From NCBI GenBank assembly GCA_014871385.1, contig CM026427.1:5340988-5404987 (forward strand): 64,000 bases of DNA, read 5' to 3'. Both the position numbers and the translations under genes were made by a program. Source of the DNA: Ceratodon purpureus. Taxonomy: Eukaryota > Streptophyta > Bryopsida > Pseudoditrichales > Ditrichaceae. The notes beneath the pieces were generated by a model. That model was not told the origin of the DNA. It worked only from the letters and a program-made list of their open reading frames with translations, and searched no databases. Shown here piece by piece: positions 1-64,000 of this stretch; the stretch's first letter is position 1, and each line of letters opens with the position of its first letter.

Positions 1-569
1 AAATACCCTAAAAAAATCAGTGTTTTCTCAAAAAAAAATTGAAAATTATTTCTTAAAAGAGGACCCAAATTTCAAAACAATTTTTTTTCTCAACATAGTC
101 TACCTTGGAAAACATGCCCAGATGCTTAAACTCACGGAAATACCTCTCTCTCTCTAACTTCGTACCAATATCGATCAAACTTTGAGCATCTGATCAGAAG
201 GTTTACATGAACTCAATTTACAAGTGAATCATTCTTATATACATGTCCACGACATTGCTATTTCTAACCATGAGAGCTTGCAGCAATCTGGTACTAAACT
301 AGAAATACTTACACCGCAGGCTTCTCCGCTACCTGGCACCACCAAATAATAATGAATATGTCTAGTTTACCAGGATATTGGTCACCTCAGTTTCCAGCTC
401 GATCATTTCAAGATGCATGTGCAAAGCCTCCTGCAGAGTGATCAATTCAATCATCTTTCATCACTTGCTAGAGGATGGGTCCATGGGAATGATGTCTAGA
501 TAATCTCAGTTTTGCTGGAAAAAAACTTCACAGGTTTCTATAGAAATATGCTGATTCGGTGGCAAGTGA
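1..569. other. 3' flank of the CNNM-type gene
   Basis: No separate gene is seen. The stretch lies downstream of the stop codon of the minus-strand CNNM-type gene and probably includes its 3' UTR. A short minus-strand stretch near 365-430 can be read as a helical peptide after a possible acceptor, but nothing ties it to a gene. Confidence 0.5.
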
Positions 570-3500
570 CTATTGATCATTCAGTAACGGAAGCGTCAAA
601 GTGTCGCCGTTTAGGCCATTTGTGGCTAATTGTTCCTCTCTGGCGTCCTTCTCCACTTGCCGGATCTTGTTCACTGCCTGCTGCCCCTGCTTTGATAGCC
701 CCATTTGCTGCTAACATAGCAAGAGTTGAGTCAGGTCGAACAAGACTGGAGTCATTAGTCTCAAGGTATGATTAATCTAGGCTTGAATACTGGCAGATGA
801 TTTCTTATTACTGTGTGGAGTTCGTTCTTTGCTTTTGTCATTAGAGTATTTTATGTAATGGATCTCTCTTATAAGTTGCACATGTCAAATTCAAGAAAAA
901 TTTAAATGGATTTTGTCACTCAGAAGATAGAAAACTGAATCCTGATAGGCTCGTTGCTGTGATTATTTCAGAAGGTGCAGCATGCAGATAGTTAAATGTG
1001 CCTTTCATTTTGCTTACTTCCAAATTATACACTAAATCAGGGCTTTCATGTGATGTTTAGGTGACGGTAAGAAAGTGATAGGCCTGTGATGGTGCTTTAC
1101 CGGATAACGTAGCGATCCGACCTTCCGAACTAGCATTGATCCCCCTCGAGTCACGTGATGAGCTGCCGCCGCTGCCACTCGTACCCTGTACAGTTGCCAT
1201 GTCAAACATTGGCCCTGAATATTCTGTTACTATACATATTTGTCTAGATATCATTTTGTTTATGAGGAACAAAACATATTAAAGAAATCTATCTAAGCTG
1301 ATCGTAGTAAACAACATGGAAGAGACTAAAATGATGAAGAATGTAATCAAGACATTGAGACATGGATCACCCACTTCTTGTGTACATCGATGTATTCATC
1401 TGTCTCGTCCACAATTTCCTCCTGTGAAATGAAACAGAAACGAATCAGTAATGAAGCAAGCAATAGGTGCATTGGACGGAGTTCTATGACGATCCTACAA
1501 CTCAAAGCCTTGGGACTGGGCAGAATTTTGATTTAACCATACTTGCAAAAGTTCTTCCATCACATCCTCCATCGTGATGATGCCAAGGACTTCACCATCG
1601 GATAGATCATCAAAATCATCACCGTTCTCCTCGAATAGTTTGCTTTCGTATTCGTGTAATTGGTCGCTAACACCTCTTTCCAGGTCTGCTTCCGCATTCG
1701 TATCAGTCGTTTCTGGCTTGTCATCTCCATTAAGGTCGTTGGCATGAGCATTTTTCTTCTTGGTTTTTGGTTTTGTTACTGCTGCCATGTGACTCCCGCC
1801 TTTCTGGAATTCATTCAATATATCGTACAGTGGCATATCACTCGGCACTCTGTCAATCAGAAAGTAAAAACAAAGCTCAGATTTGAAATCAGATGATTCT
1901 GTATAGCTTTCAACTTGAAGTTTTTGAGAGGTTTAATTGCTGATAACCGGAACAGCAAGAAGCTTACCTGGGTATTCTCCTTATGGAAACAGCACTAACA
2001 GGAATTTCAGCCTCAGCACGAACTGTGAGTAGACTCTTCACCTGCACGGAATTATAAAATGTAGGACTGAGAAGCCACTTGGTAACTGACCGTTCAAAGA
2101 TACACTCTTGTTAAAAGGATAGTGCTTTACGAGTAATGGAAAGAAAGATTATCCTTGTTCTTCCAAATCCATGACAAAAGCCTTTTAAAACTCCCACGTG
2201 CTTCCTTTCAAAATCCAGTTGGTTCACAGCATTGAACTAGTTTTTAGGGTGACAGAAAAATTTGATGCTCGTTCAAGATGTCTTTCTGGAAGGAACTTAG
2301 TGATGTAGAGCCTTGCTAACTTCAAGTTCCATAAGCTTGCATACCAGTAAAACGCCAATGAGGTTGCGCGGACTTCCTTCATAAACAGGAACTCGGCTGT
2401 GTCCGCGAGCCATTATTTTACCCAACACTTCCCTGCAGTGACAACATGTGGTATTGGAAATCAAGTTATCCACTTGTAAACGAGGGAAAACAATAGTATC
2501 CCACTGGATCACTGGAAAGGAAAAAACAACATGTTAAGCGACACACACATTTTTATGGCTGATATGTACAATGCACAAGATTTTCCAGACTAGAGTCTGA
2601 GTGGGACATACCAATCAAGCTTGGAATGAACATCAAGTGAGAATGTTGATTCAATTGGCGTCATGGAGTCCATAGCAGTCTGTGTGAGTCATCATGTAAA
2701 GATGTGTGAGCTACTTCACGCATATAATTCGTTTTGAAGCTAGAGCTATATTTGAGGTATTTGCAGGAGTTTTAGATGAGTGACTTCCTAAAGCTGATTT
2801 TAATCTTTTTCTCTTGAGTGAATCTTTGTAATGCGAAACAAGCACAGTGGAAATGAATTGTAATGAAGGCGTACACACCTTCTCAGTTAGATCTAGAGCA
2901 CCCCGAATGATTGTGGTCTCATCGTGTGTTAATTCACCACCCTTTCCAGCCTACACTTGGGCACCAGGAAGTTGATTACAATGTGAAGGTAACATTGACA
3001 TTCTCTTCACACATCAGGATGTCCAAGGATGAAACAAAAGACCTAGTGATTTCCGATGGTTGTAAATATAGACCAAGGAATTTGAACAAATTAATTGACT
3101 TACAGTGCTAGCGCAAAGAGGTAGAGAATGTCAACATTGCTCTCTAGTAATGCCATTAGACCTACCTCTCTTCCATGGATCGAAACTAATGCCTTCAGTT
3201 GTGCCCGTCTAAACAACGCAGAATCATTATGCCCCAGTAAATGATCTAGAATCTGCATTCAGAAACCGAGATGCACTTCTTAAATTGCCTCCATTCAACC
3301 ATGAATCTGATCGTTGCTGCTTCTTAAAAATCATCAATGTACACATTCAAGTTCCCAACAAGATTGATGACAACAAAGTCGCAATTACCTTGCCGACAGG
3401 GTAAGAAATAGGCCAGCATATGACCATGAGAATCTTGACCAACCAGATCATGTCTGCGCCAATCGCAAGCCCATGTCTTGAGCAAACCGCTTGAGGAATC

Positions 3501-4421
3501 ACCTGCACCGTATCAATCACGATTTGAGATTGCAACCTTCACCGTGCAACTGGGTTTCAAACTCCACAAATTGTGGTTTGTGGAGAATGACACTGAGTGT
3601 GTCACGAGGCAGAGAGAGAGAACACAAGAATCAACTAAACTCAGCGCATCGTATTCAGGCTCTTGCGATTCATGTAAATGTGGATATGTACCTCTCCAAA
3701 GGCAAGGACAAATGTGACCGATAAAAGCACAGCTACAACCTCGTTGAACATGTCGTCCAGAAATATGGGTAGGGCCTGCGTCAGACAACAAACAAACGGT
3801 GCCAACAATTTGCTGAGAGGTCTGGCAACGCATTTTTGTTATCCTGAAGTGCAGCCAGTAATTGGCAATGGCATCCATTGAAGTGCAGGGAAAGGCCACC
3901 CTCATACCTCCATAGCTGCTGCATTGCACAGGAGCAATGTCACGAGGAGCTCGTGCTGCTTCTGCACCACGGGCATTATTCTAGCTGCCAATAAGAACGT
4001 CACAGACAAAACCTCAATTTATTCCGCGGCAATAAAACCATCAACCAATTCATGTAACCGTTGCATGCAATTCACTTTCATTGATGCAAATTAGACACGA
4101 TGACAATGAGAAAAAACTCAAAAAACCAATTGGCAGGAAGGACGCAATAGGGAAGGAGACGACAACACGGCCATGGCAGAAAGACAACGTACTGGCCTGT
4201 CTCTTCTCCTCATCAGAGCCACTCTGCTGCAAAACCTCCAAATCCACCAGCCCCAGCGACATCAACCCCAGCGTCAACCCCGACATAATGCCAGCGAACA
4301 GCACCAAACACACTGAAATCCCCGCCCAAATCCACCACCACGGCTGCATGTACGGCGACGGCTCATCCCCGACCATCGACCGGATCGCCCGACCCACTCC
4401 CAAAACCCCCACGAACACCAT
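570..4421 (-). CDS. DUF21/CBS domain membrane protein (CNNM/ACDP type), 13 exons
   Basis: The predicted protein has about 490 residues. Exons on the minus strand are 4421-4193, 3984-3908, 3775-3692, 3502-3389, 3252-3166, 2950-2879, 2679-2612, 2432-2345, 2041-1968, 1849-1543, 1421-1375, 1185-1101 and 710-570; all phases close. The N-terminal DUF21 part holds hydrophobic segments, GIMSGLTLGLMSL, PVVQKQHELLVTLLLCNA and AFGEVIPQAVCSRHGLA. The CBS pair follows, with SMTPIESTFSLDV, ARGHSRVPVYEG and GVLGIITMEDVMEELLQ. The tail reads DETDEYIDVHKK, then an Ala-rich stretch and PLLNDQ. Plant homologues have the same order and an Ala-rich tail. The family is membrane-bound and is linked to divalent-cation (Mg) homeostasis in animals and bacteria; plant function is less clear. 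The start is the first ATG in exon 1. The last two exons are inferred from splice signals and family similarity. Confidence 0.9.
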
Positions 4422-5902
4422 CTCCACTCCCCGTTTCCTAATTCCCTCCCTCCTTCCACCACCACTCCAAACTCCCTCCCTCAATCAATCAAACTCTACC
4501 ATATCCCCAACCTCCAACCATTCCCTGCAGCGTCACTTCAAACTCTCACATCTAGCTCAAAACTCCAAAACTCCGAAACTCCCACCTCGACCAACACTTG
4601 CTCCCTTCTCTCTCTCCCCTCCCCTTCCCAGCATGCAGAAAACGAAACCACGATGTCCCAATCAACTTAAACACAACCCAGTCGTCTTCCATTCACCCCC
4701 ACAGCTCCTTCCATCAAAAAACTGCACACCAGTGACCAGACCCGGCAGCAGTCGAACTCCCTGCAGAGGGAATTCTAGAAAGCCGCGAACCGCTTCCGGC
4801 AAAGCTTACAGCCTCAGGAACATGTCGAGACGATAACAACGGTGCCTTGAATCGTGTGCGCGTCGGAATTCCGATCGAAAAAGGCAGATGGTCACGATGT
4901 CGAGACGCCGGAATCCCAGACTGCTGGGCAACCACCGCGGTCGCCGCCTGACGGTCATATCTATATATTAAGAAAAAGCAAGTTTGCCCCCTATTGCGAC
5001 CGTTGGTCGAACGTTGCCTGGGAGCGGTCGTGATGTTGGAATTGTTTTTTTAACTATGCGCATTTGTTTGGGCTTTCTGGAAATAAACGTGACCCAGTAT
5101 AAATGGCCACTCGGCTTCCTGCATGCTGTGTTGGCCCTCCTGTTATAGGAGCTTTTGGTATCCTTGTGGATGGGTCAGGGTTATGTTCCTGGATTATTTA
5201 TGAGTTCCATGGTTATGGTTCCAGAATTTGAAGCAATTTGGCCCCTGTCCACGTTGTATAACACTTGAGCAATCTACTTATACAATTTCCTAACACATGA
5301 GCAATCTACTTTTACAATTCCCTAATCTTTATAACAAGTACAGGCTTGTCATTGACAGGTTTGTTTAGCAGGTTGACTAGGTTTGTTTAGTGAGTTGGGT
5401 AGATATTTAAGAGAGAGAATATACTTTTTATTGTTTTGGGTAGGTTTTCTAACCGGGAGTCCCCCTATGTAGAGCGGGGATAGCTTTTGCCCCATTTGTA
5501 ACCCTAATTTTGTATTTCCTCTCTACCTCTCTCTCATTCGGTACTTTCTCTCTCAAGTAACTTTTGACATGTGAATGGAATAACTTACTGTCTTCACCCC
5601 AAACTTCCCCTGAATGGGTCAGATACATTTTTCAACGTATTGGGTAGTTTTTTTATTGCATAGAAATAGACTTTCTAGAAGCTTGAATGGATTCTTTGAT
5701 GAGTTAGTTGGGTAAGTTTTTAAGTGGGTCAGGTAGGTTTCTTAGTGGGTTGGAACATTTTTCCTCATAGACTGTGAAACATGAGCACTGAATTTGGGGT
5801 GAAGATTCTTGAGGGTGGGGGGATGGTGTTCTACCTGGGTATCTTAGAATGTGAGGGTGGATTCTACCATGGTGTGGAGAAGGACTTTTGCAAGCAGTTA
5901 GA

Positions 5903-5980
5903 GGGTGACAATTGAGTGGGACGTGAGTCTTGTTTGAGTTTGGGTGACAATTGAGTGGGACGTGAGTCTTGTTTGAGTTT
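5903..5980. repeat. Tandem duplication, 2 x 39 bp
   Basis: Two perfect adjacent copies of a 39-bp unit beginning GGGTGACAATTGAGTGGG start at 5903 and 5942. The unit length is a multiple of three, so open frames across it are not evidence of coding. Confidence 0.9.
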
Positions 5981-6336
5981 GGGTTGAGACTTTGAATGCA
6001 GCTTTCTCCTGTACAAGTGCCACGTATTCTGCCAATTATAAAATCGGATGTAGGAGGGGTCCAGTTGGCGCTGGTATGCGAGGCCGCGTGGCACTGCGGT
6101 GGGTTTTGCTTGCTGGGGTTGCATCCATCTTTTTTCTGAGCTGGCGGAGTCAATGAACGAGTCCTGGAGTCAACCAGGGCAAACTTGGCTGAAGGAGGCT
6201 CCAATATGGTAGGATGTTAGATGAACTAAGGTAGTGGGTTGTATTCCCGACTGAATTTCATGTTTGCATAATTAGGCCTGTTCATAAGGTTATGGTTTTT
6301 ATGAGAGTTTGGATTCTGAAAATAGAGTAAGAAGCA

Positions 6337-6404
6337 GTCAATTTTCGCAAGTCAATTTTCGCAAGTCAATTTTCGAAAGTCAATTTTCGAAAGTCAATTT
6401 TCGG
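6337..6404. repeat. 14-bp tandem array, about 5 copies
   Basis: The unit GTCAATTTTCGCAA (later copies end GAAA) repeats from 6337, about 300 bp before the left target-site duplication of the hAT element. No known function. Confidence 0.9.
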
Positions 6405-6691
6405 AGGCATGAACGCAATTAGAGCACTCTTTCACATTTTCCAATCCACAAACAATAGGAGTCAAGAATACTACCTACTTGGAAATCAGTCCCTCTACCT
6501 TCGCCTATGATCACCACAATAAAGAATGCAATCTATTGCAAGTATTGTACGAAATATCCAATACTTATAATTGAAAAAAAATAAGGTTTGAAGATTAATG
6601 CAACTATTGTCATAACTTTTTGATAAAAAATGAATTAGTTATGGATTCAAAGGATGTTGTAGCAAACTCTCTGTAAACACCACTAAATCAA

Positions 6692-6699
6692 CCCATTTG
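6692..6699. repeat. hAT target-site duplication, left copy
   Basis: CCCATTTG here directly precedes the CAGGGTTGT end. The same eight bases follow the ACAACCCTG end at 37319-37326. An 8-bp duplication is typical of hAT transposition. Confidence 0.85.
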
Positions 6700-6925
6700 C
6701 AGGGTTGTTCATTGGACATAAGGACCGGTCCATCCGTCCGGTCCGCTCGTCCGTCCGTTAAGGATCGGGGGAGGTCCGTTGACCGAGACTTACGGTTGAC
6801 CGTCCAAATGGTGAAATGGAAGTTACCTTGGCCACCTAGGATGCCACGCGTCTGACATGTCACCAAATATTCCACATATAGAGTTGACACGGAGGATGAC
6901 GTGGCTAAGAGGAAGGGCGCCAACA

Positions 6926-7140
6926 CCTTGGGGGAGGGGGGGCGCGAGCGGCTTCGAGGGGGACGCAAGCGTCTTGGGAAGGGGGGCGTGAGCGAGGGGG
7001 TGCGAGCGACTGGGAGAGGCGCGGGCGCCTGCGAAGGGGGGGCGCGAGCGAGGGGGCGGGGGGGGGGGGGGGGGGGGGGGGGGCGCGAGCAAGGGGGTGG
7101 GTGGGGGCGCGAGCGCCTGCAAAAGGGGGGCGCGAGTGGG
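6926..7140. repeat. Left subterminal GC-rich array (GGGGGGCGCGAGC units)
   Basis: Irregular units of G-runs followed by GCGCGAGCG, including an uninterrupted run of over 20 G near 7058-7083. Related arrays lie elsewhere only within the hAT element, at about 30918-31106, 32640-32800, 33857-33912 and 36905-37096. The array lies 3' of the hAT transposase gene. The G-runs could fold into G-quadruplexes. Confidence 0.85.
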
Positions 7141-7487
7141 AAACAAAAATCAGGCATTGAAGGAAATTAAGACATGAGTGAAGTTTTCATAGTGACATAA
7201 ATGAGAGAAGTTTCAATTCATCTCGAAACAAAATTACATTCAATAGCCTTAGCTAATGTTTTATGGACATTGACTAAGGTTAACATATAAGTATCTACGT
7301 ATAAATATATATATATATATATTATATTTTTTTGTGATTTTAAAAAATAAATTTGGAGTCATATATATTATACTTTGTCTATATAACTTCTATATGTAAT
7401 ATGCTAAAAGATGTTTTATTTTTTTTTATTTTTTCTGGCGGTGCGCCGCTTCGGATTCCTTTGAGTACCGGGCATACCCAATGGTAC

Positions 7488-10259
7488 TCATACAACAATG
7501 TCTTCATCATTAGGTGCCTCTGCACGACTATCTTCAGATGAATCCGATCCATCTGAGGATTCTGAGCCCTCGTCATCTCCATCTCCGCAATTAATAGGCA
7601 CATACTCCTCCACCGTGGAATGAATGTTGCGCAATTCGTGGTCAATTGTACCATCCACCACCGTAGTCACAATTCTTTTGACCTTCCGTCTTTTGGTCTT
7701 ATCGGTGATCCCGTCCACATTCATTACGGGTAATCTACGTTTACCCACAGCCACAAGTAAAGACGGGGTAGTCCCAACAACATATCCTGAAAAAAAAGGG
7801 CGAACGTTTGTTGGACCTTTACGTGACCGTATCACTCCACGATGCGTCGTAGAAGGTCCAGCCAGTAGACCTCCTCCAGAAGAAGTGAGTGGAACACTTG
7901 TATTCAGTGTTGGAGTTATTGAACCATGCCCAGTAGATCTGCTTGAACGAGGTGGGGGAGGTCTACCCAACCCTGCAAGTACTGCTCCGATTGAAGGTGT
8001 ATCCTGGGGCAGCGGTGTTTGAAACAATCGGCCAATAGGAATTTCATCCTCTTGTCCATTTCTAACTGTCTCTGATTGTTCATTTCTTGGAGGGCTTTCA
8101 TTCAAACCTCCGGACCTGATTGTTTCCTCAACATTTTCTGGCAGAGCGCCTCGGAGTTGTTCAACTTCTTCTCCTCCTTCAATGTCTTGTGGAATTGGAA
8201 TTTGCACTCCACTGTTGTTACCCCCTCCTTCATTGTTATTGTTGGAAATGCTACGAACGGGGTGAATGTCATCATTATCGCCACCATCGTCGCTTTGATG
8301 CTGAGTCATTTCGACTTCAAATTCATCGTCAATATCATTGTCTGCCCGATCATATGCGACCTCGCCTCTAGTTCGTATTTCATTGACAACGTGGTGAGGC
8401 GAAGTAGCTGCCTCTTTATCAAATCCTGCCCAGTCAAAAACTCCATTCGGCTGGTTAACGTGTTCATTGCGTGGCATGTCACCACCAGCATTGTCCACGG
8501 GTAACTCTGGATACTCATCATCCATACTACCATGAGTATAATGAACTCCACCGTCATCACCATCGCCTTCATTATCTTCAACTCCATCATGGAATCCTTC
8601 ATCTCCATCATCATCACATACTTCTTCATCGTGCATGGCTGCAACTTCTTCATTCGAGTCTTCGGAGAACGGTTGGTTATCGTACCAAATAACAGGATCC
8701 GCTCCACGTCGTTCTCGAAGGAGCTTACTGTTGGTGTAAATGTACACCAAGTCCTCTGCCTTCTTCACGCCCAATCGGTTGCGAACCTTATTGTGAACAA
8801 AGGAATACATGCTCCAATTTCGCTCACATGATGATGCCGAGCATGTTAATGAAAGGATGCGCTTTGCTATCAAAGGCAACGCATCGCCCCCAACCCGCTG
8901 CCACCATTGATGAGGTAGCATCCGAGTCTGTCGAATGTTTGGGGCCTCCAAAGGGCTGAATGGACCGGTGCGTTCCTCAAATTGTGTTAGGTCGAATATC
9001 ACAGTATCATGGTCCAGTCCAAGGCACTCACTTAAATGAATTAGCACTTGCAAGAGTGCACGCTTTGCAGCACCGTTAATCAATAGCTCGTGGCTCTCTG
9101 GGAAAATGTAGGGATTCAACATGGCACATGCGTAGTGGAGATCTGTCAACATCATCTTCCATCTCTTTCTAAAATGTTTCTCAAAGCGCCCTGCTATAGC
9201 GGGGTCTAGGAAAAAAGGGTCACCCCCTAGACGGAACACATGCTTCTTCAGATTATTCATGGCCAACCACGCCCTCCCCATTGCCGGTGTTTGTCCATCA
9301 AAGGTCTTCAAAGTCACAACAGCCGGCTTCATAACATACACAAGATCCTCACAACGTAACCAAAATGTCTCATCGAGAATGGTACTCCGTACTTGACCTG
9401 CTAAGGCATGAGCACGATGCCCGTTTTGGCGATTGAATAAAGTACCCACATATTTGTCCCATTTCTGATGGACTACCACCTGAATTAGTGCCTCCCTGAG
9501 CTCAAGCAATCGAACAATCATCAAGTATTGGCATCCAAATCTTGTCTCCGCTGGTAACAACAAAGACAACTTTGGGCTGAATTGGCGAAACAAAGCCATG
9601 GTCACATGACGGCGACGTATAAAATTTGGTATGCGTTTTGCCAAGATAATCAACTCTTTGAAGGTTGGTTCCTTCCCCCAGTCTTCTAGTAAGAGGTCTA
9701 TGATGTGAGCTGCACATCCTTGCTTGTAAATGTGTAGGTAAGCTTCTACCACCTGGTCCATGGCTCCCAACATCGCACTAGCATTGTCAGAGCAAATCTG
9801 TACCACATCCTGCGGTCCAACTTCTTTGATGTACTCTTTCAATTTCCCAGCTATGTATGCTTTTGATTTCTTGTTCCCCATTGTATCAATGGAACCAAGG
9901 AATATATCTCCTGCTGGACACACAAGCATGACATTCATCAACGGCCGACGAACAATGTTGTCCCATCCATCCAAGCAAATAGTTGCCCCGTACAAGCTAA
10001 TACACTGCTTGGTTTTCTCTTCTATTTTTGTCTTGACAAACTGCTTTGTTGGCTGGATGTGCTTGGTTCGCATTGCGTTGTACGCTGGTGGACGGTAGAC
10101 AATACCCGCTTTCGAGGTTGCCTCCACTGCTGCGATGAAAGTTGGATGTCTAACCACATTGAAAGCAAAATTTGCTTCGTGAAAAAAGGCCGCCCATTTC
10201 TCATCCAAATCATTGCGCTTTCCAATCTGATAGGCCTCAGTAAAACTTTGTTGCCACAT
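7488..10259 (-). CDS. hAT transposase, catalytic and dimerisation part (923 aa)
   Basis: An uninterrupted frame starts at ATG 10259. The N-terminal half has a DUF659-like RNase-H fold region with CLDGWDN and CSDNASAMLG, which supply likely catalytic Asp residues. The C-terminal dimerisation region near residues 455-510 contains WWQRVGGD, LSLTCSASSCERNWS (likely catalytic Glu) and NKVRNRLGVKKAEDLVYIY. The last 350 residues are acidic and low-complexity. The protein should cut and move the enclosing hAT element. An upstream exon with a BED-like finger (10475-10690) is separated by a shift in frame and a TAA at about 10339, so the full protein may be broken at its N-terminus or depend on an intron that could not be placed. 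Confidence 0.9.
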   Translation of the reverse strand: MWQQSFTEAYQIGKRNDLDEKWAAFFHEANFAFNVVRHPTFIAAVEATSKAGIVYRPPAYNAMRTKHIQPTKQFVKTKIEEKTKQCISLYGATICLDGWDNIVRRPLMNVMLVCPAGDIFLGSIDTMGNKKSKAYIAGKLKEYIKEVGPQDVVQICSDNASAMLGAMDQVVEAYLHIYKQGCAAHIIDLLLEDWGKEPTFKELIILAKRIPNFIRRRHVTMALFRQFSPKLSLLLPAETRFGCQYLMIVRLLELREALIQVVVHQKWDKYVGTLFNRQNGHRAHALAGQVRSTILDETFWLRCEDLVYVMKPAVVTLKTFDGQTPAMGRAWLAMNNLKKHVFRLGGDPFFLDPAIAGRFEKHFRKRWKMMLTDLHYACAMLNPYIFPESHELLINGAAKRALLQVLIHLSECLGLDHDTVIFDLTQFEERTGPFSPLEAPNIRQTRMLPHQWWQRVGGDALPLIAKRILSLTCSASSCERNWSMYSFVHNKVRNRLGVKKAEDLVYIYTNSKLLRERRGADPVIWYDNQPFSEDSNEEVAAMHDEEVCDDDGDEGFHDGVEDNEGDGDDGGVHYTHGSMDDEYPELPVDNAGGDMPRNEHVNQPNGVFDWAGFDKEAATSPHHVVNEIRTRGEVAYDRADNDIDDEFEVEMTQHQSDDGGDNDDIHPVRSISNNNNEGGGNNSGVQIPIPQDIEGGEEVEQLRGALPENVEETIRSGGLNESPPRNEQSETVRNGQEDEIPIGRLFQTPLPQDTPSIGAVLAGLGRPPPPRSSRSTGHGSITPTLNTSVPLTSSGGGLLAGPSTTHRGVIRSRKGPTNVRPFFSGYVVGTTPSLLVAVGKRRLPVMNVDGITDKTKRRKVKRIVTTVVDGTIDHELRNIHSTVEEYVPINCGDGDDEGSESSDGSDSSEDSRAEAPNDEDIVV

Positions 10260-10474
10260 AGATGTTGGTGTACATGAAGCGCCTTTGCTTAGAAGCGGAG
10301 TTGACTGAGACGGTTCAACTTGAGAAACCCTCTCCTCTTAGACCTCCTCCGTTCTTTGAGGCACTTCCGTAGATTGCTCAGCAGGCATAGACTGGCTAGA
10401 ACATGGTGCCAAGTCTGCCTCGCCATCACCACCGTTAGTGCCGTAGATCTCCGCATGTGTCATTCTTTTTGGTA

Positions 10475-10690
10475 TTACATTACCACAATTGGCAAAGCGC
10501 CTAAATACGGCGGCAGGGGCCTTGGAACATGACTCTTGCTTGAACCTTCACCCCATCCATAGTCCTTCATAGCTCTTTGTCGTTTATAACGAAAAGTGAA
10601 ATTGCACCACACACATTTAACATGGTCCTTATCAATGAACGTCCACCACGGAGCCCACTCAGCCGTCGATTGACGCTGTTGACCTGCCAT
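10475..10690 (-). pseudogene. BED-type zinc-finger piece of the hAT transposase gene
   Basis: The reading from ATG 10690 contains AEWAPWWTFIDKDHVKCVWC, which fits the start of a BED finger (aromatic residues, then C-x2-C). The expected second pair of zinc ligands is not clear: only one His (SKSHV) follows. The frame ends at 10475. The next frame (RMTHAEIYGT) would lead into the 923-aa catalytic frame but is stopped by TAA at about 10339. It is therefore either a decayed N-terminus or an exon spliced in a way I cannot define. The Mutator-like insertion starts 140 bp upstream of this ATG, in the probable promoter or leader. Confidence 0.55.
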
Positions 10691-10820
10691 TCTCCGTGTA
10701 TCTGGAAAAGTACAATGATCTCTTCTCTGCAAGTGTTAGTATGACACATGTGAGAAAAAAAATGGTATGTGTAGACATCAACCACAAGCCAATGTGATGC
10801 ACATAGTCTCAAGCAAGGAG

Positions 10821-10829
10821 CCCACAAGG
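10821..10829. repeat. Mutator-like target-site duplication, left copy
   Basis: CCCACAAGG occurs here and again at 30836-30844, just outside the paired GAGCGG-rich inverted ends. Nine bases is the usual duplication of Mutator-like elements. Confidence 0.8.
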
Positions 10830-10948
10830 GGAAAAGTTCGTATGTGAGCGGAGAGCGGAGAGCGGAGAGCAGAGAGCAGAGAATGGAGAGCACAGAATTG
10901 AGAATTAGCCAAAGTTTTAAAAGCAAAGTAGACCCTATAACCGTGGAA
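10830..10948. repeat. MULE left terminal inverted repeat
   Basis: Contains GGAGAGCGGAGAGC units (10847-10890), ACAGAATTG (about 10892-10900) and GACCCTATAACCGTGGA (10931-10947). The same modules appear in inverse order at the right end. Directly inside lies a hairpin-like TTACTAAAATAAG...CTTATTTTAGTAA. Confidence 0.75.
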
Positions 10949-11478
10949 AATTACTAAAATAAGGCATGATTTTGTTACTTATTTTAGTAAAGGAGTATAA
11001 TTCCGTGGAATTAAGTGTTATCTCTCGTAAGAATTTCTTACGTTTGTTTTCTAAGATACAAATTAGGGCTGATGTCATGATGACGTCATGCATACAATCC
11101 TTGAGAGTTGGTTCCTTATTGGATGAAGATACGAGTATTCCAGCATTATGTTTTTAGATCAGAACATTAAATATTGAATAGATAATATAGATAATTCTAG
11201 GAATAAGAAAACTCGAAACCAGCAAAAAGAAATGGTCCTAAAAGTTTGTGGAACATTTCAGAGTTCGTGTAGAATAATGGAGTTGGTGAAACCAAGATGT
11301 ATACCAAGTTAGACTGCTTGTCTTCGTCGAAGAATTCTCCGTCTTTAGATAAGACCATTCCTAGCTTAAGTGTCAAGCAACGATCTATATAAACCTTAGC
11401 AGACGTCCTTGAAGTTGTATAAGCTCAATCATTTCTGTAGAACTTAAGCGTGTACTTGCTAGGGAGTTGTTTGAAGGT

Positions 11479-11991
11479 ATGGGCGATTTATTTGAGGTCG
11501 TTGCCTGTGAAACGATTTTACAGGATTTGCTTAAGCGGATGGCGGATGGGCCCAACCCCTGGGATCATATAGGTAGTAGTGCAACGCAGAGTTGGACTCC
11601 TCCGACTGTAATCACGTTTGAAGACGTCGAGAACGCTCGTGCTGTGTCGAAGAATTGGAAGCGTGAGATTGACAGCAGTCCTGAATACGCATGCCTTCGG
11701 CTAGCGAGGTGGGATTACTTTTTGTACGAGGGTCGCCATTGGAGTTCGAAGGACAAATACGAAGTTAATCGGTTCAACATCAATTGGAGTGTTTTTAGGA
11801 GTTCTTGGAAACTTGCAAATCCAATTTACAACGAGAGGTTAGAGACAGCGTCCCTTGGAGAACTTAGTTGGGTTGAGTTAGATCAGTTGAGGTCATTGCT
11901 ATTTGCCAATGGGAATCAGGTCTTGGATGTGTCGGAAGAAGAGAAAATTTCTCCGAGAGATGGTATCTCGATCTCTTCCAAGAATAGGTAA
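11479..11991 (+). CDS. F-box-like protein (170 aa), MULE cargo
   Basis: Single-exon frame from ATG 11479. It begins GDLFEVVACETILQDLLKRM, followed by a DVENARAVSKNWKREID segment and YACLRLARWDYFLYEG. This resembles an F-box-type opening (hydrophobic helix, then a VSKxW turn) from divergent moss families, which in canonical cases binds SKP1 in an SCF ubiquitin ligase. A TATA-like box (TATATAAA) lies at about 11386, some 90 bp upstream. The rest of the protein shows no recognised substrate-binding repeats. It lies head-to-tail beside the ParB-methyltransferase gene, 0.3 kb from that gene's 3' end. The F-box call is tentative. Confidence 0.5.
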   Translation: MGDLFEVVACETILQDLLKRMADGPNPWDHIGSSATQSWTPPTVITFEDVENARAVSKNWKREIDSSPEYACLRLARWDYFLYEGRHWSSKDKYEVNRFNINWSVFRSSWKLANPIYNERLETASLGELSWVELDQLRSLLFANGNQVLDVSEEEKISPRDGISISSKNR

Positions 11992-12264
11992 AATGGCTAT
12001 GGAAATGTGAGATTTTGAATGATTAAGAAAGTAATTACAGCATTATATATACTTTGAGCATTTCAGTTGTAACATTTCATTGTTCATATTACATTTGAGC
12101 ATTACAGTTGTGACATTTCATCCTAAGTTTACATACACGGATACGAACTGGAAATGAGAATCATAACTACTTTAGGGTGTTTGCAGACGAGTAGACGAAG
12201 GGTAATGCAATTAAATCAAATCAAATAAGATGGAAACAATGATAGAGCGATGCCTCATTCAAAC

Positions 12265-15200
12265 TCACAACATGCTACAATCACTACTTCCACTCTCAAA
12301 ACTAGATGACTCTGAATCTCCTTCTACAGCCTCTGCATCGACGAATACAAGGGCTCTGGGATCAAAAGTAGTTGGCCGACTAGAAACATATGTAAGGGCT
12401 CCTGATTGGAGCGCTTGTGCTAAGCCCTCTGCATAGTCCGGAAGTATAAAAGGCTGAATCGGGCTGGAATTTAGACGCCACGATGGAGGTGTTACCGAAA
12501 CTACTCTGCAATAGAAAACCGATTGTGGTTAGATCGAGTACGTAGAGCTGCAAAGAGAAGCAATGCTTGGATAATTTGAACAAAGAATAGAAGACTTACA
12601 CCACTTATCAGGTCTTGTTCTCTTTAGAGGCGCTTCGTCTACTGCTGCCGGCCTAGGATGTTTAGGAGGGCCCATGGCGGATGGTCTAGCCATGTACGGT
12701 TTGAGAATGGCGTTGAATATGGCTTCGTCATCCTCAAAAGCTAGAATGTGACGACCAATAGCCTGGCAAGCCTTGATGGAGGCCCCTGAAACTCAAAGAG
12801 AAACAAAGAAATGAGAAACTGTGGAAAAAATGAGAGGAATAATAAAGCAAAGATTTGTATGAATAGTTACATGTCCCTGCATTCCAGTCGAGGACTATGT
12901 CGCCGGGCTTCAAAAGCTCTCCAATTATGCTCTGCATCATCTCATGGGTTTTCTCCCTTGGTCCTCTCCACAGAATGTCCCCATTCATTTGTTGCGACTC
13001 CGCATCAATCCAGTTGAAAATGGCATCACTCTCGATAATGTTGAGGACCCCATGTATCAACTGGGATTTCTTCGTTTGGAAGGAGAAATCAGATGGCTCA
13101 CGGCCACCACGAACGTAGACGCGAATCCAGAACCGCATAGTCTGCAGTCAAGCAAAACTAGTGAGTAAAATTAAGTAGAAGGGTTCTCAATGAGTAAAGA
13201 GAAGGAAATGTTTGGATGAACTTACCAAGTTATCGGGGTTCGTAGGAGAAGTCAGGCCGAGTACATTGACGCCCCACCAGTCCTTGTACAGTACAAAGTT
13301 ACCACCCTCAGCTTCTTCCTCGATATCCTTAGCCAGCTTTTGATCAGTGTTGTAGATGAGGCATAGGGCACCATCTTTCTGCAAGTATTGTTCTGCAAAA
13401 TGGAAGATGTCGTACACATAATCCTTATAGCGAGAGTTCCAAGGCGGAATACTTGTGGGGGGATTGGATACGGATGGGACGGGAAGATTCTCAGGGATGT
13501 CGGCAATGATCAAGTCGACTCCCAGATGGTTCTCTTGTATACAATGGTCCGGAACTTTGTTTTGGCGGCCTGCTCCAAACTTATGGAAACAAGAAAGCAG
13601 AGTTAGAAACTATAAAATAAATAGAAGTGGATGTATCCAAGAAATGTCTAAAGAACGGAACATACCTTGCGAATGAAGTCTTGAGCCTTGATCCATTCTG
13701 GGTCGCCACCTTTTATCTCGAGTCTCTTATTTTGCCGCAACATTGAGTCCACAGAGGAGTTGAAGATGGAAACATGTGTGGAAATCGAAGCTCCAGCGGA
13801 AGAAGTGGTTTGAGGATAGAGTTTGGCCTTCCTCTGCTCAATGAGACTTCTGGTGATATCAGAAGCACTAATGGATGAAGGTGCATTCGCAGTGGTCGAA
13901 GTAGGTATTGGGACGTCTGTAGTTGGAGAAGCGTTGGGTGCCTCCTTTCTTGGTGCGGAAGACTCCGCACCAGTATCCTGAAAGGCCTGCGACTTCGATC
14001 CTAGAGTTCGCAGTCGCCGCGCTCTCCCTTTCTTCGGTGGAGATGCAGATGATTGATCCTGCAGGTCTTCGGCCTCATCTGAACCGTCTCCAGAATCCTC
14101 GATGGCTGATGATCCCCCGTCAAGCTCAGATTTGAGCTCCGCTTTGGACTCAATAACGAAACCTCGAATGCAATCCAGGTACCAACAACGAGCTTCTAGG
14201 TGCCGCGATTTGTACCTCTTCAACTGCAGAGGAGTATAGATACCCTGATCAGAGCCTTTCTGAATCCACGCGGCGAAGTACCGGGGGAACTTCTCCGGTG
14301 CAATTGCACTTTTTGAAAGCAGCTCTCTCTTGAAGTACCTAATGAAGTTCAACTGCCATAGATCAGAATCATTTTATTGACATCGTATAAAACCGAAAAG
14401 GAAATAAGATACGGAGACGTAGTTCATAACTGTCATACGGTATGTCATACGCTTGACAACATTTGCAGCTCCCGGAAAATTGGAAAAATCAGACTTCTTA
14501 TCGAAAGCCTTCTCTGCGCGGGTACCAAGAAATGAAGGGGAAGCCTTTTCCCAAAGGAGAATACGCCAACTCTCCACATATGCGTCAGGCCGCAACACTT
14601 CCGGGAAGGACTTCCACTTGATGACAAGGTTTTCGGTCTTACAAATGTCATCAAACTCCCGGCTAACAGCATCCTCCACCTGCGACAGAAAGGTAAAGAC
14701 GTTGAGGTAAACATTGACATGGGACAAAAAAGAAGTGGTTTTAGTGATTATAACGAAGTTTGAAGGAACTGTACCCTAGTCCAAAATGTTGCGTTGTTCA
14801 ACCAGAGGTCGAAGTCGGCCTCCTTAAATTCTTGGGGCAAAAATCTGTAAGATTGTCGTGCACTTGGTGAAGAGTTCCACCACCTTAGCCAACGCGCTTT
14901 GAACTTGGCATCAACAGCTGCAGGAACAATCTTCTGAAGCTTCTCCACTGTCATCTCCGGCTTGGCAAAATCACTATAATGCCGATTGATCTGGGAAATG
15001 AACATTTCATAAACGGGAAGATTAGATTTTTTAAGTACTTATGGAACAATTAAATTAGAAATGTCAAGAAACTCACCTCCGGAAGGAAGTCATCACCGTT
15101 TTTGGGATTGGCAATGGCCAGGTACTTGGTGAGGTCCTTCTTCGTAATATAGTCAACCATGCTGGTTGAAGCGGCAGACATGGCATCCCAAACACCTGCC

Positions 15201-16985
15201 GCAGTTTGCTCTGGAATGGGTGTTTTCTCCTTGTAGGTCCTGGCAGCTTCGTCAAAAGCAGCCACGATTTCTCTCTGAGAAATGAAATTATCAACTTCTG
15301 AGTGTACAGAGCAGGGCAAATCATGTCATTTAGAAGCGTGAGGGGGGGAGAACAAGTGCTTACACGATAAAGAAATGCGATGAAGACTTTGGTTGGCAAA
15401 GTAAACCATCCAGGAATTGATGGTTTGTGATTCAAAGACAATTGATACTCCTCCGGTGTGAGCAGATCCTTGAATTCCTCCAATTTCATCACACCAAAAG
15501 AGCGAATACAAAAGAGCTTTGCCGGAAGATTACTCTTCACGTGATCATTTTTTGTAGACCTGCTCGAAAATATGGTTGTTAATTAAAAGCGTGAATTACA
15601 AGTTCAAGCAGCTTGCAAGAAGTGGGGACAAAAAATAGGGTTAAATTTCTTACCAGTTGATGTCGTGCATGGCATGAAGAAGGTTTCCCACATGACCGCG
15701 TGGGTAAAAAACAATGCAATGCACGGAGATGTGCCACGCTGGGTCTTCACTGTGATGATTGTTGATATGTCTGCACCATGCGGCCAGGCGATGGTTACCT
15801 TCCCAGACATAGAACATCTTCTCAGAGAACTCCTTCCAATCCGAGTCGGCCAAGAGCTCATCTTCGAAAGCATCATTGACTTTTTGCCAACAAGGGCTCC
15901 AGTCAGCCTTGATCTCCGTAGTGACTTCGGCTGTCTTCTCTTCGTGGTTGTAAATGGAAATGTACATGACCCGGTCTCCATCTCTATATCCATTGACAAA
16001 CTCTCGCTCCAAATGTTGAACTCCCATTTCTCCTACAGGTCGCACTCTTGCCATTGAGAGCATCCTACAAAGGGGAACTAGGATACGGGACTTCGTCTTT
16101 CGGAGTATTCGGAGGTCGTTGATGAATCCAATAGAGTCCATTTTGTGATGTTTTCTATGTCCCAATTCACTGTCCACTGCATTCGTCAAATAAGTAGGAC
16201 AAGATGGCGCTGGCAACTGATCCTGTGTTTGAGTTACCTGTCAAAGGTCATAAGTATTCAGAATTGATTCGAAGACAAGGAGCGTGAAGCAAATCAAATA
16301 GTATAAAGAAGAATAAAAGAATTGCTTCTCAGACTGATACATCTCTTTTGAGAACCCAATCATCAGCAGTAGAAATAAGTAGTGCACAGGCCACTATGTG
16401 CGTGGTGCACGACTATAATACTCCCTAGCCTGTCTACAATTCCAGTGACGGCGCCTCCTCCAAAATCGCCTGGTCTGTTGGACAGGGCATGGCAATATCG
16501 CCGGGAGGGCGAAGACAACATGGGCTGGCCTCCTCACTCTAATAGGGGAGGAAGGAGAAGGTGGAGACATCGGCGGGGTACCAAGTCGTGGAGAAGTAGG
16601 CATATAGCCCGGGGATGTAGGCTCGTAAACAGGAGACGTAGGCATGTAAATAGGAGAGTGGACCTCGAGAGGTCTACTACCTAAACCTACAGGGTTTCCT
16701 AAATCACACCTACAATAGGGCTGATCAAATGAATCCGAGAGGTCGGAAACATTGATCACTGAGATCGGGGAACTGATGGACAAGGGTGCATCTGAGAATA
16801 CCTAGAGAAGAGGAACAAAGACAATGTTAGTTTACCATCTAAGTATTCAGATCAAAATTTAGAAGTTATGGAAGTTCAATATACTATGCTATATTCAATA
16901 CAAAAGGCAAATTAAATTAAATTACCTCAGTTTCTGCTGGAGTTGGGCTATCAAAGTCACTTGCGGTGAATTGCTTTGTGAACTC
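12265..16985 (-). CDS. ParB-like plus DNA methyltransferase-like fusion, 12 exons (1173 codons, N-terminus incomplete)
   Basis: Exons are 16985-16926, 16801-16538, 16237-15654, 15559-15364, 15274-15077, 14990-14775, 14679-14413, 14352-13666, 13579-13226, 13141-12871, 12785-12600 and 12503-12265. Every junction keeps phase and no internal stop occurs. Near residues 65-90 are YMPTSPV/YEPTSPG/YMPTSPR heptads like the Pol II CTD. Around residue 253, FYVWEGNHRLAAW matches the ParB/sulfiredoxin GxHR motif. A basic NLS-like KKGRARR lies in the large middle exon. The C-terminus has IIADIPENLP (motif IV position, residue about 850), a predicted strand near LQKDGALCLIYNTD, then PGDIVLDWNAGT and AIGRHILAFEDDEAI (motif I-II). 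Motif IV before motif I is the beta-class order of N4/N6 amino-methyltransferases. DIPE instead of DPPY/W makes activity doubtful. DNA binding and base methylation are inferences. Confidence 0.65.
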
Positions 16986-17100
16986 CTACAACACAAAGGG
17001 TATACAAATTAGAAAAAATTCAACAGAGAACATCAAGCAAAAAGAAGGAAACAAAAGTTGAAATCTAAATAAACCATTCCCCTAAAAGTATGTATCAATC

Positions 17101-17405
17101 TTAAACGACTCCCATATATGATCCCCAGACATCCCCTCCCCCACATCCTCCCCCTCCTTGTGGGGGAGTGTCGGCTCCGAATGCGCCCCTACCTGCCAAG
17201 CTTCTCCCGGAACCATAGCTCCAGAACCTGCAAAGGGGCTTGCTTCCCCCACCAACGAGGCCGCGGCCATGGCTGCTGTAACCTCCACATGGTCTCCTTC
17301 CACATCCTCCCCCACATCCTCCCCCTCCTTGTGGGAGAGTATCGGCTCCGAATGCGCACCTGCCTGCAAGGCTTCCCTCGGAACCATGGCTCAAAAATCC
17401 ACAAC
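17101..17405 (-). repeat. 171-bp coding tandem repeats, block left of the retrotransposon
   Basis: Nearly two units with a period of exactly 171 bp (57 aa). On the minus strand they read through AMAAASLVGEA, GAHSEPTLPHKEGEDVGE and similar. The unit near 17215 encodes SGAMVPG without a stop, whereas the unit near 17395 has TGA at the equivalent place. This is the same gene as the flanking exons; the nested LTR element begins at 17406. Confidence 0.8.
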
Positions 17406-17861
17406 TGTTAACCGGAGACCCAACCGGTCTCTTCCTTTAACCCCATCCAGTCCCCTCTCAGTTTCATCCAGGAAGTGTCCCGACAGTCATCCAGTTCCTA
17501 CGGATGAACTCTGTCAGTCGGCTGGATGAACTCTGTCGGAGCCGACTGGATGAACTCTGTCGAAGCCGACTGGATGATTCTGTCCGTTTTCAGGGGGTTT
17601 AAGAGGCAGGTTTAGGGTTTTGGGAGATCATTCTACACTAGAGCAGGTAGAGTCAGAGAGGTCTGAGAGCTGTTAGGAGCTGCTGTACCATGTTTTGGGG
17701 CTGTTTTGACCCATTTTATGCAGTTTAGACCTCTTTTTGCACTTGTATTGTACATTTCCAGCATTCTATGAGGGTTTGGAGTACTTAGTTTAGTTGGGTT
17801 TTGTTGGGTTTTGATGGGATTGTGAAGGCTAGGGTTTAGTGGTTAAATCCTCCCTTTACCA
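17406..17861 (+). repeat. 5' LTR (456 bp)
   Basis: Begins TGTTAACCGGAGACC and ends CTTTACCA. Near its 5' part, 22-bp units of GGATGAACTCTGTC carry AGTCGGCT or AGCCGACT. No clear TATA box was fixed. Confidence 0.93.
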
Positions 17862-17875
17862 TTGGCGACCATGCT
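17862..17875 (+). other. Probable primer-binding site
   Basis: TTGGCGACCATGCT directly abuts the 5' LTR, the expected place for tRNA priming. The matching tRNA was not identified. Confidence 0.5.
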
Positions 17876-19063
17876 TTAGTTCGTACCATGTGATCTCCTG
17901 CTTGTTGTAGGCTGTTCCACACACTAGAGAGGTCTTGAAGTACACAAATCAGGTCTGCAGAGGTGCAACAGTGACTGTCAAGAGTCTTTAGGGGTGCTGA
18001 ACTGCTGTCACTGTAATTCCGAGGTGCTGAACAGTTGCTGGCAGAGTGTGGGAGTCACTGCAGTGTTAGAATCGGCCAGCTGAGTGCTGTCCAGCCACTA
18101 GCAGGATCCCAAGACTTCTGAAGTGAGGAAAAACTGTTGCAGTAGAGAGGGCAGTGGCGGCAAAGAGTTTTCAAGTGTTTTCAGAGGTAAAAACATTGGT
18201 GCAGCGACGGTTGCAGTCCAGCACGTGTCCAGGGAGCAGTAGCAGCAGGGGCGGCTCTGTTGCAGGCTGGTGGGCGCAGGTGCTGTGAGGAGGTGGAGGG
18301 CCAGATTTGCCTGGGCGTCAATCCTTGTGAACTGAGGGCAGTTCAAGAGCGAAAAAGGGGATAGGGCTGCTACAGGTCAGATTTGTGTTCCCACTGTAAA
18401 AAGGGGCGAAAGGTAAGTAACCCGAAATTTTAGGAATTCAAATTTCAAATTTCAGATCCGAAAATTTAGGATCTTAAAAATTTGAATTTTGATTTTTGAA
18501 TTTGAGGACCTCAATTTGGGACCTCGGTCGGCTGTGCGGACCTCGATTTGGGAATCTCGGTCGGCGATGGGACGTCGTTTTTGGAGACGTCGGTTGACAT
18601 TGAGGACCTGGACCTGAGATTGGCCTAGGTCAGAACAGAGTGGTAATTTGGGTTGCTGAGTGCAGTTGGGCAGATTCAGGGTGATTTCTGTTTCAAATAT
18701 TGTCAGAACAGTAACTAGTACTATAAACACTGGACTGGATTTGCTAAAGGTCAATACAGTGTGAAAAAGGGGATAGGAACTAGTTAGGGGCAATTTTACT
18801 GAACTGCCTTGGTTTGTTCCTATTTGCTAAAAAAAAAGTGTCTGTAAACACTAAATAGACCACACAGCCGTTTGTAGGGTTGCTGAGTCTAAAGTGGCAG
18901 GGACTACAAAATGTAAGGGAAGGAGCCAAGTATTGGTAGCTGACTGATTGGAGGAGGCCGAGCAGAGCCGACTGCAATGGACAGGGAGTAACAGCCGCCA
19001 AGACTAGGAAGCACACACAGTCGACTGAACGCAGCCGACTGACAGTATCAGGCGTTGATACCC

Positions 19064-22000
19064 ATGGAAGAAGGTGACTCGAATGATCTGCAAGATGAGA
19101 GACAAGCCATGGAGGGGTACAAACGTTGGCTGCAACATGAAGAGCAGACAGTAGAGACGACATCACTTGAGGTACGCAGCCGACTTAGCTCGCAGGGTAG
19201 TGTAGCTCTGCAGGAGGGTGAACTCATTGACATGGAGGTCGAAAATGACATTTCACCATCAGAGGGGAGGACACAAGAAAGCCGATTTGAAGAGGGAAGG
19301 CAGTTCGAAAAAGGGGATAGACTGAACAGTCATCCTGATCAAGCCATCATTCCCTGGAGATATGAGGACAAGAGAAGAACTGCGTCATTCAGGGGGGACT
19401 TCTCCCCTGCAGTGGACGACTACAACACATTCTATGAGGAGAGACGTCAGACAAAGGAGGTCATCGCAGAGCCGACTCAGTGGCCAAGCACAGTCACTAG
19501 CAGAGCCGACATAGAAGCGGAGCCGACTCGGCTACGCAGCGGACCGGTATCTCCGGACCACCTGCCAAAAACTCCAGAGACACTGCCAGCCGCATTTCAG
19601 AACTTAAGGCAGAAATTGAAAGAAACGAGGAGTCGATCAGCTCAAGAGCATGGGCAAGTGAACCACCAAGATAGTATACATGGCAGGAATGTTCACTTCT
19701 TGGATAAATTTCGACTGCAGTCGGGATGGGAGCTGGAAGAAGAGGACCAATGGGCACTAGAGGCCTTTGCGGCGGACTTACTAGCCAAGAAGGAAAGGGC
19801 CAGGCAACACCAAGCAGGTCAAAACCAAGGCAGGCGAGACCCTAGAAAGTACCTCATGCAGCTAGAGGCTCTGCATCAAGGTGCAGCATCGGGAGTGGCA
19901 TCAGTGCACCACTGGCATACAGAGTCACAGTGGCCAGAGAAGAATCCAACACCACAGGAGGCCGACTTTGACCGCCGTGTTGAAGAAGCAATGCAGAGAT
20001 TGGCAGCACAAGAGTTGGCAGCACAGCAGTCGGCAGCGCAGCACTTGCTAGCACAGCAGTTGGCTACCCAACAGAGGGAACAAGAACGGCTCAAACGAGA
20101 GCAGTATGAGCATACACGAATCGAAGATTGGTGGAAGGAGCAAAAAAGGAGGCAGGAGTATGAGAGCATTGGAGAGATACCAGCAAGGCCGCCTGATTTA
20201 TCTACTTTTCATTTGGAGTCAACTGTGGGCAAGAGCGTTTCAAGACCATTGCTTCCAGAGCCGACCTTGACACCACATAAGTTTTCTGGATATTTTGGCA
20301 GCCGGACAGGTGCTGTGTATGACGCACGACAGCCGACTCAATCAGTGTGGTATCTTGGGCAATCTGCACAGCCAGCTGTTGGAGACTCAATACCTGGTCC
20401 AATTGATGTAGCCCGGTCACTGGATGCTCGGCCTACTCCAGCACCTCCGGGCTATAGTTTTGGTGATCTTTTGCGAGCCGACCGGGCAGTGCCGACTGCC
20501 ACTAAAATACAGACGACTTATCCGGCCACTTTGGCAGGATGTCCCTCTGTAGTACCAGTAGTGCGCACAGCCGACTTTAAGTTAGCTCCTCCAAGGCCAC
20601 CAGTCAGTGCAGAGCGGAAGCAATTACCGTACCGGGCATACAAGGAGGGAACTGACCCTGATGCTCACCTGAGGCATTTTGACAAGTGTGTTTGGTACAA
20701 TGGAGAGACAGATGAGATTGTCATCATCCACCTGTTTGGAACAACCCTTGTTAATAAGGCCCAGACCTGGTTTGATGATTGGCTGGATCATCACCCCAAT
20801 TGTACTTGGGAGGAGGCAAAGGAGGCGTTCAAGATGCGATTTAGGGAGCAAGATTCTGATGAACAGGTGTTCATGACTCTAAGGACCTTCAAACAAGGTG
20901 AGGGGGAGAAGGTTCAAGACTATTATGAGAGGTTTACAAAACTGATCAAGTGTTTGCAAACAGATGTTGGAGAAGGCTTCAAGCTAACCTACTTCAGGGC
21001 AGGCCTGCTGGACTACCTGAAGGTCACCACAAGCGCCCATACAGCCAACACTCTGGCTGATTTGCAGGAGGTAGCGCGGCGCTGTGAAACCAACTGCATC
21101 AATGCCTTAGGGGAGGAACTGTACTTTCAAGCCCGGCATACAGAGCCGACTAGTGGACAGCCGACTACCTTATCAGCTCAGGCGGAGGGAGCAGAGTCAG
21201 ATAGTGGGAGGTATTGCACAGTCTGCAAGAAATACGGCCATGACGATGCTTACTGTTTTTTCAACCCAGCCAACCCGAACAATAGACTTCCACGACCTGA
21301 AGGTACACCAATTGTGGGGGTCGACGAAGTAACTGCTCAGCAACACGATAGCAACTCGAGCCGACGTGTTAACAGCCGACCTGTTGACAGCCGACCTGGG
21401 GGGTACCAGCATGATGGCTATGGCCAAATCAATACTTGCTATATTTGCGACGAGACCGACCATCAAATGCGCAAGTGTCCTTACAAGTTGAGGTTTGAGC
21501 AGTTTGTGGCATCTAGAACACTTGGCAGTGATACTGTGGGTGTCAATAATGTGGAACTGCAGGAGCTGGAAGAGGAGGAGCTGGAACTGCAAGAGCCATC
21601 TGAGGTGGCAGTTTCTCTAACCAGTGCAGCAAGACTGGAGGAGGGTCTTCCGTTGGAAGACAAAGAGGCACAGGAGGAGCTTGAAGGGGCCACAACAACC
21701 AACTTGGATGCCAACGCACCTACGGCACCAACTCTGGATGGTGACTGGATTGGTTTTATTAACCCTGATTGTCTACAGGATATCCCAAAGAAGGCGCCTG
21801 ACACAAATATAGAGAGTCTTCCTGGAACCCAGCTAGAAGCTTTGGTGCAGGAGATTAGCCGCCAAATCCTGGAGACCCCGATTACAGTATCGTTAGGACA
21901 ACTGTTGGCAGTGGCCCCTACTCTCACAGAGTACTTGAAGAGTCAAGTGTTCGGAGCAAGTGCGTGCGAGCCGACTGCGTCTGTAGACTCGATTGAGCCG

Positions 22001-22660
22001 CCTGTACCAGCCGACCATACCGAGCCGACCGTGAAACAGGGTTCACTTGAGTTGATTCCAAGGGTCTCCAATGATCCAAGGATACAACCTACGGTGGTTG
22101 TTGGAGCTGTGAATATTGATCTTGGTCGCCTTGTGATTTCTGTACAGGAGGAGGATTTGACCTTTAAGAACGTACTTCTAGAAGAGGGCTCTACAGTCAG
22201 CTTGATTACAGAAGAGGAGAAGGTGACGGTACCAGCGTTACAGGAGGCCATTCGATTCAAGCAGCGGCTGCTGTTTGTCAACACTGCATTGAGGGAGACA
22301 ATCTTGGCAGCAGAGCAGATAGCAGTACGGCAGGAGGATTTTCACTGCCCAACTGTTTTAGACAGTGAGGTCTCATTTCAAGGAGGAAGCTCCCTCGGTG
22401 GTTTCTTCGAGCCAACTCCTTTACAGAGCCGACCGCCACAGCCTTCTTCGGAGGACTCTCAGGATGATTATCAGGGCGCCACTCCAGCTTTTACAAAGCC
22501 GACTTTTACACAGCCGACTTCTATGGAGCCGACTGTTTCAAACTTAAGCTCCACCAATGGGCCCAAGGAAGAGCGACACCACCAAGGGACGAGTTCACGG
22601 CAGCAGCTAGCATCACTGCTAGTTACGAAGGGGTTCCATGTGTTTGATACCAAGGATTAG
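19064..22660 (+). CDS. Retrotransposon Gag polyprotein (1198 aa)
   Basis: The first ATG of the frame is at 19064. Residues about 303-365 form an Ala/Gln-rich coiled coil. Residues about 518-682 match the Ty3-type Retrotrans_gag region (HLFGTTLVNKAQTWFDDW, then FRAGLLDYLK), expected to assemble particles. Two CX2CX4HX4C zinc knuckles follow, CTVCKKYGHDDAYC near 715 and CYICDETDHQMRKC near 791, for RNA packaging. Near 1010-1055 a segment (VNIDLGRLVIS...NVLLEEGSTVSLIT) resembles the retropepsin fold but has LEEGS where an active enzyme has D-T/S-G, so it looks catalytically dead. The frame ends shortly after; no pol region follows. PT, AD and SR dipeptides recur because GCCGAC is over-represented in all frames. 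Confidence 0.93.
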   Translation: MEEGDSNDLQDERQAMEGYKRWLQHEEQTVETTSLEVRSRLSSQGSVALQEGELIDMEVENDISPSEGRTQESRFEEGRQFEKGDRLNSHPDQAIIPWRYEDKRRTASFRGDFSPAVDDYNTFYEERRQTKEVIAEPTQWPSTVTSRADIEAEPTRLRSGPVSPDHLPKTPETLPAAFQNLRQKLKETRSRSAQEHGQVNHQDSIHGRNVHFLDKFRLQSGWELEEEDQWALEAFAADLLAKKERARQHQAGQNQGRRDPRKYLMQLEALHQGAASGVASVHHWHTESQWPEKNPTPQEADFDRRVEEAMQRLAAQELAAQQSAAQHLLAQQLATQQREQERLKREQYEHTRIEDWWKEQKRRQEYESIGEIPARPPDLSTFHLESTVGKSVSRPLLPEPTLTPHKFSGYFGSRTGAVYDARQPTQSVWYLGQSAQPAVGDSIPGPIDVARSLDARPTPAPPGYSFGDLLRADRAVPTATKIQTTYPATLAGCPSVVPVVRTADFKLAPPRPPVSAERKQLPYRAYKEGTDPDAHLRHFDKCVWYNGETDEIVIIHLFGTTLVNKAQTWFDDWLDHHPNCTWEEAKEAFKMRFREQDSDEQVFMTLRTFKQGEGEKVQDYYERFTKLIKCLQTDVGEGFKLTYFRAGLLDYLKVTTSAHTANTLADLQEVARRCETNCINALGEELYFQARHTEPTSGQPTTLSAQAEGAESDSGRYCTVCKKYGHDDAYCFFNPANPNNRLPRPEGTPIVGVDEVTAQQHDSNSSRRVNSRPVDSRPGGYQHDGYGQINTCYICDETDHQMRKCPYKLRFEQFVASRTLGSDTVGVNNVELQELEEEELELQEPSEVAVSLTSAARLEEGLPLEDKEAQEELEGATTTNLDANAPTAPTLDGDWIGFINPDCLQDIPKKAPDTNIESLPGTQLEALVQEISRQILETPITVSLGQLLAVAPTLTEYLKSQVFGASACEPTASVDSIEPPVPADHTEPTVKQGSLELIPRVSNDPRIQPTVVVGAVNIDLGRLVISVQEEDLTFKNVLLEEGSTVSLITEEEKVTVPALQEAIRFKQRLLFVNTALRETILAAEQIAVRQEDFHCPTVLDSEVSFQGGSSLGGFFEPTPLQSRPPQPSSEDSQDDYQGATPAFTKPTFTQPTSMEPTVSNLSSTNGPKEERHHQGTSSRQQLASLLVTKGFHVFDTKD

Positions 22661-22775
22661 TTTTCTTCTCCACCATTTACTAGTGTAGTCAGTTTTTTTA
22701 CTACAAGCCGCTTAGCCTTCTTTCCATTTACCACCCTCTCTCTTAGTCTCCATGCGTTCTGAGGGCAGAACTACC

Positions 22776-22790
22776 GGAAAAAGGGGATAA
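22776..22790 (+). other. Polypurine tract
   Basis: GGAAAAAGGGGATAA ends at the first base before the 3' LTR, the expected plus-strand priming site. The core GAAAAAGGGGATA also occurs at 18351, 18763 and 19307. Confidence 0.85.
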
Positions 22791-23268
22791 TGTTAACCGG
22801 AGACCCAACCGGTCTCTTCCTTTAACCCCATCCAGTCCCCTCTCAGTTTCATCCAGGAAGTGTCCCGACAGTCATCCAGTTCCTACGGATGAACTCTGTC
22901 AGTCGGCTGGATGAACTCTGTCAGTCGGCTGGATGAACTCTGTCGGAGCCGACTGGATGAACTCTGTCGAAGCCGACTGGATGATTCTGTCCGTTTTCAG
23001 GGGGTTTAAGAGGCAGGTTTAGGGTTTTGGGAGATCATTCTACACTAGAGCAGGTAGAGTCAGAGAGGTCTGAGAGCTGTTAGGAGCTGCTGTACCATGT
23101 TTTGGGGCTGTTTTGACCCATTTTATGCAGTTTAGACCTCTTTTTGCACTTGTATTGTACATTTCCAGCATTCTATGAGGGTTTGGAGTACTTAGTTTAG
23201 TTGGGTTTTGTTGGGTTTTGATGGGATTGTGAAGGCTAGGGTTTAGTGGTTAAATCCTCCCTTTACCA
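22791..23268 (+). repeat. 3' LTR (478 bp)
   Basis: Same sequence as the 5' LTR with one extra 22-bp GTCAGTCGGCTGGATGAACTCT unit, a length change of exactly 22 bp. Confidence 0.93.
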
Positions 23269-23692
23269 ACAACCAAGCTTACTTCCCCCACCAACGAGGC
23301 CGCGGCCATGGCTGCTGTAACCTCCACATGGTCTCTTTGGATCTCCTCCCCCACATCCTCCCCCTCCTTTTGGGGGAGTGTCGGCTCCGAATGCGCACCT
23401 GCCTGCCTAGCTTCCTTCGAAACCATGGCTCAAAAATCCACAATCAAGCTTAATTCCCCGACCAATGAGGCCGCAGCCATGGATGCTATAACCTCCACAT
23501 TGTCTCTTTGGATCTCCTCCCCCACATCCTCCCCCTCCTTTTGGGGGAGTGTCGGCTCCGAATGCGCACCTGCCTGCCTAGCTTCCTTCGAAACCATGGC
23601 TCAAAAATCCACAATCAAGCTTAATTCCCCGACCAATGAGGCCGCAGCCATGGATGCTATAACCTCCACATTGTCTCCTCGGATCTCCTCTC
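23269..23692 (-). repeat. 171-bp coding tandem repeats, block right of the retrotransposon
   Basis: Units recur at 23341, 23512 and 23683, a period of 171 bp. The minus-strand frame reads VEVIASMAAASLVGEL and GAHSEPTLPQKEGEDVGEE but meets TGA within the ..IVDF*AMVS.. stretch of each unit. The block continues the left block at 17101-17405, split by the retrotransposon. Confidence 0.8.
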
Positions 23693-24990
23693 CCAAATCC
23701 TCCCCCTCTCCCCCCACCTTAAACCCCTCGACCGCGACCCAATCCCTCTCCACCTTCCACACAGCTCTCACCTTTTCTCCCCTACCCTCGTCACTCAGTT
23801 CCTCTCGGTCCGCATCTTCAAGCATCTTCATAAGCATAGCAGTAACAGAAACAACCCCAAACCCCCCATCACGAATGCTTACCTCCTCCGTCGGTGCGGC
23901 GCGGTCCGATCCGCCTTGGTCGCTCGCCATCTCCTCCTCCAGACGCTCCTCTCCACGCCCCTCCATCCTCTTCACTATCTCCTCCCCTTCCGTAGCTGCG
24001 GCCGTATGTTGAAATGCGGATTGTGACGAAGGCTTTCTTCTCCCCCCTCGACCTTTCCCCCTCCCTCGACCCCCCACCTCGGCCCCCCCCGACCTCTACC
24101 TCGGGCCGATCCCTCATCCATATCTTCTTCGGACAGACCTACCGGAGTATCGAGGGAATCAACATCCTCCCTACTAGTCTCAGTAGGACTTCCGGGGTCC
24201 CCTCTCCCCGCCCGCCTTGCATCGCCCCCCAAAGCAATCGCCTCCCCACCTTCGCCTGCCTCCATAATTTCTCGTCCAACTCTACGAGCCACAGCTCTCA
24301 ATGTCTCTGTTTCGGAATCCTCGCCTATATCCACTATAGCTCTCCTTGCACCTTTAACCTCTTGCTCAACGCTAATCCAGTCGTCTCTCTTTACAAAGAA
24401 TATAGAGGTTGACAAGAATAAGTTCTCGGTGTCCATTCACTCAAAATTGAACTACGACTGATGCGCCATTAAAAACTTCACCGGTAAAAAATAGATCACG
24501 CAGCACGGGCACTGTTTTAAATTCATAAAGTTATTCCACTGAAGCAAACTTAAATGGACAAACTCAGAACAGTAAAGCATGAAATTGACTACCTCCGAAT
24601 TAGAATTGCCTCCCGATTGTGAATTCGTCTCCCTTGCTGACGAGTCCTTAAGACCGAAAGAAGGTTGTGGTGTCTCCAGAGTCTGACATGAATTGAATCC
24701 TCTTGCTTCCGTCATCACTTTCCGTTTCTCAGCGCTACTTAAAAACTCCGGCTCCTGAGGCTCTAATAAAGTGTCCTCTAAAACCTCATCTTTTATCTCT
24801 AGAATGGACTCGAGTATGAATTTACGAATACTACAAAATTTCTGAGCCAAAGGCAGCCCTGCTCCTCTAACCTTCACTGGTGCCTTGAGAAGGCTCCGTT
24901 TTGTATCTACCTTCCTACTTGATGCTTTCCTCTTCCTCGCTCTCCTGTTTGTAAAGTCTGTGGAACATTGTTTCCTTCTTCGCTTCTGAC
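23693..24990 (-). pseudogene. N-terminal part of the ParB-methyltransferase gene, acidic and low-complexity
   Basis: Minus-strand frames read into the 171-bp repeats. One segment (24877-24596) contains LAQKFCSIRKFILESILEIKD and ends GNSNSE at a GT donor; upstream of it lies a basic stretch (RKRKASSRK) that could be a nuclear localisation signal. A second segment (about 24388-23975) is Gly/Glu/Arg-rich, and a third reads EEIVKRMEGRGEERLEEEM into the repeat. Exon joins here were not resolved. In-frame TGA codons in the repeats and the 5.9-kb insertion mean the full-length protein is probably not made from this copy, although the downstream 12 exons remain open. Confidence 0.5.
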
Positions 24991-25789
24991 TAACAAAAGT
25001 GGAGGGAGTAGGCCCTCCACTCTACTTCATGTGTCTAAGTAACCTAATAACCCTCCTCAGAATAAAGGACTCAATAAAACTCCAGCTCTGCTTATATACT
25101 CCAGAAGCAAACCATTTCTCAACAACTCCTCATGAATATATAATAGTACCCACTTACAAGAATCATCCACTTCCTATACCTGGTGAATCTAAAGATAATT
25201 TCGTTTTGAATAAAAGTTGATGTATATATAAATACAATTAAAATCAATTGGTACATCAATTAAATCAAGACTATAATAAACATGAAGACCATGGATACTC
25301 CATCACAGAGGAATTGACCAATACTATTTGAAGTAAAGTTTATCATATCAATTTCTACATAAAAGGAAGAGATCTAAGCACCCTATAAATTAAAAGATTT
25401 GAATTACACGCTTCAATGCATGCTCTTTTTTATATTGATTGTTTTAAATGTAGAATTTAAAAGACGGCTCAGTCTAATCTTACCAAACTTCAGACCAAAT
25501 TGAATCTGTTCCACGATTCAAATATTTAATGCGCAATTCTAAAAAGTCCTACCTCGTATACTTAGACCTACAAAAGGTTGCATTCTAATTACTTAGCGCC
25601 GTCTCTCTTTAATCATACATTCGTTACGTAACAGAATGAATCATTACCTAGTCGTCCACACGGACCTTCCAACTTGAATAAAATGATCAACAGCGATGTA
25701 TCATTCCTCTCACTTTGTTATCGCTTCGCTAGTACACTCACTCTTCTCCTCTTTCCGCTCATACGATTTATTTTCCTGCGAACATTGGG
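24991..25789. other. AT-rich spacer inside the MULE
   Basis: Between the minus-strand ParB-methyltransferase gene and the plus-strand transposase remnant, which diverge from here. No supported gene; it probably holds both promoters. Confidence 0.5.
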
Positions 25790-28700
25790 ATGGTCTGTCC
25801 GTATGCCCAAGGCATGGGAATCGCTTTTAGGTTTCACGTAGGCGACGATGGTCTAGCTACAGTTTCCTCTCTTCGCCTGAGTCTCAGATTTCATTTCCGT
25901 GAGGATTCCATCAGTATAGAGGAGGAGATCTTTGATGACGTTATTGCCGAGGTTACACACACCCTCGGGCAACCCTGAGTGAGAGATGAGACAATATGTT
26001 GCAGTGGAGACTTTTCCCTGGATCCTATAGAGTTTATGGTCTTACTGATTTCGTGATGGCTGCATCCACTGAGATCCTCACCCCCCGTCGCTCTTCTACT
26101 TGCACAATTCAGACTCCCTTACCTCGTGATGTCAAGGTTAAAGTTGAGCATGGTACTGAGACTTCAGATGTAGAGACACCTCCTCCTCCGTCCGTCATAT
26201 CTCTCTTCTGATGACGAAGTTAGTCCCGTCAAGTTGGTGCCTAAGGTCCACGCTGATGCTCCTCCTTCCAATGTGTCTCCTCCATTGTCCCAGGTCACAG
26301 TTAGCATAGTTCCGCTCCTTCAACAGCTTGCAAAGGCACGTGGGTCAAAAAACATTTTGAAGAAGATAGACTATTCCACTATTAGACACGAGAGAGTAGA
26401 GTACTTGCCTGTGAAGTTTGATGGTCCGGTTCTTTTTGAGTTGCCTCCAGCTGCTGCACGATCCTTTAAGCTCGCCGCCAAGTCAATGCAGGGAATGGAC
26501 AAACGATACGACGGACACTTGTGGACCAAGACCATCACAACAAACATCATAAATGACTTTGGACTGTCTTTTTGAAACTCCACCTGCGTCGGATGGCTGC
26601 CCTGAAGCAAGAAGGAGTGTGACTTCCTGAAGCGTGTTCCCAAGATCTTCAAGGTTAAGGACACTGAGTTTGAGGGGTGTACCCTTCAAGCTTTTCTCAT
26701 GGATCAGCCTCCTACATCTGATTCCACGCTAGTGTGCAAGGTATGTAAAGAACCTCCATCATGTGTAGCTACATGCGAGGCTAAGATTTATTACGTAATG
26801 GGCAAAGCGAATCAGACTGGAGCTTGTATTCACATAGGAACACATGATCATCCAGTGAAAGTTGGAGACTACAGAGACTCTAAAGCAGAGATTAGTAGCT
26901 TAATAGAAGAGCAGGTAGAAATGAACAACAAAGCAACGAAGTGCGCCGTTGTCTTGGAGGCGAGCAAACACCTCATCGGGAGCTATCTGCTACAGCCCGA
27001 GGATGCACCACCAAGGAAGTTGATGATGGAGGAGCTAGTTCCTATTCTGGATCGATGCAAAGACATGGCGTCACCAAACATCCGCAACAAAGTCGCGACC
27101 TTCAAAAAAATCAGAAGGTACGGAATCATGGAAGGTATCACCAAGCTCCGTGGAAACAGTCTGTGGGCGTATGTCCAAGAGAATAAGTTTCCTGGTTAGG
27201 GAGCTATGCGTGACAAAGTCTTCGTCTTCAAGATGTCGGAGGTCGGGCCGGGTAGTGGTGTCAACTTGGTCAGCCGAATGCAAGCTGGTGGAGATTTGGA
27301 GAACGCATGGATCATGTTCGACCATGTAAAATGAGTGAAAGAGTGATCGACGATGGCGTGCCATGTGTACGACGCCACCTACTACCGCGTGATGACAATC
27401 GCCAGTTTGGATATGCAGTCCGAGGACACAGAGGCCCAGCTCGTCTTTTGGAAAAACCTAAACCTGGTCATGGAGAACAATGGCGTTGCAACGCCGAACT
27501 TCAAGGGGTTCATGGCGGATAACGCACAGGCGAATTGGAATGTAGAGCGGGCTCATCAAACTTGGCCAGTGGCTGTCATTCTAGCACCACCGCTTCCGCC
27601 AGTGGGGGAGATTCATGACCGCGGTATGATTTCTGTACTATGCTTTAATGTTTTTCATACTACTTTCCTATCCCTAACCTGACAAAATCCTAATCGTTGA
27701 ATCTAACGGCTCCTACTGTCTAAACTGCACAAATTCACGGAAGAAGAATTTACAGCGATGCCAACCTATAACCTCGCCGAAACGGTTCATAACAAGTGGC
27801 TCCAAGCTTCAAGAAACAACGGAAACTACCTCTACGTTGCTACCGTGGACGATTTCGTTCGAGCTTTTCTACATGTTGTTAACTACTACCAATTCCTCAA
27901 AGGTGACGTCGGCGGAACAGGACCATCAAAGAAGGAACTCAAGCTCAGGATGGCGGAACGCAAGGCGAAGAAATGGGGTAATCCTACACTCCTCAAAGAC
28001 CCCATGCTCAATATGTCAGGAGCGGAAGAGTTTTGCACCCGTCAGCCTATCATGCCTGGAGCAGAAGTGTTTGGTTCACAGAAGCGAAAAGCCGACGTTC
28101 CCATCGGAGCTGACAAACTTCTCACGCCCACGAGGCCCAAGACGTGCCGTCAGAGCTTGCCCTGTGCAGATGCCCGTCATTGTGGAAGACGACTCCGAAC
28201 ACGACACCGAGGTAGAAGGTACCCAATCTCCTATCCAGGAAGTTGATTCCCCTTTACCTTCACCTTTGAACAAGGGCGGCATTCGCCATGTCAACGCGGT
28301 TAAAGAAATCAAGGTGGACGTGAAGGAGTGGCACATTTCGAAACTTCACAAAGCTTCTGCGAAGTGCTGCTAGGCCCAAAGAGCTGAAACGAAAAAGAAG
28401 TGCACTGAGAGAATTATCAGAAGGCCCAATTGCACTGCTCCACCGAAATACACTAAGCTTTGGACTAACTATCGCAGGAACACAGTTGAGAAGACAGAAT
28501 TCTTCTTCTGCTCCGATGATATTGAGCGCTGCGTGAAAGGTTCCAAGCGCAAATGGGTAGCACACTACTCAAAGGACCTGGAATTTCCCTCCATTCCAGA
28601 GGTCTAGCCAATGAAACTAGGTACTAACCTAAAACTCACTGAGATTCTTGCCCTTGAAGCAGCAGACTTTCAACTTCCGCTGAAGAAGCCGGTCTCCCCA

Positions 28701-29198
28701 AGACGCCTCTTCTCTTCTGCCCCGCCCCCTGCAAATCTCAGCTTGGTGCCAGTCCCTGCAGACGCTGACCGCTACCCAGGCAAGAGAGACGGCAAGATGG
28801 TGAAGCGCACTGCCACTCGTCCCAATCCGGCACAGCGACTCTCCATGGGCTCCTCCGAGTCCCTCAAAGCGCGCCTCCGTTCCGTCACCATGATACCTCA
28901 GCCTGGCCATGGTTGCATCATTGGGGTGGACTCCGGCGTTGCTCCGCACATCACACGGTACCAGATTACCATCAATTCTTACCTAGGTTGCACTTGCCCA
29001 GCATTCAAGAAGACGATGACTACGTTCCGAGGCAGGACTCAGTTCACGTACTGTAAGCACGTGTATTACATACTCTTGAAGGTCTGCAATCGTCATCTCG
29101 AAGCCGAGCTTTTCATCCATGCGCCTACCTTTAGCTTCAACGAGGTCAAGCTACTCCTAGAGAGTGGAATCTTGCATCACCCCTTGGCGAAGAAGTAG
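25790..29198 (+). pseudogene. Decayed MULE-type transposase with SWIM zinc finger
   Basis: Successive plus-strand frames form one broken gene. Recognisable parts are GACIHIGTHDHPVKVGDYRD (near 26818), FKGFMADNAQANWN (near 27502), NLAETVHNKWLQ (near 27764), and a SWIM finger, CTCPAFKK...YCKHVYYILLKV (near 28990-29080), in a 195-aa terminal frame (28611-29198). Mutator-type transposases end with a SWIM finger. In-frame stops occur near 26572, 27197, 27333, 28371 and 28605, and frames shift near 26580 and 28150. The central catalytic region between the ANWN and NLAETVHNKW motifs is shorter than expected. This was probably the transposase that moved the 20-kb element and is now inactive. Confidence 0.7.
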
Positions 29199-29431
29199 GT
29201 AGCCCTCCTACTTTAGAATTGCCATTTCCACAATGGCCATTTACCACGTACTGAATGATTTTAGTAGTATCCCATGTACTAAGTCAGCAATACTGAATTT
29301 GTATTGCTTTGTCGTTCACATTGATTGCATTCTATTTCAATACATTCTATCTTCAACAAGTGCACTATATACCTCGTATCCCCTGACATGTACCCTTTAT
29401 TACAGCAAACATATACTTGTTATTAGATGTC

Positions 29432-29884
29432 CTAATCTTCGAACCTAACACGTTTAGGGTTGCCCACTACACTATCAGCAGGGCTGCGAACCTCTGACTG
29501 TACTGCAGGACAAACTACATTTGCGTTCACCTTCGTTCCCACACTTGGCAAGTGTCCTTGATATGAACGTTTCAGCAATGGCCCACCTCCCCGCCTCCGA
29601 TTCACTGATTCCCTGGAATAGGTTCCCCTTGGGATCTTTCCAACCTTGGAGTATACATGAGGTTGCAAAGGAACATTTGCGTCCTCCTCCACCACCATGA
29701 TCTCATCCGAATTATCTGAACGTGGAAGGTCAGCTCTCACATTCGATTGTACATCCACATCCGCTGTCAAAGGACGCCCTTGGCTATTGGCCATCACCTC
29801 TTCTTCGTCCTCCACCTCAACATATGGTTGAAATGGGCAAACATCGTCAACAAGTGAAACAACAATATCTCTGACGTCTTCCAT
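29432..29884 (-). CDS. Unrecognised 150-aa protein near the MULE right end
   Basis: A clean frame starts at ATG 29884. It is acidic at the N-terminus (VEVEDEEEVMA) and basic later (NRRRGGGPLLKRSYQGHLP), ending NPKRVRFED. No domain is recognised. It lies tail-to-tail with the transposase remnant. It could be the terminal exon of a longer gene or a chance frame. Confidence 0.35.
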   Translation of the reverse strand: MEDVRDIVVSLVDDVCPFQPYVEVEDEEEVMANSQGRPLTADVDVQSNVRADLPRSDNSDEIMVVEEDANVPLQPHVYSKVGKIPRGTYSRESVNRRRGGGPLLKRSYQGHLPSVGTKVNANVVCPAVQSEVRSPADSVVGNPKRVRFED

Positions 29885-30630
29885 AACCGCTGTCTGCCAC
29901 TACGGAAAAGAGCTTCACAAAACACCAATACAAAAGAGGAAGAGACATTCCATAATTTTAACTTAAATATCCTTCAAGAAGATGCTTGGCGCCCTTGAAA
30001 ATCGGCTTTTCATTCATTTAAAAGTTGTCCTCCTCCTAAACTTAATGAAAAAGGAAGATGATTATGCAGAAGTCATTTAGCATTTAAAAATTAAAAACTT
30101 TTAAAAAATTTGAAAAAATGAATTTATAAAAGAAGAAAAGAAAAAAACATTTATAATAAATGAAATTAAAAAAATAAAAGTAAATAAAAGCAAAAATAAA
30201 TATTAAGGTGGAAAATAATATGAAGGACATTAAGAAAATGAAAGAGAAAATAAAATGAAAGATTAAATTAAATGAAAGAACTCTTCTGACCCCTTTAAGA
30301 AGATAGATAGAATAGAGGAAGTTAATACAAAATACAAGATAATTACAAATAAAATTAAGAAAAACAGTAAAAGCTCGTACACTACAATGGATGAGTACTA
30401 GTAATGTTAAGAAAATGTTACAATATTAAAGGTTACTTCATCCTTCCTAAGAGGTTCAATACCGATACATTCTAAGCAGTAATTGGCATATAAATGTGAG
30501 GAGATAAAGGGAATTAATGTTTGCCTGAACTAGGTAGAGGGAGCTGGAGCATAATAATTGGTGCGCGTCAAAAAATTAATCACTAAGAAAAGAGAAAACA
30601 AACTACAAATTCAATGAGAATACTGTAATT
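29885..30630. other. AT-rich spacer inside the MULE right end
   Basis: Very A-rich on the plus strand with no coding signal. Confidence 0.6.
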
Positions 30631-30835
30631 AGTCCACGGTTATAGGGTCAATTAAATTACTAAAATAAGTATATTTCTAAAAATATAGTGAGAATATTCG
30701 AATCTCCTAATTTTATATATTATTTTTAGTAAATAAAGTTATATTTTTAGGTTCAGTCCCCAATTCTGTGCTCTCTGCTCTCCAAATCTCCGCTCACTGC
30801 TCTCCGCTCTCCGCTCACGTATAAGCTACGTCCAA
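30631..30835. repeat. MULE right terminal inverted repeat
   Basis: From inside to outside it holds TCCACGGTTATAGGGTC (30632-30648), CAATTCTGTGCTCTCTGCTC (from about 30761) and CTGCTCTCCGCTCTCCGCTC (30798-30817), the inverse of the left end. The AT-rich middle part is longer than on the left. Confidence 0.75.
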
Positions 30836-30844
30836 CCCACAAGG
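30836..30844. repeat. Mutator-like target-site duplication, right copy
   Basis: CCCACAAGG, identical to 10821-10829. The bases on either side differ between the two copies, so the match is exactly nine. Confidence 0.8.
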
Positions 30845-30917
30845 TGTTCCGGGACTAGAGGCCATGATTTTAAATGAAATTAGGCTTGGCCTAAGTTGGT
30901 GGCATTTATACTCGTGA

Positions 30918-31106
30918 GGGGGGGGGGGGGCGCGAGCTCCTAAGGGGGCGAGAGCTTCTCACATGGGGGAGAGAGTGTTTGATAGGGGAGGCGAGAACTT
31001 CTTTGGGGGGCGCGAGCTTCTCTAAGGGGGGGGGGGGGGGGGGGGGAGGGGGCGCGAGCTTCTGTAAGGGGGGGCGAGTGCTTCTTTGGGGGGCGCGAGC
31101 TTCTCC
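30918..31106. repeat. Internal GC-rich GCGCGAGC array, G orientation
   Basis: G-runs (one of more than 15 G near 31027-31046) with GGCGCGAGCTTC units. It overlaps the C-terminal codons of the kinase-like gene, giving Pro/Arg-rich REARAP repeats. Confidence 0.8.
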
Positions 31107-32517
31107 AGGGGCATTCTTCCTCTTTCCATATCTTCTTTGCCAAATGGCCTACCAAAAATGCATCAAAATGCGTCGTACATGGATGCATCCTCTTCATGCG
31201 CTCCAAATTGCGTTCCTTGTCATCTTTGTCGCCATATAAAAAAAACAACTCCGTTGCAACTCCTACCCTCCTCTCTTTTAATCGTAGTAGATCATCGGCG
31301 TTACTCAAACCATAAGAGGAGGCCTTCTTCTCAATGACTCTGCTTGCCATACTCCAATCGCACACACCAATATACACTTTATCCTTGTCATGAGGTGGAA
31401 AGTGGAGTAGAATGTTGGATTGCGTTAAGTCGTTGTGGAGGATTTCAGCCTTATGGACTATATCCATAACGTAGATGAGACTCCATGCCAACATTCCTCG
31501 GTTCTTTTGATAGGCAACAATTTTCTGGTAGTTTTTCATGGGCATTTCCTTCAGCTTCAAAATTTCTTTGTAACTTGATGCCTCGGACGCCTTCTCATTT
31601 AATTTGAGGAAGTTGCGGAGGCAATCTCCGTTCCACCATAGGATATAAGCTTCCATGGTCTTGGAGTGACAAGCCCAAAATTTTATCACACCCGGATGCT
31701 CTACCGGGCAAACCATGTCCTCAATCGCTCGTTGCTCTTGCTGCTCCACTTCAGTTTTAGCCTTGGAAAGTTTTCCCGCAAATTTGATGTGAATTGGAAT
31801 ACGCTTCATATTGGCTATTCGCACTTTTCGCACTTTGCCATACCCTCTTTCGGCATTGAAGCCAGATAATGGCACAACTTTGGCAATAATCGGAATTGAG
31901 ATCAGTGAACCATGCATGTGCGCTTCCAATGCTGAGTTCAAAGCTTCTTCATTCCATGGCATAATCTTCGTTTTCCCCTTGGAAAATCTCTGACATGCTT
32001 CCTGAACCGTTGTCAATTTCTGAATAAACACTCTGTCTTGGTTGCTCCATTCTTCGCCTTGTGGTTTCTTCACATGTGATTCAAACACATGAATGACATT
32101 TGTCGTAGCACTGCTCACTTGTTGTGCCAACCACTTCGGGCTGTGATAATACTTCGTGCAATCCATGTAGAACTCTGACCCTTCCAATGCGCTCCAAAAT
32201 TCCCTTTCCAAATCACATTGGAGGTTGTAGATACCATTCTCTCCTTGATCGAGGTACATTGTCTTCAACATTCGTATGCTACGGGCCTTGTAGTACTCGA
32301 CGGTCACCTTTCTGATGAAATGCATATACTCCAATGGTGGATAACCCTCATCCTTCTCGTGCCCCCCAATACTCTTCTTCTTTTTCCCCTTCGAGCTAGA
32401 TGAAGGAGTAGAACCAGTATGCGATTCTGCTCTTACACAACTCATAGGATCCACCGCATTTGGAGCATCCAAATCTTCATAGATAGGCCGCTTGCCGGAG
32501 CCTTGTCTAGAAGACAT
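30940..32517 (-). CDS. Protein-kinase-like protein (525 aa), hAT cargo
   Basis: Single frame from ATG 32517. The N-terminus is basic and Ser-rich (SSSSKGKKKKS). A divergent kinase fold follows: a possible strand IPIHIKFAGKL near the ATP-lysine position, VEHPGVIKFWACH, YILWWNGDCLRNFLKLNEKA (hinge), HNDLTQSNILLHF (HxDLxxxN catalytic loop retained) and GVCDWSMASRV where DFG is expected (CDW). TELFFLYG stands at the APE position and the kinase part ends HLAKKIWKEE. The final 60 residues are Pro/Arg repeats encoded by the GC-rich array, so the native end may lie near the KKIWKEE segment. Such kinase-like genes are repeated in moss transposons as far as I recall. Activity is uncertain because of the CDW change. 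Confidence 0.7.
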   Translation of the reverse strand: MSSRQGSGKRPIYEDLDAPNAVDPMSCVRAESHTGSTPSSSSKGKKKKSIGGHEKDEGYPPLEYMHFIRKVTVEYYKARSIRMLKTMYLDQGENGIYNLQCDLEREFWSALEGSEFYMDCTKYYHSPKWLAQQVSSATTNVIHVFESHVKKPQGEEWSNQDRVFIQKLTTVQEACQRFSKGKTKIMPWNEEALNSALEAHMHGSLISIPIIAKVVPLSGFNAERGYGKVRKVRIANMKRIPIHIKFAGKLSKAKTEVEQQEQRAIEDMVCPVEHPGVIKFWACHSKTMEAYILWWNGDCLRNFLKLNEKASEASSYKEILKLKEMPMKNYQKIVAYQKNRGMLAWSLIYVMDIVHKAEILHNDLTQSNILLHFPPHDKDKVYIGVCDWSMASRVIEKKASSYGLSNADDLLRLKERRVGVATELFFLYGDKDDKERNLERMKRMHPCTTHFDAFLVGHLAKKIWKEEECPWRSSRPPKKHSPPLTEARAPSPPPPPPLREARAPQRSSRLPYQTLSPPCEKLSPP

Positions 32518-34256
32518 CGCAAACTAAATCCCTGAAAAAAAAAAAAATCAACAATTCCCCCCCCCCCTAATGAAGACTTTCCACGTAAGCAGTTCCAAGC
32601 AAGGCGTGTTTTCACACGTCAGGACAAGGAGCCGCTGTGGAAAGGAGTGTGGGGGGCGAGAGCTTCTCCTCACTTTATAAAGTCCCCTCGGGGACCCGCT
32701 CGCTCCCCCCCCCCCCCCCCCCCCCCCTATACCCGTTCGTGCCCCCCATCATCCCGTTTACGCCCCCCATCATCCCGTTCACGCACCCCCCCCCCCCCCC
32801 TCTGAGTTTTATTTATTTACTATTATTTTTATTTTCTTGTTTTCTTCTGAACGAAGTAGAATCTCTGCACCATTTCCTAAAATAAAAAAAAATTAAAGGA
32901 AAAAAAAAATTAAAAAAAAAATAGAAACTCCGGAGCTTTTAAACATGCACAATCTCTCCTCCAACTCTCTTCCACTCCATGCTATTGATTTTATTTTATT
33001 CCCTTTATCTCCCAAATCAATTGCCTAGAGCCCTTCCAAACGGTTCTTTATATTTTTAATTATATGTTAGAGCATTGTTTGTTTCGAATGTACAATAAAA
33101 TATATAGATTGATTTTTTTATCTCTAATCCAACTCTCTTCCACTCCATGCTATTGATATTATTTTATTCCCTTTATCTCTTCAATGTCGATCTTTTTAAT
33201 TTTTCCACATCTCTTGTAATATTAATGTTTTATTTTTTTATTGTCAACATTTGATTATTAATTATGCATTAGATCATTATTCCATTAAGGCATAATTCTA
33301 TTTCTAATCATTAGGTGATTTATTTATCTTTATAATTTCTTCCACCCCATGTTATTCATCCCTTTTTATCTCGAGTCTCTTATTATAGTCATGATTGTTT
33401 TTATATAATTTGATTGGCTCATCCTCAAATTTTTCAGATGAATATTCTTTATTTAAATATTTGTTTATATTTTTGTCTTCCAGTCTTGTTGAACGCTACT
33501 CCAATGATTTTATACAGTTTTTATTTTCTTGAAGCAAATGGTGTTTTGATTATACTTCAATATAAAACAAAGACACCGCTATGCAACTGAGTAGACATGC
33601 TTGCTGATTCTATAATTCTGATGTCTCTTCCAATATTAAGGTTCATATAGTTAATGAAGATATATATATATTTTTAAAAAAAAATTCTTTCGTAACAAAT
33701 GGTATCTTCATTTTTTTTTTCTTTTTTATATTTTAAATCTTTCCTTAAACATTTTACTAATATCCATCGTTCATCTATCTTCGTATTTGATGTGTACAAT
33801 ATTGGAATGACAGAAAGTGAAAACCACGAGTGAGCCTCTTTCTCAAGCTCTATGACCCTCTCGCGCCCCCCCCCTGAACCCGCTCGCGCCCCCCCCCCCC
33901 CTCCCCCCCCGCAACTATATAAGTGAAGTGGGCGCCCTCTCCCCCTCACTTTTTTAAGCTCCACCTTGGCCTCAAGCCTTGAACTACCTCACGGTGGCTT
34001 ATTGCTGAGTACTTAGGTGGGGTCTACAGTATTTTCACAACGCCACGTACCATCTTTCAACCTTATTTTGTACGCTCATCCGGGAATTTGGGCCCTAAAC
34101 TACCTCACGGTGGCTTATTGCTGAATACTTGGGTGGGCCACAAAGTATCGTTAGAATACCATAATCAACCACGTAGGAGATTTGTAAAATCATTTGGGCG
34201 AAGTTTTGAGGAGTTGGTGTGTTTTTTGACACACTCAACTTTCCCAGTACAACACC
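32518..34256. other. Non-coding hAT interior with repeats
   Basis: Contains C-rich arrays at 32640-32800 (GCCCCCCATCATCCCGTT units) and 33857-33912 (CCCGCTCGCGCCCCCC). A roughly 50-bp direct repeat (CCAACTCTCTTCCACTCCAT) starts at 32961 and 33129. A duplication of AACTACCTCACGGTGGC lies near 33982 and 34098. Otherwise AT-rich; no supported gene. Confidence 0.6.
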
Positions 34257-36634
34257 ATGGAGGGAAACCCAGCTCCGGCGGCGGCAGTGCCACTCACCAA
34301 GGCGGAAAGGAAGCGAATCAAAGATCGTGAACGGAACCGTGGTGGTAAGAAGATGAAGAAGCGGCTTCATGTGTTGAACAACCCGACAAAGTTGGCATTT
34401 AGAGGTTGGCAAGATGAGCCGGAACCGTGGAAATATTCCACATGCGAGGAATCCATTGAGTGGTGCCACATCACAAAAATATTTCCACACGAGCGCCACA
34501 AAAATCACAGGACCTCAGACAAGGCAAACCTCACCTTCTGCTTCAATGCAGAGTTTGTTGAACGTTGTATATAAGTTTACCAGCATCTATACAAGCAACG
34601 ATCTGTAGAACGCAATGAAGCACCATTGTTCATTTGCAGAATGGTGTATGCTGAGGTGGTGCTTCACAAAGTGGTGGATTGGTTCACCATCAAAACCACG
34701 ACGAGTGTTAGGGCGCCGACAGTGTGTGATATTCCGAAACAAAGGGTATATCCATATGGTGTCCTGGGGAAAAAAATGAAGGTAAAGCCACAAGAGAGGG
34801 AGCTTGAGACAAAAGAATCAGAAATAGATTCTGATTCCGGTGGTCATCGTGAAGAAAGAGTGCCACGTAGAGTTGCAGCACCAGCAAATATGGCTGTAGT
34901 GCCTCCAATCAACCATCGAGCAGACGTTACTGAACCTCACGTTGATGCAAACATCAACTTCATGGAAAACGATCCGAATCCGAGAGCTAATTTGGAGGTG
35001 GTCAGAACTAGACCTACGATGGTTCTTGGCATGCCGGTTATAGTTAGAAATGACCAGTCTAACCAAACCGATGAGGTCGGGGAGTTGCAATTAAAGGTTA
35101 TAGAAAAGGATGGTTTGATTGCACAGTTACAAGAGACCATCCGAAAACTACGATTGGAATCAGCAGGAAAAGATGCAGTAATAACAGATTTGTGCAATCA
35201 ATTGCAAGAACGAGAAAGACCTCACTCTTCTCAAGCCAATGATATACCTGTAGTTCAAGATCCAATGTTGGTGGATGAATCTTACATCAACAACACGGTT
35301 GATGTTGCAACGGCCGGTGTGTTGGAGAATATTTCCACACCAGCAAAACGACGACGGGTTGGAGTGATATTGCCTCCACTAGGCCCATACGTGCGATCGT
35401 ATGTGGACATTGATGGACCATTAAGTCAATATTCCTTGTCATTTCCACCCAATGCTCAAACGGAAGAAGAAGAGACATTGATGAGAGCCAATGATGAATT
35501 GCAACTCCTTGTTTCAAAGTTCGCTAAATCATACTATGAGTGGAAAGTGGCAACCATTCTCAGCGTTGATCGCGGTCGCCAAATCGCATTAGAGTTCAAG
35601 AAGGTCGACGAATCGTACTTGCAACACAACAGACGAAGGGATTTTGGCCTCACTATATGAATTAATGCAGATGATATGTTTCCATCCACTCTGCCAATGC
35701 AAGAATCGGATTCTAAACTCATAGACTAGGCAAAGTTGGATTTTGATGTGGCGAATGCAACTTCGTGCCATGATCTTCAAATGAAGGAAGGAGTTAAAAG
35801 TAGAAAGCTTTGGCCAAATCCTCAACCATGGGTGTTGGATGGTTCGAAACAATGTATGGTGTGTCTAAATCCATTTGGTCCAAAGGGTGGATGGGCAGTT
35901 GGATCATGTACCCACATGTTCCATCCAATCTGTCTAATTAACATTTTTTTGGTTAGGAGATTTTGCCCGATGTGCAAATCCCCGTTCCATGAACGCTTGT
36001 ACGAGGTTTTTGGACTCACTCCATACAAGCCACCTGCCATGAGAGAAATCCCGAAAACACACCGGGTGAAGAGTACCGCAATATGTGGGGGGAAGATTTG
36101 ATTTGGAGTTGGCGGGCCCTGACTCACTCGGTCTTCAAGAGCAATGTAAGTGACGAGTTGGGGTGGAAGAATGACGACAAGCAGATTGTGAGGGTGGCAA
36201 AGAAGATAATTGGATCAGCAAAGGAGGACCAAGGGAAACGAAATTTTTTCTATTAGACTTTGAATGTATACTGGGATGCGAAGCATAAGAAGTTCCAACT
36301 TGGTACACACCCACAAGGCCTCATATCGAACAAGGAGGGGAACTTGATTATAGACAATGAAGGTCAAGCCACTCTTATCGCCCGAGAGGCAATCCAAATG
36401 TCTCTTTCGGAGTGGAAGTATCTTTTCAAAAATGAAGCTGTTGACTTTCTTCTGGAGGAACACTCTCCACAGACATTGCGTACATTGGCACAATTGAGGA
36501 ACTCGCAAATTTTGCGTTCCCTCATTGAAACCGATGGCCCATTTCGGCGGACACGGACGAGAGCTAGGAGCACCTTGACGCTGGACGATGGAGCGGGACC
36601 AAGTGGCACGGCGGGAGTAGATGCAGATGACTAG
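34257..36634 (+). pseudogene. Decayed RING-type protein gene, hAT cargo
   Basis: Plus-strand frames in order: a basic N-terminus (KAERKRIKDRERNRGGKK, 34257-34574); a 35-kDa middle part with a leucine-zipper-like coiled coil (ELQLKVIEKDGLIAQLQETI) to 35660; a RING-like part near 35850-35980 with CMVC, GSCTHMFHPICL and CPMCKSPFHERLYEVFGL; and a C-terminal part ending 36634. In-frame stops near 34572, 35658 and 35728, a frame change near 36085 and a TAG near 36253 break it. RING proteins are typically E3 ubiquitin ligases. I recall similar RING-tail proteins in moss transposons; the role in hAT movement is unknown. Confidence 0.65.
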
Positions 36635-36904
36635 TAATAGTTACAACTTAGTACTAAGAGTCTAGTTTTTGTATACTACAGTTTTTGTAATGTTTTGGTT
36701 TGAAATGGTAATGAAATGCTTTTACTTTCATAAATGTAGACAACATTGCAAAGTCCATGTATTTCGGCTCACGAGTATCTCATTTTTCCTATGCTGAATT
36801 TACGCAGTTGTCATTGCCCTTAGCCCCAATATATTATTCTGATAGAAATGTTAGTTTTTTTTGCATTGTCGAAAATTTACTATATCTACAAAATAGGCCG
36901 CACC

Positions 36905-37096
36905 CCAGACCCGCTCGCGCCCCCCTCAAACCCGCTCGCGCCCCCCACCCGCTCGCGCCTCCCTTGAACCCGCTCGCGCCCCCCCCGACCCCGCTCGTGC
37001 CCCCCCTTGAACCCGCTCGCGCCCCCCTTGAACCCGCTTACGCCCCCCCTTGAACCCGCTCGCGCCCCCCCCTATACCCGCTCGCGGCCCCCCTCT
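36905..37096. repeat. Right subterminal GC-rich array (CCCGCTCGCGCCCCCC units)
   Basis: About ten units of CCCGCTCGCGCCCCCC, some with TTGAA spacers. It is the inverse orientation of the left array at 6926-7140 and sits at a similar distance from its end (about 220 bp). Confidence 0.85.
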
Positions 37097-37318
37097 ACAC
37101 ACGATGGCACCCCTTTTGCATATTTGGAATTCCCCGTCAGCGTTCGTTGTCCATGTCATCAATATGTTTCCCCTATAGGTAAGTTGTAAAAAAAAAATTA
37201 ACCTAGTAATTTTCCTCCTCCCCTCAATGTCCGATTTTCACTCTGGACCGACCGGTCCGTCCGTCCGTCCGTCCGTGTCTGGAAATTTTGCCCATGTCCG
37301 TCCGTTAAGACAACCCTG

Positions 37319-37326
37319 CCCATTTG
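37319..37326. repeat. hAT target-site duplication, right copy
   Basis: CCCATTTG directly follows ACAACCCTG and matches 6692-6699. Removing the element would rejoin an AAATCAA-CCCATTTG-CACCC site. Confidence 0.85.
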
Positions 37327-39803
37327 CACCCAATTATGAATAATCAGTTGTAATAATTTATTGTATGCAAAATCTACTTAATTCCAATCAAATACCACCA
37401 TGTACAAAATATATTACCACCACATGTTCATTTTGAAACTTTAAAGCATTGACTTATTTTTTTATTACCACGACTTTGCCATCCAAGTTGCAGCAAAATT
37501 TAGCCTATGACCACTACTCTCACCTCCATTGTTATTAATGAGTGAACTTGTTGACTAATGAATGTATTCTTGTTGGTTATATATATTTATGTGCTTTGCG
37601 CTCATAAAACAGTGACATTAATAGAATAGTTTATCTACTAATTTTTTATTTATTTATTTTTATTTATTTATTTTTAATGTAGCAAATGATAGTTTAAAAT
37701 ATGAGTTTCTAAATTTATTCAAAACTTGAACAAAAAAGGTTTATGTATAATTTAAGAATATTTTAATCCAATACTAGCCATATCATAAAATATTTTTAAA
37801 AACATGGAAGACATCTGAAATCAAATATTGGTGATTTCACCAGTTTGTAGCCAAGTCAGTGATCTTTTGTTTCAATGAATACAATCTCGTCAAGAAAGGC
37901 TAGAAAAGGCCATTTTATGTTATACCCTATTAGAAAAAAGGCATTTTTATGCTTTCATTTGATATATAATTACACAATATAATAATAAGAAGAATACTAT
38001 TATAGAGATTTTTAAAATCCATTACCATTGTTTCTAATTACTTCATAGCTTGTAATTTAGACCATATTTGAATCTATAGTAGCATGTTGATATTGTTTCT
38101 ACCAACTATATTTCTAAAAGAACTATAATTATTTTTATTAAAGATAATTATATATGAAGTTTGATCTCAAAAATTGAATTTTAGTTGCAGTTAAAGGCAA
38201 TGGTCAGCTTGGGGTACCACTTTTTGGACACACTAGTTAAATTATTTTTGTTTAAAACCTTCAAAGTTTGCATAATTTGTTCATTTTGATTAAGTAAAAA
38301 ATCCTAAAATGAAAAAAATAAAATCTGGCACGTCAATGGAATCAAAATGTATATGTTTGAAGCGTTAATATAAAAAAATTTAATTTTTTTGGATCCATTC
38401 ATAGATGTATAAGAAATTTATCAATGGAATCAAAATGTATACCGTATGGTTAAAGAATTTATATTATTTTTTAATTTGTTTTTGAATCCATTCATAGATG
38501 TGTGGAAACATGTTCAATTTTGGGATTTGCAAGCTATATAGTGTACAATTCATTAATTTTTTTAATAATAAAGTAATTTATTTTCTGCTCGACACAATCA
38601 GATGTAGGCCATATTCAAAAATAATATTTAAATGATTTTTTGATATTCCATTTGCTTGATTTCAGGGGTTCTAGGTGACTTGGACATAACTTGCTTTTTC
38701 AATAAAAAGATCAGGTAAAATTCCTTAACCCCTAAAGGTCCAGGAAACCCGATTTGGATTTTTTTGCTGTTTCGGGCAGTCTAGTTGAAGAGGTTAAAAG
38801 TAATATATATGTCTAATATTTTACTGGATGCTCCCTTTACCGCAAGGTGTATGTGGTAAAATTTTCAAAGTCAAATTCCAATTTTAGAACCTTCATCTAC
38901 AAATTTTAGGTTTTAAGTCGACATAAGGCAGTTTAAAATTAGATTTTTTTTCAAATTTAAAAAAAGAAAATATGTTCATAACCAAATCATTACTCAAAAT
39001 CCAAAGTGACCCAAGCTAAAAAGTTTGCCAATTCTAGTATTCTACAAGGGCAGCCTCCAAAAATTATATGAACAAGCTTCAAAGTTTTCTGTAATTTTAC
39101 ATTTTTTCCTTTCAAAAATTGTCAAAATTTGAGATTTAGAATTTTTTCAATTTTTTTTTCTTCCAAAATTTACAAACTTATAGATGTAACTTTTCACTGT
39201 TCATTTTTTTTCTAAGCCAAAAAACTTAAAGATTATTTAAATTTTACTATATTGATGATTTTGCATGAAGGCCAAAAAACTGAAATAAGTCTTCAAAATT
39301 TTGCATGGAGGTGCCCAACTTAGTTACCTACATGGAAAAAAATATGAGCAAAATGTTTGAGGTAACAATCATCAAGTCTCCCTTGGCACCATTTAGACTA
39401 TGCCTTCGAGGAAAGCCAAAAAAAAAAATAATAAACTTTGGACGTTGTAATCTCACAAATGGTAAAGATCCAACAGTTGAAAATTGACATGGTTTAGTGC
39501 AAGTAGTTAGGTTGAAGACCTTACGGTTGGAAATACCAGAAAAGGAAATTTTATTGAAAACATACATCAATTTCCATAAGGTAGTCAAAATCTGTAGTTT
39601 CGGGTCTTGGAGGACCTTTAAGAGTTAAAAATCTTTGATTGTAATCAATTTTTTTTCCTTGATATGTTACAAGTGTAAAATACTTACATTACATTTAATG
39701 AAGTCTTACTTTATTAAAATTAATAAAGTCTTACTTTATGTTTGTTTGACACACCAACACATAATGCTATCATTCCAAAGACTATTTATTTGGGTACATC
39801 ACC
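37327..39803. other. AT-rich intergenic spacer
   Basis: Long A/T-rich stretch with no supported gene. A duplicated phrase (ATCAATGGAATCAAAATGTATA-like) occurs near 38330 and 38420. Confidence 0.6.
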
Positions 39804-41141
39804 CTAAATATAATATTTGTTCATAATCTCTGTAGTGTAATCTATGGAATATGTACGCTCTCCCTGATTTTTAGGAGATGAAGGCACAAAATAAAGCCTC
39901 GTATTAAAGAAATCTACTATTTCCTTAAAACTAGGTCTTTCTAAAGGAATCGGATGCCAACACCTACTTACTAAGTTTAATATATCATCATCTATATCAT
40001 CCTCTATATTATGCCAAGAAGGTCTAGCACCACTTATAACATCATTAACATTTATATTGACATCTTCAAAAGGAATGAATCCTGTGATTACCTCATAGCA
40101 AGTCATTGCATAACTGTACACATCCCCTTTCCTAGTCCATGTCTTTGGACCAAATTCCTTGTTCTTCAAAGCAATTAGGACTTCTGGTGCTCTCCAAAAC
40201 CCTGTTCCAACTACTGCCACCGAGCTTTCAAAGTCTGCTACATCAAGTGTATATCCCTTGTGACTCAAGTCAAAATTCTGTAACTGTGTAGGATCTGATC
40301 CATCGAGATGAACAAGCACGTTAGAGGCTTTGAGATCTCTGTGCAAGATCTTATGGTGATGCAATTTCTGCATCCCCTTGGCCATCTCAAGCATAATCTC
40401 TTGCAGAACCTTCTCCTGTCTAAAGTTATATTTTGCAGACTCCCTCCTTTTGAGATCGATGAGTTTGCGCAGATCACCCCAATACCTTCCCAACACAAAT
40501 GCAAACCTCCCATTCTCCAGCAATGTAGCACCGTATATATGACAACAATATTCGTGAATAAAATGAGTAGAAACTGTACTTAAACTGTACAGCTGCGGTT
40601 TAAACATACCTAGAGGCCATATGCGTTCCAGGTCTTTCAAAGGGTGATAGCTTTTGAAAACCTTCACCACAATTTTATCACATGGGCTCGGCATGCCATC
40701 TTCATCCTGAAATTCTGCTTCGAAGATTTCTGCCTGACCACCCTCTGCAATCTTCTTCCTCACCTTCAAGCTGTCACCCCAGTCATGAAAGAAGCACTTT
40801 CCGGTTCTAGGGCAGCGCCATTTCTCCATGAGCCTCTTGAACGCTTCACGATTCTCTGCCATTAGTTCCTCGCTGAAGACCTCGGACCTTTCGGAGTCCA
40901 GTTCTGTCCAGTGCTCTTTGGAGCTTTCAATCTCGTACTCCAACTCGGTGGCACATCGGCTCCGAAGCTGCTTCAACTGCTCGCTTCGTGAAGCCACGCC
41001 GTTCGATGAGGAGGCTACTTGAGGTATAGTAGCAAGTGTGGTAGAAGCTCTTGTCGGTTGTGTATCTCCACTAATCTCATCGTACCGTACAGTCTTAAAT
41101 AACCGTACCAATGCAGCCGTGATCTTCATCGGATGCACCAT
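39804..41141 (-). CDS. Ser/Thr-type protein kinase, TKL-like (445 aa)
   Basis: Single exon from ATG 41141. A 120-residue N-terminal region with a helical stretch (SEQLKQLRSRCATELEYEI) precedes the kinase domain. The domain shows IAEGGQAEIFEAEF (Gly-rich loop), IVVKVFKS (ATP lysine), ILHRDLKASNVLVH (catalytic loop with HRD and Asn), VADFESSVAVVGTGFWRAPE (metal-binding DFE in place of DFG, then APE) and GDVYSYAMTCYEVITG with a C-lobe RPSFKEIVDFF. The GGQAEI loop is a signature I associate with a moss-expanded TKL/Raf-like group. DFE is a deviation from DFG but the catalytic loop is intact. Expected to be a cytosolic signalling kinase; substrate unknown. Confidence 0.85.
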   Translation of the reverse strand: MVHPMKITAALVRLFKTVRYDEISGDTQPTRASTTLATIPQVASSSNGVASRSEQLKQLRSRCATELEYEIESSKEHWTELDSERSEVFSEELMAENREAFKRLMEKWRCPRTGKCFFHDWGDSLKVRKKIAEGGQAEIFEAEFQDEDGMPSPCDKIVVKVFKSYHPLKDLERIWPLGMFKPQLYSLSTVSTHFIHEYCCHIYGATLLENGRFAFVLGRYWGDLRKLIDLKRRESAKYNFRQEKVLQEIMLEMAKGMQKLHHHKILHRDLKASNVLVHLDGSDPTQLQNFDLSHKGYTLDVADFESSVAVVGTGFWRAPEVLIALKNKEFGPKTWTRKGDVYSYAMTCYEVITGFIPFEDVNINVNDVISGARPSWHNIEDDIDDDILNLVSRCWHPIPLERPSFKEIVDFFNTRLYFVPSSPKNQGERTYSIDYTTEIMNKYYI

Positions 41142-42836
41142 TCCTCCAACTGTGGCACTAAACAGTCACCGCTTATTGCCTCTTACTCCTTTCTTTGCCT
41201 TGCTGCAACAGCTCTAGCTTACTCTTTCTTGCTAGAACTGCTAAGAACTGACGACTTTCACTTCTTCACACACCGGTTGGACAGACCTACAACTACTGGA
41301 AATCAACCTCTAATCCGGTTGCGCCGAACTAATCTCAACATCGTTATAACCCTCTAAACTCACAACTCGTGGTGTTGCTAGGTAGATAACCTGAACTAGA
41401 ACGAAATCCGCTGGCAAGACAAGTCCCCTAAGGAATCTTCAACGTCGTGAGATGGCTCACGAACAACGAGGAAGGAACATAAAACGAAATATTAAGCATG
41501 CACAGATACTCGATGACTTTGACTGAGAAACGTCGGGAAAATGTTGAACGTGGAGCGCAACACAGTCGGATTCTGTTAAATCGAACCTAGTCTTACAGAG
41601 AACCAGTCACAGCAAAATACCCTAAACACGTCCGACGCTGTAGCGGTAAGCAACTATGCTCTCTGAGAAACTGTGGCGCATAACATAATTCCGTGAGCTC
41701 ACCTCCTGGACACCTCCGAAGAAAGACCTAACATTCCGTCACGAACCAACCCGTAGACCAATAATTTGTATACTGCCGACTAGGGTAGGCAAGCAAACAA
41801 CTGTTAAAGTGTCATTGTTAAGGACGGCGGTGGGACTGTTCTGATAACGCGTCGACTGAACAGTGTTCGCTGCGCGCCAACTCTCGCTGAAAGGACGATT
41901 CATTTTAACGTGGACCCCAAAATCCTGGACGCAGAGTCAGGCAGCTGTGGCCAATTTCCACCTTCCCTAAGTTTGGCAACTTTCGGATTCTGCAACACCA
42001 TTGTATTGCTGTGCGAGTCATGTGTGGACAAATACGCAGTGTTCATAGCATACATTGACCTAAGTTAGAACGTGTTCGTGGGAATACCGACAAACCCGTT
42101 GCTTCCGCTCAGAGAAGGTGAATACCGGAGTTACTGGCCCCGAGGTCTGAGATTCATCTGTATGGTCGTTGCAATAGATTAGGGTATGAATTCATCGAAT
42201 TCTGCCCATTTATGAAATGTTGACGTTGTCGTGGATACAGCACGAGGATCGCTTAAAGACAGAGCACGGATCCTAAATTTGATTTTCTGACTTTCGAAAG
42301 GATGCAGTGGTTAGTAAATGTGTGTAGATTTCTCCTCAAGCACACCAAAAAGGGGGAAAAAAAAACCGCACAAAAGACTTCCATGCATCACAGTTATGGC
42401 AGTACGCACACCATTAATTCTAACACTCTTGCATCTGGGCTAGTGGTCAGAAGCTGGTGTTCCGAAGCTTGAGCTTGAACTCAACTCTCTCCATTATGAC
42501 TTCCCATTTACAGTCTCAGACCGAATCTCAATCGATTACACTCATGTCATCCTGCTTCCCTCGTCAACCTGTCTCTGCCTAGAACAATCCAGGCCTTGTC
42601 GCTGATGTACACTACGAGCAAAAAATTAATCACAAATAATCAAATGAATTACAGTAGCCCGAACCAGTTCAAAGCTGGACATGAAAGAATAATTTCTATA
42701 CGGTGCACAAGTCCTTCCAACTCTGGATCGGTGCTCGGCTGATTTGTTGGCCACGCCACTAGCTCAAAAGAAATGAGCAAGTGCTGCAAGGCCACCGTGT
42801 TGAATTGAATTGGTTGTGGGCCGAGTCTCGGTTATT
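41142..42836. other. Intergenic: kinase promoter and DUF1647 3' flank
   Basis: No supported gene. The kinase 5' leader and promoter lie at the left, and the 3' UTR of the DUF1647 gene at the right. Confidence 0.55.
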
Positions 42837-45066
42837 CTACATCAATCTGCGGTGCCATTTGATACTGAGCGGATCCTTGTAGCACTTGGTTGGATCCACG
42901 CCGACCCTGTAAGAATGAGGCTGGCTGTCCATGTTCTTCGTGATCCCGGAGTTCACTCCCTCACACTCGGCTCCAGATAGAATCACAAGCACCGTGAGAG
43001 CAGACTGGTCTTGGCGGTGGTTCTTCCGACTGGATCCATCAGGAGCTATGCATTGGCGGGTGATGGAGCACTCGTACCACGGCCTTGCTAATTTGTTATA
43101 GCTGGGACCGCAACATTCAACATGGCAGATTGGGTTAAGAATTGTTGGACATCACAATGAAATGCAAGGAGATACAAGGACGAATTCGCAGAGCAGAGTT
43201 GCACCTTTGTAAAGTGAAGCCAATGCCAGAAGCGTCGCAGTTCAGCTGCTTCTTGACTCCGTCGTTGTTTGCGCCGAAGTACTCCAGCTGCATCGGATGG
43301 GTCCAAGTCCTCACCTGACCGCTGGAGTGTCGTGACGCAAATCCATTCTGCTTAACGTTTCGGAGTGTTTCCGTGAGTCCAGCAACGGATTTGAACCTGT
43401 CTCCGGCATCTGCCCAGTACACAAACCCTCTTTCTACCAAAACCGTGTGGATCATGACAGCCTTCCACGCATACTCACCTGCGCGGATACACTCAAAAAT
43501 TTTAGTGTCATATCAAATTACTAGGGCTAACTTCTCCAAGGCTACCCTCATGGTGAATGAGACTAGGATTTCACCTCTTCCGCCATTGTAACCCTTCTTC
43601 TGATTGATGCGCATCCACGGGGGCCACGCATTGAAATCAAAAGCCCGCACCTCGGTAGGCACATTGTACACTGTTTTAAGCTCCTCAACCACGCAGGCTA
43701 ACGCTTGTACCGCAATGGTGGGGAAGTGGTCCATCGTCCAAACCACGACAGAGACGTTGAACTCGCGCTGCTGAGCAGCCACTCTGGCCAACGATCTGAG
43801 AAGGAGGAGCCCCACTTCTGCGTGATTGCTGCTAAATGCTGTTACTATTGTTGGTTGCCACTCCGACTCGGGTAACGATGGGGGCTTTCTCGCTGGATCC
43901 TCGACGTCGAGGTCCACAGATAGCATTTTATTCCACTGAAAACCATACTCCTGCAACTCACTTGGTGATGGTTGCGGTGTGTATTTCTGCGTAGCTCCCA
44001 CTACCAGATGCTCGCACTGCAAAAACCCAAAAGGACGGAGTGCACTCAGACAATGGAGCCCGAGGATACAAATTGTGATGAATTAGGGCATCGATCGATG
44101 CCCGCACCAAAAAAGCATTCTGAACAGAAGGGATTCAAGTTTTAAAAAATGAAGCTCAAGGATGTGCATTGTGAGTTCATGCATGCCATATCCAAACGTT
44201 TAAAGTGAAGGCTTAGATTCGGGTACCTTGTTTGATGTCACTCCAAGCCTATTGAAGTTGACACATCGGGCTGACGGACCCATTGCGTCTCGAACCATTT
44301 TGCAAAAAATGGTTGGATCTGCGTCCGTTCCAACCAAGACTTTTCGTTTCTTCAACCCCTTGGCAGCGTTGAATAGCCTGTAAAGCTCTGAGTAAGGGAG
44401 GCCTCTCTTTGCCCAACTTCTTCCCATCGTAACCAACAAACACACGCCGTAGTTCCAATTGGTCAAAGCTTCCCCAGATTGTTGACCCCACTTCTCAGCA
44501 GATTCTTCCACAGACGATTCAGGCGCAGGAGTTTCTTCAACGGAGTCCAACTCACTCGGCTCACTGAATTCTTCGTCACCGAGTTCTTCATCTGGGGAAG
44601 GGGCAGAGTCCACCGTCCCTCCATCGCCCAAATCACCAACTGAAGCTTCAAAGGCTACAGAGGGGTTAGGCGCACTCTCCACCGTCTCCTCAATCTCCAC
44701 ATGATCACCATCTCGAATTGAAGGAACGGATTCTTCTGCTACGGGGCTAGGCGCAGGGTGGACTATCTCAGTTACTTCTGTCGGAGCAGTTGCTAGTTGG
44801 GATTCTACACCAGTGCTTCCGTTCTCTACAATCTGCGTAGGTGGAGGAAGGTGCTCTCCGCTGTACCACGCAACGTTGGTGTTCTGACCCGGTTCTGAGC
44901 TGAGTAGCCAGTCCAGACTCCTCTGGGGACTAGAAGAAGTGCTAAAATCTACGGTGGCTATGGTGAACAAAGCACAGAGAATCACCAACACTGTCGCGAA
45001 GACTCCACCAGCCGTCGTGCACAGATTCAGATTCAGTTTCGTTGAATCATTTCGAAGGTACGTCAT
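42837..45066 (-). CDS. DUF1647-domain type II membrane protein (606 aa), 4 exons
   Basis: Exons are 45066-44227, 44016-43575, 43478-43205 and 43101-42837; phases close and the stop is TAG at 42837. A short cytosolic start is followed by one membrane span (VFATVLVILCALFTIATV) and an acidic Ser/Pro-rich stem (about residues 60-190). The lumenal domain includes TIVTAFSSNHAEVGLLLLRSL, WPPWMRINQKKGYNGGRGE joined to YAWKAVMIHTVLVERGFVYWADAGDRF, and the end PWYECSITRQCIAPDGSSRKNHRQDQSALT. The WADAG and NHRQDQ blocks match DUF1647, a family of probable Golgi glycosyltransferases. The start is the first ATG of the frame, just before the membrane span. No promoter was defined. Confidence 0.85.
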
Positions 45067-46866
45067 GATATCTGGAAGTGGATTCCGAGATCCACCAGCC
45101 ACCAACCTCAAAGTTTCTTGCAGTTAGTCAAGCTATCAGTGGACACAATAGTCCTAGATAGCGCCATTCTTGTCAGTTCTAAAGTTTGCATCATCCCTTC
45201 TCAAGCGAGCAGAAAAAGAATCTAGTCTCCAAGCACGCATGTGCAGTACAACATGTGAGAGAGAAGCGCTAGTGGGGTCAAGATTTAGTGCCCTGTAGGG
45301 ATTTCGTCTCATCTTCTTATCACGAGCAACCGTCTTGAATCTGCAAACATTCAACTGATCACAGAGTTTCGCAGGTAACGTGACTGACATAAATCTAATG
45401 CAAACACAGGAAATGGGAAGCTAAATCGTTGACTCACTCCGACCACCAAATGAAACACAACCCTTGACGAAATATTGCTGAAGCTCAAGACCTAGAAACA
45501 AGAAATGAAACATCAAAGAGAAACTCCGATGCTGGTTTGTTTTGGAATATTCAATGCAAATTGTGGAAAGAGAGTGCGAGAGAGCAAAAGGCACGCACGG
45601 GCAGCACGTTACGAGTACCTTCAATGTTCAACTAGTAGTCAACGTTCCAAGTTTTGGAGATGGAACGTTTGATAAAAGTAAATTCAAACAGCTAACTTGA
45701 AAGCAACTGAGTACTTCTTGGTTTTACGAAATCTTTTGATGAATTCGCGTTCAAAATAAAATTTAAAACTCCATCTTTTGAAGAATAACGCTTCGATAAA
45801 GTAACACGCTGATGAAAACGTACCGAGTTTGGACTTTGCTTACGCATACCTGTCCGGCGATTCGCTCCATCGTGAATATTATAAGAAATTTGGGATATAT
45901 TCTACATGCATGCCTTGAATAGACGCACTGTAGGCCCACCATGGAAATTCCTCCGAATTTCCTAAGTCCAGGCACCACTAAACAGCGAACAACTGGGATC
46001 TGAGATGTAGGAACGTGCTTCCATTCGCTCCAGAAACGCACCGAGACAGTGGTTTCTGCAATTGATATCAAATGACCCAGGTCCCACAATTTTTTTCTTT
46101 TTTTTGGTGACACAAATAAAGGAGCACCTTTACTGCAAGGGGGGAAGAGATAAAATTGAGGGACGAGCTTCTCTGTAAGTGAACGAAAGATCACCGAGGG
46201 ATGCTTGCCATCAGGCTGCCCATGGTCCCACCAGGCATTGAGTGCTGAACGAACAAACTCATAACCTCTCCGAAAGACCTGAAATCGAATTCTCAAGTCC
46301 ATCGATATTCCAGCATTTCGTACTTCCATCCACCTGAACAGACGAACATATACATACGAACCCAGGATGAATGACAATACTCCACTCATTCGATAAGAAA
46401 GGAACTAGTTCTGAACCTGAAAATCAAGGCATGGACGGAAACATAGCAGTTGAACATCATAGTTCGACGATGGGACGATTAAGAATGTTGCCGCCATACG
46501 ACACTATGTCTACCCGAAATTTCATAAATAAAGCCAAAGTGATGACAGAAGTTGAAAGACAGCAGAAGAATTTGGAGATTTGATTTCTCAACTGGCTTAG
46601 TTTCGAGAAATCCATACAGAAACCGGTGATTCCCACTGTATACAGAAAGGAGAACTCGCGAAAGACAACATTTGTAATTCTTTAGAACTCGAACTGCTGG
46701 CATCAACTTTGTGGTTCAATCTTTAATTTTTTGACAGTGGCCTAAAAGCCAGCAGTCTTGTAATCTTAACCGGGCAACCTCCTTAAATTAACTTGAACAA
46801 CCATGATCATACATCAAGGATCCGGACTTGCAGGAACAAAATTTAAGAAATCATGGCGAGCAAAAG
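45067..46866. other. Intergenic: DUF1647 promoter/leader
   Basis: No supported gene. A 208-codon minus frame at 45763-46389 has no recognisable domain and was not called. Confidence 0.5.
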
Positions 46867-48175
46867 CTAAATCCAAACACTATCCACAATGACTGTAGAA
46901 GCGATGAGATTCAGATGATTCCATCTCACAGCTACGTCGTATATCCGTTTCAGTGACCTTCCAAAAAAACATTCCATCTTCAATGCACCCAGTTGTCCGT
47001 CCATTCTTCCTATCAAATCGTACAGTTTGGCAGAAGGAGGTTCATGTGCTCGTCTCTCCAAGAGTATGACCTCATACAAAGTAGGGTTCTGAAAGTAGTA
47101 GGTTGTCGAAGAGGGTTCTGAGGCCACTCACGATCCCATGTCCCTCTCACCACGTCGAACGACATCATCTTTCCACACGTTCGGACATAAAGATGAGAGA
47201 GCTTCCGAAGCTAAACGCCTTTGTTGATCGCCTATTCCAAAACTGTTGATCCGCACCCAAAATTTCAATGTATCTGGCTTTGGAACGATCGACCACCATC
47301 TGTTTAGTCCTTTCAGAGACCTTGATTTCAGTCTGTATGTAAAACAAGGTTTGTGCTATGTCCTCCATCTGTCCCAAAAACAAGCGGTTGGCATTCACAA
47401 TGAAATCAAAGTGATCTAACATCATATCTCCACGGGGCACATACAGTTCCTCCCATACATCTTCCACAAGGTTAATTCTCAAGAGCTGATGACAGTCAAA
47501 GTTATGCTCAGGCTTGAATAAAACATACACAGAGCCTTGGAATATGATGTGCTTTAGGATGCAACCAGTTTCTGTCGGAATCCACGTCGGTTGCTTCATG
47601 CCCTTCCATTCATTTGTTGCGGAATCATACACATGCATCACGAAGCAATGTTCCATATCAACATTGCGGTGGAATAGAATAACCTTGAAGTTATCGAAAG
47701 TATTGGTGTCAATTGCCAAACATAACTCTCCACTCTGATGATCAATCGGTGCAGTTGGCAACACTTTGGTGGTGTGTGAAATTGGATTACGCACAGTAAT
47801 TGATTTAACCTTTGTACATTCAAGATCCTCCACATAGTCACAAACCAAACCTCCTCCCATGCCAGTGGTTAACAAACCAGAGTATGTGGTAGAAGTGAGT
47901 TTGTACCATCGTTTAGCGTTCAAGTCAAGGATGCTCCAAAAACTATTATATGATATGGCACTTCTAACCCTTGTGACAATGAAGGACATCATATCTGACC
48001 GTTTTGATGCATTTTGTGCGTGAACTCCAGCGAATCTAAGGTCGCTGATGAGGTGGTTCCATGCCTAATTACACACAGTGCGGTACCTGCAAAGGTCTGG
48101 AACTGGGACGAAGGATAGTACTTGCTCCAAAATTTCAAAGGGAAGCTCACTCCATAAGGCAGCTTCCAAGTCCAT
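46867..48175 (-). pseudogene. F-box/kelch-type protein pseudogene
   Basis: ATG 48175 opens an F-box (LWSELPFEILEQVLSFVPVPDLCRYRTVC) but a TAG at 48065-48067 stops it just after RTVCN. In the same frame the protein continues: AWNHLISDLRF, LDLNAKRWYKL, MHVYDSATNEWKGMKQPTWIP, LLRINLVEDVWEELYVPRGDM and FGSSLIFMSERVE to 47165. At that point another frame continues KMMSFDVVRGTWDREWP and then YYFQNPTLYEVI. Canonical proteins recruit substrates to SCF ubiquitin ligases and carry kelch-like repeats, as moss F-box proteins do. A nonsense codon and one or two frame changes make loss of function likely; sequencing error at single bases cannot be excluded. Confidence 0.7.
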
Positions 48176-49832
48176 GGCTTCTCCAAGCACACCCCAAAAG
48201 GGAAGTCTAATCTTGAGGGAAATATTGATAGCAACTCTTACATGAGAAAGGTACTTGGTTAACAAGACGAGTACTTCTGATTTTGTCACTGCGCTGATCT
48301 AATCTTTTGTCTTTGAGGTTGCTATGTGTAGGTGAAGTCCTCTACACCTACTTAATAGTTAAGCTTGGAAAAACTTCATTCTCTAGAAGCCTTGCCACTC
48401 AATATCCCATCACAATACCTGGTCCAATAACATACAATCAATGTAATTATTCTCTATTTAAAGTGATCTAACTTGAGTGCACCTCATCTTCAAATTGTTC
48501 ACTTTTAGAGTATGGTCTAATTTTAGTGCACTATATGTAGAGTTATCTAATTCCACTGCACTACATCTATAATTGTCTAATTTTAGTGCATTTCATATAG
48601 AGTTGTCTAATTTCAATATACATGCTGTCAAAAAAGAATTGTCTAAATCTGTTCCATCCATCGTCTTCAACTAGGAGTTATCTTGCATCCTTCAACATCT
48701 ACTAACTACCTTCACCCTCTACTTACACATCTTCAACTACTAGTTATCTTGCTTCCTTCAACCTCTACACAGAGAGTGTCTTATATGGTTAGGAGATTCA
48801 TTCATCATATATCTCTAGTTGTGTTACACTCACTTGTGTTGAATACGACAATGGGGACAATGTAAAGAATTTAGAAAAATCTGCCATAGCCTCTTTCTAA
48901 GAATTTGACAACTATCATAAAGACCACAATTCACACAATTATGAACTCTCTCGATTACTTCGAACAAACTGATTAGAGTTAACACGGTATGAAGTTAGAT
49001 AAAATAACTTGAGATTAATCACAGAATTGTACTGAACGCATTCAATATTCATACTCCTGTGCAAATTTCAGTTCCCGTTAAAATAGCTAAGTCTGCATCT
49101 GCCACTGAAACAAATGGTGATGTCGGTTCTCCTAAATTGTGCCAAATGAAGTTACACACTTGTTTCTGAGACTTTAAGAGACTTTATGAACGGCCATGTT
49201 GGATAAAACGACTGTTGTTTACAAATTCAGCTCGACTCTTCACTACAGTGAAAACCATCTAAAAAGAACGACGGTCCAGCTTTATTTCAAATGTAGTGCT
49301 CCATCACGTTGGGTCAATCATGGAGAACTTGCGAGGACATTATTCTTCCAGTGCCAAAATAAACTACCGGTGGAATACCAGGCATGTGTATATTGTGGTC
49401 CACTCAAAGTCTCGGAGCCTCGGATGGAGTTCCTAATTTAGCTGTGGTCTTTACTCGTTTCCTGAAAGTAAAACTCATCTGGGAAAGTGCTGTCGATATT
49501 GTGGAAGCAGGGCTTGAGGTCTTCATGAGACTCCCACGTCCACGAGACTCCCACTAAAATTCACGTGTTCTCCGTTCACCTGCACATAGCAGCAAGTTCA
49601 AGAACAGCACTACTGTTGGGATTCATGTTACTAGATTAGAGCTTAGCGAAACCAACAAAAATCTCGAACTGCGTGAATATGATCTTTTATACGCCTGACT
49701 AAGAGATGTTACCTCAACAGCGCTGAAACTTGGCATTCGTTTCATACGCCCTACTAATGGAAAAATTCATAGTGCCCAATGTTGTTCCATAGTCATGATT
49801 CATGGGCTTATTGTTCGAAGTCCAATTCGATG
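48176..49832. other. Intergenic with short direct repeats
   Basis: A tandem-like phrase CTAATTTTAGTGCA recurs at 48509-48610, and CAACTACTAGTTATCTTGC-like phrases recur at 48668-48770. No supported gene. Confidence 0.5.
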
Positions 49833-52800
49833 TCAGCCACCACGCTCCCGCACACAATCAATGAACACACTTGCCATTGCCTCGTACATAGGGCCTTCTC
49901 TGTACACATCGTTAACCCGAATCCTACCCCTTTTACCCATTTCAAGACCAATCTCTGGATTGTTCAGCAACCACTGCAAGTTTTGAGCTAAAACAGGGAT
50001 GCCAGTCTGCCCAGCTGGATGCAAAAGACCAGTTATATTTCCTTGCACTATCTCCTTGGTCCCTCCTGCGTCTGTACCCAACACCTGGAGAGACAGCGAT
50101 TTTTTATGAGACTAATGCACACATCACATCTGAGAATTACTATGTTGATCACAAAATTGCACTTGTAACGACCGCTTCCAACAAACAGTGAGGTAAGTAA
50201 CGCTTACTGGTAAACCAAAAGCCATGGCTTCGACTGTTACTCGTCCAAAAGTTTCGCCAATCCCCTGTCACCAATTACGATCCCACAAAATTAAGCTCTG
50301 CTAAAGTGTGTACACAGCTGGACCTCAAACTTTCTTACTCTTAGTCTATCCAATTGCAATTAATTCTAAAGATTGAGCCGCTATACAATGACTTAATCCT
50401 TGGTGCCTTGAAAGCTCTATCTAGTGTAAGATTTAAATGTTCGCGCTGGAATATGATACCTGGGCATTCATCATGTAAGCATCCGCTGCTGCATAAAGCG
50501 GGGTAACATGAACAGTCGCTTCAGTCCACAGCAGCATTTCAGCTAAGCTTGGGTGCGCGGTTATTAATTCGTGTATCCTCTTCAAGTACTCGACCTTGTT
50601 GCTCTTCGAACCAACAGAGCCGAATAGAACTTTCAGATTGCGCGTACCCTTGCTTTTTCTTGATTCACGCAATTGTATCTTCGCACCTGAAATACCCTCA
50701 CGATTGAAACACAACTTGAAATTCACTACTTATTTCCCGATAACAGACCAGTAGACAATTAAATCACGATAAAACCTTTACCGATCAGACCATGCTTGAA
50801 CCGCAAAATTTAATTAAATGCATATATTCTATCTCCTTCCTTGTATAAAGCCGTATGCAATTCTCAAAAATTTGGTTCATTCAAAACAACGAAGATACTT
50901 TCACTCCTGTATTTCAGAACGTATCATAATCTAAAATGTAATAATTCACTCCAAAGAACCTCCAAACACTGCAAATAAAGGCCTGAAAGTCTTGGATAAT
51001 CTGTGGATGTCACTTTTTCCTATTCTGATCCCTCGTTCAGAATTAATCATCTTATGGACGAAATGGCGATCAGACGTCTATCTTACAAGAAGCACCATGT
51101 CTCGTGTGACGCAGTTTACCAGGTACAGTTAGCCCTTTGCAATCCTAATGGCTAAAGCTCTTCCTCCTTATGAAAACTCAAGGGCAAAGATTTTTTAAGT
51201 GAAATAAAAGTACCTGTTTCATCGACAGACTGCGTGAGGTTCATACGACCTCCATCCCCAACATCTTCTGCCAACATTAATGCTGCTTGTAGCATCAGAA
51301 GCTGGCCTTTCCCAGGATTGATGCTGCTGAGGGAAATGACAAGGTAGTCGGATGGCTCCAGGCCCATTTCTTTCCGCACAGAATCGCGCAGCATTTCCCT
51401 CTTATTCTGTGCCTCTACAAAACCGAATAAGTAAAAATCAATATTGCATGAAGGTAGAAACTCCTTCACATCACACAAGAAACTCAGATGCCACTATCGA
51501 CTAAGTCTCCAACTAACGAGTTGCATGCCAAACAAATCATTTCATCAAACGATGTGGATAAATACAACATGGTTTCCTAAGAGATAGCCTATTTCTGTGA
51601 TGAATTGACTTACCACCAGTGCTACCACTTCCAGCTTCATCATTTAGGCCTGCAGTAGCTGCTAGTGCATCACTGACGGACAGACTAACGACCTTTACCG
51701 TGGAAGAGAGCACAATCTCTTCCTCCTTTGCCCACTGCCGCCAAAGTTGCTCCTGAGTCTCTGATAAAAACACCAATGCATGAGGTTTGCCAAGCAACAG
51801 CTTGGCTCTCTCAAAGTACTCGCGTCGATTCTCCATCAACCACCATATGAGACGCTCACCACCCTTTCTGTTATGCCGCAAATACTGCCCTAAAATTTCA
51901 CCACAACCAAATCGTCAATCAGAATGTGAACACCGTTTGCAAAGCTCTAAAACCCATATACCTCAAATTTAGCAGAAAATTCAGCGGCAGCAAGAATTCA
52001 GTCTAGCATTATACCTATCCAAACATTACAAGCAGCCGAACTGGCTATCACCAGATCCGCTCGAGCAGCTGCTTTATAACTGTAAGTGTACTTGTCCCGA
52101 ACAATCATAATGCCCCGTTGCACAAGCTCCTTGTAGAGCCCTCCTCGTTTGTTCAATACCACTGCTGAAACCTTCCCGCCGCAGCTGACAATCTTACTAG
52201 CCAGCTCCAACAACGCCAGTGGGGCACCTGTCATGGACAATTCATGAAACACCACGACAAAGTTCTTCCGTCTCACAAAATCCGGAAAACGACCCTGGCT
52301 CGAGCAAGCCCGTCCTTTGACGATGTCCCCCCCGGTGCCAAAAACCCGCTTCTCTAGATGGTCGAATGGGCCAACGACTCGCCCAAAAGGACGGTCACTG
52401 TTGGTGATGTGAAACCCCAGCTTGTTTGCAGTATGCTCCGACATCGCCTCCATGTCGTCCTCGTTAAGAGGAATGTTAGGGTTCTCCTCTGCCTCCGCGC
52501 CCATATCCTCTTGCGAGTGGCTGGTGACAATCCATGGGTCACCATCTCCATTCGCCTGTCCGCCAGATTCGCCACCGATCGACAACCAACCCTTGAGCCT
52601 CATCTTCTTACTCGCAATGTCATTCAGAAATCGTTCACTCGTATCGTTCCTAGATCCTGACACCCCTCTCAACTCCCCTTCGCTCCAGCTAATATGCAAG
52701 CGGTAGCCGATGAAGAACCACACTAGAATCAACGTCACCCATGGCAAGAAACGGCGACTGAACTCGCAACTAGACTTCCATCTGCCGATCAACGCCCCCA

Positions 52801-53017
52801 CCCCGCGCGCTTCCTTCCGGTTCTTAAAACTGGGCGTACTTCGGTAGAACACGGAGGTCCGCAGAGACGAAGAATTCCCAGGCTTCTCCTGCGAGTGAGA
52901 ATCAAACACAGGCAGGACATCCCTCCGTGCCCTCGGAGACGACCTGCTAGAAGCGCCAGCAGAGATCGCCAAAGCGGGTCTCGCTGTCGCGCCGGGCGGC
53001 CGAGAAGACGACTCCAT
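49833..53017 (-). CDS. GT4-family glycosyltransferase (671 aa), 6 exons
   Basis: Exons are 53017-52015, 51889-51614, 51414-51214, 50686-50460, 50264-50208 and 50084-49833; phases close. The N-terminus has a basic cytosolic stretch and one membrane span (RFLPWVTLILVWFFIGYRLHI), so it is type II. Then come NFVVVFHELSMTGAPLALLELA, the N-lobe GT-B start with a GG(A)P motif, LVISLSSINPGKGQLLMLQA, and the C-lobe GIGETFGRVTVEAMAFGLP (E-x7-E nucleotide-sugar site) and VLGTDAGGTKEIV. This order matches plant GT4-like proteins of the At1g75420 type as I recall. Likely Golgi; acceptor unknown. Confidence 0.9.
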
Positions 53018-53309
53018 GCTTCTGATTTCGTCAATTCCTGTCCTTTCCCATTCTCAACCTCCCCGGATCAGTTTTTTTCCCGTGGCTTCTGCATTCACAG
53101 ATCCCACATTCACTCCTTGGATGCTCCCACTTGAATCCACCCAACCCACCAACCTCTCCGCAACGAGAAACCTAGCTACAGTAGAGATGAAGCTCCAGAG
53201 AACATGGCCTACATGACAAAGATCTCAATCCTGCAATCACCTTCAAAACTCTATCTGATCTAAGTCAAGTTAACTTTGAGTAACTCACCTGAAAGAGCAA
53301 CGCCCAGCT

Positions 53310-54199
53310 ATGTTAGTCACGCCATCATTCTCCTACCCTGGGAGCTCCATCGCTGATCCGCCAGGACCGGTACCAAATGCAAGGCTTTCCCGAAGAAATG
53401 TTCAAAGTCTGGTTGGTGTTCGTTCATGGCATGATCCACTTCGCCGAATCTCGAATCCTAGACAGCTGAACGTGGTCGGTGTTGACCCTGGCAGCGTGGT
53501 TTTACGTGTAACCGTGCGTGTTTTTCTCGTCGTTGCTTGTGTCCTTCATCGCGATTGATTGTCGATGAAGCTAGTTTATCACTGGTTGTGTTCGTGTGCT
53601 GCGATGCAGGTGTTCTAGTGTGAGATTCGAGTGATGGCTGGACGCGAGATTGTTTGGTTAAGATTTTTGATGTCTACAAGAACTCAGTCTAGAACTGGAG
53701 TCTTAGGTGATTAATGAGCAGACTCGCATCGGTGTCTTCGGATTGCAGATAATAAGTACTGGAGATGCTGCGAGGTACGTAAATCAACGGCGTCTCTGGC
53801 AGTGGGATTACGAATAACTGTGAAAATCGACCCGGAGGAAACGTGTTAACACTTTTGAGCTTTAAACCTCAAAGGTATCTTCTAGAATAATAACTCAATG
53901 TAAGCCATTTGGCCTTCTGAACAGCTGTTACGGCAGTCTGTTTCTTCAAGAGTTTGTTAAGACTAAAGAGGGATCTTCATGTGTCCTTCCAAGATTTTGA
54001 AGTTCCATTGTCAGGGAAGCTGCAGGATCGTTCATGCTCCACAAGTGATTTCTCTCCTAGTGGAAACAGTAAGCTGAAACAGGACTTGAAGTGGAACACA
54101 TCTCAAGCTCTGCATAGGTGGAGTTTGTGTGTTGTGTTGCAGTCCTCTCCACTACCGTCCAGCTACCTTTCAAAGTTCAAGAGAATTCAGGCAACATGA
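53310..54199 (+). CDS. Possible two-exon short gene, unrecognised
   Basis: A plus frame near 53310-53558 starts (nearest TTG; no ATG before PSFSYPGSS) with a Ser/Arg-rich stretch resembling a transit peptide. After a possible intron, an exon begins near 53952 after TTCAAG with SLLRLKRDLHVSFQDFEVPLSGKL and runs to TGA at 54199. No family is recognised and the start codon is not settled. It diverges from the GT4 gene. It could be a non-coding transcript. Confidence 0.25.
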
Positions 54200-54672
54200 G
54201 CACGCCTGTACAGAGCTGAAAAACTGCTTTTCAAGTAATGATTCCAGAGAATTACACCATTTTTACAATGATATCCACATGACAACAAAAGGAGCATGAA
54301 CTCGCTCTCGCTGCACCGTGTCCAATTAAGCTTCGAATACTACGTTAACTTAGAGAGACCCAGCTGCAATAGAAGCAATATTTCACAAATGATATCTAAC
54401 ATCCTGTAAGTTCAGTTCAGAAGGGCATGCATGCTCGGTAAAGTCGCTTCCTGTTTCTCCCTGGGTTCACAAATGTGATGTTCATACTCTACCCCCGAGC
54501 ACATTCAAGTGTTCAAGGTGTTCTGTATACCAAGCCTGCTCATTAATTCCACAGGAACCGATGACAAAAGAATGCGATGAAAAAGAATGTCACTGTATGG
54601 CCTTTTCTTCTAGAAATTCAAAAGGTTCGGAAAGGGAATGCTATGCCCACGGTCTGCCGGAGCTTCAATCAA

Positions 54673-56091
54673 TCAATCACTCTTAGTGGGCTTCACCTGC
54701 ACACACCGCACCAGCTCTCTGGCATCCGCAAGCAGCTCCCAGATGTCAAGGTTCCCAGCCATGCCATTGCACTCCCTCACGAGCTCATCCATCCCGCTGT
54801 ACTGCAGAATGTTTCTCCTCCGTTTGCGCACCGCCGCAGCAATGGTGTACAGCAGCAAGTCTCGCGTCGGAGGGCCCAACCTGTCCCTTCTCCTACCGTC
54901 CCCAGCCCCTCTCTTGTTATCAATGGCCGCCCAGTCAGCCCACATGACCTCCCACAAACAAAGCGTCTGCTCAAAGCTCAGCTCCCTCCGCATGAGCACC
55001 ACCACCATGCGGTAGATAAACGTACAGTCCTCACATCCCAGTTTCCTCAGATGCCGGTACAGCTGAGGATCCGAAGACTTGATGATCGAACTCACCATGT
55101 TCAGCTGCCGCCGGATACCAACCTCGTCCAACCGAAAATTATGCCGAGCAAACTCCATGAACTTCACAAAACACCAGAACGCCTCATAATCGTCGTCAAT
55201 TAGGGCGACAAACGGCGAAAGCAGATCACTCATCCCCTGACAATACCCAGTCTCCGGATCATACATGGTATAAGCCTCCAGAATCAGAACAAGCCGCGCA
55301 GCGTGATGCCTCCTCGGTGGCTCCAAATGATCATCATCCATCAACCCGGCTTCCTTGGACAGCTTCTCCGCCTCCTCGAACGTCACACTGGCTTGCGTCT
55401 CTGCATACGGAATCCACTCTGCGTTCATGCGCACTGCGTCCAGCTTAATAATCCGTTGCCATGTCTGAAAATCCTCCTCCTCTTTAGCCATCTTTCTCCC
55501 AGATGGAACATCATCGGATGCAGTATCAGCCTTCGCCTCGCCCTCCGTTCCATCCTCCTCGACCTTCTCACCCTCCGGCTCGCTCGCAGCTTGAACTAAC
55601 TTCGGCTTCTTTAGGGTTTCCGAAGCCTTGACGCACTGAGTGCGAAGCTCCTCATACTCCTCATGCTTAGCAAACTTCACTTCAACGCGCTCCGCGGAAC
55701 TGCTGTCCAATTCATAAACCCCAAGCAGAAACGGCCACACCTGCGCCCGAATAGATGGCACGATCCCCCCGCCTCGCACCTTATAAATAACCTTTTCCCC
55801 ATCCAAAAGCCTCCCGTCCTCAGAGTCGAAGCACTCAACCCACTTCTCCTGCGTGAGAGGAGAATGCGTCCGCCGGGTGGAGAAAGGCAGATCGAACGGA
55901 AACTCCCCACCGTTGTAGTAAATCAACCCGCCCACTGCAGCCGCGACCGCCACGCCCGCCACGGCCGTGACTGCCACCCCGACCCCCACCGAGGCCGCAT
56001 AGCTCTGCGAACTGGACGACGACGAAGGCATCTCCCCGAACGCGAACTCATACACCCTGCCCAATACTTGCACCCACTCCCCCTCCTGCAT
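54673..56091 (-). CDS. TBC-domain Rab GTPase-activating protein (472 aa), intronless
   Basis: The first ATG of the frame is 56091 (MQEGEWVQVLGRVYEF). A hydrophobic span (GVGVAVTAVAGVAVAAAVGG) lies near residues 38-62. The TBC domain starts GGIVPSIRAQVWPFLLGVYE and has the catalytic Arg in IIKLDAVRMN and the Gln in GYCQGMSDLLSPFVALI, followed by FWCFVKFMEFARHNFRLDE and LWEVMWADWAAIDN. These are the dual finger residues of active Rab-GAPs, which speed GTP hydrolysis by Rab proteins. An acidic insert (EGEKVEEDGTEGEAKADT) separates the first TBC block. Plant homologues are Gyp1-like. The N-terminal span is unusual but seen in some plant members. Confidence 0.9.
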   Translation of the reverse strand: MQEGEWVQVLGRVYEFAFGEMPSSSSSSQSYAASVGVGVAVTAVAGVAVAAAVGGLIYYNGGEFPFDLPFSTRRTHSPLTQEKWVECFDSEDGRLLDGEKVIYKVRGGGIVPSIRAQVWPFLLGVYELDSSSAERVEVKFAKHEEYEELRTQCVKASETLKKPKLVQAASEPEGEKVEEDGTEGEAKADTASDDVPSGRKMAKEEEDFQTWQRIIKLDAVRMNAEWIPYAETQASVTFEEAEKLSKEAGLMDDDHLEPPRRHHAARLVLILEAYTMYDPETGYCQGMSDLLSPFVALIDDDYEAFWCFVKFMEFARHNFRLDEVGIRRQLNMVSSIIKSSDPQLYRHLRKLGCEDCTFIYRMVVVLMRRELSFEQTLCLWEVMWADWAAIDNKRGAGDGRRRDRLGPPTRDLLLYTIAAAVRKRRRNILQYSGMDELVRECNGMAGNLDIWELLADARELVRCVQVKPTKSD

Positions 56092-56647
56092 CAATCCCCA
56101 CCCTCCCACCTCCTCCAAATCCCCACAAACTCCACAAAAACAACCCCTCCTCCCAAAAACCTCGCAAAAATGATCACTGCCACGCTAACTCACGCATCAA
56201 ATCGACCCTCTTGATGCCCCAGAGCCTCCAGATGGCAGTCAAATTGCTTCCCGGAGGCCCAGATCCCAGCTTCGGTGCCAGAAAACTCGTCCCATATGCT
56301 TCCCCTCCCGGTCATCCGTCACGGTGATAGGCGAGTGGGTTTGTTTTTCCTTCCTTAACATGTGTTCCATTTTGTTTTCGTTTTCTTTTTCAATTATTTT
56401 TTCATCCGGTTGGCTTGCAGTCCACTCCCGCATCTGGTTCGTTTTTTTCCTCATCTGTGTGTCGGAGGGTTATGTCACCAATTTCCATCGTTGATGTGAT
56501 TTTTTTCTGCAAAAATCCATGAGGGTTTGAGTTTTCTGGAGTTCTTTGCAGGTTTTGTGGCAGGTTTTCTTGGTGGAGTGGCGACGGAGGAGGTGATTGT
56601 TAGGGTTTGCGGGTGTTTTGAGGTGTTTGGCGGAGCCGGGGGGAATC
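56092..56647. other. Divergent promoter region between the TBC and SNARE genes
   Basis: About 560 bp between two divergent starts. No additional gene is seen. Confidence 0.6.
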
Positions 56648-58180
56648 ATGAATCCGCGAAGGTAAGGGTGTATTTTGGGGGGTTTTTTTTTTGGTGTTGG
56701 GTTGGTGATTGGGAGGGTTTTATGTGGGGAGTTATGGGTGCGATGGATGTAGGGGTTGAGAGGTGGAGGGTAGGGGTTAGTTGGGTTTCTTATGTCTGAC
56801 TGGTGGACAGGGAATACAGGGCTAATCGGAGCCAGCTGCTGGAGATGGAGGAGGGAGGGTTGCGAACTTCGGCGCCGTATGCGTCGAGTGCTGAGATTGC
56901 GGAGCAGGAGAATGAGCGAGGGTTGGGGGAGCTTCATGATCGTGTGAATATTCTTAAGAGGGTGAGCGTTTTCTGAACGTGTTACTTTTCTGCCATTGCA
57001 TTGATCAGATCTGTTCGGAGTGAAGGCCTGTGATGTTGTTTCAATCAAATCTTTGGGAAGCTTTGTCAAGCATCGACTTCGTAATGATAGGATTTCGAAG
57101 GTCGCCTTTGAAACGAATCACATACAAAATTTGAGATTAATTTTGGGGCATGTGAATAAACTAGGCCTGATGCAACTGTCAGCTGAAAAAGTTTGGTTCG
57201 ACTCCTGTTTATAATCGGAGGACTTGACCATGATGTTCCGCAAGCAGAGGACTAATGCTCAATGCTCACACCATGGGTTGTGATTTGGAAGGAACGTTTC
57301 CAAGTTTTGATAAATGTATTGGGTCTTGTTATGTTGTGAGCATTGAGCATCATAACCTTCTCTATATGCAGTACTCTGTCGATATTATTTATAACCTCTT
57401 ATCACATGATTAATTGGGCTTGCACCTGTAGTTGTGTAGCTGGAGACATATATTAACCGAGCTATGACATCTGAATTGTGTCTGGGCTGGACATTGTTTA
57501 GGCAGTCCTTGTGTTTGTTCTTTTTGTTACTGCGACGTGCTGAAGAGAACTGAGATGTCCAAGGGGATGTGTGTGTTCAGTTGACAGGGGATATACACGA
57601 AGAGGTCGAGAGCCACAACAAGCTGCTGGAGGGGATGGTAATTTATTGCTTTCTGTTTGAGGAGTCATTATTTTGTGCTATTTTTCTTTCCCAAAATATT
57701 AGAGTTGCATCAAAGGTGCCTATGCTTGACTATCTGATTTTATCATCATCTCACCCTAGTATTTTTGCGGTTGATGGAGAGTCGTTCTGATTGGGACGAT
57801 TTCGCTATTATCTAGAATTTGTTTCGCAATCAGTATTCCATATTATATGATCTAAAGAGAGAATGATTTGCGCTCTTTGCAGGGAAATGCTATAGATGTA
57901 TCGAGGTCTTTGATGGCTGGAACTATGGATCGCTTCACAAAGGTAAGAACTAGTGCTATCATTTGAAACGGTTCCTTCTGCTACTGGAACCTTCTCAGTG
58001 TGACTTGTAGATACACATGATCGAGAATTAATGACTTGATCTGGTGTGTGAGAGTTATGTATCATCTAACAGGCCAGTTTTCGTGTGCAGGTGTTTGAGA
58101 CTAAATCATCTCGCAACATTGCGACAATTGTTGCATCTTGTGTGGTGGTCTTCCTACTGGTCTATTACTTAACAAGATGA
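56648..58180 (+). CDS. Bet1-like Qc-SNARE (123 aa), 5 exons
   Basis: Exons are 56648-56661, 56811-56961, 57581-57637, 57883-57942 and 58091-58180; phases close. The first exon has only 14 coding bases (MNPR plus two bases), and is recognised because the family starts MNPRRE. The rest reads ENERGLGELHDRVNILKR, LTGDIHEEVESHNKLLEGM (SNARE heptads with the Q layer at DIHEEV/HNKLL), GNAIDVSRSLMAGTMDRFTK, then VFETKSSRNIATIVASCVVV and a C-terminal anchor ending YYLTR. This matches Bet1-like SNAREs (BS14/BET11-12 type) of ER-Golgi vesicle fusion. It is tail-anchored, with the anchor in the last exon. Confidence 0.93.
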
Positions 58181-59772
58181 GCAATGACGTCAAGTTCCAG
58201 ATACGCTGTATTCTATTATTCTGCATGAAGTGGTGCTCTCTGATCCTTGCTGCCTTATGTAAATGTGGTGACATAGGAGAATGTACGTAGATGATAAACG
58301 ATCTAGTGAACAGTGAACTTCAACTGCCGAAACGCCATTAGTCCTGACGATAAGGGCAAGCCTTCGCCCATGTGTGCTTCTGAAGCAAGATCTTTCGATG
58401 ATTTTGTTGGTCCCACGCTGTAGCAATCTCTGACTGTTACCTATCTTTTGTACTGAGCAAAGTTTGTTGATTGAGGTGTTCAAATTTTAATGAAGACAAG
58501 ACGAGACCCACCCTTCGTGCTTTTCCAACCTATGTGGAGTGACAACGAGCATTACAATTTTTTGAAACAGTCGAACCTCCTGACTTCCCTTAGATTCTGA
58601 TTACGTTATATGCAATCAGTCACATTTCCTTCTATTTCTTTGTTTCTTGTAGAAACATCCAGTCTTTCTGCTTACATGAGGGTCGGACTTCAAAAGATTC
58701 CTATTTCCAGAGTTTTTTTTATCTCTAATTTCTATCCGATCTGCTATACCATATCAATTTGCACTAATACCGCTCAAAACACGCCATCTCGCTGCGAATC
58801 TGTATTTTTCCAACTCCGATCTGTTAATTTTGATCATCAGAGCCAATCCTAAAACAACCAACATACAACTTATTTCTAGAAATCATATCAACGAGTGAAT
58901 CAGCAGCAGCGCCTCTGCCGTAGATCAGAATCCATAATCATCCGGTGAGATCTACGGAGCCACGAACTTAATCATCCCTTCAGAAAGCCTCACCTTCCTG
59001 CTGCTACCCTACAGAAAACCATTCCCACAAATTGGCAGAACATGTTCAAAGAAGCTCCGGCACCTCAAAAAGCAGCACAAACTCAACGCATCATGCCTGA
59101 TACCTCCACGTGCCTGACCCTCCAGAAACACACATGGCATTATCAAAGATAAAGCTCACAACTCCAAAACATTTCCAGTAGTAATAAACTCAAACCCCCC
59201 ATACCTGACAAATCCCCTCACGTCACCACAACTCACATGACAAATCCACCACACTATTTCAAACCCAGATAAAACACCTAAATCACCTCCTCAAAAACCA
59301 AAAAACCAAAAAAACTTAAAAACTCAAAAAACTCCATCAACTTCCTGTGTCCTAAAATCAATCGCCCAGATGAAATCAGTTGCATCGCAAGAAAAATTTA
59401 AGCATCGGTGCCATGAAAACCAAAACGAAGTTACAACATGAAAATACTTATGAGCAGGGAGAAGAGTGAGGGAGGAGGATATTGGCTGGAAAGGTGGAGC
59501 GAGAGAGAGAGAGGAGGTGCAAAAGTGGATGATGATGATGATGATGATGAGCATGAGCAAGGCAGTGCTGTGGTGACAAGCGGAGCAGCCATGCCCGTCC
59601 GTCGCTCTCATTTCGGTCTCTGCTGCGCTCTGCCACGCGACTCTGCTCACACCATCATGAGTACTATGATTCTCTCACGGCTCACATCTCGGCAGTGACT
59701 CAACTTAGCTCACCTCATCGGACAGGGACTTTGCTGGAGTTTTGTGGCAAAGGAGACAGATCAGGTGAGGGA

Positions 59773-59816
<44 letters not shown>

Positions 59817-59831
59817 GGAGGAGGGGAGGGA
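58181..59831. other. Intergenic with GA and GAT repeats
   Basis: Includes a GAT run at 59528-59550 and a GA-rich tract at 59768-59831 directly before the TVP38 start codon (probably its 5' UTR). No supported gene. Confidence 0.6.
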
Positions 59832-62401
59832 ATGGCAGCGACACTCCTCTCGGGGGCGCTGTCGTTCCACGTTGGGGCGCAGGCAACGCATCAGCCCAAC
59901 GATGGGGATTGCAGGGCAATCGCAGGGGGGAGGAGGGGGCCTTTGGGGATGGCGTCCTCCAGCTGCTTGCCGTTCTACACGCAGCAGACTCGGGCGCTGT
60001 TGTTGCAGCGGGGCGGGGAGAGAACGGGAGCGCGCAGCGTGCGAGTTGGGTCGCTCAAGGATAGCCAGCGGGAGGTCGTGCGTCATGTGGATGAGCAATC
60101 GAAGCCTGTGGAATTGGGTTCGCCGCCCGGGTTGAATGGGAATGACAGGAGCCAGGGGGAGGATTCGCATTCGTCTGAGTCGCCCGAGGAGGCTGCGGCT
60201 TTTCTCGAGGCGAGAGCTGAGGAGGAGGGCGTGAGTTTGAAGGAAGAGGTCGAGGAAGAGGGCGTGTCGGGGACTGTCAAGGGTACCTTGGTTGCCACTG
60301 TTGTGCTGCTCGCGTTTGTGGGCGGGTTTGGAGCTCTGGGTGTCGTGTACAAGGATCAAATCAACGACATCCTCACTCAATTCTCGGATTTCCTCGAAGG
60401 TTTGTCGAAATTCTGGGGGTTTTACTTCTGTTCAGTGCACTTTGTATGTGAATTTGAGTATTGAGAGTGCAGATGATTTGATGAATTCTTATGAGTTCGT
60501 TGACATCGGCTACCAGAGTTGTGAGTGTCTGCATCAGCTTTCCGGTCGAGGATCTTATTTGTGTGGTCTGTTTGGGATGTAGGTCTGTATGTGCTTTGCT
60601 GATTGTTGTGCTCTGGCATTGGAATTCAGGTTATGGTCCTGCTGGATATGCTTTGTTCGTGCTTGGTTATGCCGGCTTAGAGGTGTGGTCTCCTTTCTCT
60701 ATGCCTCGTATCTTTTCCAACCCAAACCCATTGTCGTCTGCATAAGGTTGTGGGAGATCACATGCTTTTCTTTGGAAGCCTTAATAGGTAACTTAGTTGC
60801 TCAGCTGAGAGAATGTTGTCACTGCGTGCTTTCTTGAGGCCACCCTATTCCAACATTCATAATGACTTGTGGTACTATTAATATTGCAAAAAGATAAATA
60901 TTCTACTTGTTCCATGATAGGTTCTTGTCATGGCCCGAATGAACTTGCTAATTTAAAAAAAATTAGCCCCTTCTACTAAGTCGAGAGGTCCTTTATTTGT
61001 GGCTTCTTTGTAATTCAATTCGTTGATTTGTTGTGATTTATTGCCAGGTGCTTGCCATTCCAGCTGTTCCGTTGACAATGTCAGCAGGATTATTGTTTGG
61101 TACTTTATACGGGACAATCTTAGTCTCCATTGCAGGCACGGTACGCTGATTGGAAACCAAAGCAAAACCCTTACATTCAATGTCTCAATTGTCGCAATCC
61201 TTCTGTTTGTTCGCAACTTTTGTGCCGGTAGTAGACCTGTAGTGACTTGTTCCTTTATGGTACCTCTTGCAGCTTGCAGCAACGGCTTCTTTCCTCATAG
61301 CACGGTATTTTGCAAGGGATCGTATTCTGAAACTGGCAGAAAGAAATCCCAAGTTTCTGGCAATTGACAAGGCTATTGGAGCAGATGGTTTCCGGGTGGT
61401 CACCCTTCTGCGACTCAGTCCTTTACTTCCTTTTTCTCTTGGAAACTATCTCTATGGTCTCACTTCAGTTGAGCTGGGCCCTTACGTACTCGGAAGGTAC
61501 GGATTTTCAAGATTTATCAAGTCGTGTCCTTGACGTACTTTTTCACCCCTAGTATCCTACAGATTTTTTGTATAATCAACATATACCTTACTGCTTTTCT
61601 GGACATCATGTGCAGCTGGTTGGGCATGTTGCCTGGGACATGGGCATATGTAAGCGCAGGTGCCATTGGAAGAGCTTTTATTGTAAGTTACAAGTGTATT
61701 CTCTGTCCACGATGTATGGCCTTGTTCGTCAAAGAAATTGTGGCCGAGCACGTCTTATTTTGAGAAAAAATATTCTTTGTACAATTTACACCACGGATAT
61801 ATGTAGTTGGAACCAGTATGGGCTTAAGAAAGGTTGTTAGGTATTGTATGGAGTTCTTTGATTAGGTGGAGATATGTTTTGTACCATTCTAACACCAGAC
61901 GAAAAACATGGAACGTTTTTATTGCCTTCACAGTTTCTGATCATATTTGACCAGCAACAGATTCTGAGTATGTATCTGTTTCGAATTCTCCTGTTGCAGA
62001 AGCAAGAGGAAGATGCAGCCTTTCCAGGTGGTCCAGCAAGCTATTGGACATTGGGCTTGGGATTGGTGGCGACCGTTTTTGCAGCATCGTATATTGGTAA
62101 ATTAGCCAAGGTTTGTTCCTTCCCCTCTTGGCGCGTTTCTTGTGCCCACTTTCATTCGCGGTTCTGTCAATACAAAAACCTGGAGCACTTGTTTTTAAAA
62201 GAACATTGATCATTCATTGATTTAACTAAACAAAATGCTTTTTAGGTTTGGATAGAAAATCAGATCATTAACTTTTAGTTAAGCTACTTTGAATGTCCTG
62301 TATATGATTCCTTGTGCGTCTGTGGAATTTTTCTTACAATTTTCTCTCTGCTTATGTCTATGAAATGGCAGGACGCTATGAAGGATATAGAAGACGCTTA
62401 A
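59832..62401 (+). CDS. Plastid-type TVP38/TMEM64 (DedA-like, SNARE-associated Golgi) membrane protein (381 aa), 7 exons
   Basis: Exons are 59832-60399, 60630-60682, 61048-61140, 61273-61496, 61616-61682, 62000-62110 and 62372-62401; phases close. The first 80 residues are Ser/Arg-rich with few acidic residues, like a plastid transit peptide, then an acidic stretch (EEEGVSLKEEVEEEG). The membrane part starts GTLVATVVLLAFVGGFGALG. The SNARE_assoc/DedA core is AGYALFVLGYAGLEVLAIPA, PLTMSAGLLFGTLYGTILVSIAG, RNPKFLAIDKAIGADGFRVV, LLRLSPLLPFSLGNYLYGLT and WLGMLPGTWAYVSAGAIGRA. LRLSPLLPF is the family's re-entrant loop signature. The C-terminus ends KDAMKDIEDA. The family is linked to membrane lipid transport. 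Confidence 0.93.
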
Positions 62402-64000
62402 GGCAGAGTGTTACGTAGGGTGTTTTGAACAAGCAGGGAAGAAAGATCGAAAGAGAAACTTCAAGCCAAAGCGCATCAATCGTTCTAGGGTCAAAACTGT
62501 TGAAGCTGGTAGTGGTGTAAACAGTACGAGTGTACATAATTCCTTTTTATGGTTCTCTTCAAGATATGAAACTTCAGATTGAATGGTGGTGTAGGAGCAA
62601 ATTCCCACTAGACAACCACTTCTGTATCATTTAGCCCAGTTCTGTAATATGACTTCACTATTTTGCATATCAAGGTCATCGAAGGCAGCACAAGTTCACT
62701 GTCATCAGATGATCCATGTTGATATCTATGAGGTTTTTGTCGAACGGAGTGGATCTAATTTGTTTGGAAGTCTTAACAAGGAAGCCGGATGACAAGATAC
62801 GGTTGACAAAGTTTTGAAACAACGCTAGATGTTAGTCAGCTCTCTTACCGACGATAACCAAGGAATCTCAGCCTGATAGTAGATGTACCCCGAATATCAG
62901 AACACCATTCACAGACCCAGTAGCATAAAATCCCAAGCATTCCACAACGATTAGAAGATGTATTATCTGATCCTTTCGAGATGATGAATACCAAAACAGG
63001 TTGGTACTTCTCACAAGCGTTGCGGACTTGCCACAAGAAATTGCTGATTTATCAGTGTTGCCAGGGTTGCAGACCAGGAAATTATGCTTTCATGATTCAC
63101 ACATCTGTGTACTTGTACAACTTGCAACTTCTCCATGATACCGGTAGTCGTATATGGTAACAAGGCATGAAGTTTACTCTTTGAAAACGAATCTGTTTTT
63201 GGCGAAACATAATCAGCATTTTGTAGGTCACTACTCATACAATTTTTAACACATTATCCTGCACACATTGAATGCCTACACCAGATGAACGAGGGGTTAA
63301 AAGAAAAACTCCCTTGGTTATTTGAATTTTGCGGTTGTAGAAACCAAAAAATGACAGCCTCAATGTGGAACTTAAAAAGAAAAGTAGTTGGAATTTTTGG
63401 ATTGGTATATATTATTAGAATTATGGATTCATAGAATGAAAGAGAAGTGTAAAGAATCGTATTTTATAGAATTTGTAAGAATTATTCTATAAATAATATT
63501 GGATCTATTCTTTCTTACAAACAAATCAACCAAACAAATCAACCAAAAAAATCAACCAAACAAATCAACCAAACAAATCAACCAAACAAATCAACCAAAC
63601 AAATCAACCATTACTTTTGATTGATTTCATGTGTTTGATGTAGTTGTTAAAATTGGTTGGTGTGTTTCTTATTGAAAGGTGAAGAAGATGATTACAAAAA
63701 TGTTGATCTATTATAAAGAATGATTGCAAATTGGAGACCGTAGTGGATTTCAACGGAGTGGGCGCTTGTGAGGATTGAGTGTCATCTAGAGTTGATAATG
63801 TTGACTTTGTTGTTTGTTGTTGCTTAGTTTAGTGTTTTGATCATGTGTATTTGTGTAGACTCTTAAAGTGTCGAGTCAAATTGTATTTGAGACCTTTAAC
63901 TTGCTCTACCTTTTGCATTACAAAGCCTTTCAATTGTGTGGGAGGTTGATATCTAGTCTAAGTGGGTGTAATTGTCCTGCTAGTTTATCTTGTGTTTAAA
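62402..64000. other. 3' flank and AT-rich spacer
   Basis: Contains the TVP38 3' UTR, no supported gene, and a 13-bp tandem array listed separately. Confidence 0.6.
63522..63609. repeat. 13-bp tandem array CAAATCAACCAAA
   Basis: Six to seven near-perfect copies of CAAATCAACCAAA without spacers. Too short and uniform for a CRISPR array. Confidence 0.9.

Follow-up and report, generated by a model that had tools for sequence, protein, structure and literature searches.

Structure of the element

The window, the whole 64,000-nucleotide stretch of Ceratodon purpureus DNA analysed here, probably lies on a moss sex chromosome. It contains a Mutator-like element of a multicopy family, which carries a spliced gene with a ParB-like and a methyltransferase-like part (ParB-MTase gene) on the minus strand and a divergent, putative transposase (Table 1). 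Mutator-like elements (MULEs) have terminal inverted repeats (TIRs) and target-site duplications of 8-10 bp, usually 9. Here, the 230-bp ends align in inverted orientation, and none of 1000 random pairs aligned equally well; without the heptamer arms, one of 1000 did. For the window copy, a perfect shared 9-mer was obtained by chance in 31 of 2000 trials with 50x50 offsets and in 0 of 2000 with 5x5 offsets. Perfect 9-bp duplications, three different sequences, flank all three copies in which both ends are readable, and random placements with the same offsets gave a perfect 9-mer in 6 of 5000 cases. Homology starts at 10826-10833, the left end of the element, in 13 of 20 other genome copies (copy counts refer to these 20, or to 21 with the window copy). 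Carriage by a Mutator-like element with 9-bp duplications, as proposed by an earlier sequence-only reading, is thus supported. That reading called the gene cargo. It does lie within the element, but as a regular part of a multicopy family, for which cargo is too weak a word. A nearby hAT element (DUF659 and Dimer_Tnp_hAT, 7491-10337) was rejected as the carrier because it lies outside the TIRs.

The putative transposase contains three in-frame stops (27197, 27332 and 27344) and a weak SWIM zinc finger match (Pfam, E 0.09); a Pfam scan of its roughly joined frame returned no match, to a MULE DDE transposase domain or otherwise. The 192-aa open frame had no Pfam match at E ≤ 1. The inserted retrotransposon has a Ty3-type gag and a 5-bp duplication (ACAAC), and its LTRs (17406-17861 and 22791-23268) differ solely by one 22-bp unit. 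The 5' exons of the ParB-MTase gene probably continue through the 171-bp tandem repeat that the retrotransposon splits. The repeat copy on one side is probably a 5' portion of the gene, and the repeat array and open frames on the other are possibly upstream exons.

Table 1. Features of the Mutator-like element and its genes (window coordinates).
Feature	Position	Strand	Details
Left target-site duplication CCCACAAGG, 9 bp	10821..10829	n/a	
Left TIR region	10830..10947	+	GAGCGGA heptamer-like arm at ~10841-10905
Subterminal GACCCTATAACCGTGGA in left TIR region	10931-10947		
192-aa stop-to-stop open frame	11413..11991	+	
Last exon, tail	12265..12500	-	stop codon 12267-12265
MTase exon, motif II-like GRHILAFEDDEAIF	12600..12785	-	
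MTase exon, WRGPREK block and motif I GDIVLDWNAGT	12871..13141	-	
MTase exon, motif IV position, DIPENLPVP	13226..13579	-	DIPEN codons 13501-13487
Middle exon, then linker	13666..14352	-	upper end 14352 (P0004 aligned) or 14324
Middle exon	14419..14679	-	lower end ambiguous, 14439 or 14419
Middle exon	14775..14990	-	
Middle exon	15077..15274	-	
Exon after ParB fold	15364..15559	-	P0006 and P0032 match
ParB-fold exon	15654..16237	-	GNHR codons 15799-15788; upper end 16237 or 16209
Exon with SPISVINVSDLSD and CTD-like heptads	16520..16801	-	lower end ambiguous, 16520 best kept
Most upstream exon of model	16926..16985	-	
171-bp tandem repeat copy	17131..17405	-	cut apart by retrotransposon
LTR retrotransposon, inserted in the element	17406..23268	+	
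171-bp repeat array (23269-23708) and open frames	23269..25021	-	
Putative Mutator-type transposase	26005..29195	+	divergent to ParB-MTase gene
Right TIR region	30633..30835	+	heptamer arm at ~30763-30821; subterminal 30633-30649
Right target-site duplication CCCACAAGG, 9 bp	30836..30844	n/a	

Gene model, copies and selection

One open frame can be joined from twelve exons with GT/AG introns, as had been claimed, and the phases close with either set of splice sites. Varying the ambiguous sites yielded 102 variants that keep the frame open; the 60 listed range between 1140 and 1179 codons. If the sites best preserved across the 20 other copies are used, the frame is likewise open, with 1160 codons, and its ambiguous exons span 16801-16520, 16237-15654, 14679-14439 and 14324-13666. 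Donor 16520 and acceptor 16237 are each kept in 13 of 20 copies, donor 14439 in 18 and acceptor 14324 in 16; the remaining sites of the model are kept in 12-20. Ends 16582, 16209 and 14419, found in just 8, 4 and 0 of the 20 copies, were replaced. Acceptor 14352 is kept in 5 of 20, yet the relative P0004 aligns across 14352-14324. Along the protein, the motifs follow in the order FYVWEGNHRLAAW, IIADIPENLP, GDIVLDWNAGT, AIGRHILAFEDDEAIF.

Database proteins match exons of the gene, and related proteins occur in other sources, a fern among them. In P0004, a single frame of 507 aa unites the middle and MTase exons; P0006 joins the ParB exon to the next. The median dN/dS among copies is 0.18 for the ParB exon, 0.38 for the middle exon and 0.45 for the MTase exons. 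Judged from the sequence, the gene model goes beyond chance because of these exon matches, the P0004 frame and the dN/dS below 1. Our searches found no public homologue in which a single open frame covers both domains, and a full-length protein search of 7945 candidates gave none at E ≤ 1.

Among the six exons read, one or more contain a stop in every one of the 20 other copies. Together with the loss of the motif I glycine (W in the window) and the stops in the putative transposase, this means that no fully working copy was seen. The low dN/dS among these decaying copies is therefore a record of past purifying selection only.

The N-terminal tail contains three heptads resembling the RNA polymerase II CTD, YMPTSPVYEPTSPGYMPTSP (PF05001, E 0.024). 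Such heptads were seen in 14 of 21 copies, and the subfamilies that bear them are diverged, with a pairwise dS between their ParB exons that averages 1.09.

A ParB/sulfiredoxin-type fold from the structure model

A structure model supports a ParB/sulfiredoxin (ParB-CTPase) type fold for the ParB part, with an insert of roughly 40 residues in the window protein. Foldseek E-values against the PDB were weak, the best being 0.078. The GxxR-type P motif is present as GNHR and is conserved in the 21 copies (G 17, N 19, H 17, R 17). Sequence profiles gave no link to ParB, and none of 28 members of the family matched PF02195. With hhalign, the ParB part scored 19.7 against phage ParB domains, and the best of 60 shuffles reached 20.5. 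After the insert was cut out the score was 19.6, and 2 of 100 shuffles were equally high. As these scores lie within those of the shuffles, we rejected this link as evidence. The earlier suggestion of a ParB-like domain is thus borne out at the level of the modelled fold; a PF02195 match did not appear, which is why we do not file the product as a canonical ParB.

A methyltransferase homologue with a replaced catalytic tetrad

The C-terminal part has the permuted motif order IV, I, II, and sequence profiles support its assignment as a homologue of permuted beta-class amino-methyltransferases, in line with the earlier reading. It scores 25.4 bits against PF01555 (cut-off 26.7), and an MTase profile of nine phage fusion proteins matches over 196 columns (shuffle control). 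In a PDB profile search the single sequence found DpnA at E 0.01, and the cleaned alignment A6 found it more weakly, at E 0.71. P0004 alone matched PF01555 weakly (E 4.3). The AlphaFold model of the P0004 MTase part was poor (pLDDT 49.5), so the predicted fold rests on the sequence profiles.

The catalytic tetrad of beta-class N6/N4 amino-methyltransferases is (D/N/S)PP(Y/F/W). In contrast, the window protein, P0002, P0003 and P0004 have DIPE, which compared to DPPY lacks the first proline and the aromatic residue. DIPENLPVP is found in all three distant relatives that cover the site. Among the 21 copies of the genome itself, D and I are invariant and P and E occur in 19 each, with K at the fourth position in two. 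DIPE as mere decay of the window copy is thereby rejected, and the alignments indicate that the change from DPPY is old and conserved. The second glycine of motif I is G in 15 of 21 copies, R in three and W in three, including the window. We file the protein only as a pseudo-methyltransferase because of its tetrad. With its catalytic core replaced long ago, it probably grips or tags transposon DNA and most likely does not methylate it. The earlier idea that it marks element DNA with 4mC or 6mA finds no support, given DIPE in the family, and the dead catalytic site that was offered as the alternative fits better.

Relation to known systems

ParB-methyltransferase fusions have been documented in phages (PMC12704722). 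Like phage fusions of ParB_N and N6_N4_Mtase (e.g. the Wolbachia phage WO DNA methylase, QHJ75501.1), the window protein combines an N-terminal ParB fold with a C-terminal permuted beta-class MTase. However, nine phage fusions have 397-461 aa and an intact DPPY, whereas the window protein is spliced, has ~1,160 aa and DIPE, and bears the CTD-like tail and the ParB insert. The ParB part of the one phage fusion scanned scores PF02195 at E 1.6e-5, unlike that of the window protein. With the ParB-CTPase superfamily (ParB, Noc, KorB, sulfiredoxin, SerK), of which sulfiredoxin is described as the most common eukaryotic representative (PMC12704722), it shares the modelled fold and the P motif; it differs in the missing PF02195 match of its family and in its eukaryotic transposon carrier.

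A phage tblastn with the ParB part gave one chance match (E 3). Scans of viral and prokaryotic contigs with the ParB alignment and the DIPE block gave pattern matches, none of which was confirmed as a relative; hence no close viral or prokaryotic donor was found in these collections. Searches of an open-literature collection for ParB-methyltransferases in moss transposons returned papers that were, by title, bacterial, viral or methodological, and those for ParB in moss genomes, or for ParB-methyltransferases with eukaryotic transposable elements and adenine methylation, returned none.

VANC of the Arabidopsis VANDAL (Mutator) elements is likewise the second protein of a plant Mutator-type element. 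The likeness drawn is one of presumed function, and VANC is not known to contain a ParB or MTase part. VANC proteins attach to the DNA of the element and relieve it of silencing (PMC10398659). The bdelloid rotifer N4CMT is another transposon-linked, prokaryotic-type amino-MTase fold in a eukaryote, but it is an active SPPY enzyme with a chromodomain, and it is not described as carried by a DNA transposon (PMC8885841).

Discussion

We propose, with a probability of about 0.45, that the gene is an accessory gene of this Mutator-like family, transcribed divergently from the putative transposase, and that it encodes a non-methylating ParB-pseudo-methyltransferase that aids the element. The protein would comprise the CTD-heptad tail, the ParB/sulfiredoxin-type fold, a helical middle and the permuted MTase fold with DIPE in place of DPPY. 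It would bind the DNA of its own element, with the ParB fold perhaps gating by nucleotide and the MTase fold serving as a DNA-binding, possibly SAM-binding, module. Expression or mobility of the element may thereby be aided, as by VANC-type anti-silencing or other Mutator accessory proteins. Nucleotide and SAM binding, the DNA target and a role in anti-silencing or transposition are inferred.

A more specific version is improbable: a nucleotide-gated ParB-type factor with a SAM-binding pseudo-MTase and a tail mimicking the Pol II CTD, which would load onto DNA of the element and there recruit the transcription machinery or block silencing. If true, it would be a plant counterpart of the phage fusions, in which marks are overridden and not written. 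Anti-silencing genes are already known from Mutator elements (PMC10398659), as ParB-MTase fusions are from phages (PMC12704722). A conserved, once-selected and intron-rich plant Mutator version with a swapped tetrad would show a prokaryotic-type DNA-modification module rebuilt as an element-owned regulator. It offers a testable case of DNA-methyltransferase folds without methylation, and bears on transposon control on a probable moss sex chromosome.

Rather unlikely, at our estimate, is a transposition accessory protein comparable to other second proteins of Mutator elements, which would bind the TIRs and assist in cutting or insertion, with no part in silencing. In its favour, the element carries the gene regularly, and Mutator elements have extra ORFs with a DNA-binding role, such as mutB (PMC6446971); no feature found here separates this role from anti-silencing.

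We give little credence to an active amino-methyltransferase with an unusual tetrad, which would place 4mC or 6mA on DNA of the element, e.g. to exclude or counter 5mC silencing. The overall beta-class layout persists across motifs IV, I and II, most copies have AGTG, and bdelloid N4CMT shows that a bacterial amino-MTase can act on eukaryotic transposon DNA (PMC8885841), but the tetrad has lost its first proline and aromatic residue in the window and in the three relatives covering it.

Mutator-like elements often pick up pieces of host genes (PMC6446971). A single capture of a ParB-MTase gene from a host or virus, followed by copying without function, would agree with this and with lesions in every other copy read. 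Such a passenger is nevertheless improbable in light of the dN/dS well below 1, the conserved DIPE and GNHR, the splice sites kept in most of the diverged copies and the related proteins in other sources, including the fern. An artificial fusion of two domains from unrelated neighbouring transcripts, to which the missing two-domain homologue and the three ambiguous splice sites would lend themselves, is very improbable: the phases close over all twelve exons with either set of sites, the copies align collinearly between the left end of the element and the ParB exon, and P0004 and P0006 each join parts of the gene.

A methyltransferase-like domain with an exchanged catalytic tetrad

The sequence-only reading had proposed a ParB-like motif fused to a methyltransferase-like domain, and the motifs it quoted are all found in the window gene, in the order it gave. 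The methyltransferase assignment held up. Against PF01555, the METHYLTRANSFERASE part scores E 1.6e-5 (25.4 bits), slightly below the 26.7 cut-off, and it matches PHROG DNA-methyltransferase families at E 3.3e-7 and 6.8e-7. In the PDB it finds DpnA, with E 0.01 as a single sequence and 0.71 with the family profile. Compared profile to profile with nine phage ParB-methyltransferases, this part aligns over 196 columns (probability 95.4, E 1.7e-8) with a score of 62.5, against a top score of 23.3 in 60 column shuffles. The alignment places DLIIADIPEN opposite DITVCDPPYN, the WRGPREK block opposite the HPTMKP block, GDIVLDWNAGT opposite the VLDPF.GSG motif I, and GRHILAFEDDEAIF opposite GRICRTIELDSKFV. 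One of three phage methyltransferases scanned, from Wolbachia phage WO, likewise combines ParB_N with N6_N4_Mtase in a fusion (PF02195, E 1.6e-5); phiRM10 gp48 and SfV orf48 lack ParB. In a survey of the ParB-CTPase fold, N6_N4-MTase fusions are described as a phage feature and sulfiredoxin as the commonest eukaryotic form (PMC12704722); its main text contains no words starting with plant, moss or transpos.

Natural amino-methyltransferase tetrads are reported as SPPY, DPPY, NPPY or DPPW (PMC8885841). Here the tetrad is DIPE, and DIPENLPVP does not differ among the window and three related database proteins (P0002, P0003 and P0004). In 21 own-genome copies including the window, the DIPEN codons read D in 21, I in 21, P in 19, E in 19 (K in two) and N in 19 (D in two). 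The second glycine of motif I is G in 15 of the 21 and W in the window copy. Judged from this identity in relatives and conservation in copies, the exchange of the first proline and of the aromatic residue happened long ago and has been retained, pointing to catalysis that was lost or changed. Marking of element DNA with N4-methylcytosine or N6-methyladenine, as suggested earlier, would thus be possible but is disfavoured, and the alternative of a dead catalytic site is favoured.

Splice model and protein relatives

The expectation of twelve exons with closing phases was borne out. Ambiguous ends in the first gene model allowed 102 open combinations, of which the 60 printed gave 1140-1179 codons. 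With the ends best kept in 20 other element copies (donor 16520 in 13, acceptor 16237 in 13, donor 14439 in 18 and acceptor 14324 in 16), the window gene reads through 1160 codons without a stop. These replaced the less well kept ends 16582 (8/20), 16209 (4/20) and 14419 (0/20); conservation of the remaining splice sites ranges from 12 to all 20 copies. Acceptor 14352 is kept in only five copies, yet the P0004 alignment covers 14352-14324, so either 14352 or 14324 may be the acceptor. P0004, a single intronless 507-aa open frame, extends from the middle part as far as motif I, and P0006 links the ParB exon, across an intron, to the following exon; their continuity supports the splice model piecewise.

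A search with the full-length protein gave no match. Four proteins (64, 34, 41 and 31% identity) came up with the methyltransferase part and, at E<=10, 29 with the ParB part (identities from 85 down to 30%, weakest E 4e-6); neither set carries precomputed Pfam domains. The sole named relative by taxonomy look-up is P0033, from the fern Adiantum nelumboides. In a quick ParB tree of 28 rows, from which P0027 and P0032 were excluded as fragments, the window pairs with P0005 (SH-aLRT 100). Eight rows form one tight group (SH-aLRT 90), and their longest contigs are all different (9.7-727 kb), as would be expected of a repeat family. Among viral structures, the predicted ParB-exon model has further look-alikes in giant viruses (Cafeteria roenbergensis virus E3T4G1 and an Orpheovirus ParB/sulfiredoxin protein), with weak E-values.

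A Mutator-like element and its copies

Features in and beside the element
Feature	Position	Strand	Description
hAT-type transposase frame	7491-10337		949 aa; DUF659, Dimer_Tnp_hAT; adjoins element on left
Window element	10830-30835		Terminal inverted repeats; CCCACAAGG as 9-bp target-site duplication
Open frame	11413-11991	+	192 aa; inside element; no Pfam match
Fusion gene, stop codon	12267-12265	-	Twelve GT/AG exons joined in frame
171-bp tandem repeat	17131-17405 and 23269-23708
LTR retrotransposon	17406-23268		Ty3-type gag, one 1205-aa frame; LTRs identical except one 22-bp repeat unit

Aligned as inverted repeats, the element ends reach a score of 70, whereas none of 1000 random pairs exceeds 50; once the heptamer arms are removed, one of 1000 random pairs is equally good. 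Homology begins at window 10826-10833 in 13 of the 20 fetched copies. The claim that the gene lies in a Mutator-like element is supported by 9-bp duplications at the window element and at two further copies with both ends readable: a C3 copy carries GATAAGATG twice, and a C6 copy at 49.9 Mb carries GGCCTAGGC twice, one base from the edge first assumed. Random placement gave a perfect 9-mer in 6 of 5000 trials. For a C8 copy, the fetched stretch ends before the right element end. By coordinates, the C3 and C6 copies measure ~13.6 and 14.5 kb and the window element 20.0 kb with, or 14.1 kb without, its LTR retrotransposon. The retrotransposon is young and interrupts the repeats that probably form the 5' part of the gene. 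The 171-bp repeat may be a tandemly duplicated exon with a short intron (111 + 60 nt) from the gene's 5' part. The 192-aa frame looks F-box-like, judged by eye only.

The rough frame of the putative transposase has no recognised Pfam domain and a weak SWIM-like CxC..CxH segment (E 0.09); the element is called Mutator-like because of this segment and the 9-bp duplications. Stops at 27197, 27332 and 27344 interrupt this putative transposase frame within 27101-27420, and the adjoining ParB-methyltransferase frame is open. A further copy, L043, reads AAG, CGT and TGG at the aligned stops; its frame shifts near the first, so it is not an intact transposase reference either.

In its own genome (362.5 Mb assembly; window at C7:5340988-5404987), where scoring covered the 40 top candidates of 829, the gene's 3' part (12265-13600) gave 44 match rows, counted as 40 places with the window among them. 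Thirty of these 40 best-scored places, a possibly biased sample, lie on C6 (binomial P 9e-9), a contig of 110,524,308 bp that makes up 30.5% of the assembly. The Ceratodon purpureus genome is reported at 360 Mb, with both U and V exceeding 100 Mb (PMC8000587); C6 is probably a sex chromosome.

Constraint and decay

Pairwise Nei-Gojobori dN/dS was computed for the window and 15 copies, skipping stop codons. Five copies with broken or misaligned exons (L022, L023, L025, L031 and L039) were dropped, and pairs with dS <=0.03, undefined dS or <=60 codons were omitted. Median dN/dS is 0.18 in the ParB exon (range 0.07-0.98; 106/120 pairs), 0.38 in the middle exon (0.24-1.09; dS 0.35; 120 pairs) and 0.45 in the methyltransferase exons (0.25-0.88; 120 pairs). 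The medians in all three exon sets indicate that the protein was constrained while the family spread. Every one of the 20 fetched copies carries one or more stops in the six exons read, and the window copy none; window-based boundaries were used, and some stops come from frameshift or misalignment.

Across the same copies (L021-L040), mean dS differs eightfold between the ParB exon (15654-16209; 1.09) and the methyltransferase exons (12600-13579; 0.135). Mosaic elements or, the obvious guess, a swap of halves between element lineages could account for this.

A putative accessory function

The best-supported reading is that the gene product is a pseudo-methyltransferase and ParB-fold accessory protein of the element. 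Such a protein would likely bind DNA, perhaps in a nucleotide-gated manner, and help to express or mobilise the element. Among plant Mutator elements, anti-silencing by an element's own protein has a precedent in VANC (PMC10398659; PMC6446971), and mutB of Mutator elements is described as DNA-binding (PMC6446971); neither ParB nor methyltransferase appears in the latter report.

The N-terminal tail

Exon 16520-16801 contains, below 16801, SPISVINVSDLSD and YMPTSPVYEPTSPGYMPTSP, the former a candidate SIM-like stretch by consensus. QYMPTSPVYEPTSPVYMPTSPRL is retained in L025, L027 and L037, copies of a clearly different subfamily, with one-residue variants in L024 and L035. One to four complete heptads occur in 14 of the 21 rows; the other seven (L022, L023, L026, L028, L031, L033 and L039), in which this region is missing, replaced or misaligned, show none. 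The Pol II CTD repeat is YSPTSPS, with which the N-terminal heptads share Y1, P3, T4, S5 and P6. Against PF05001, the tail reaches E 0.024, below that family's cut-off, and the three CTD-like heptads of the window gene could possibly represent CTD mimicry.
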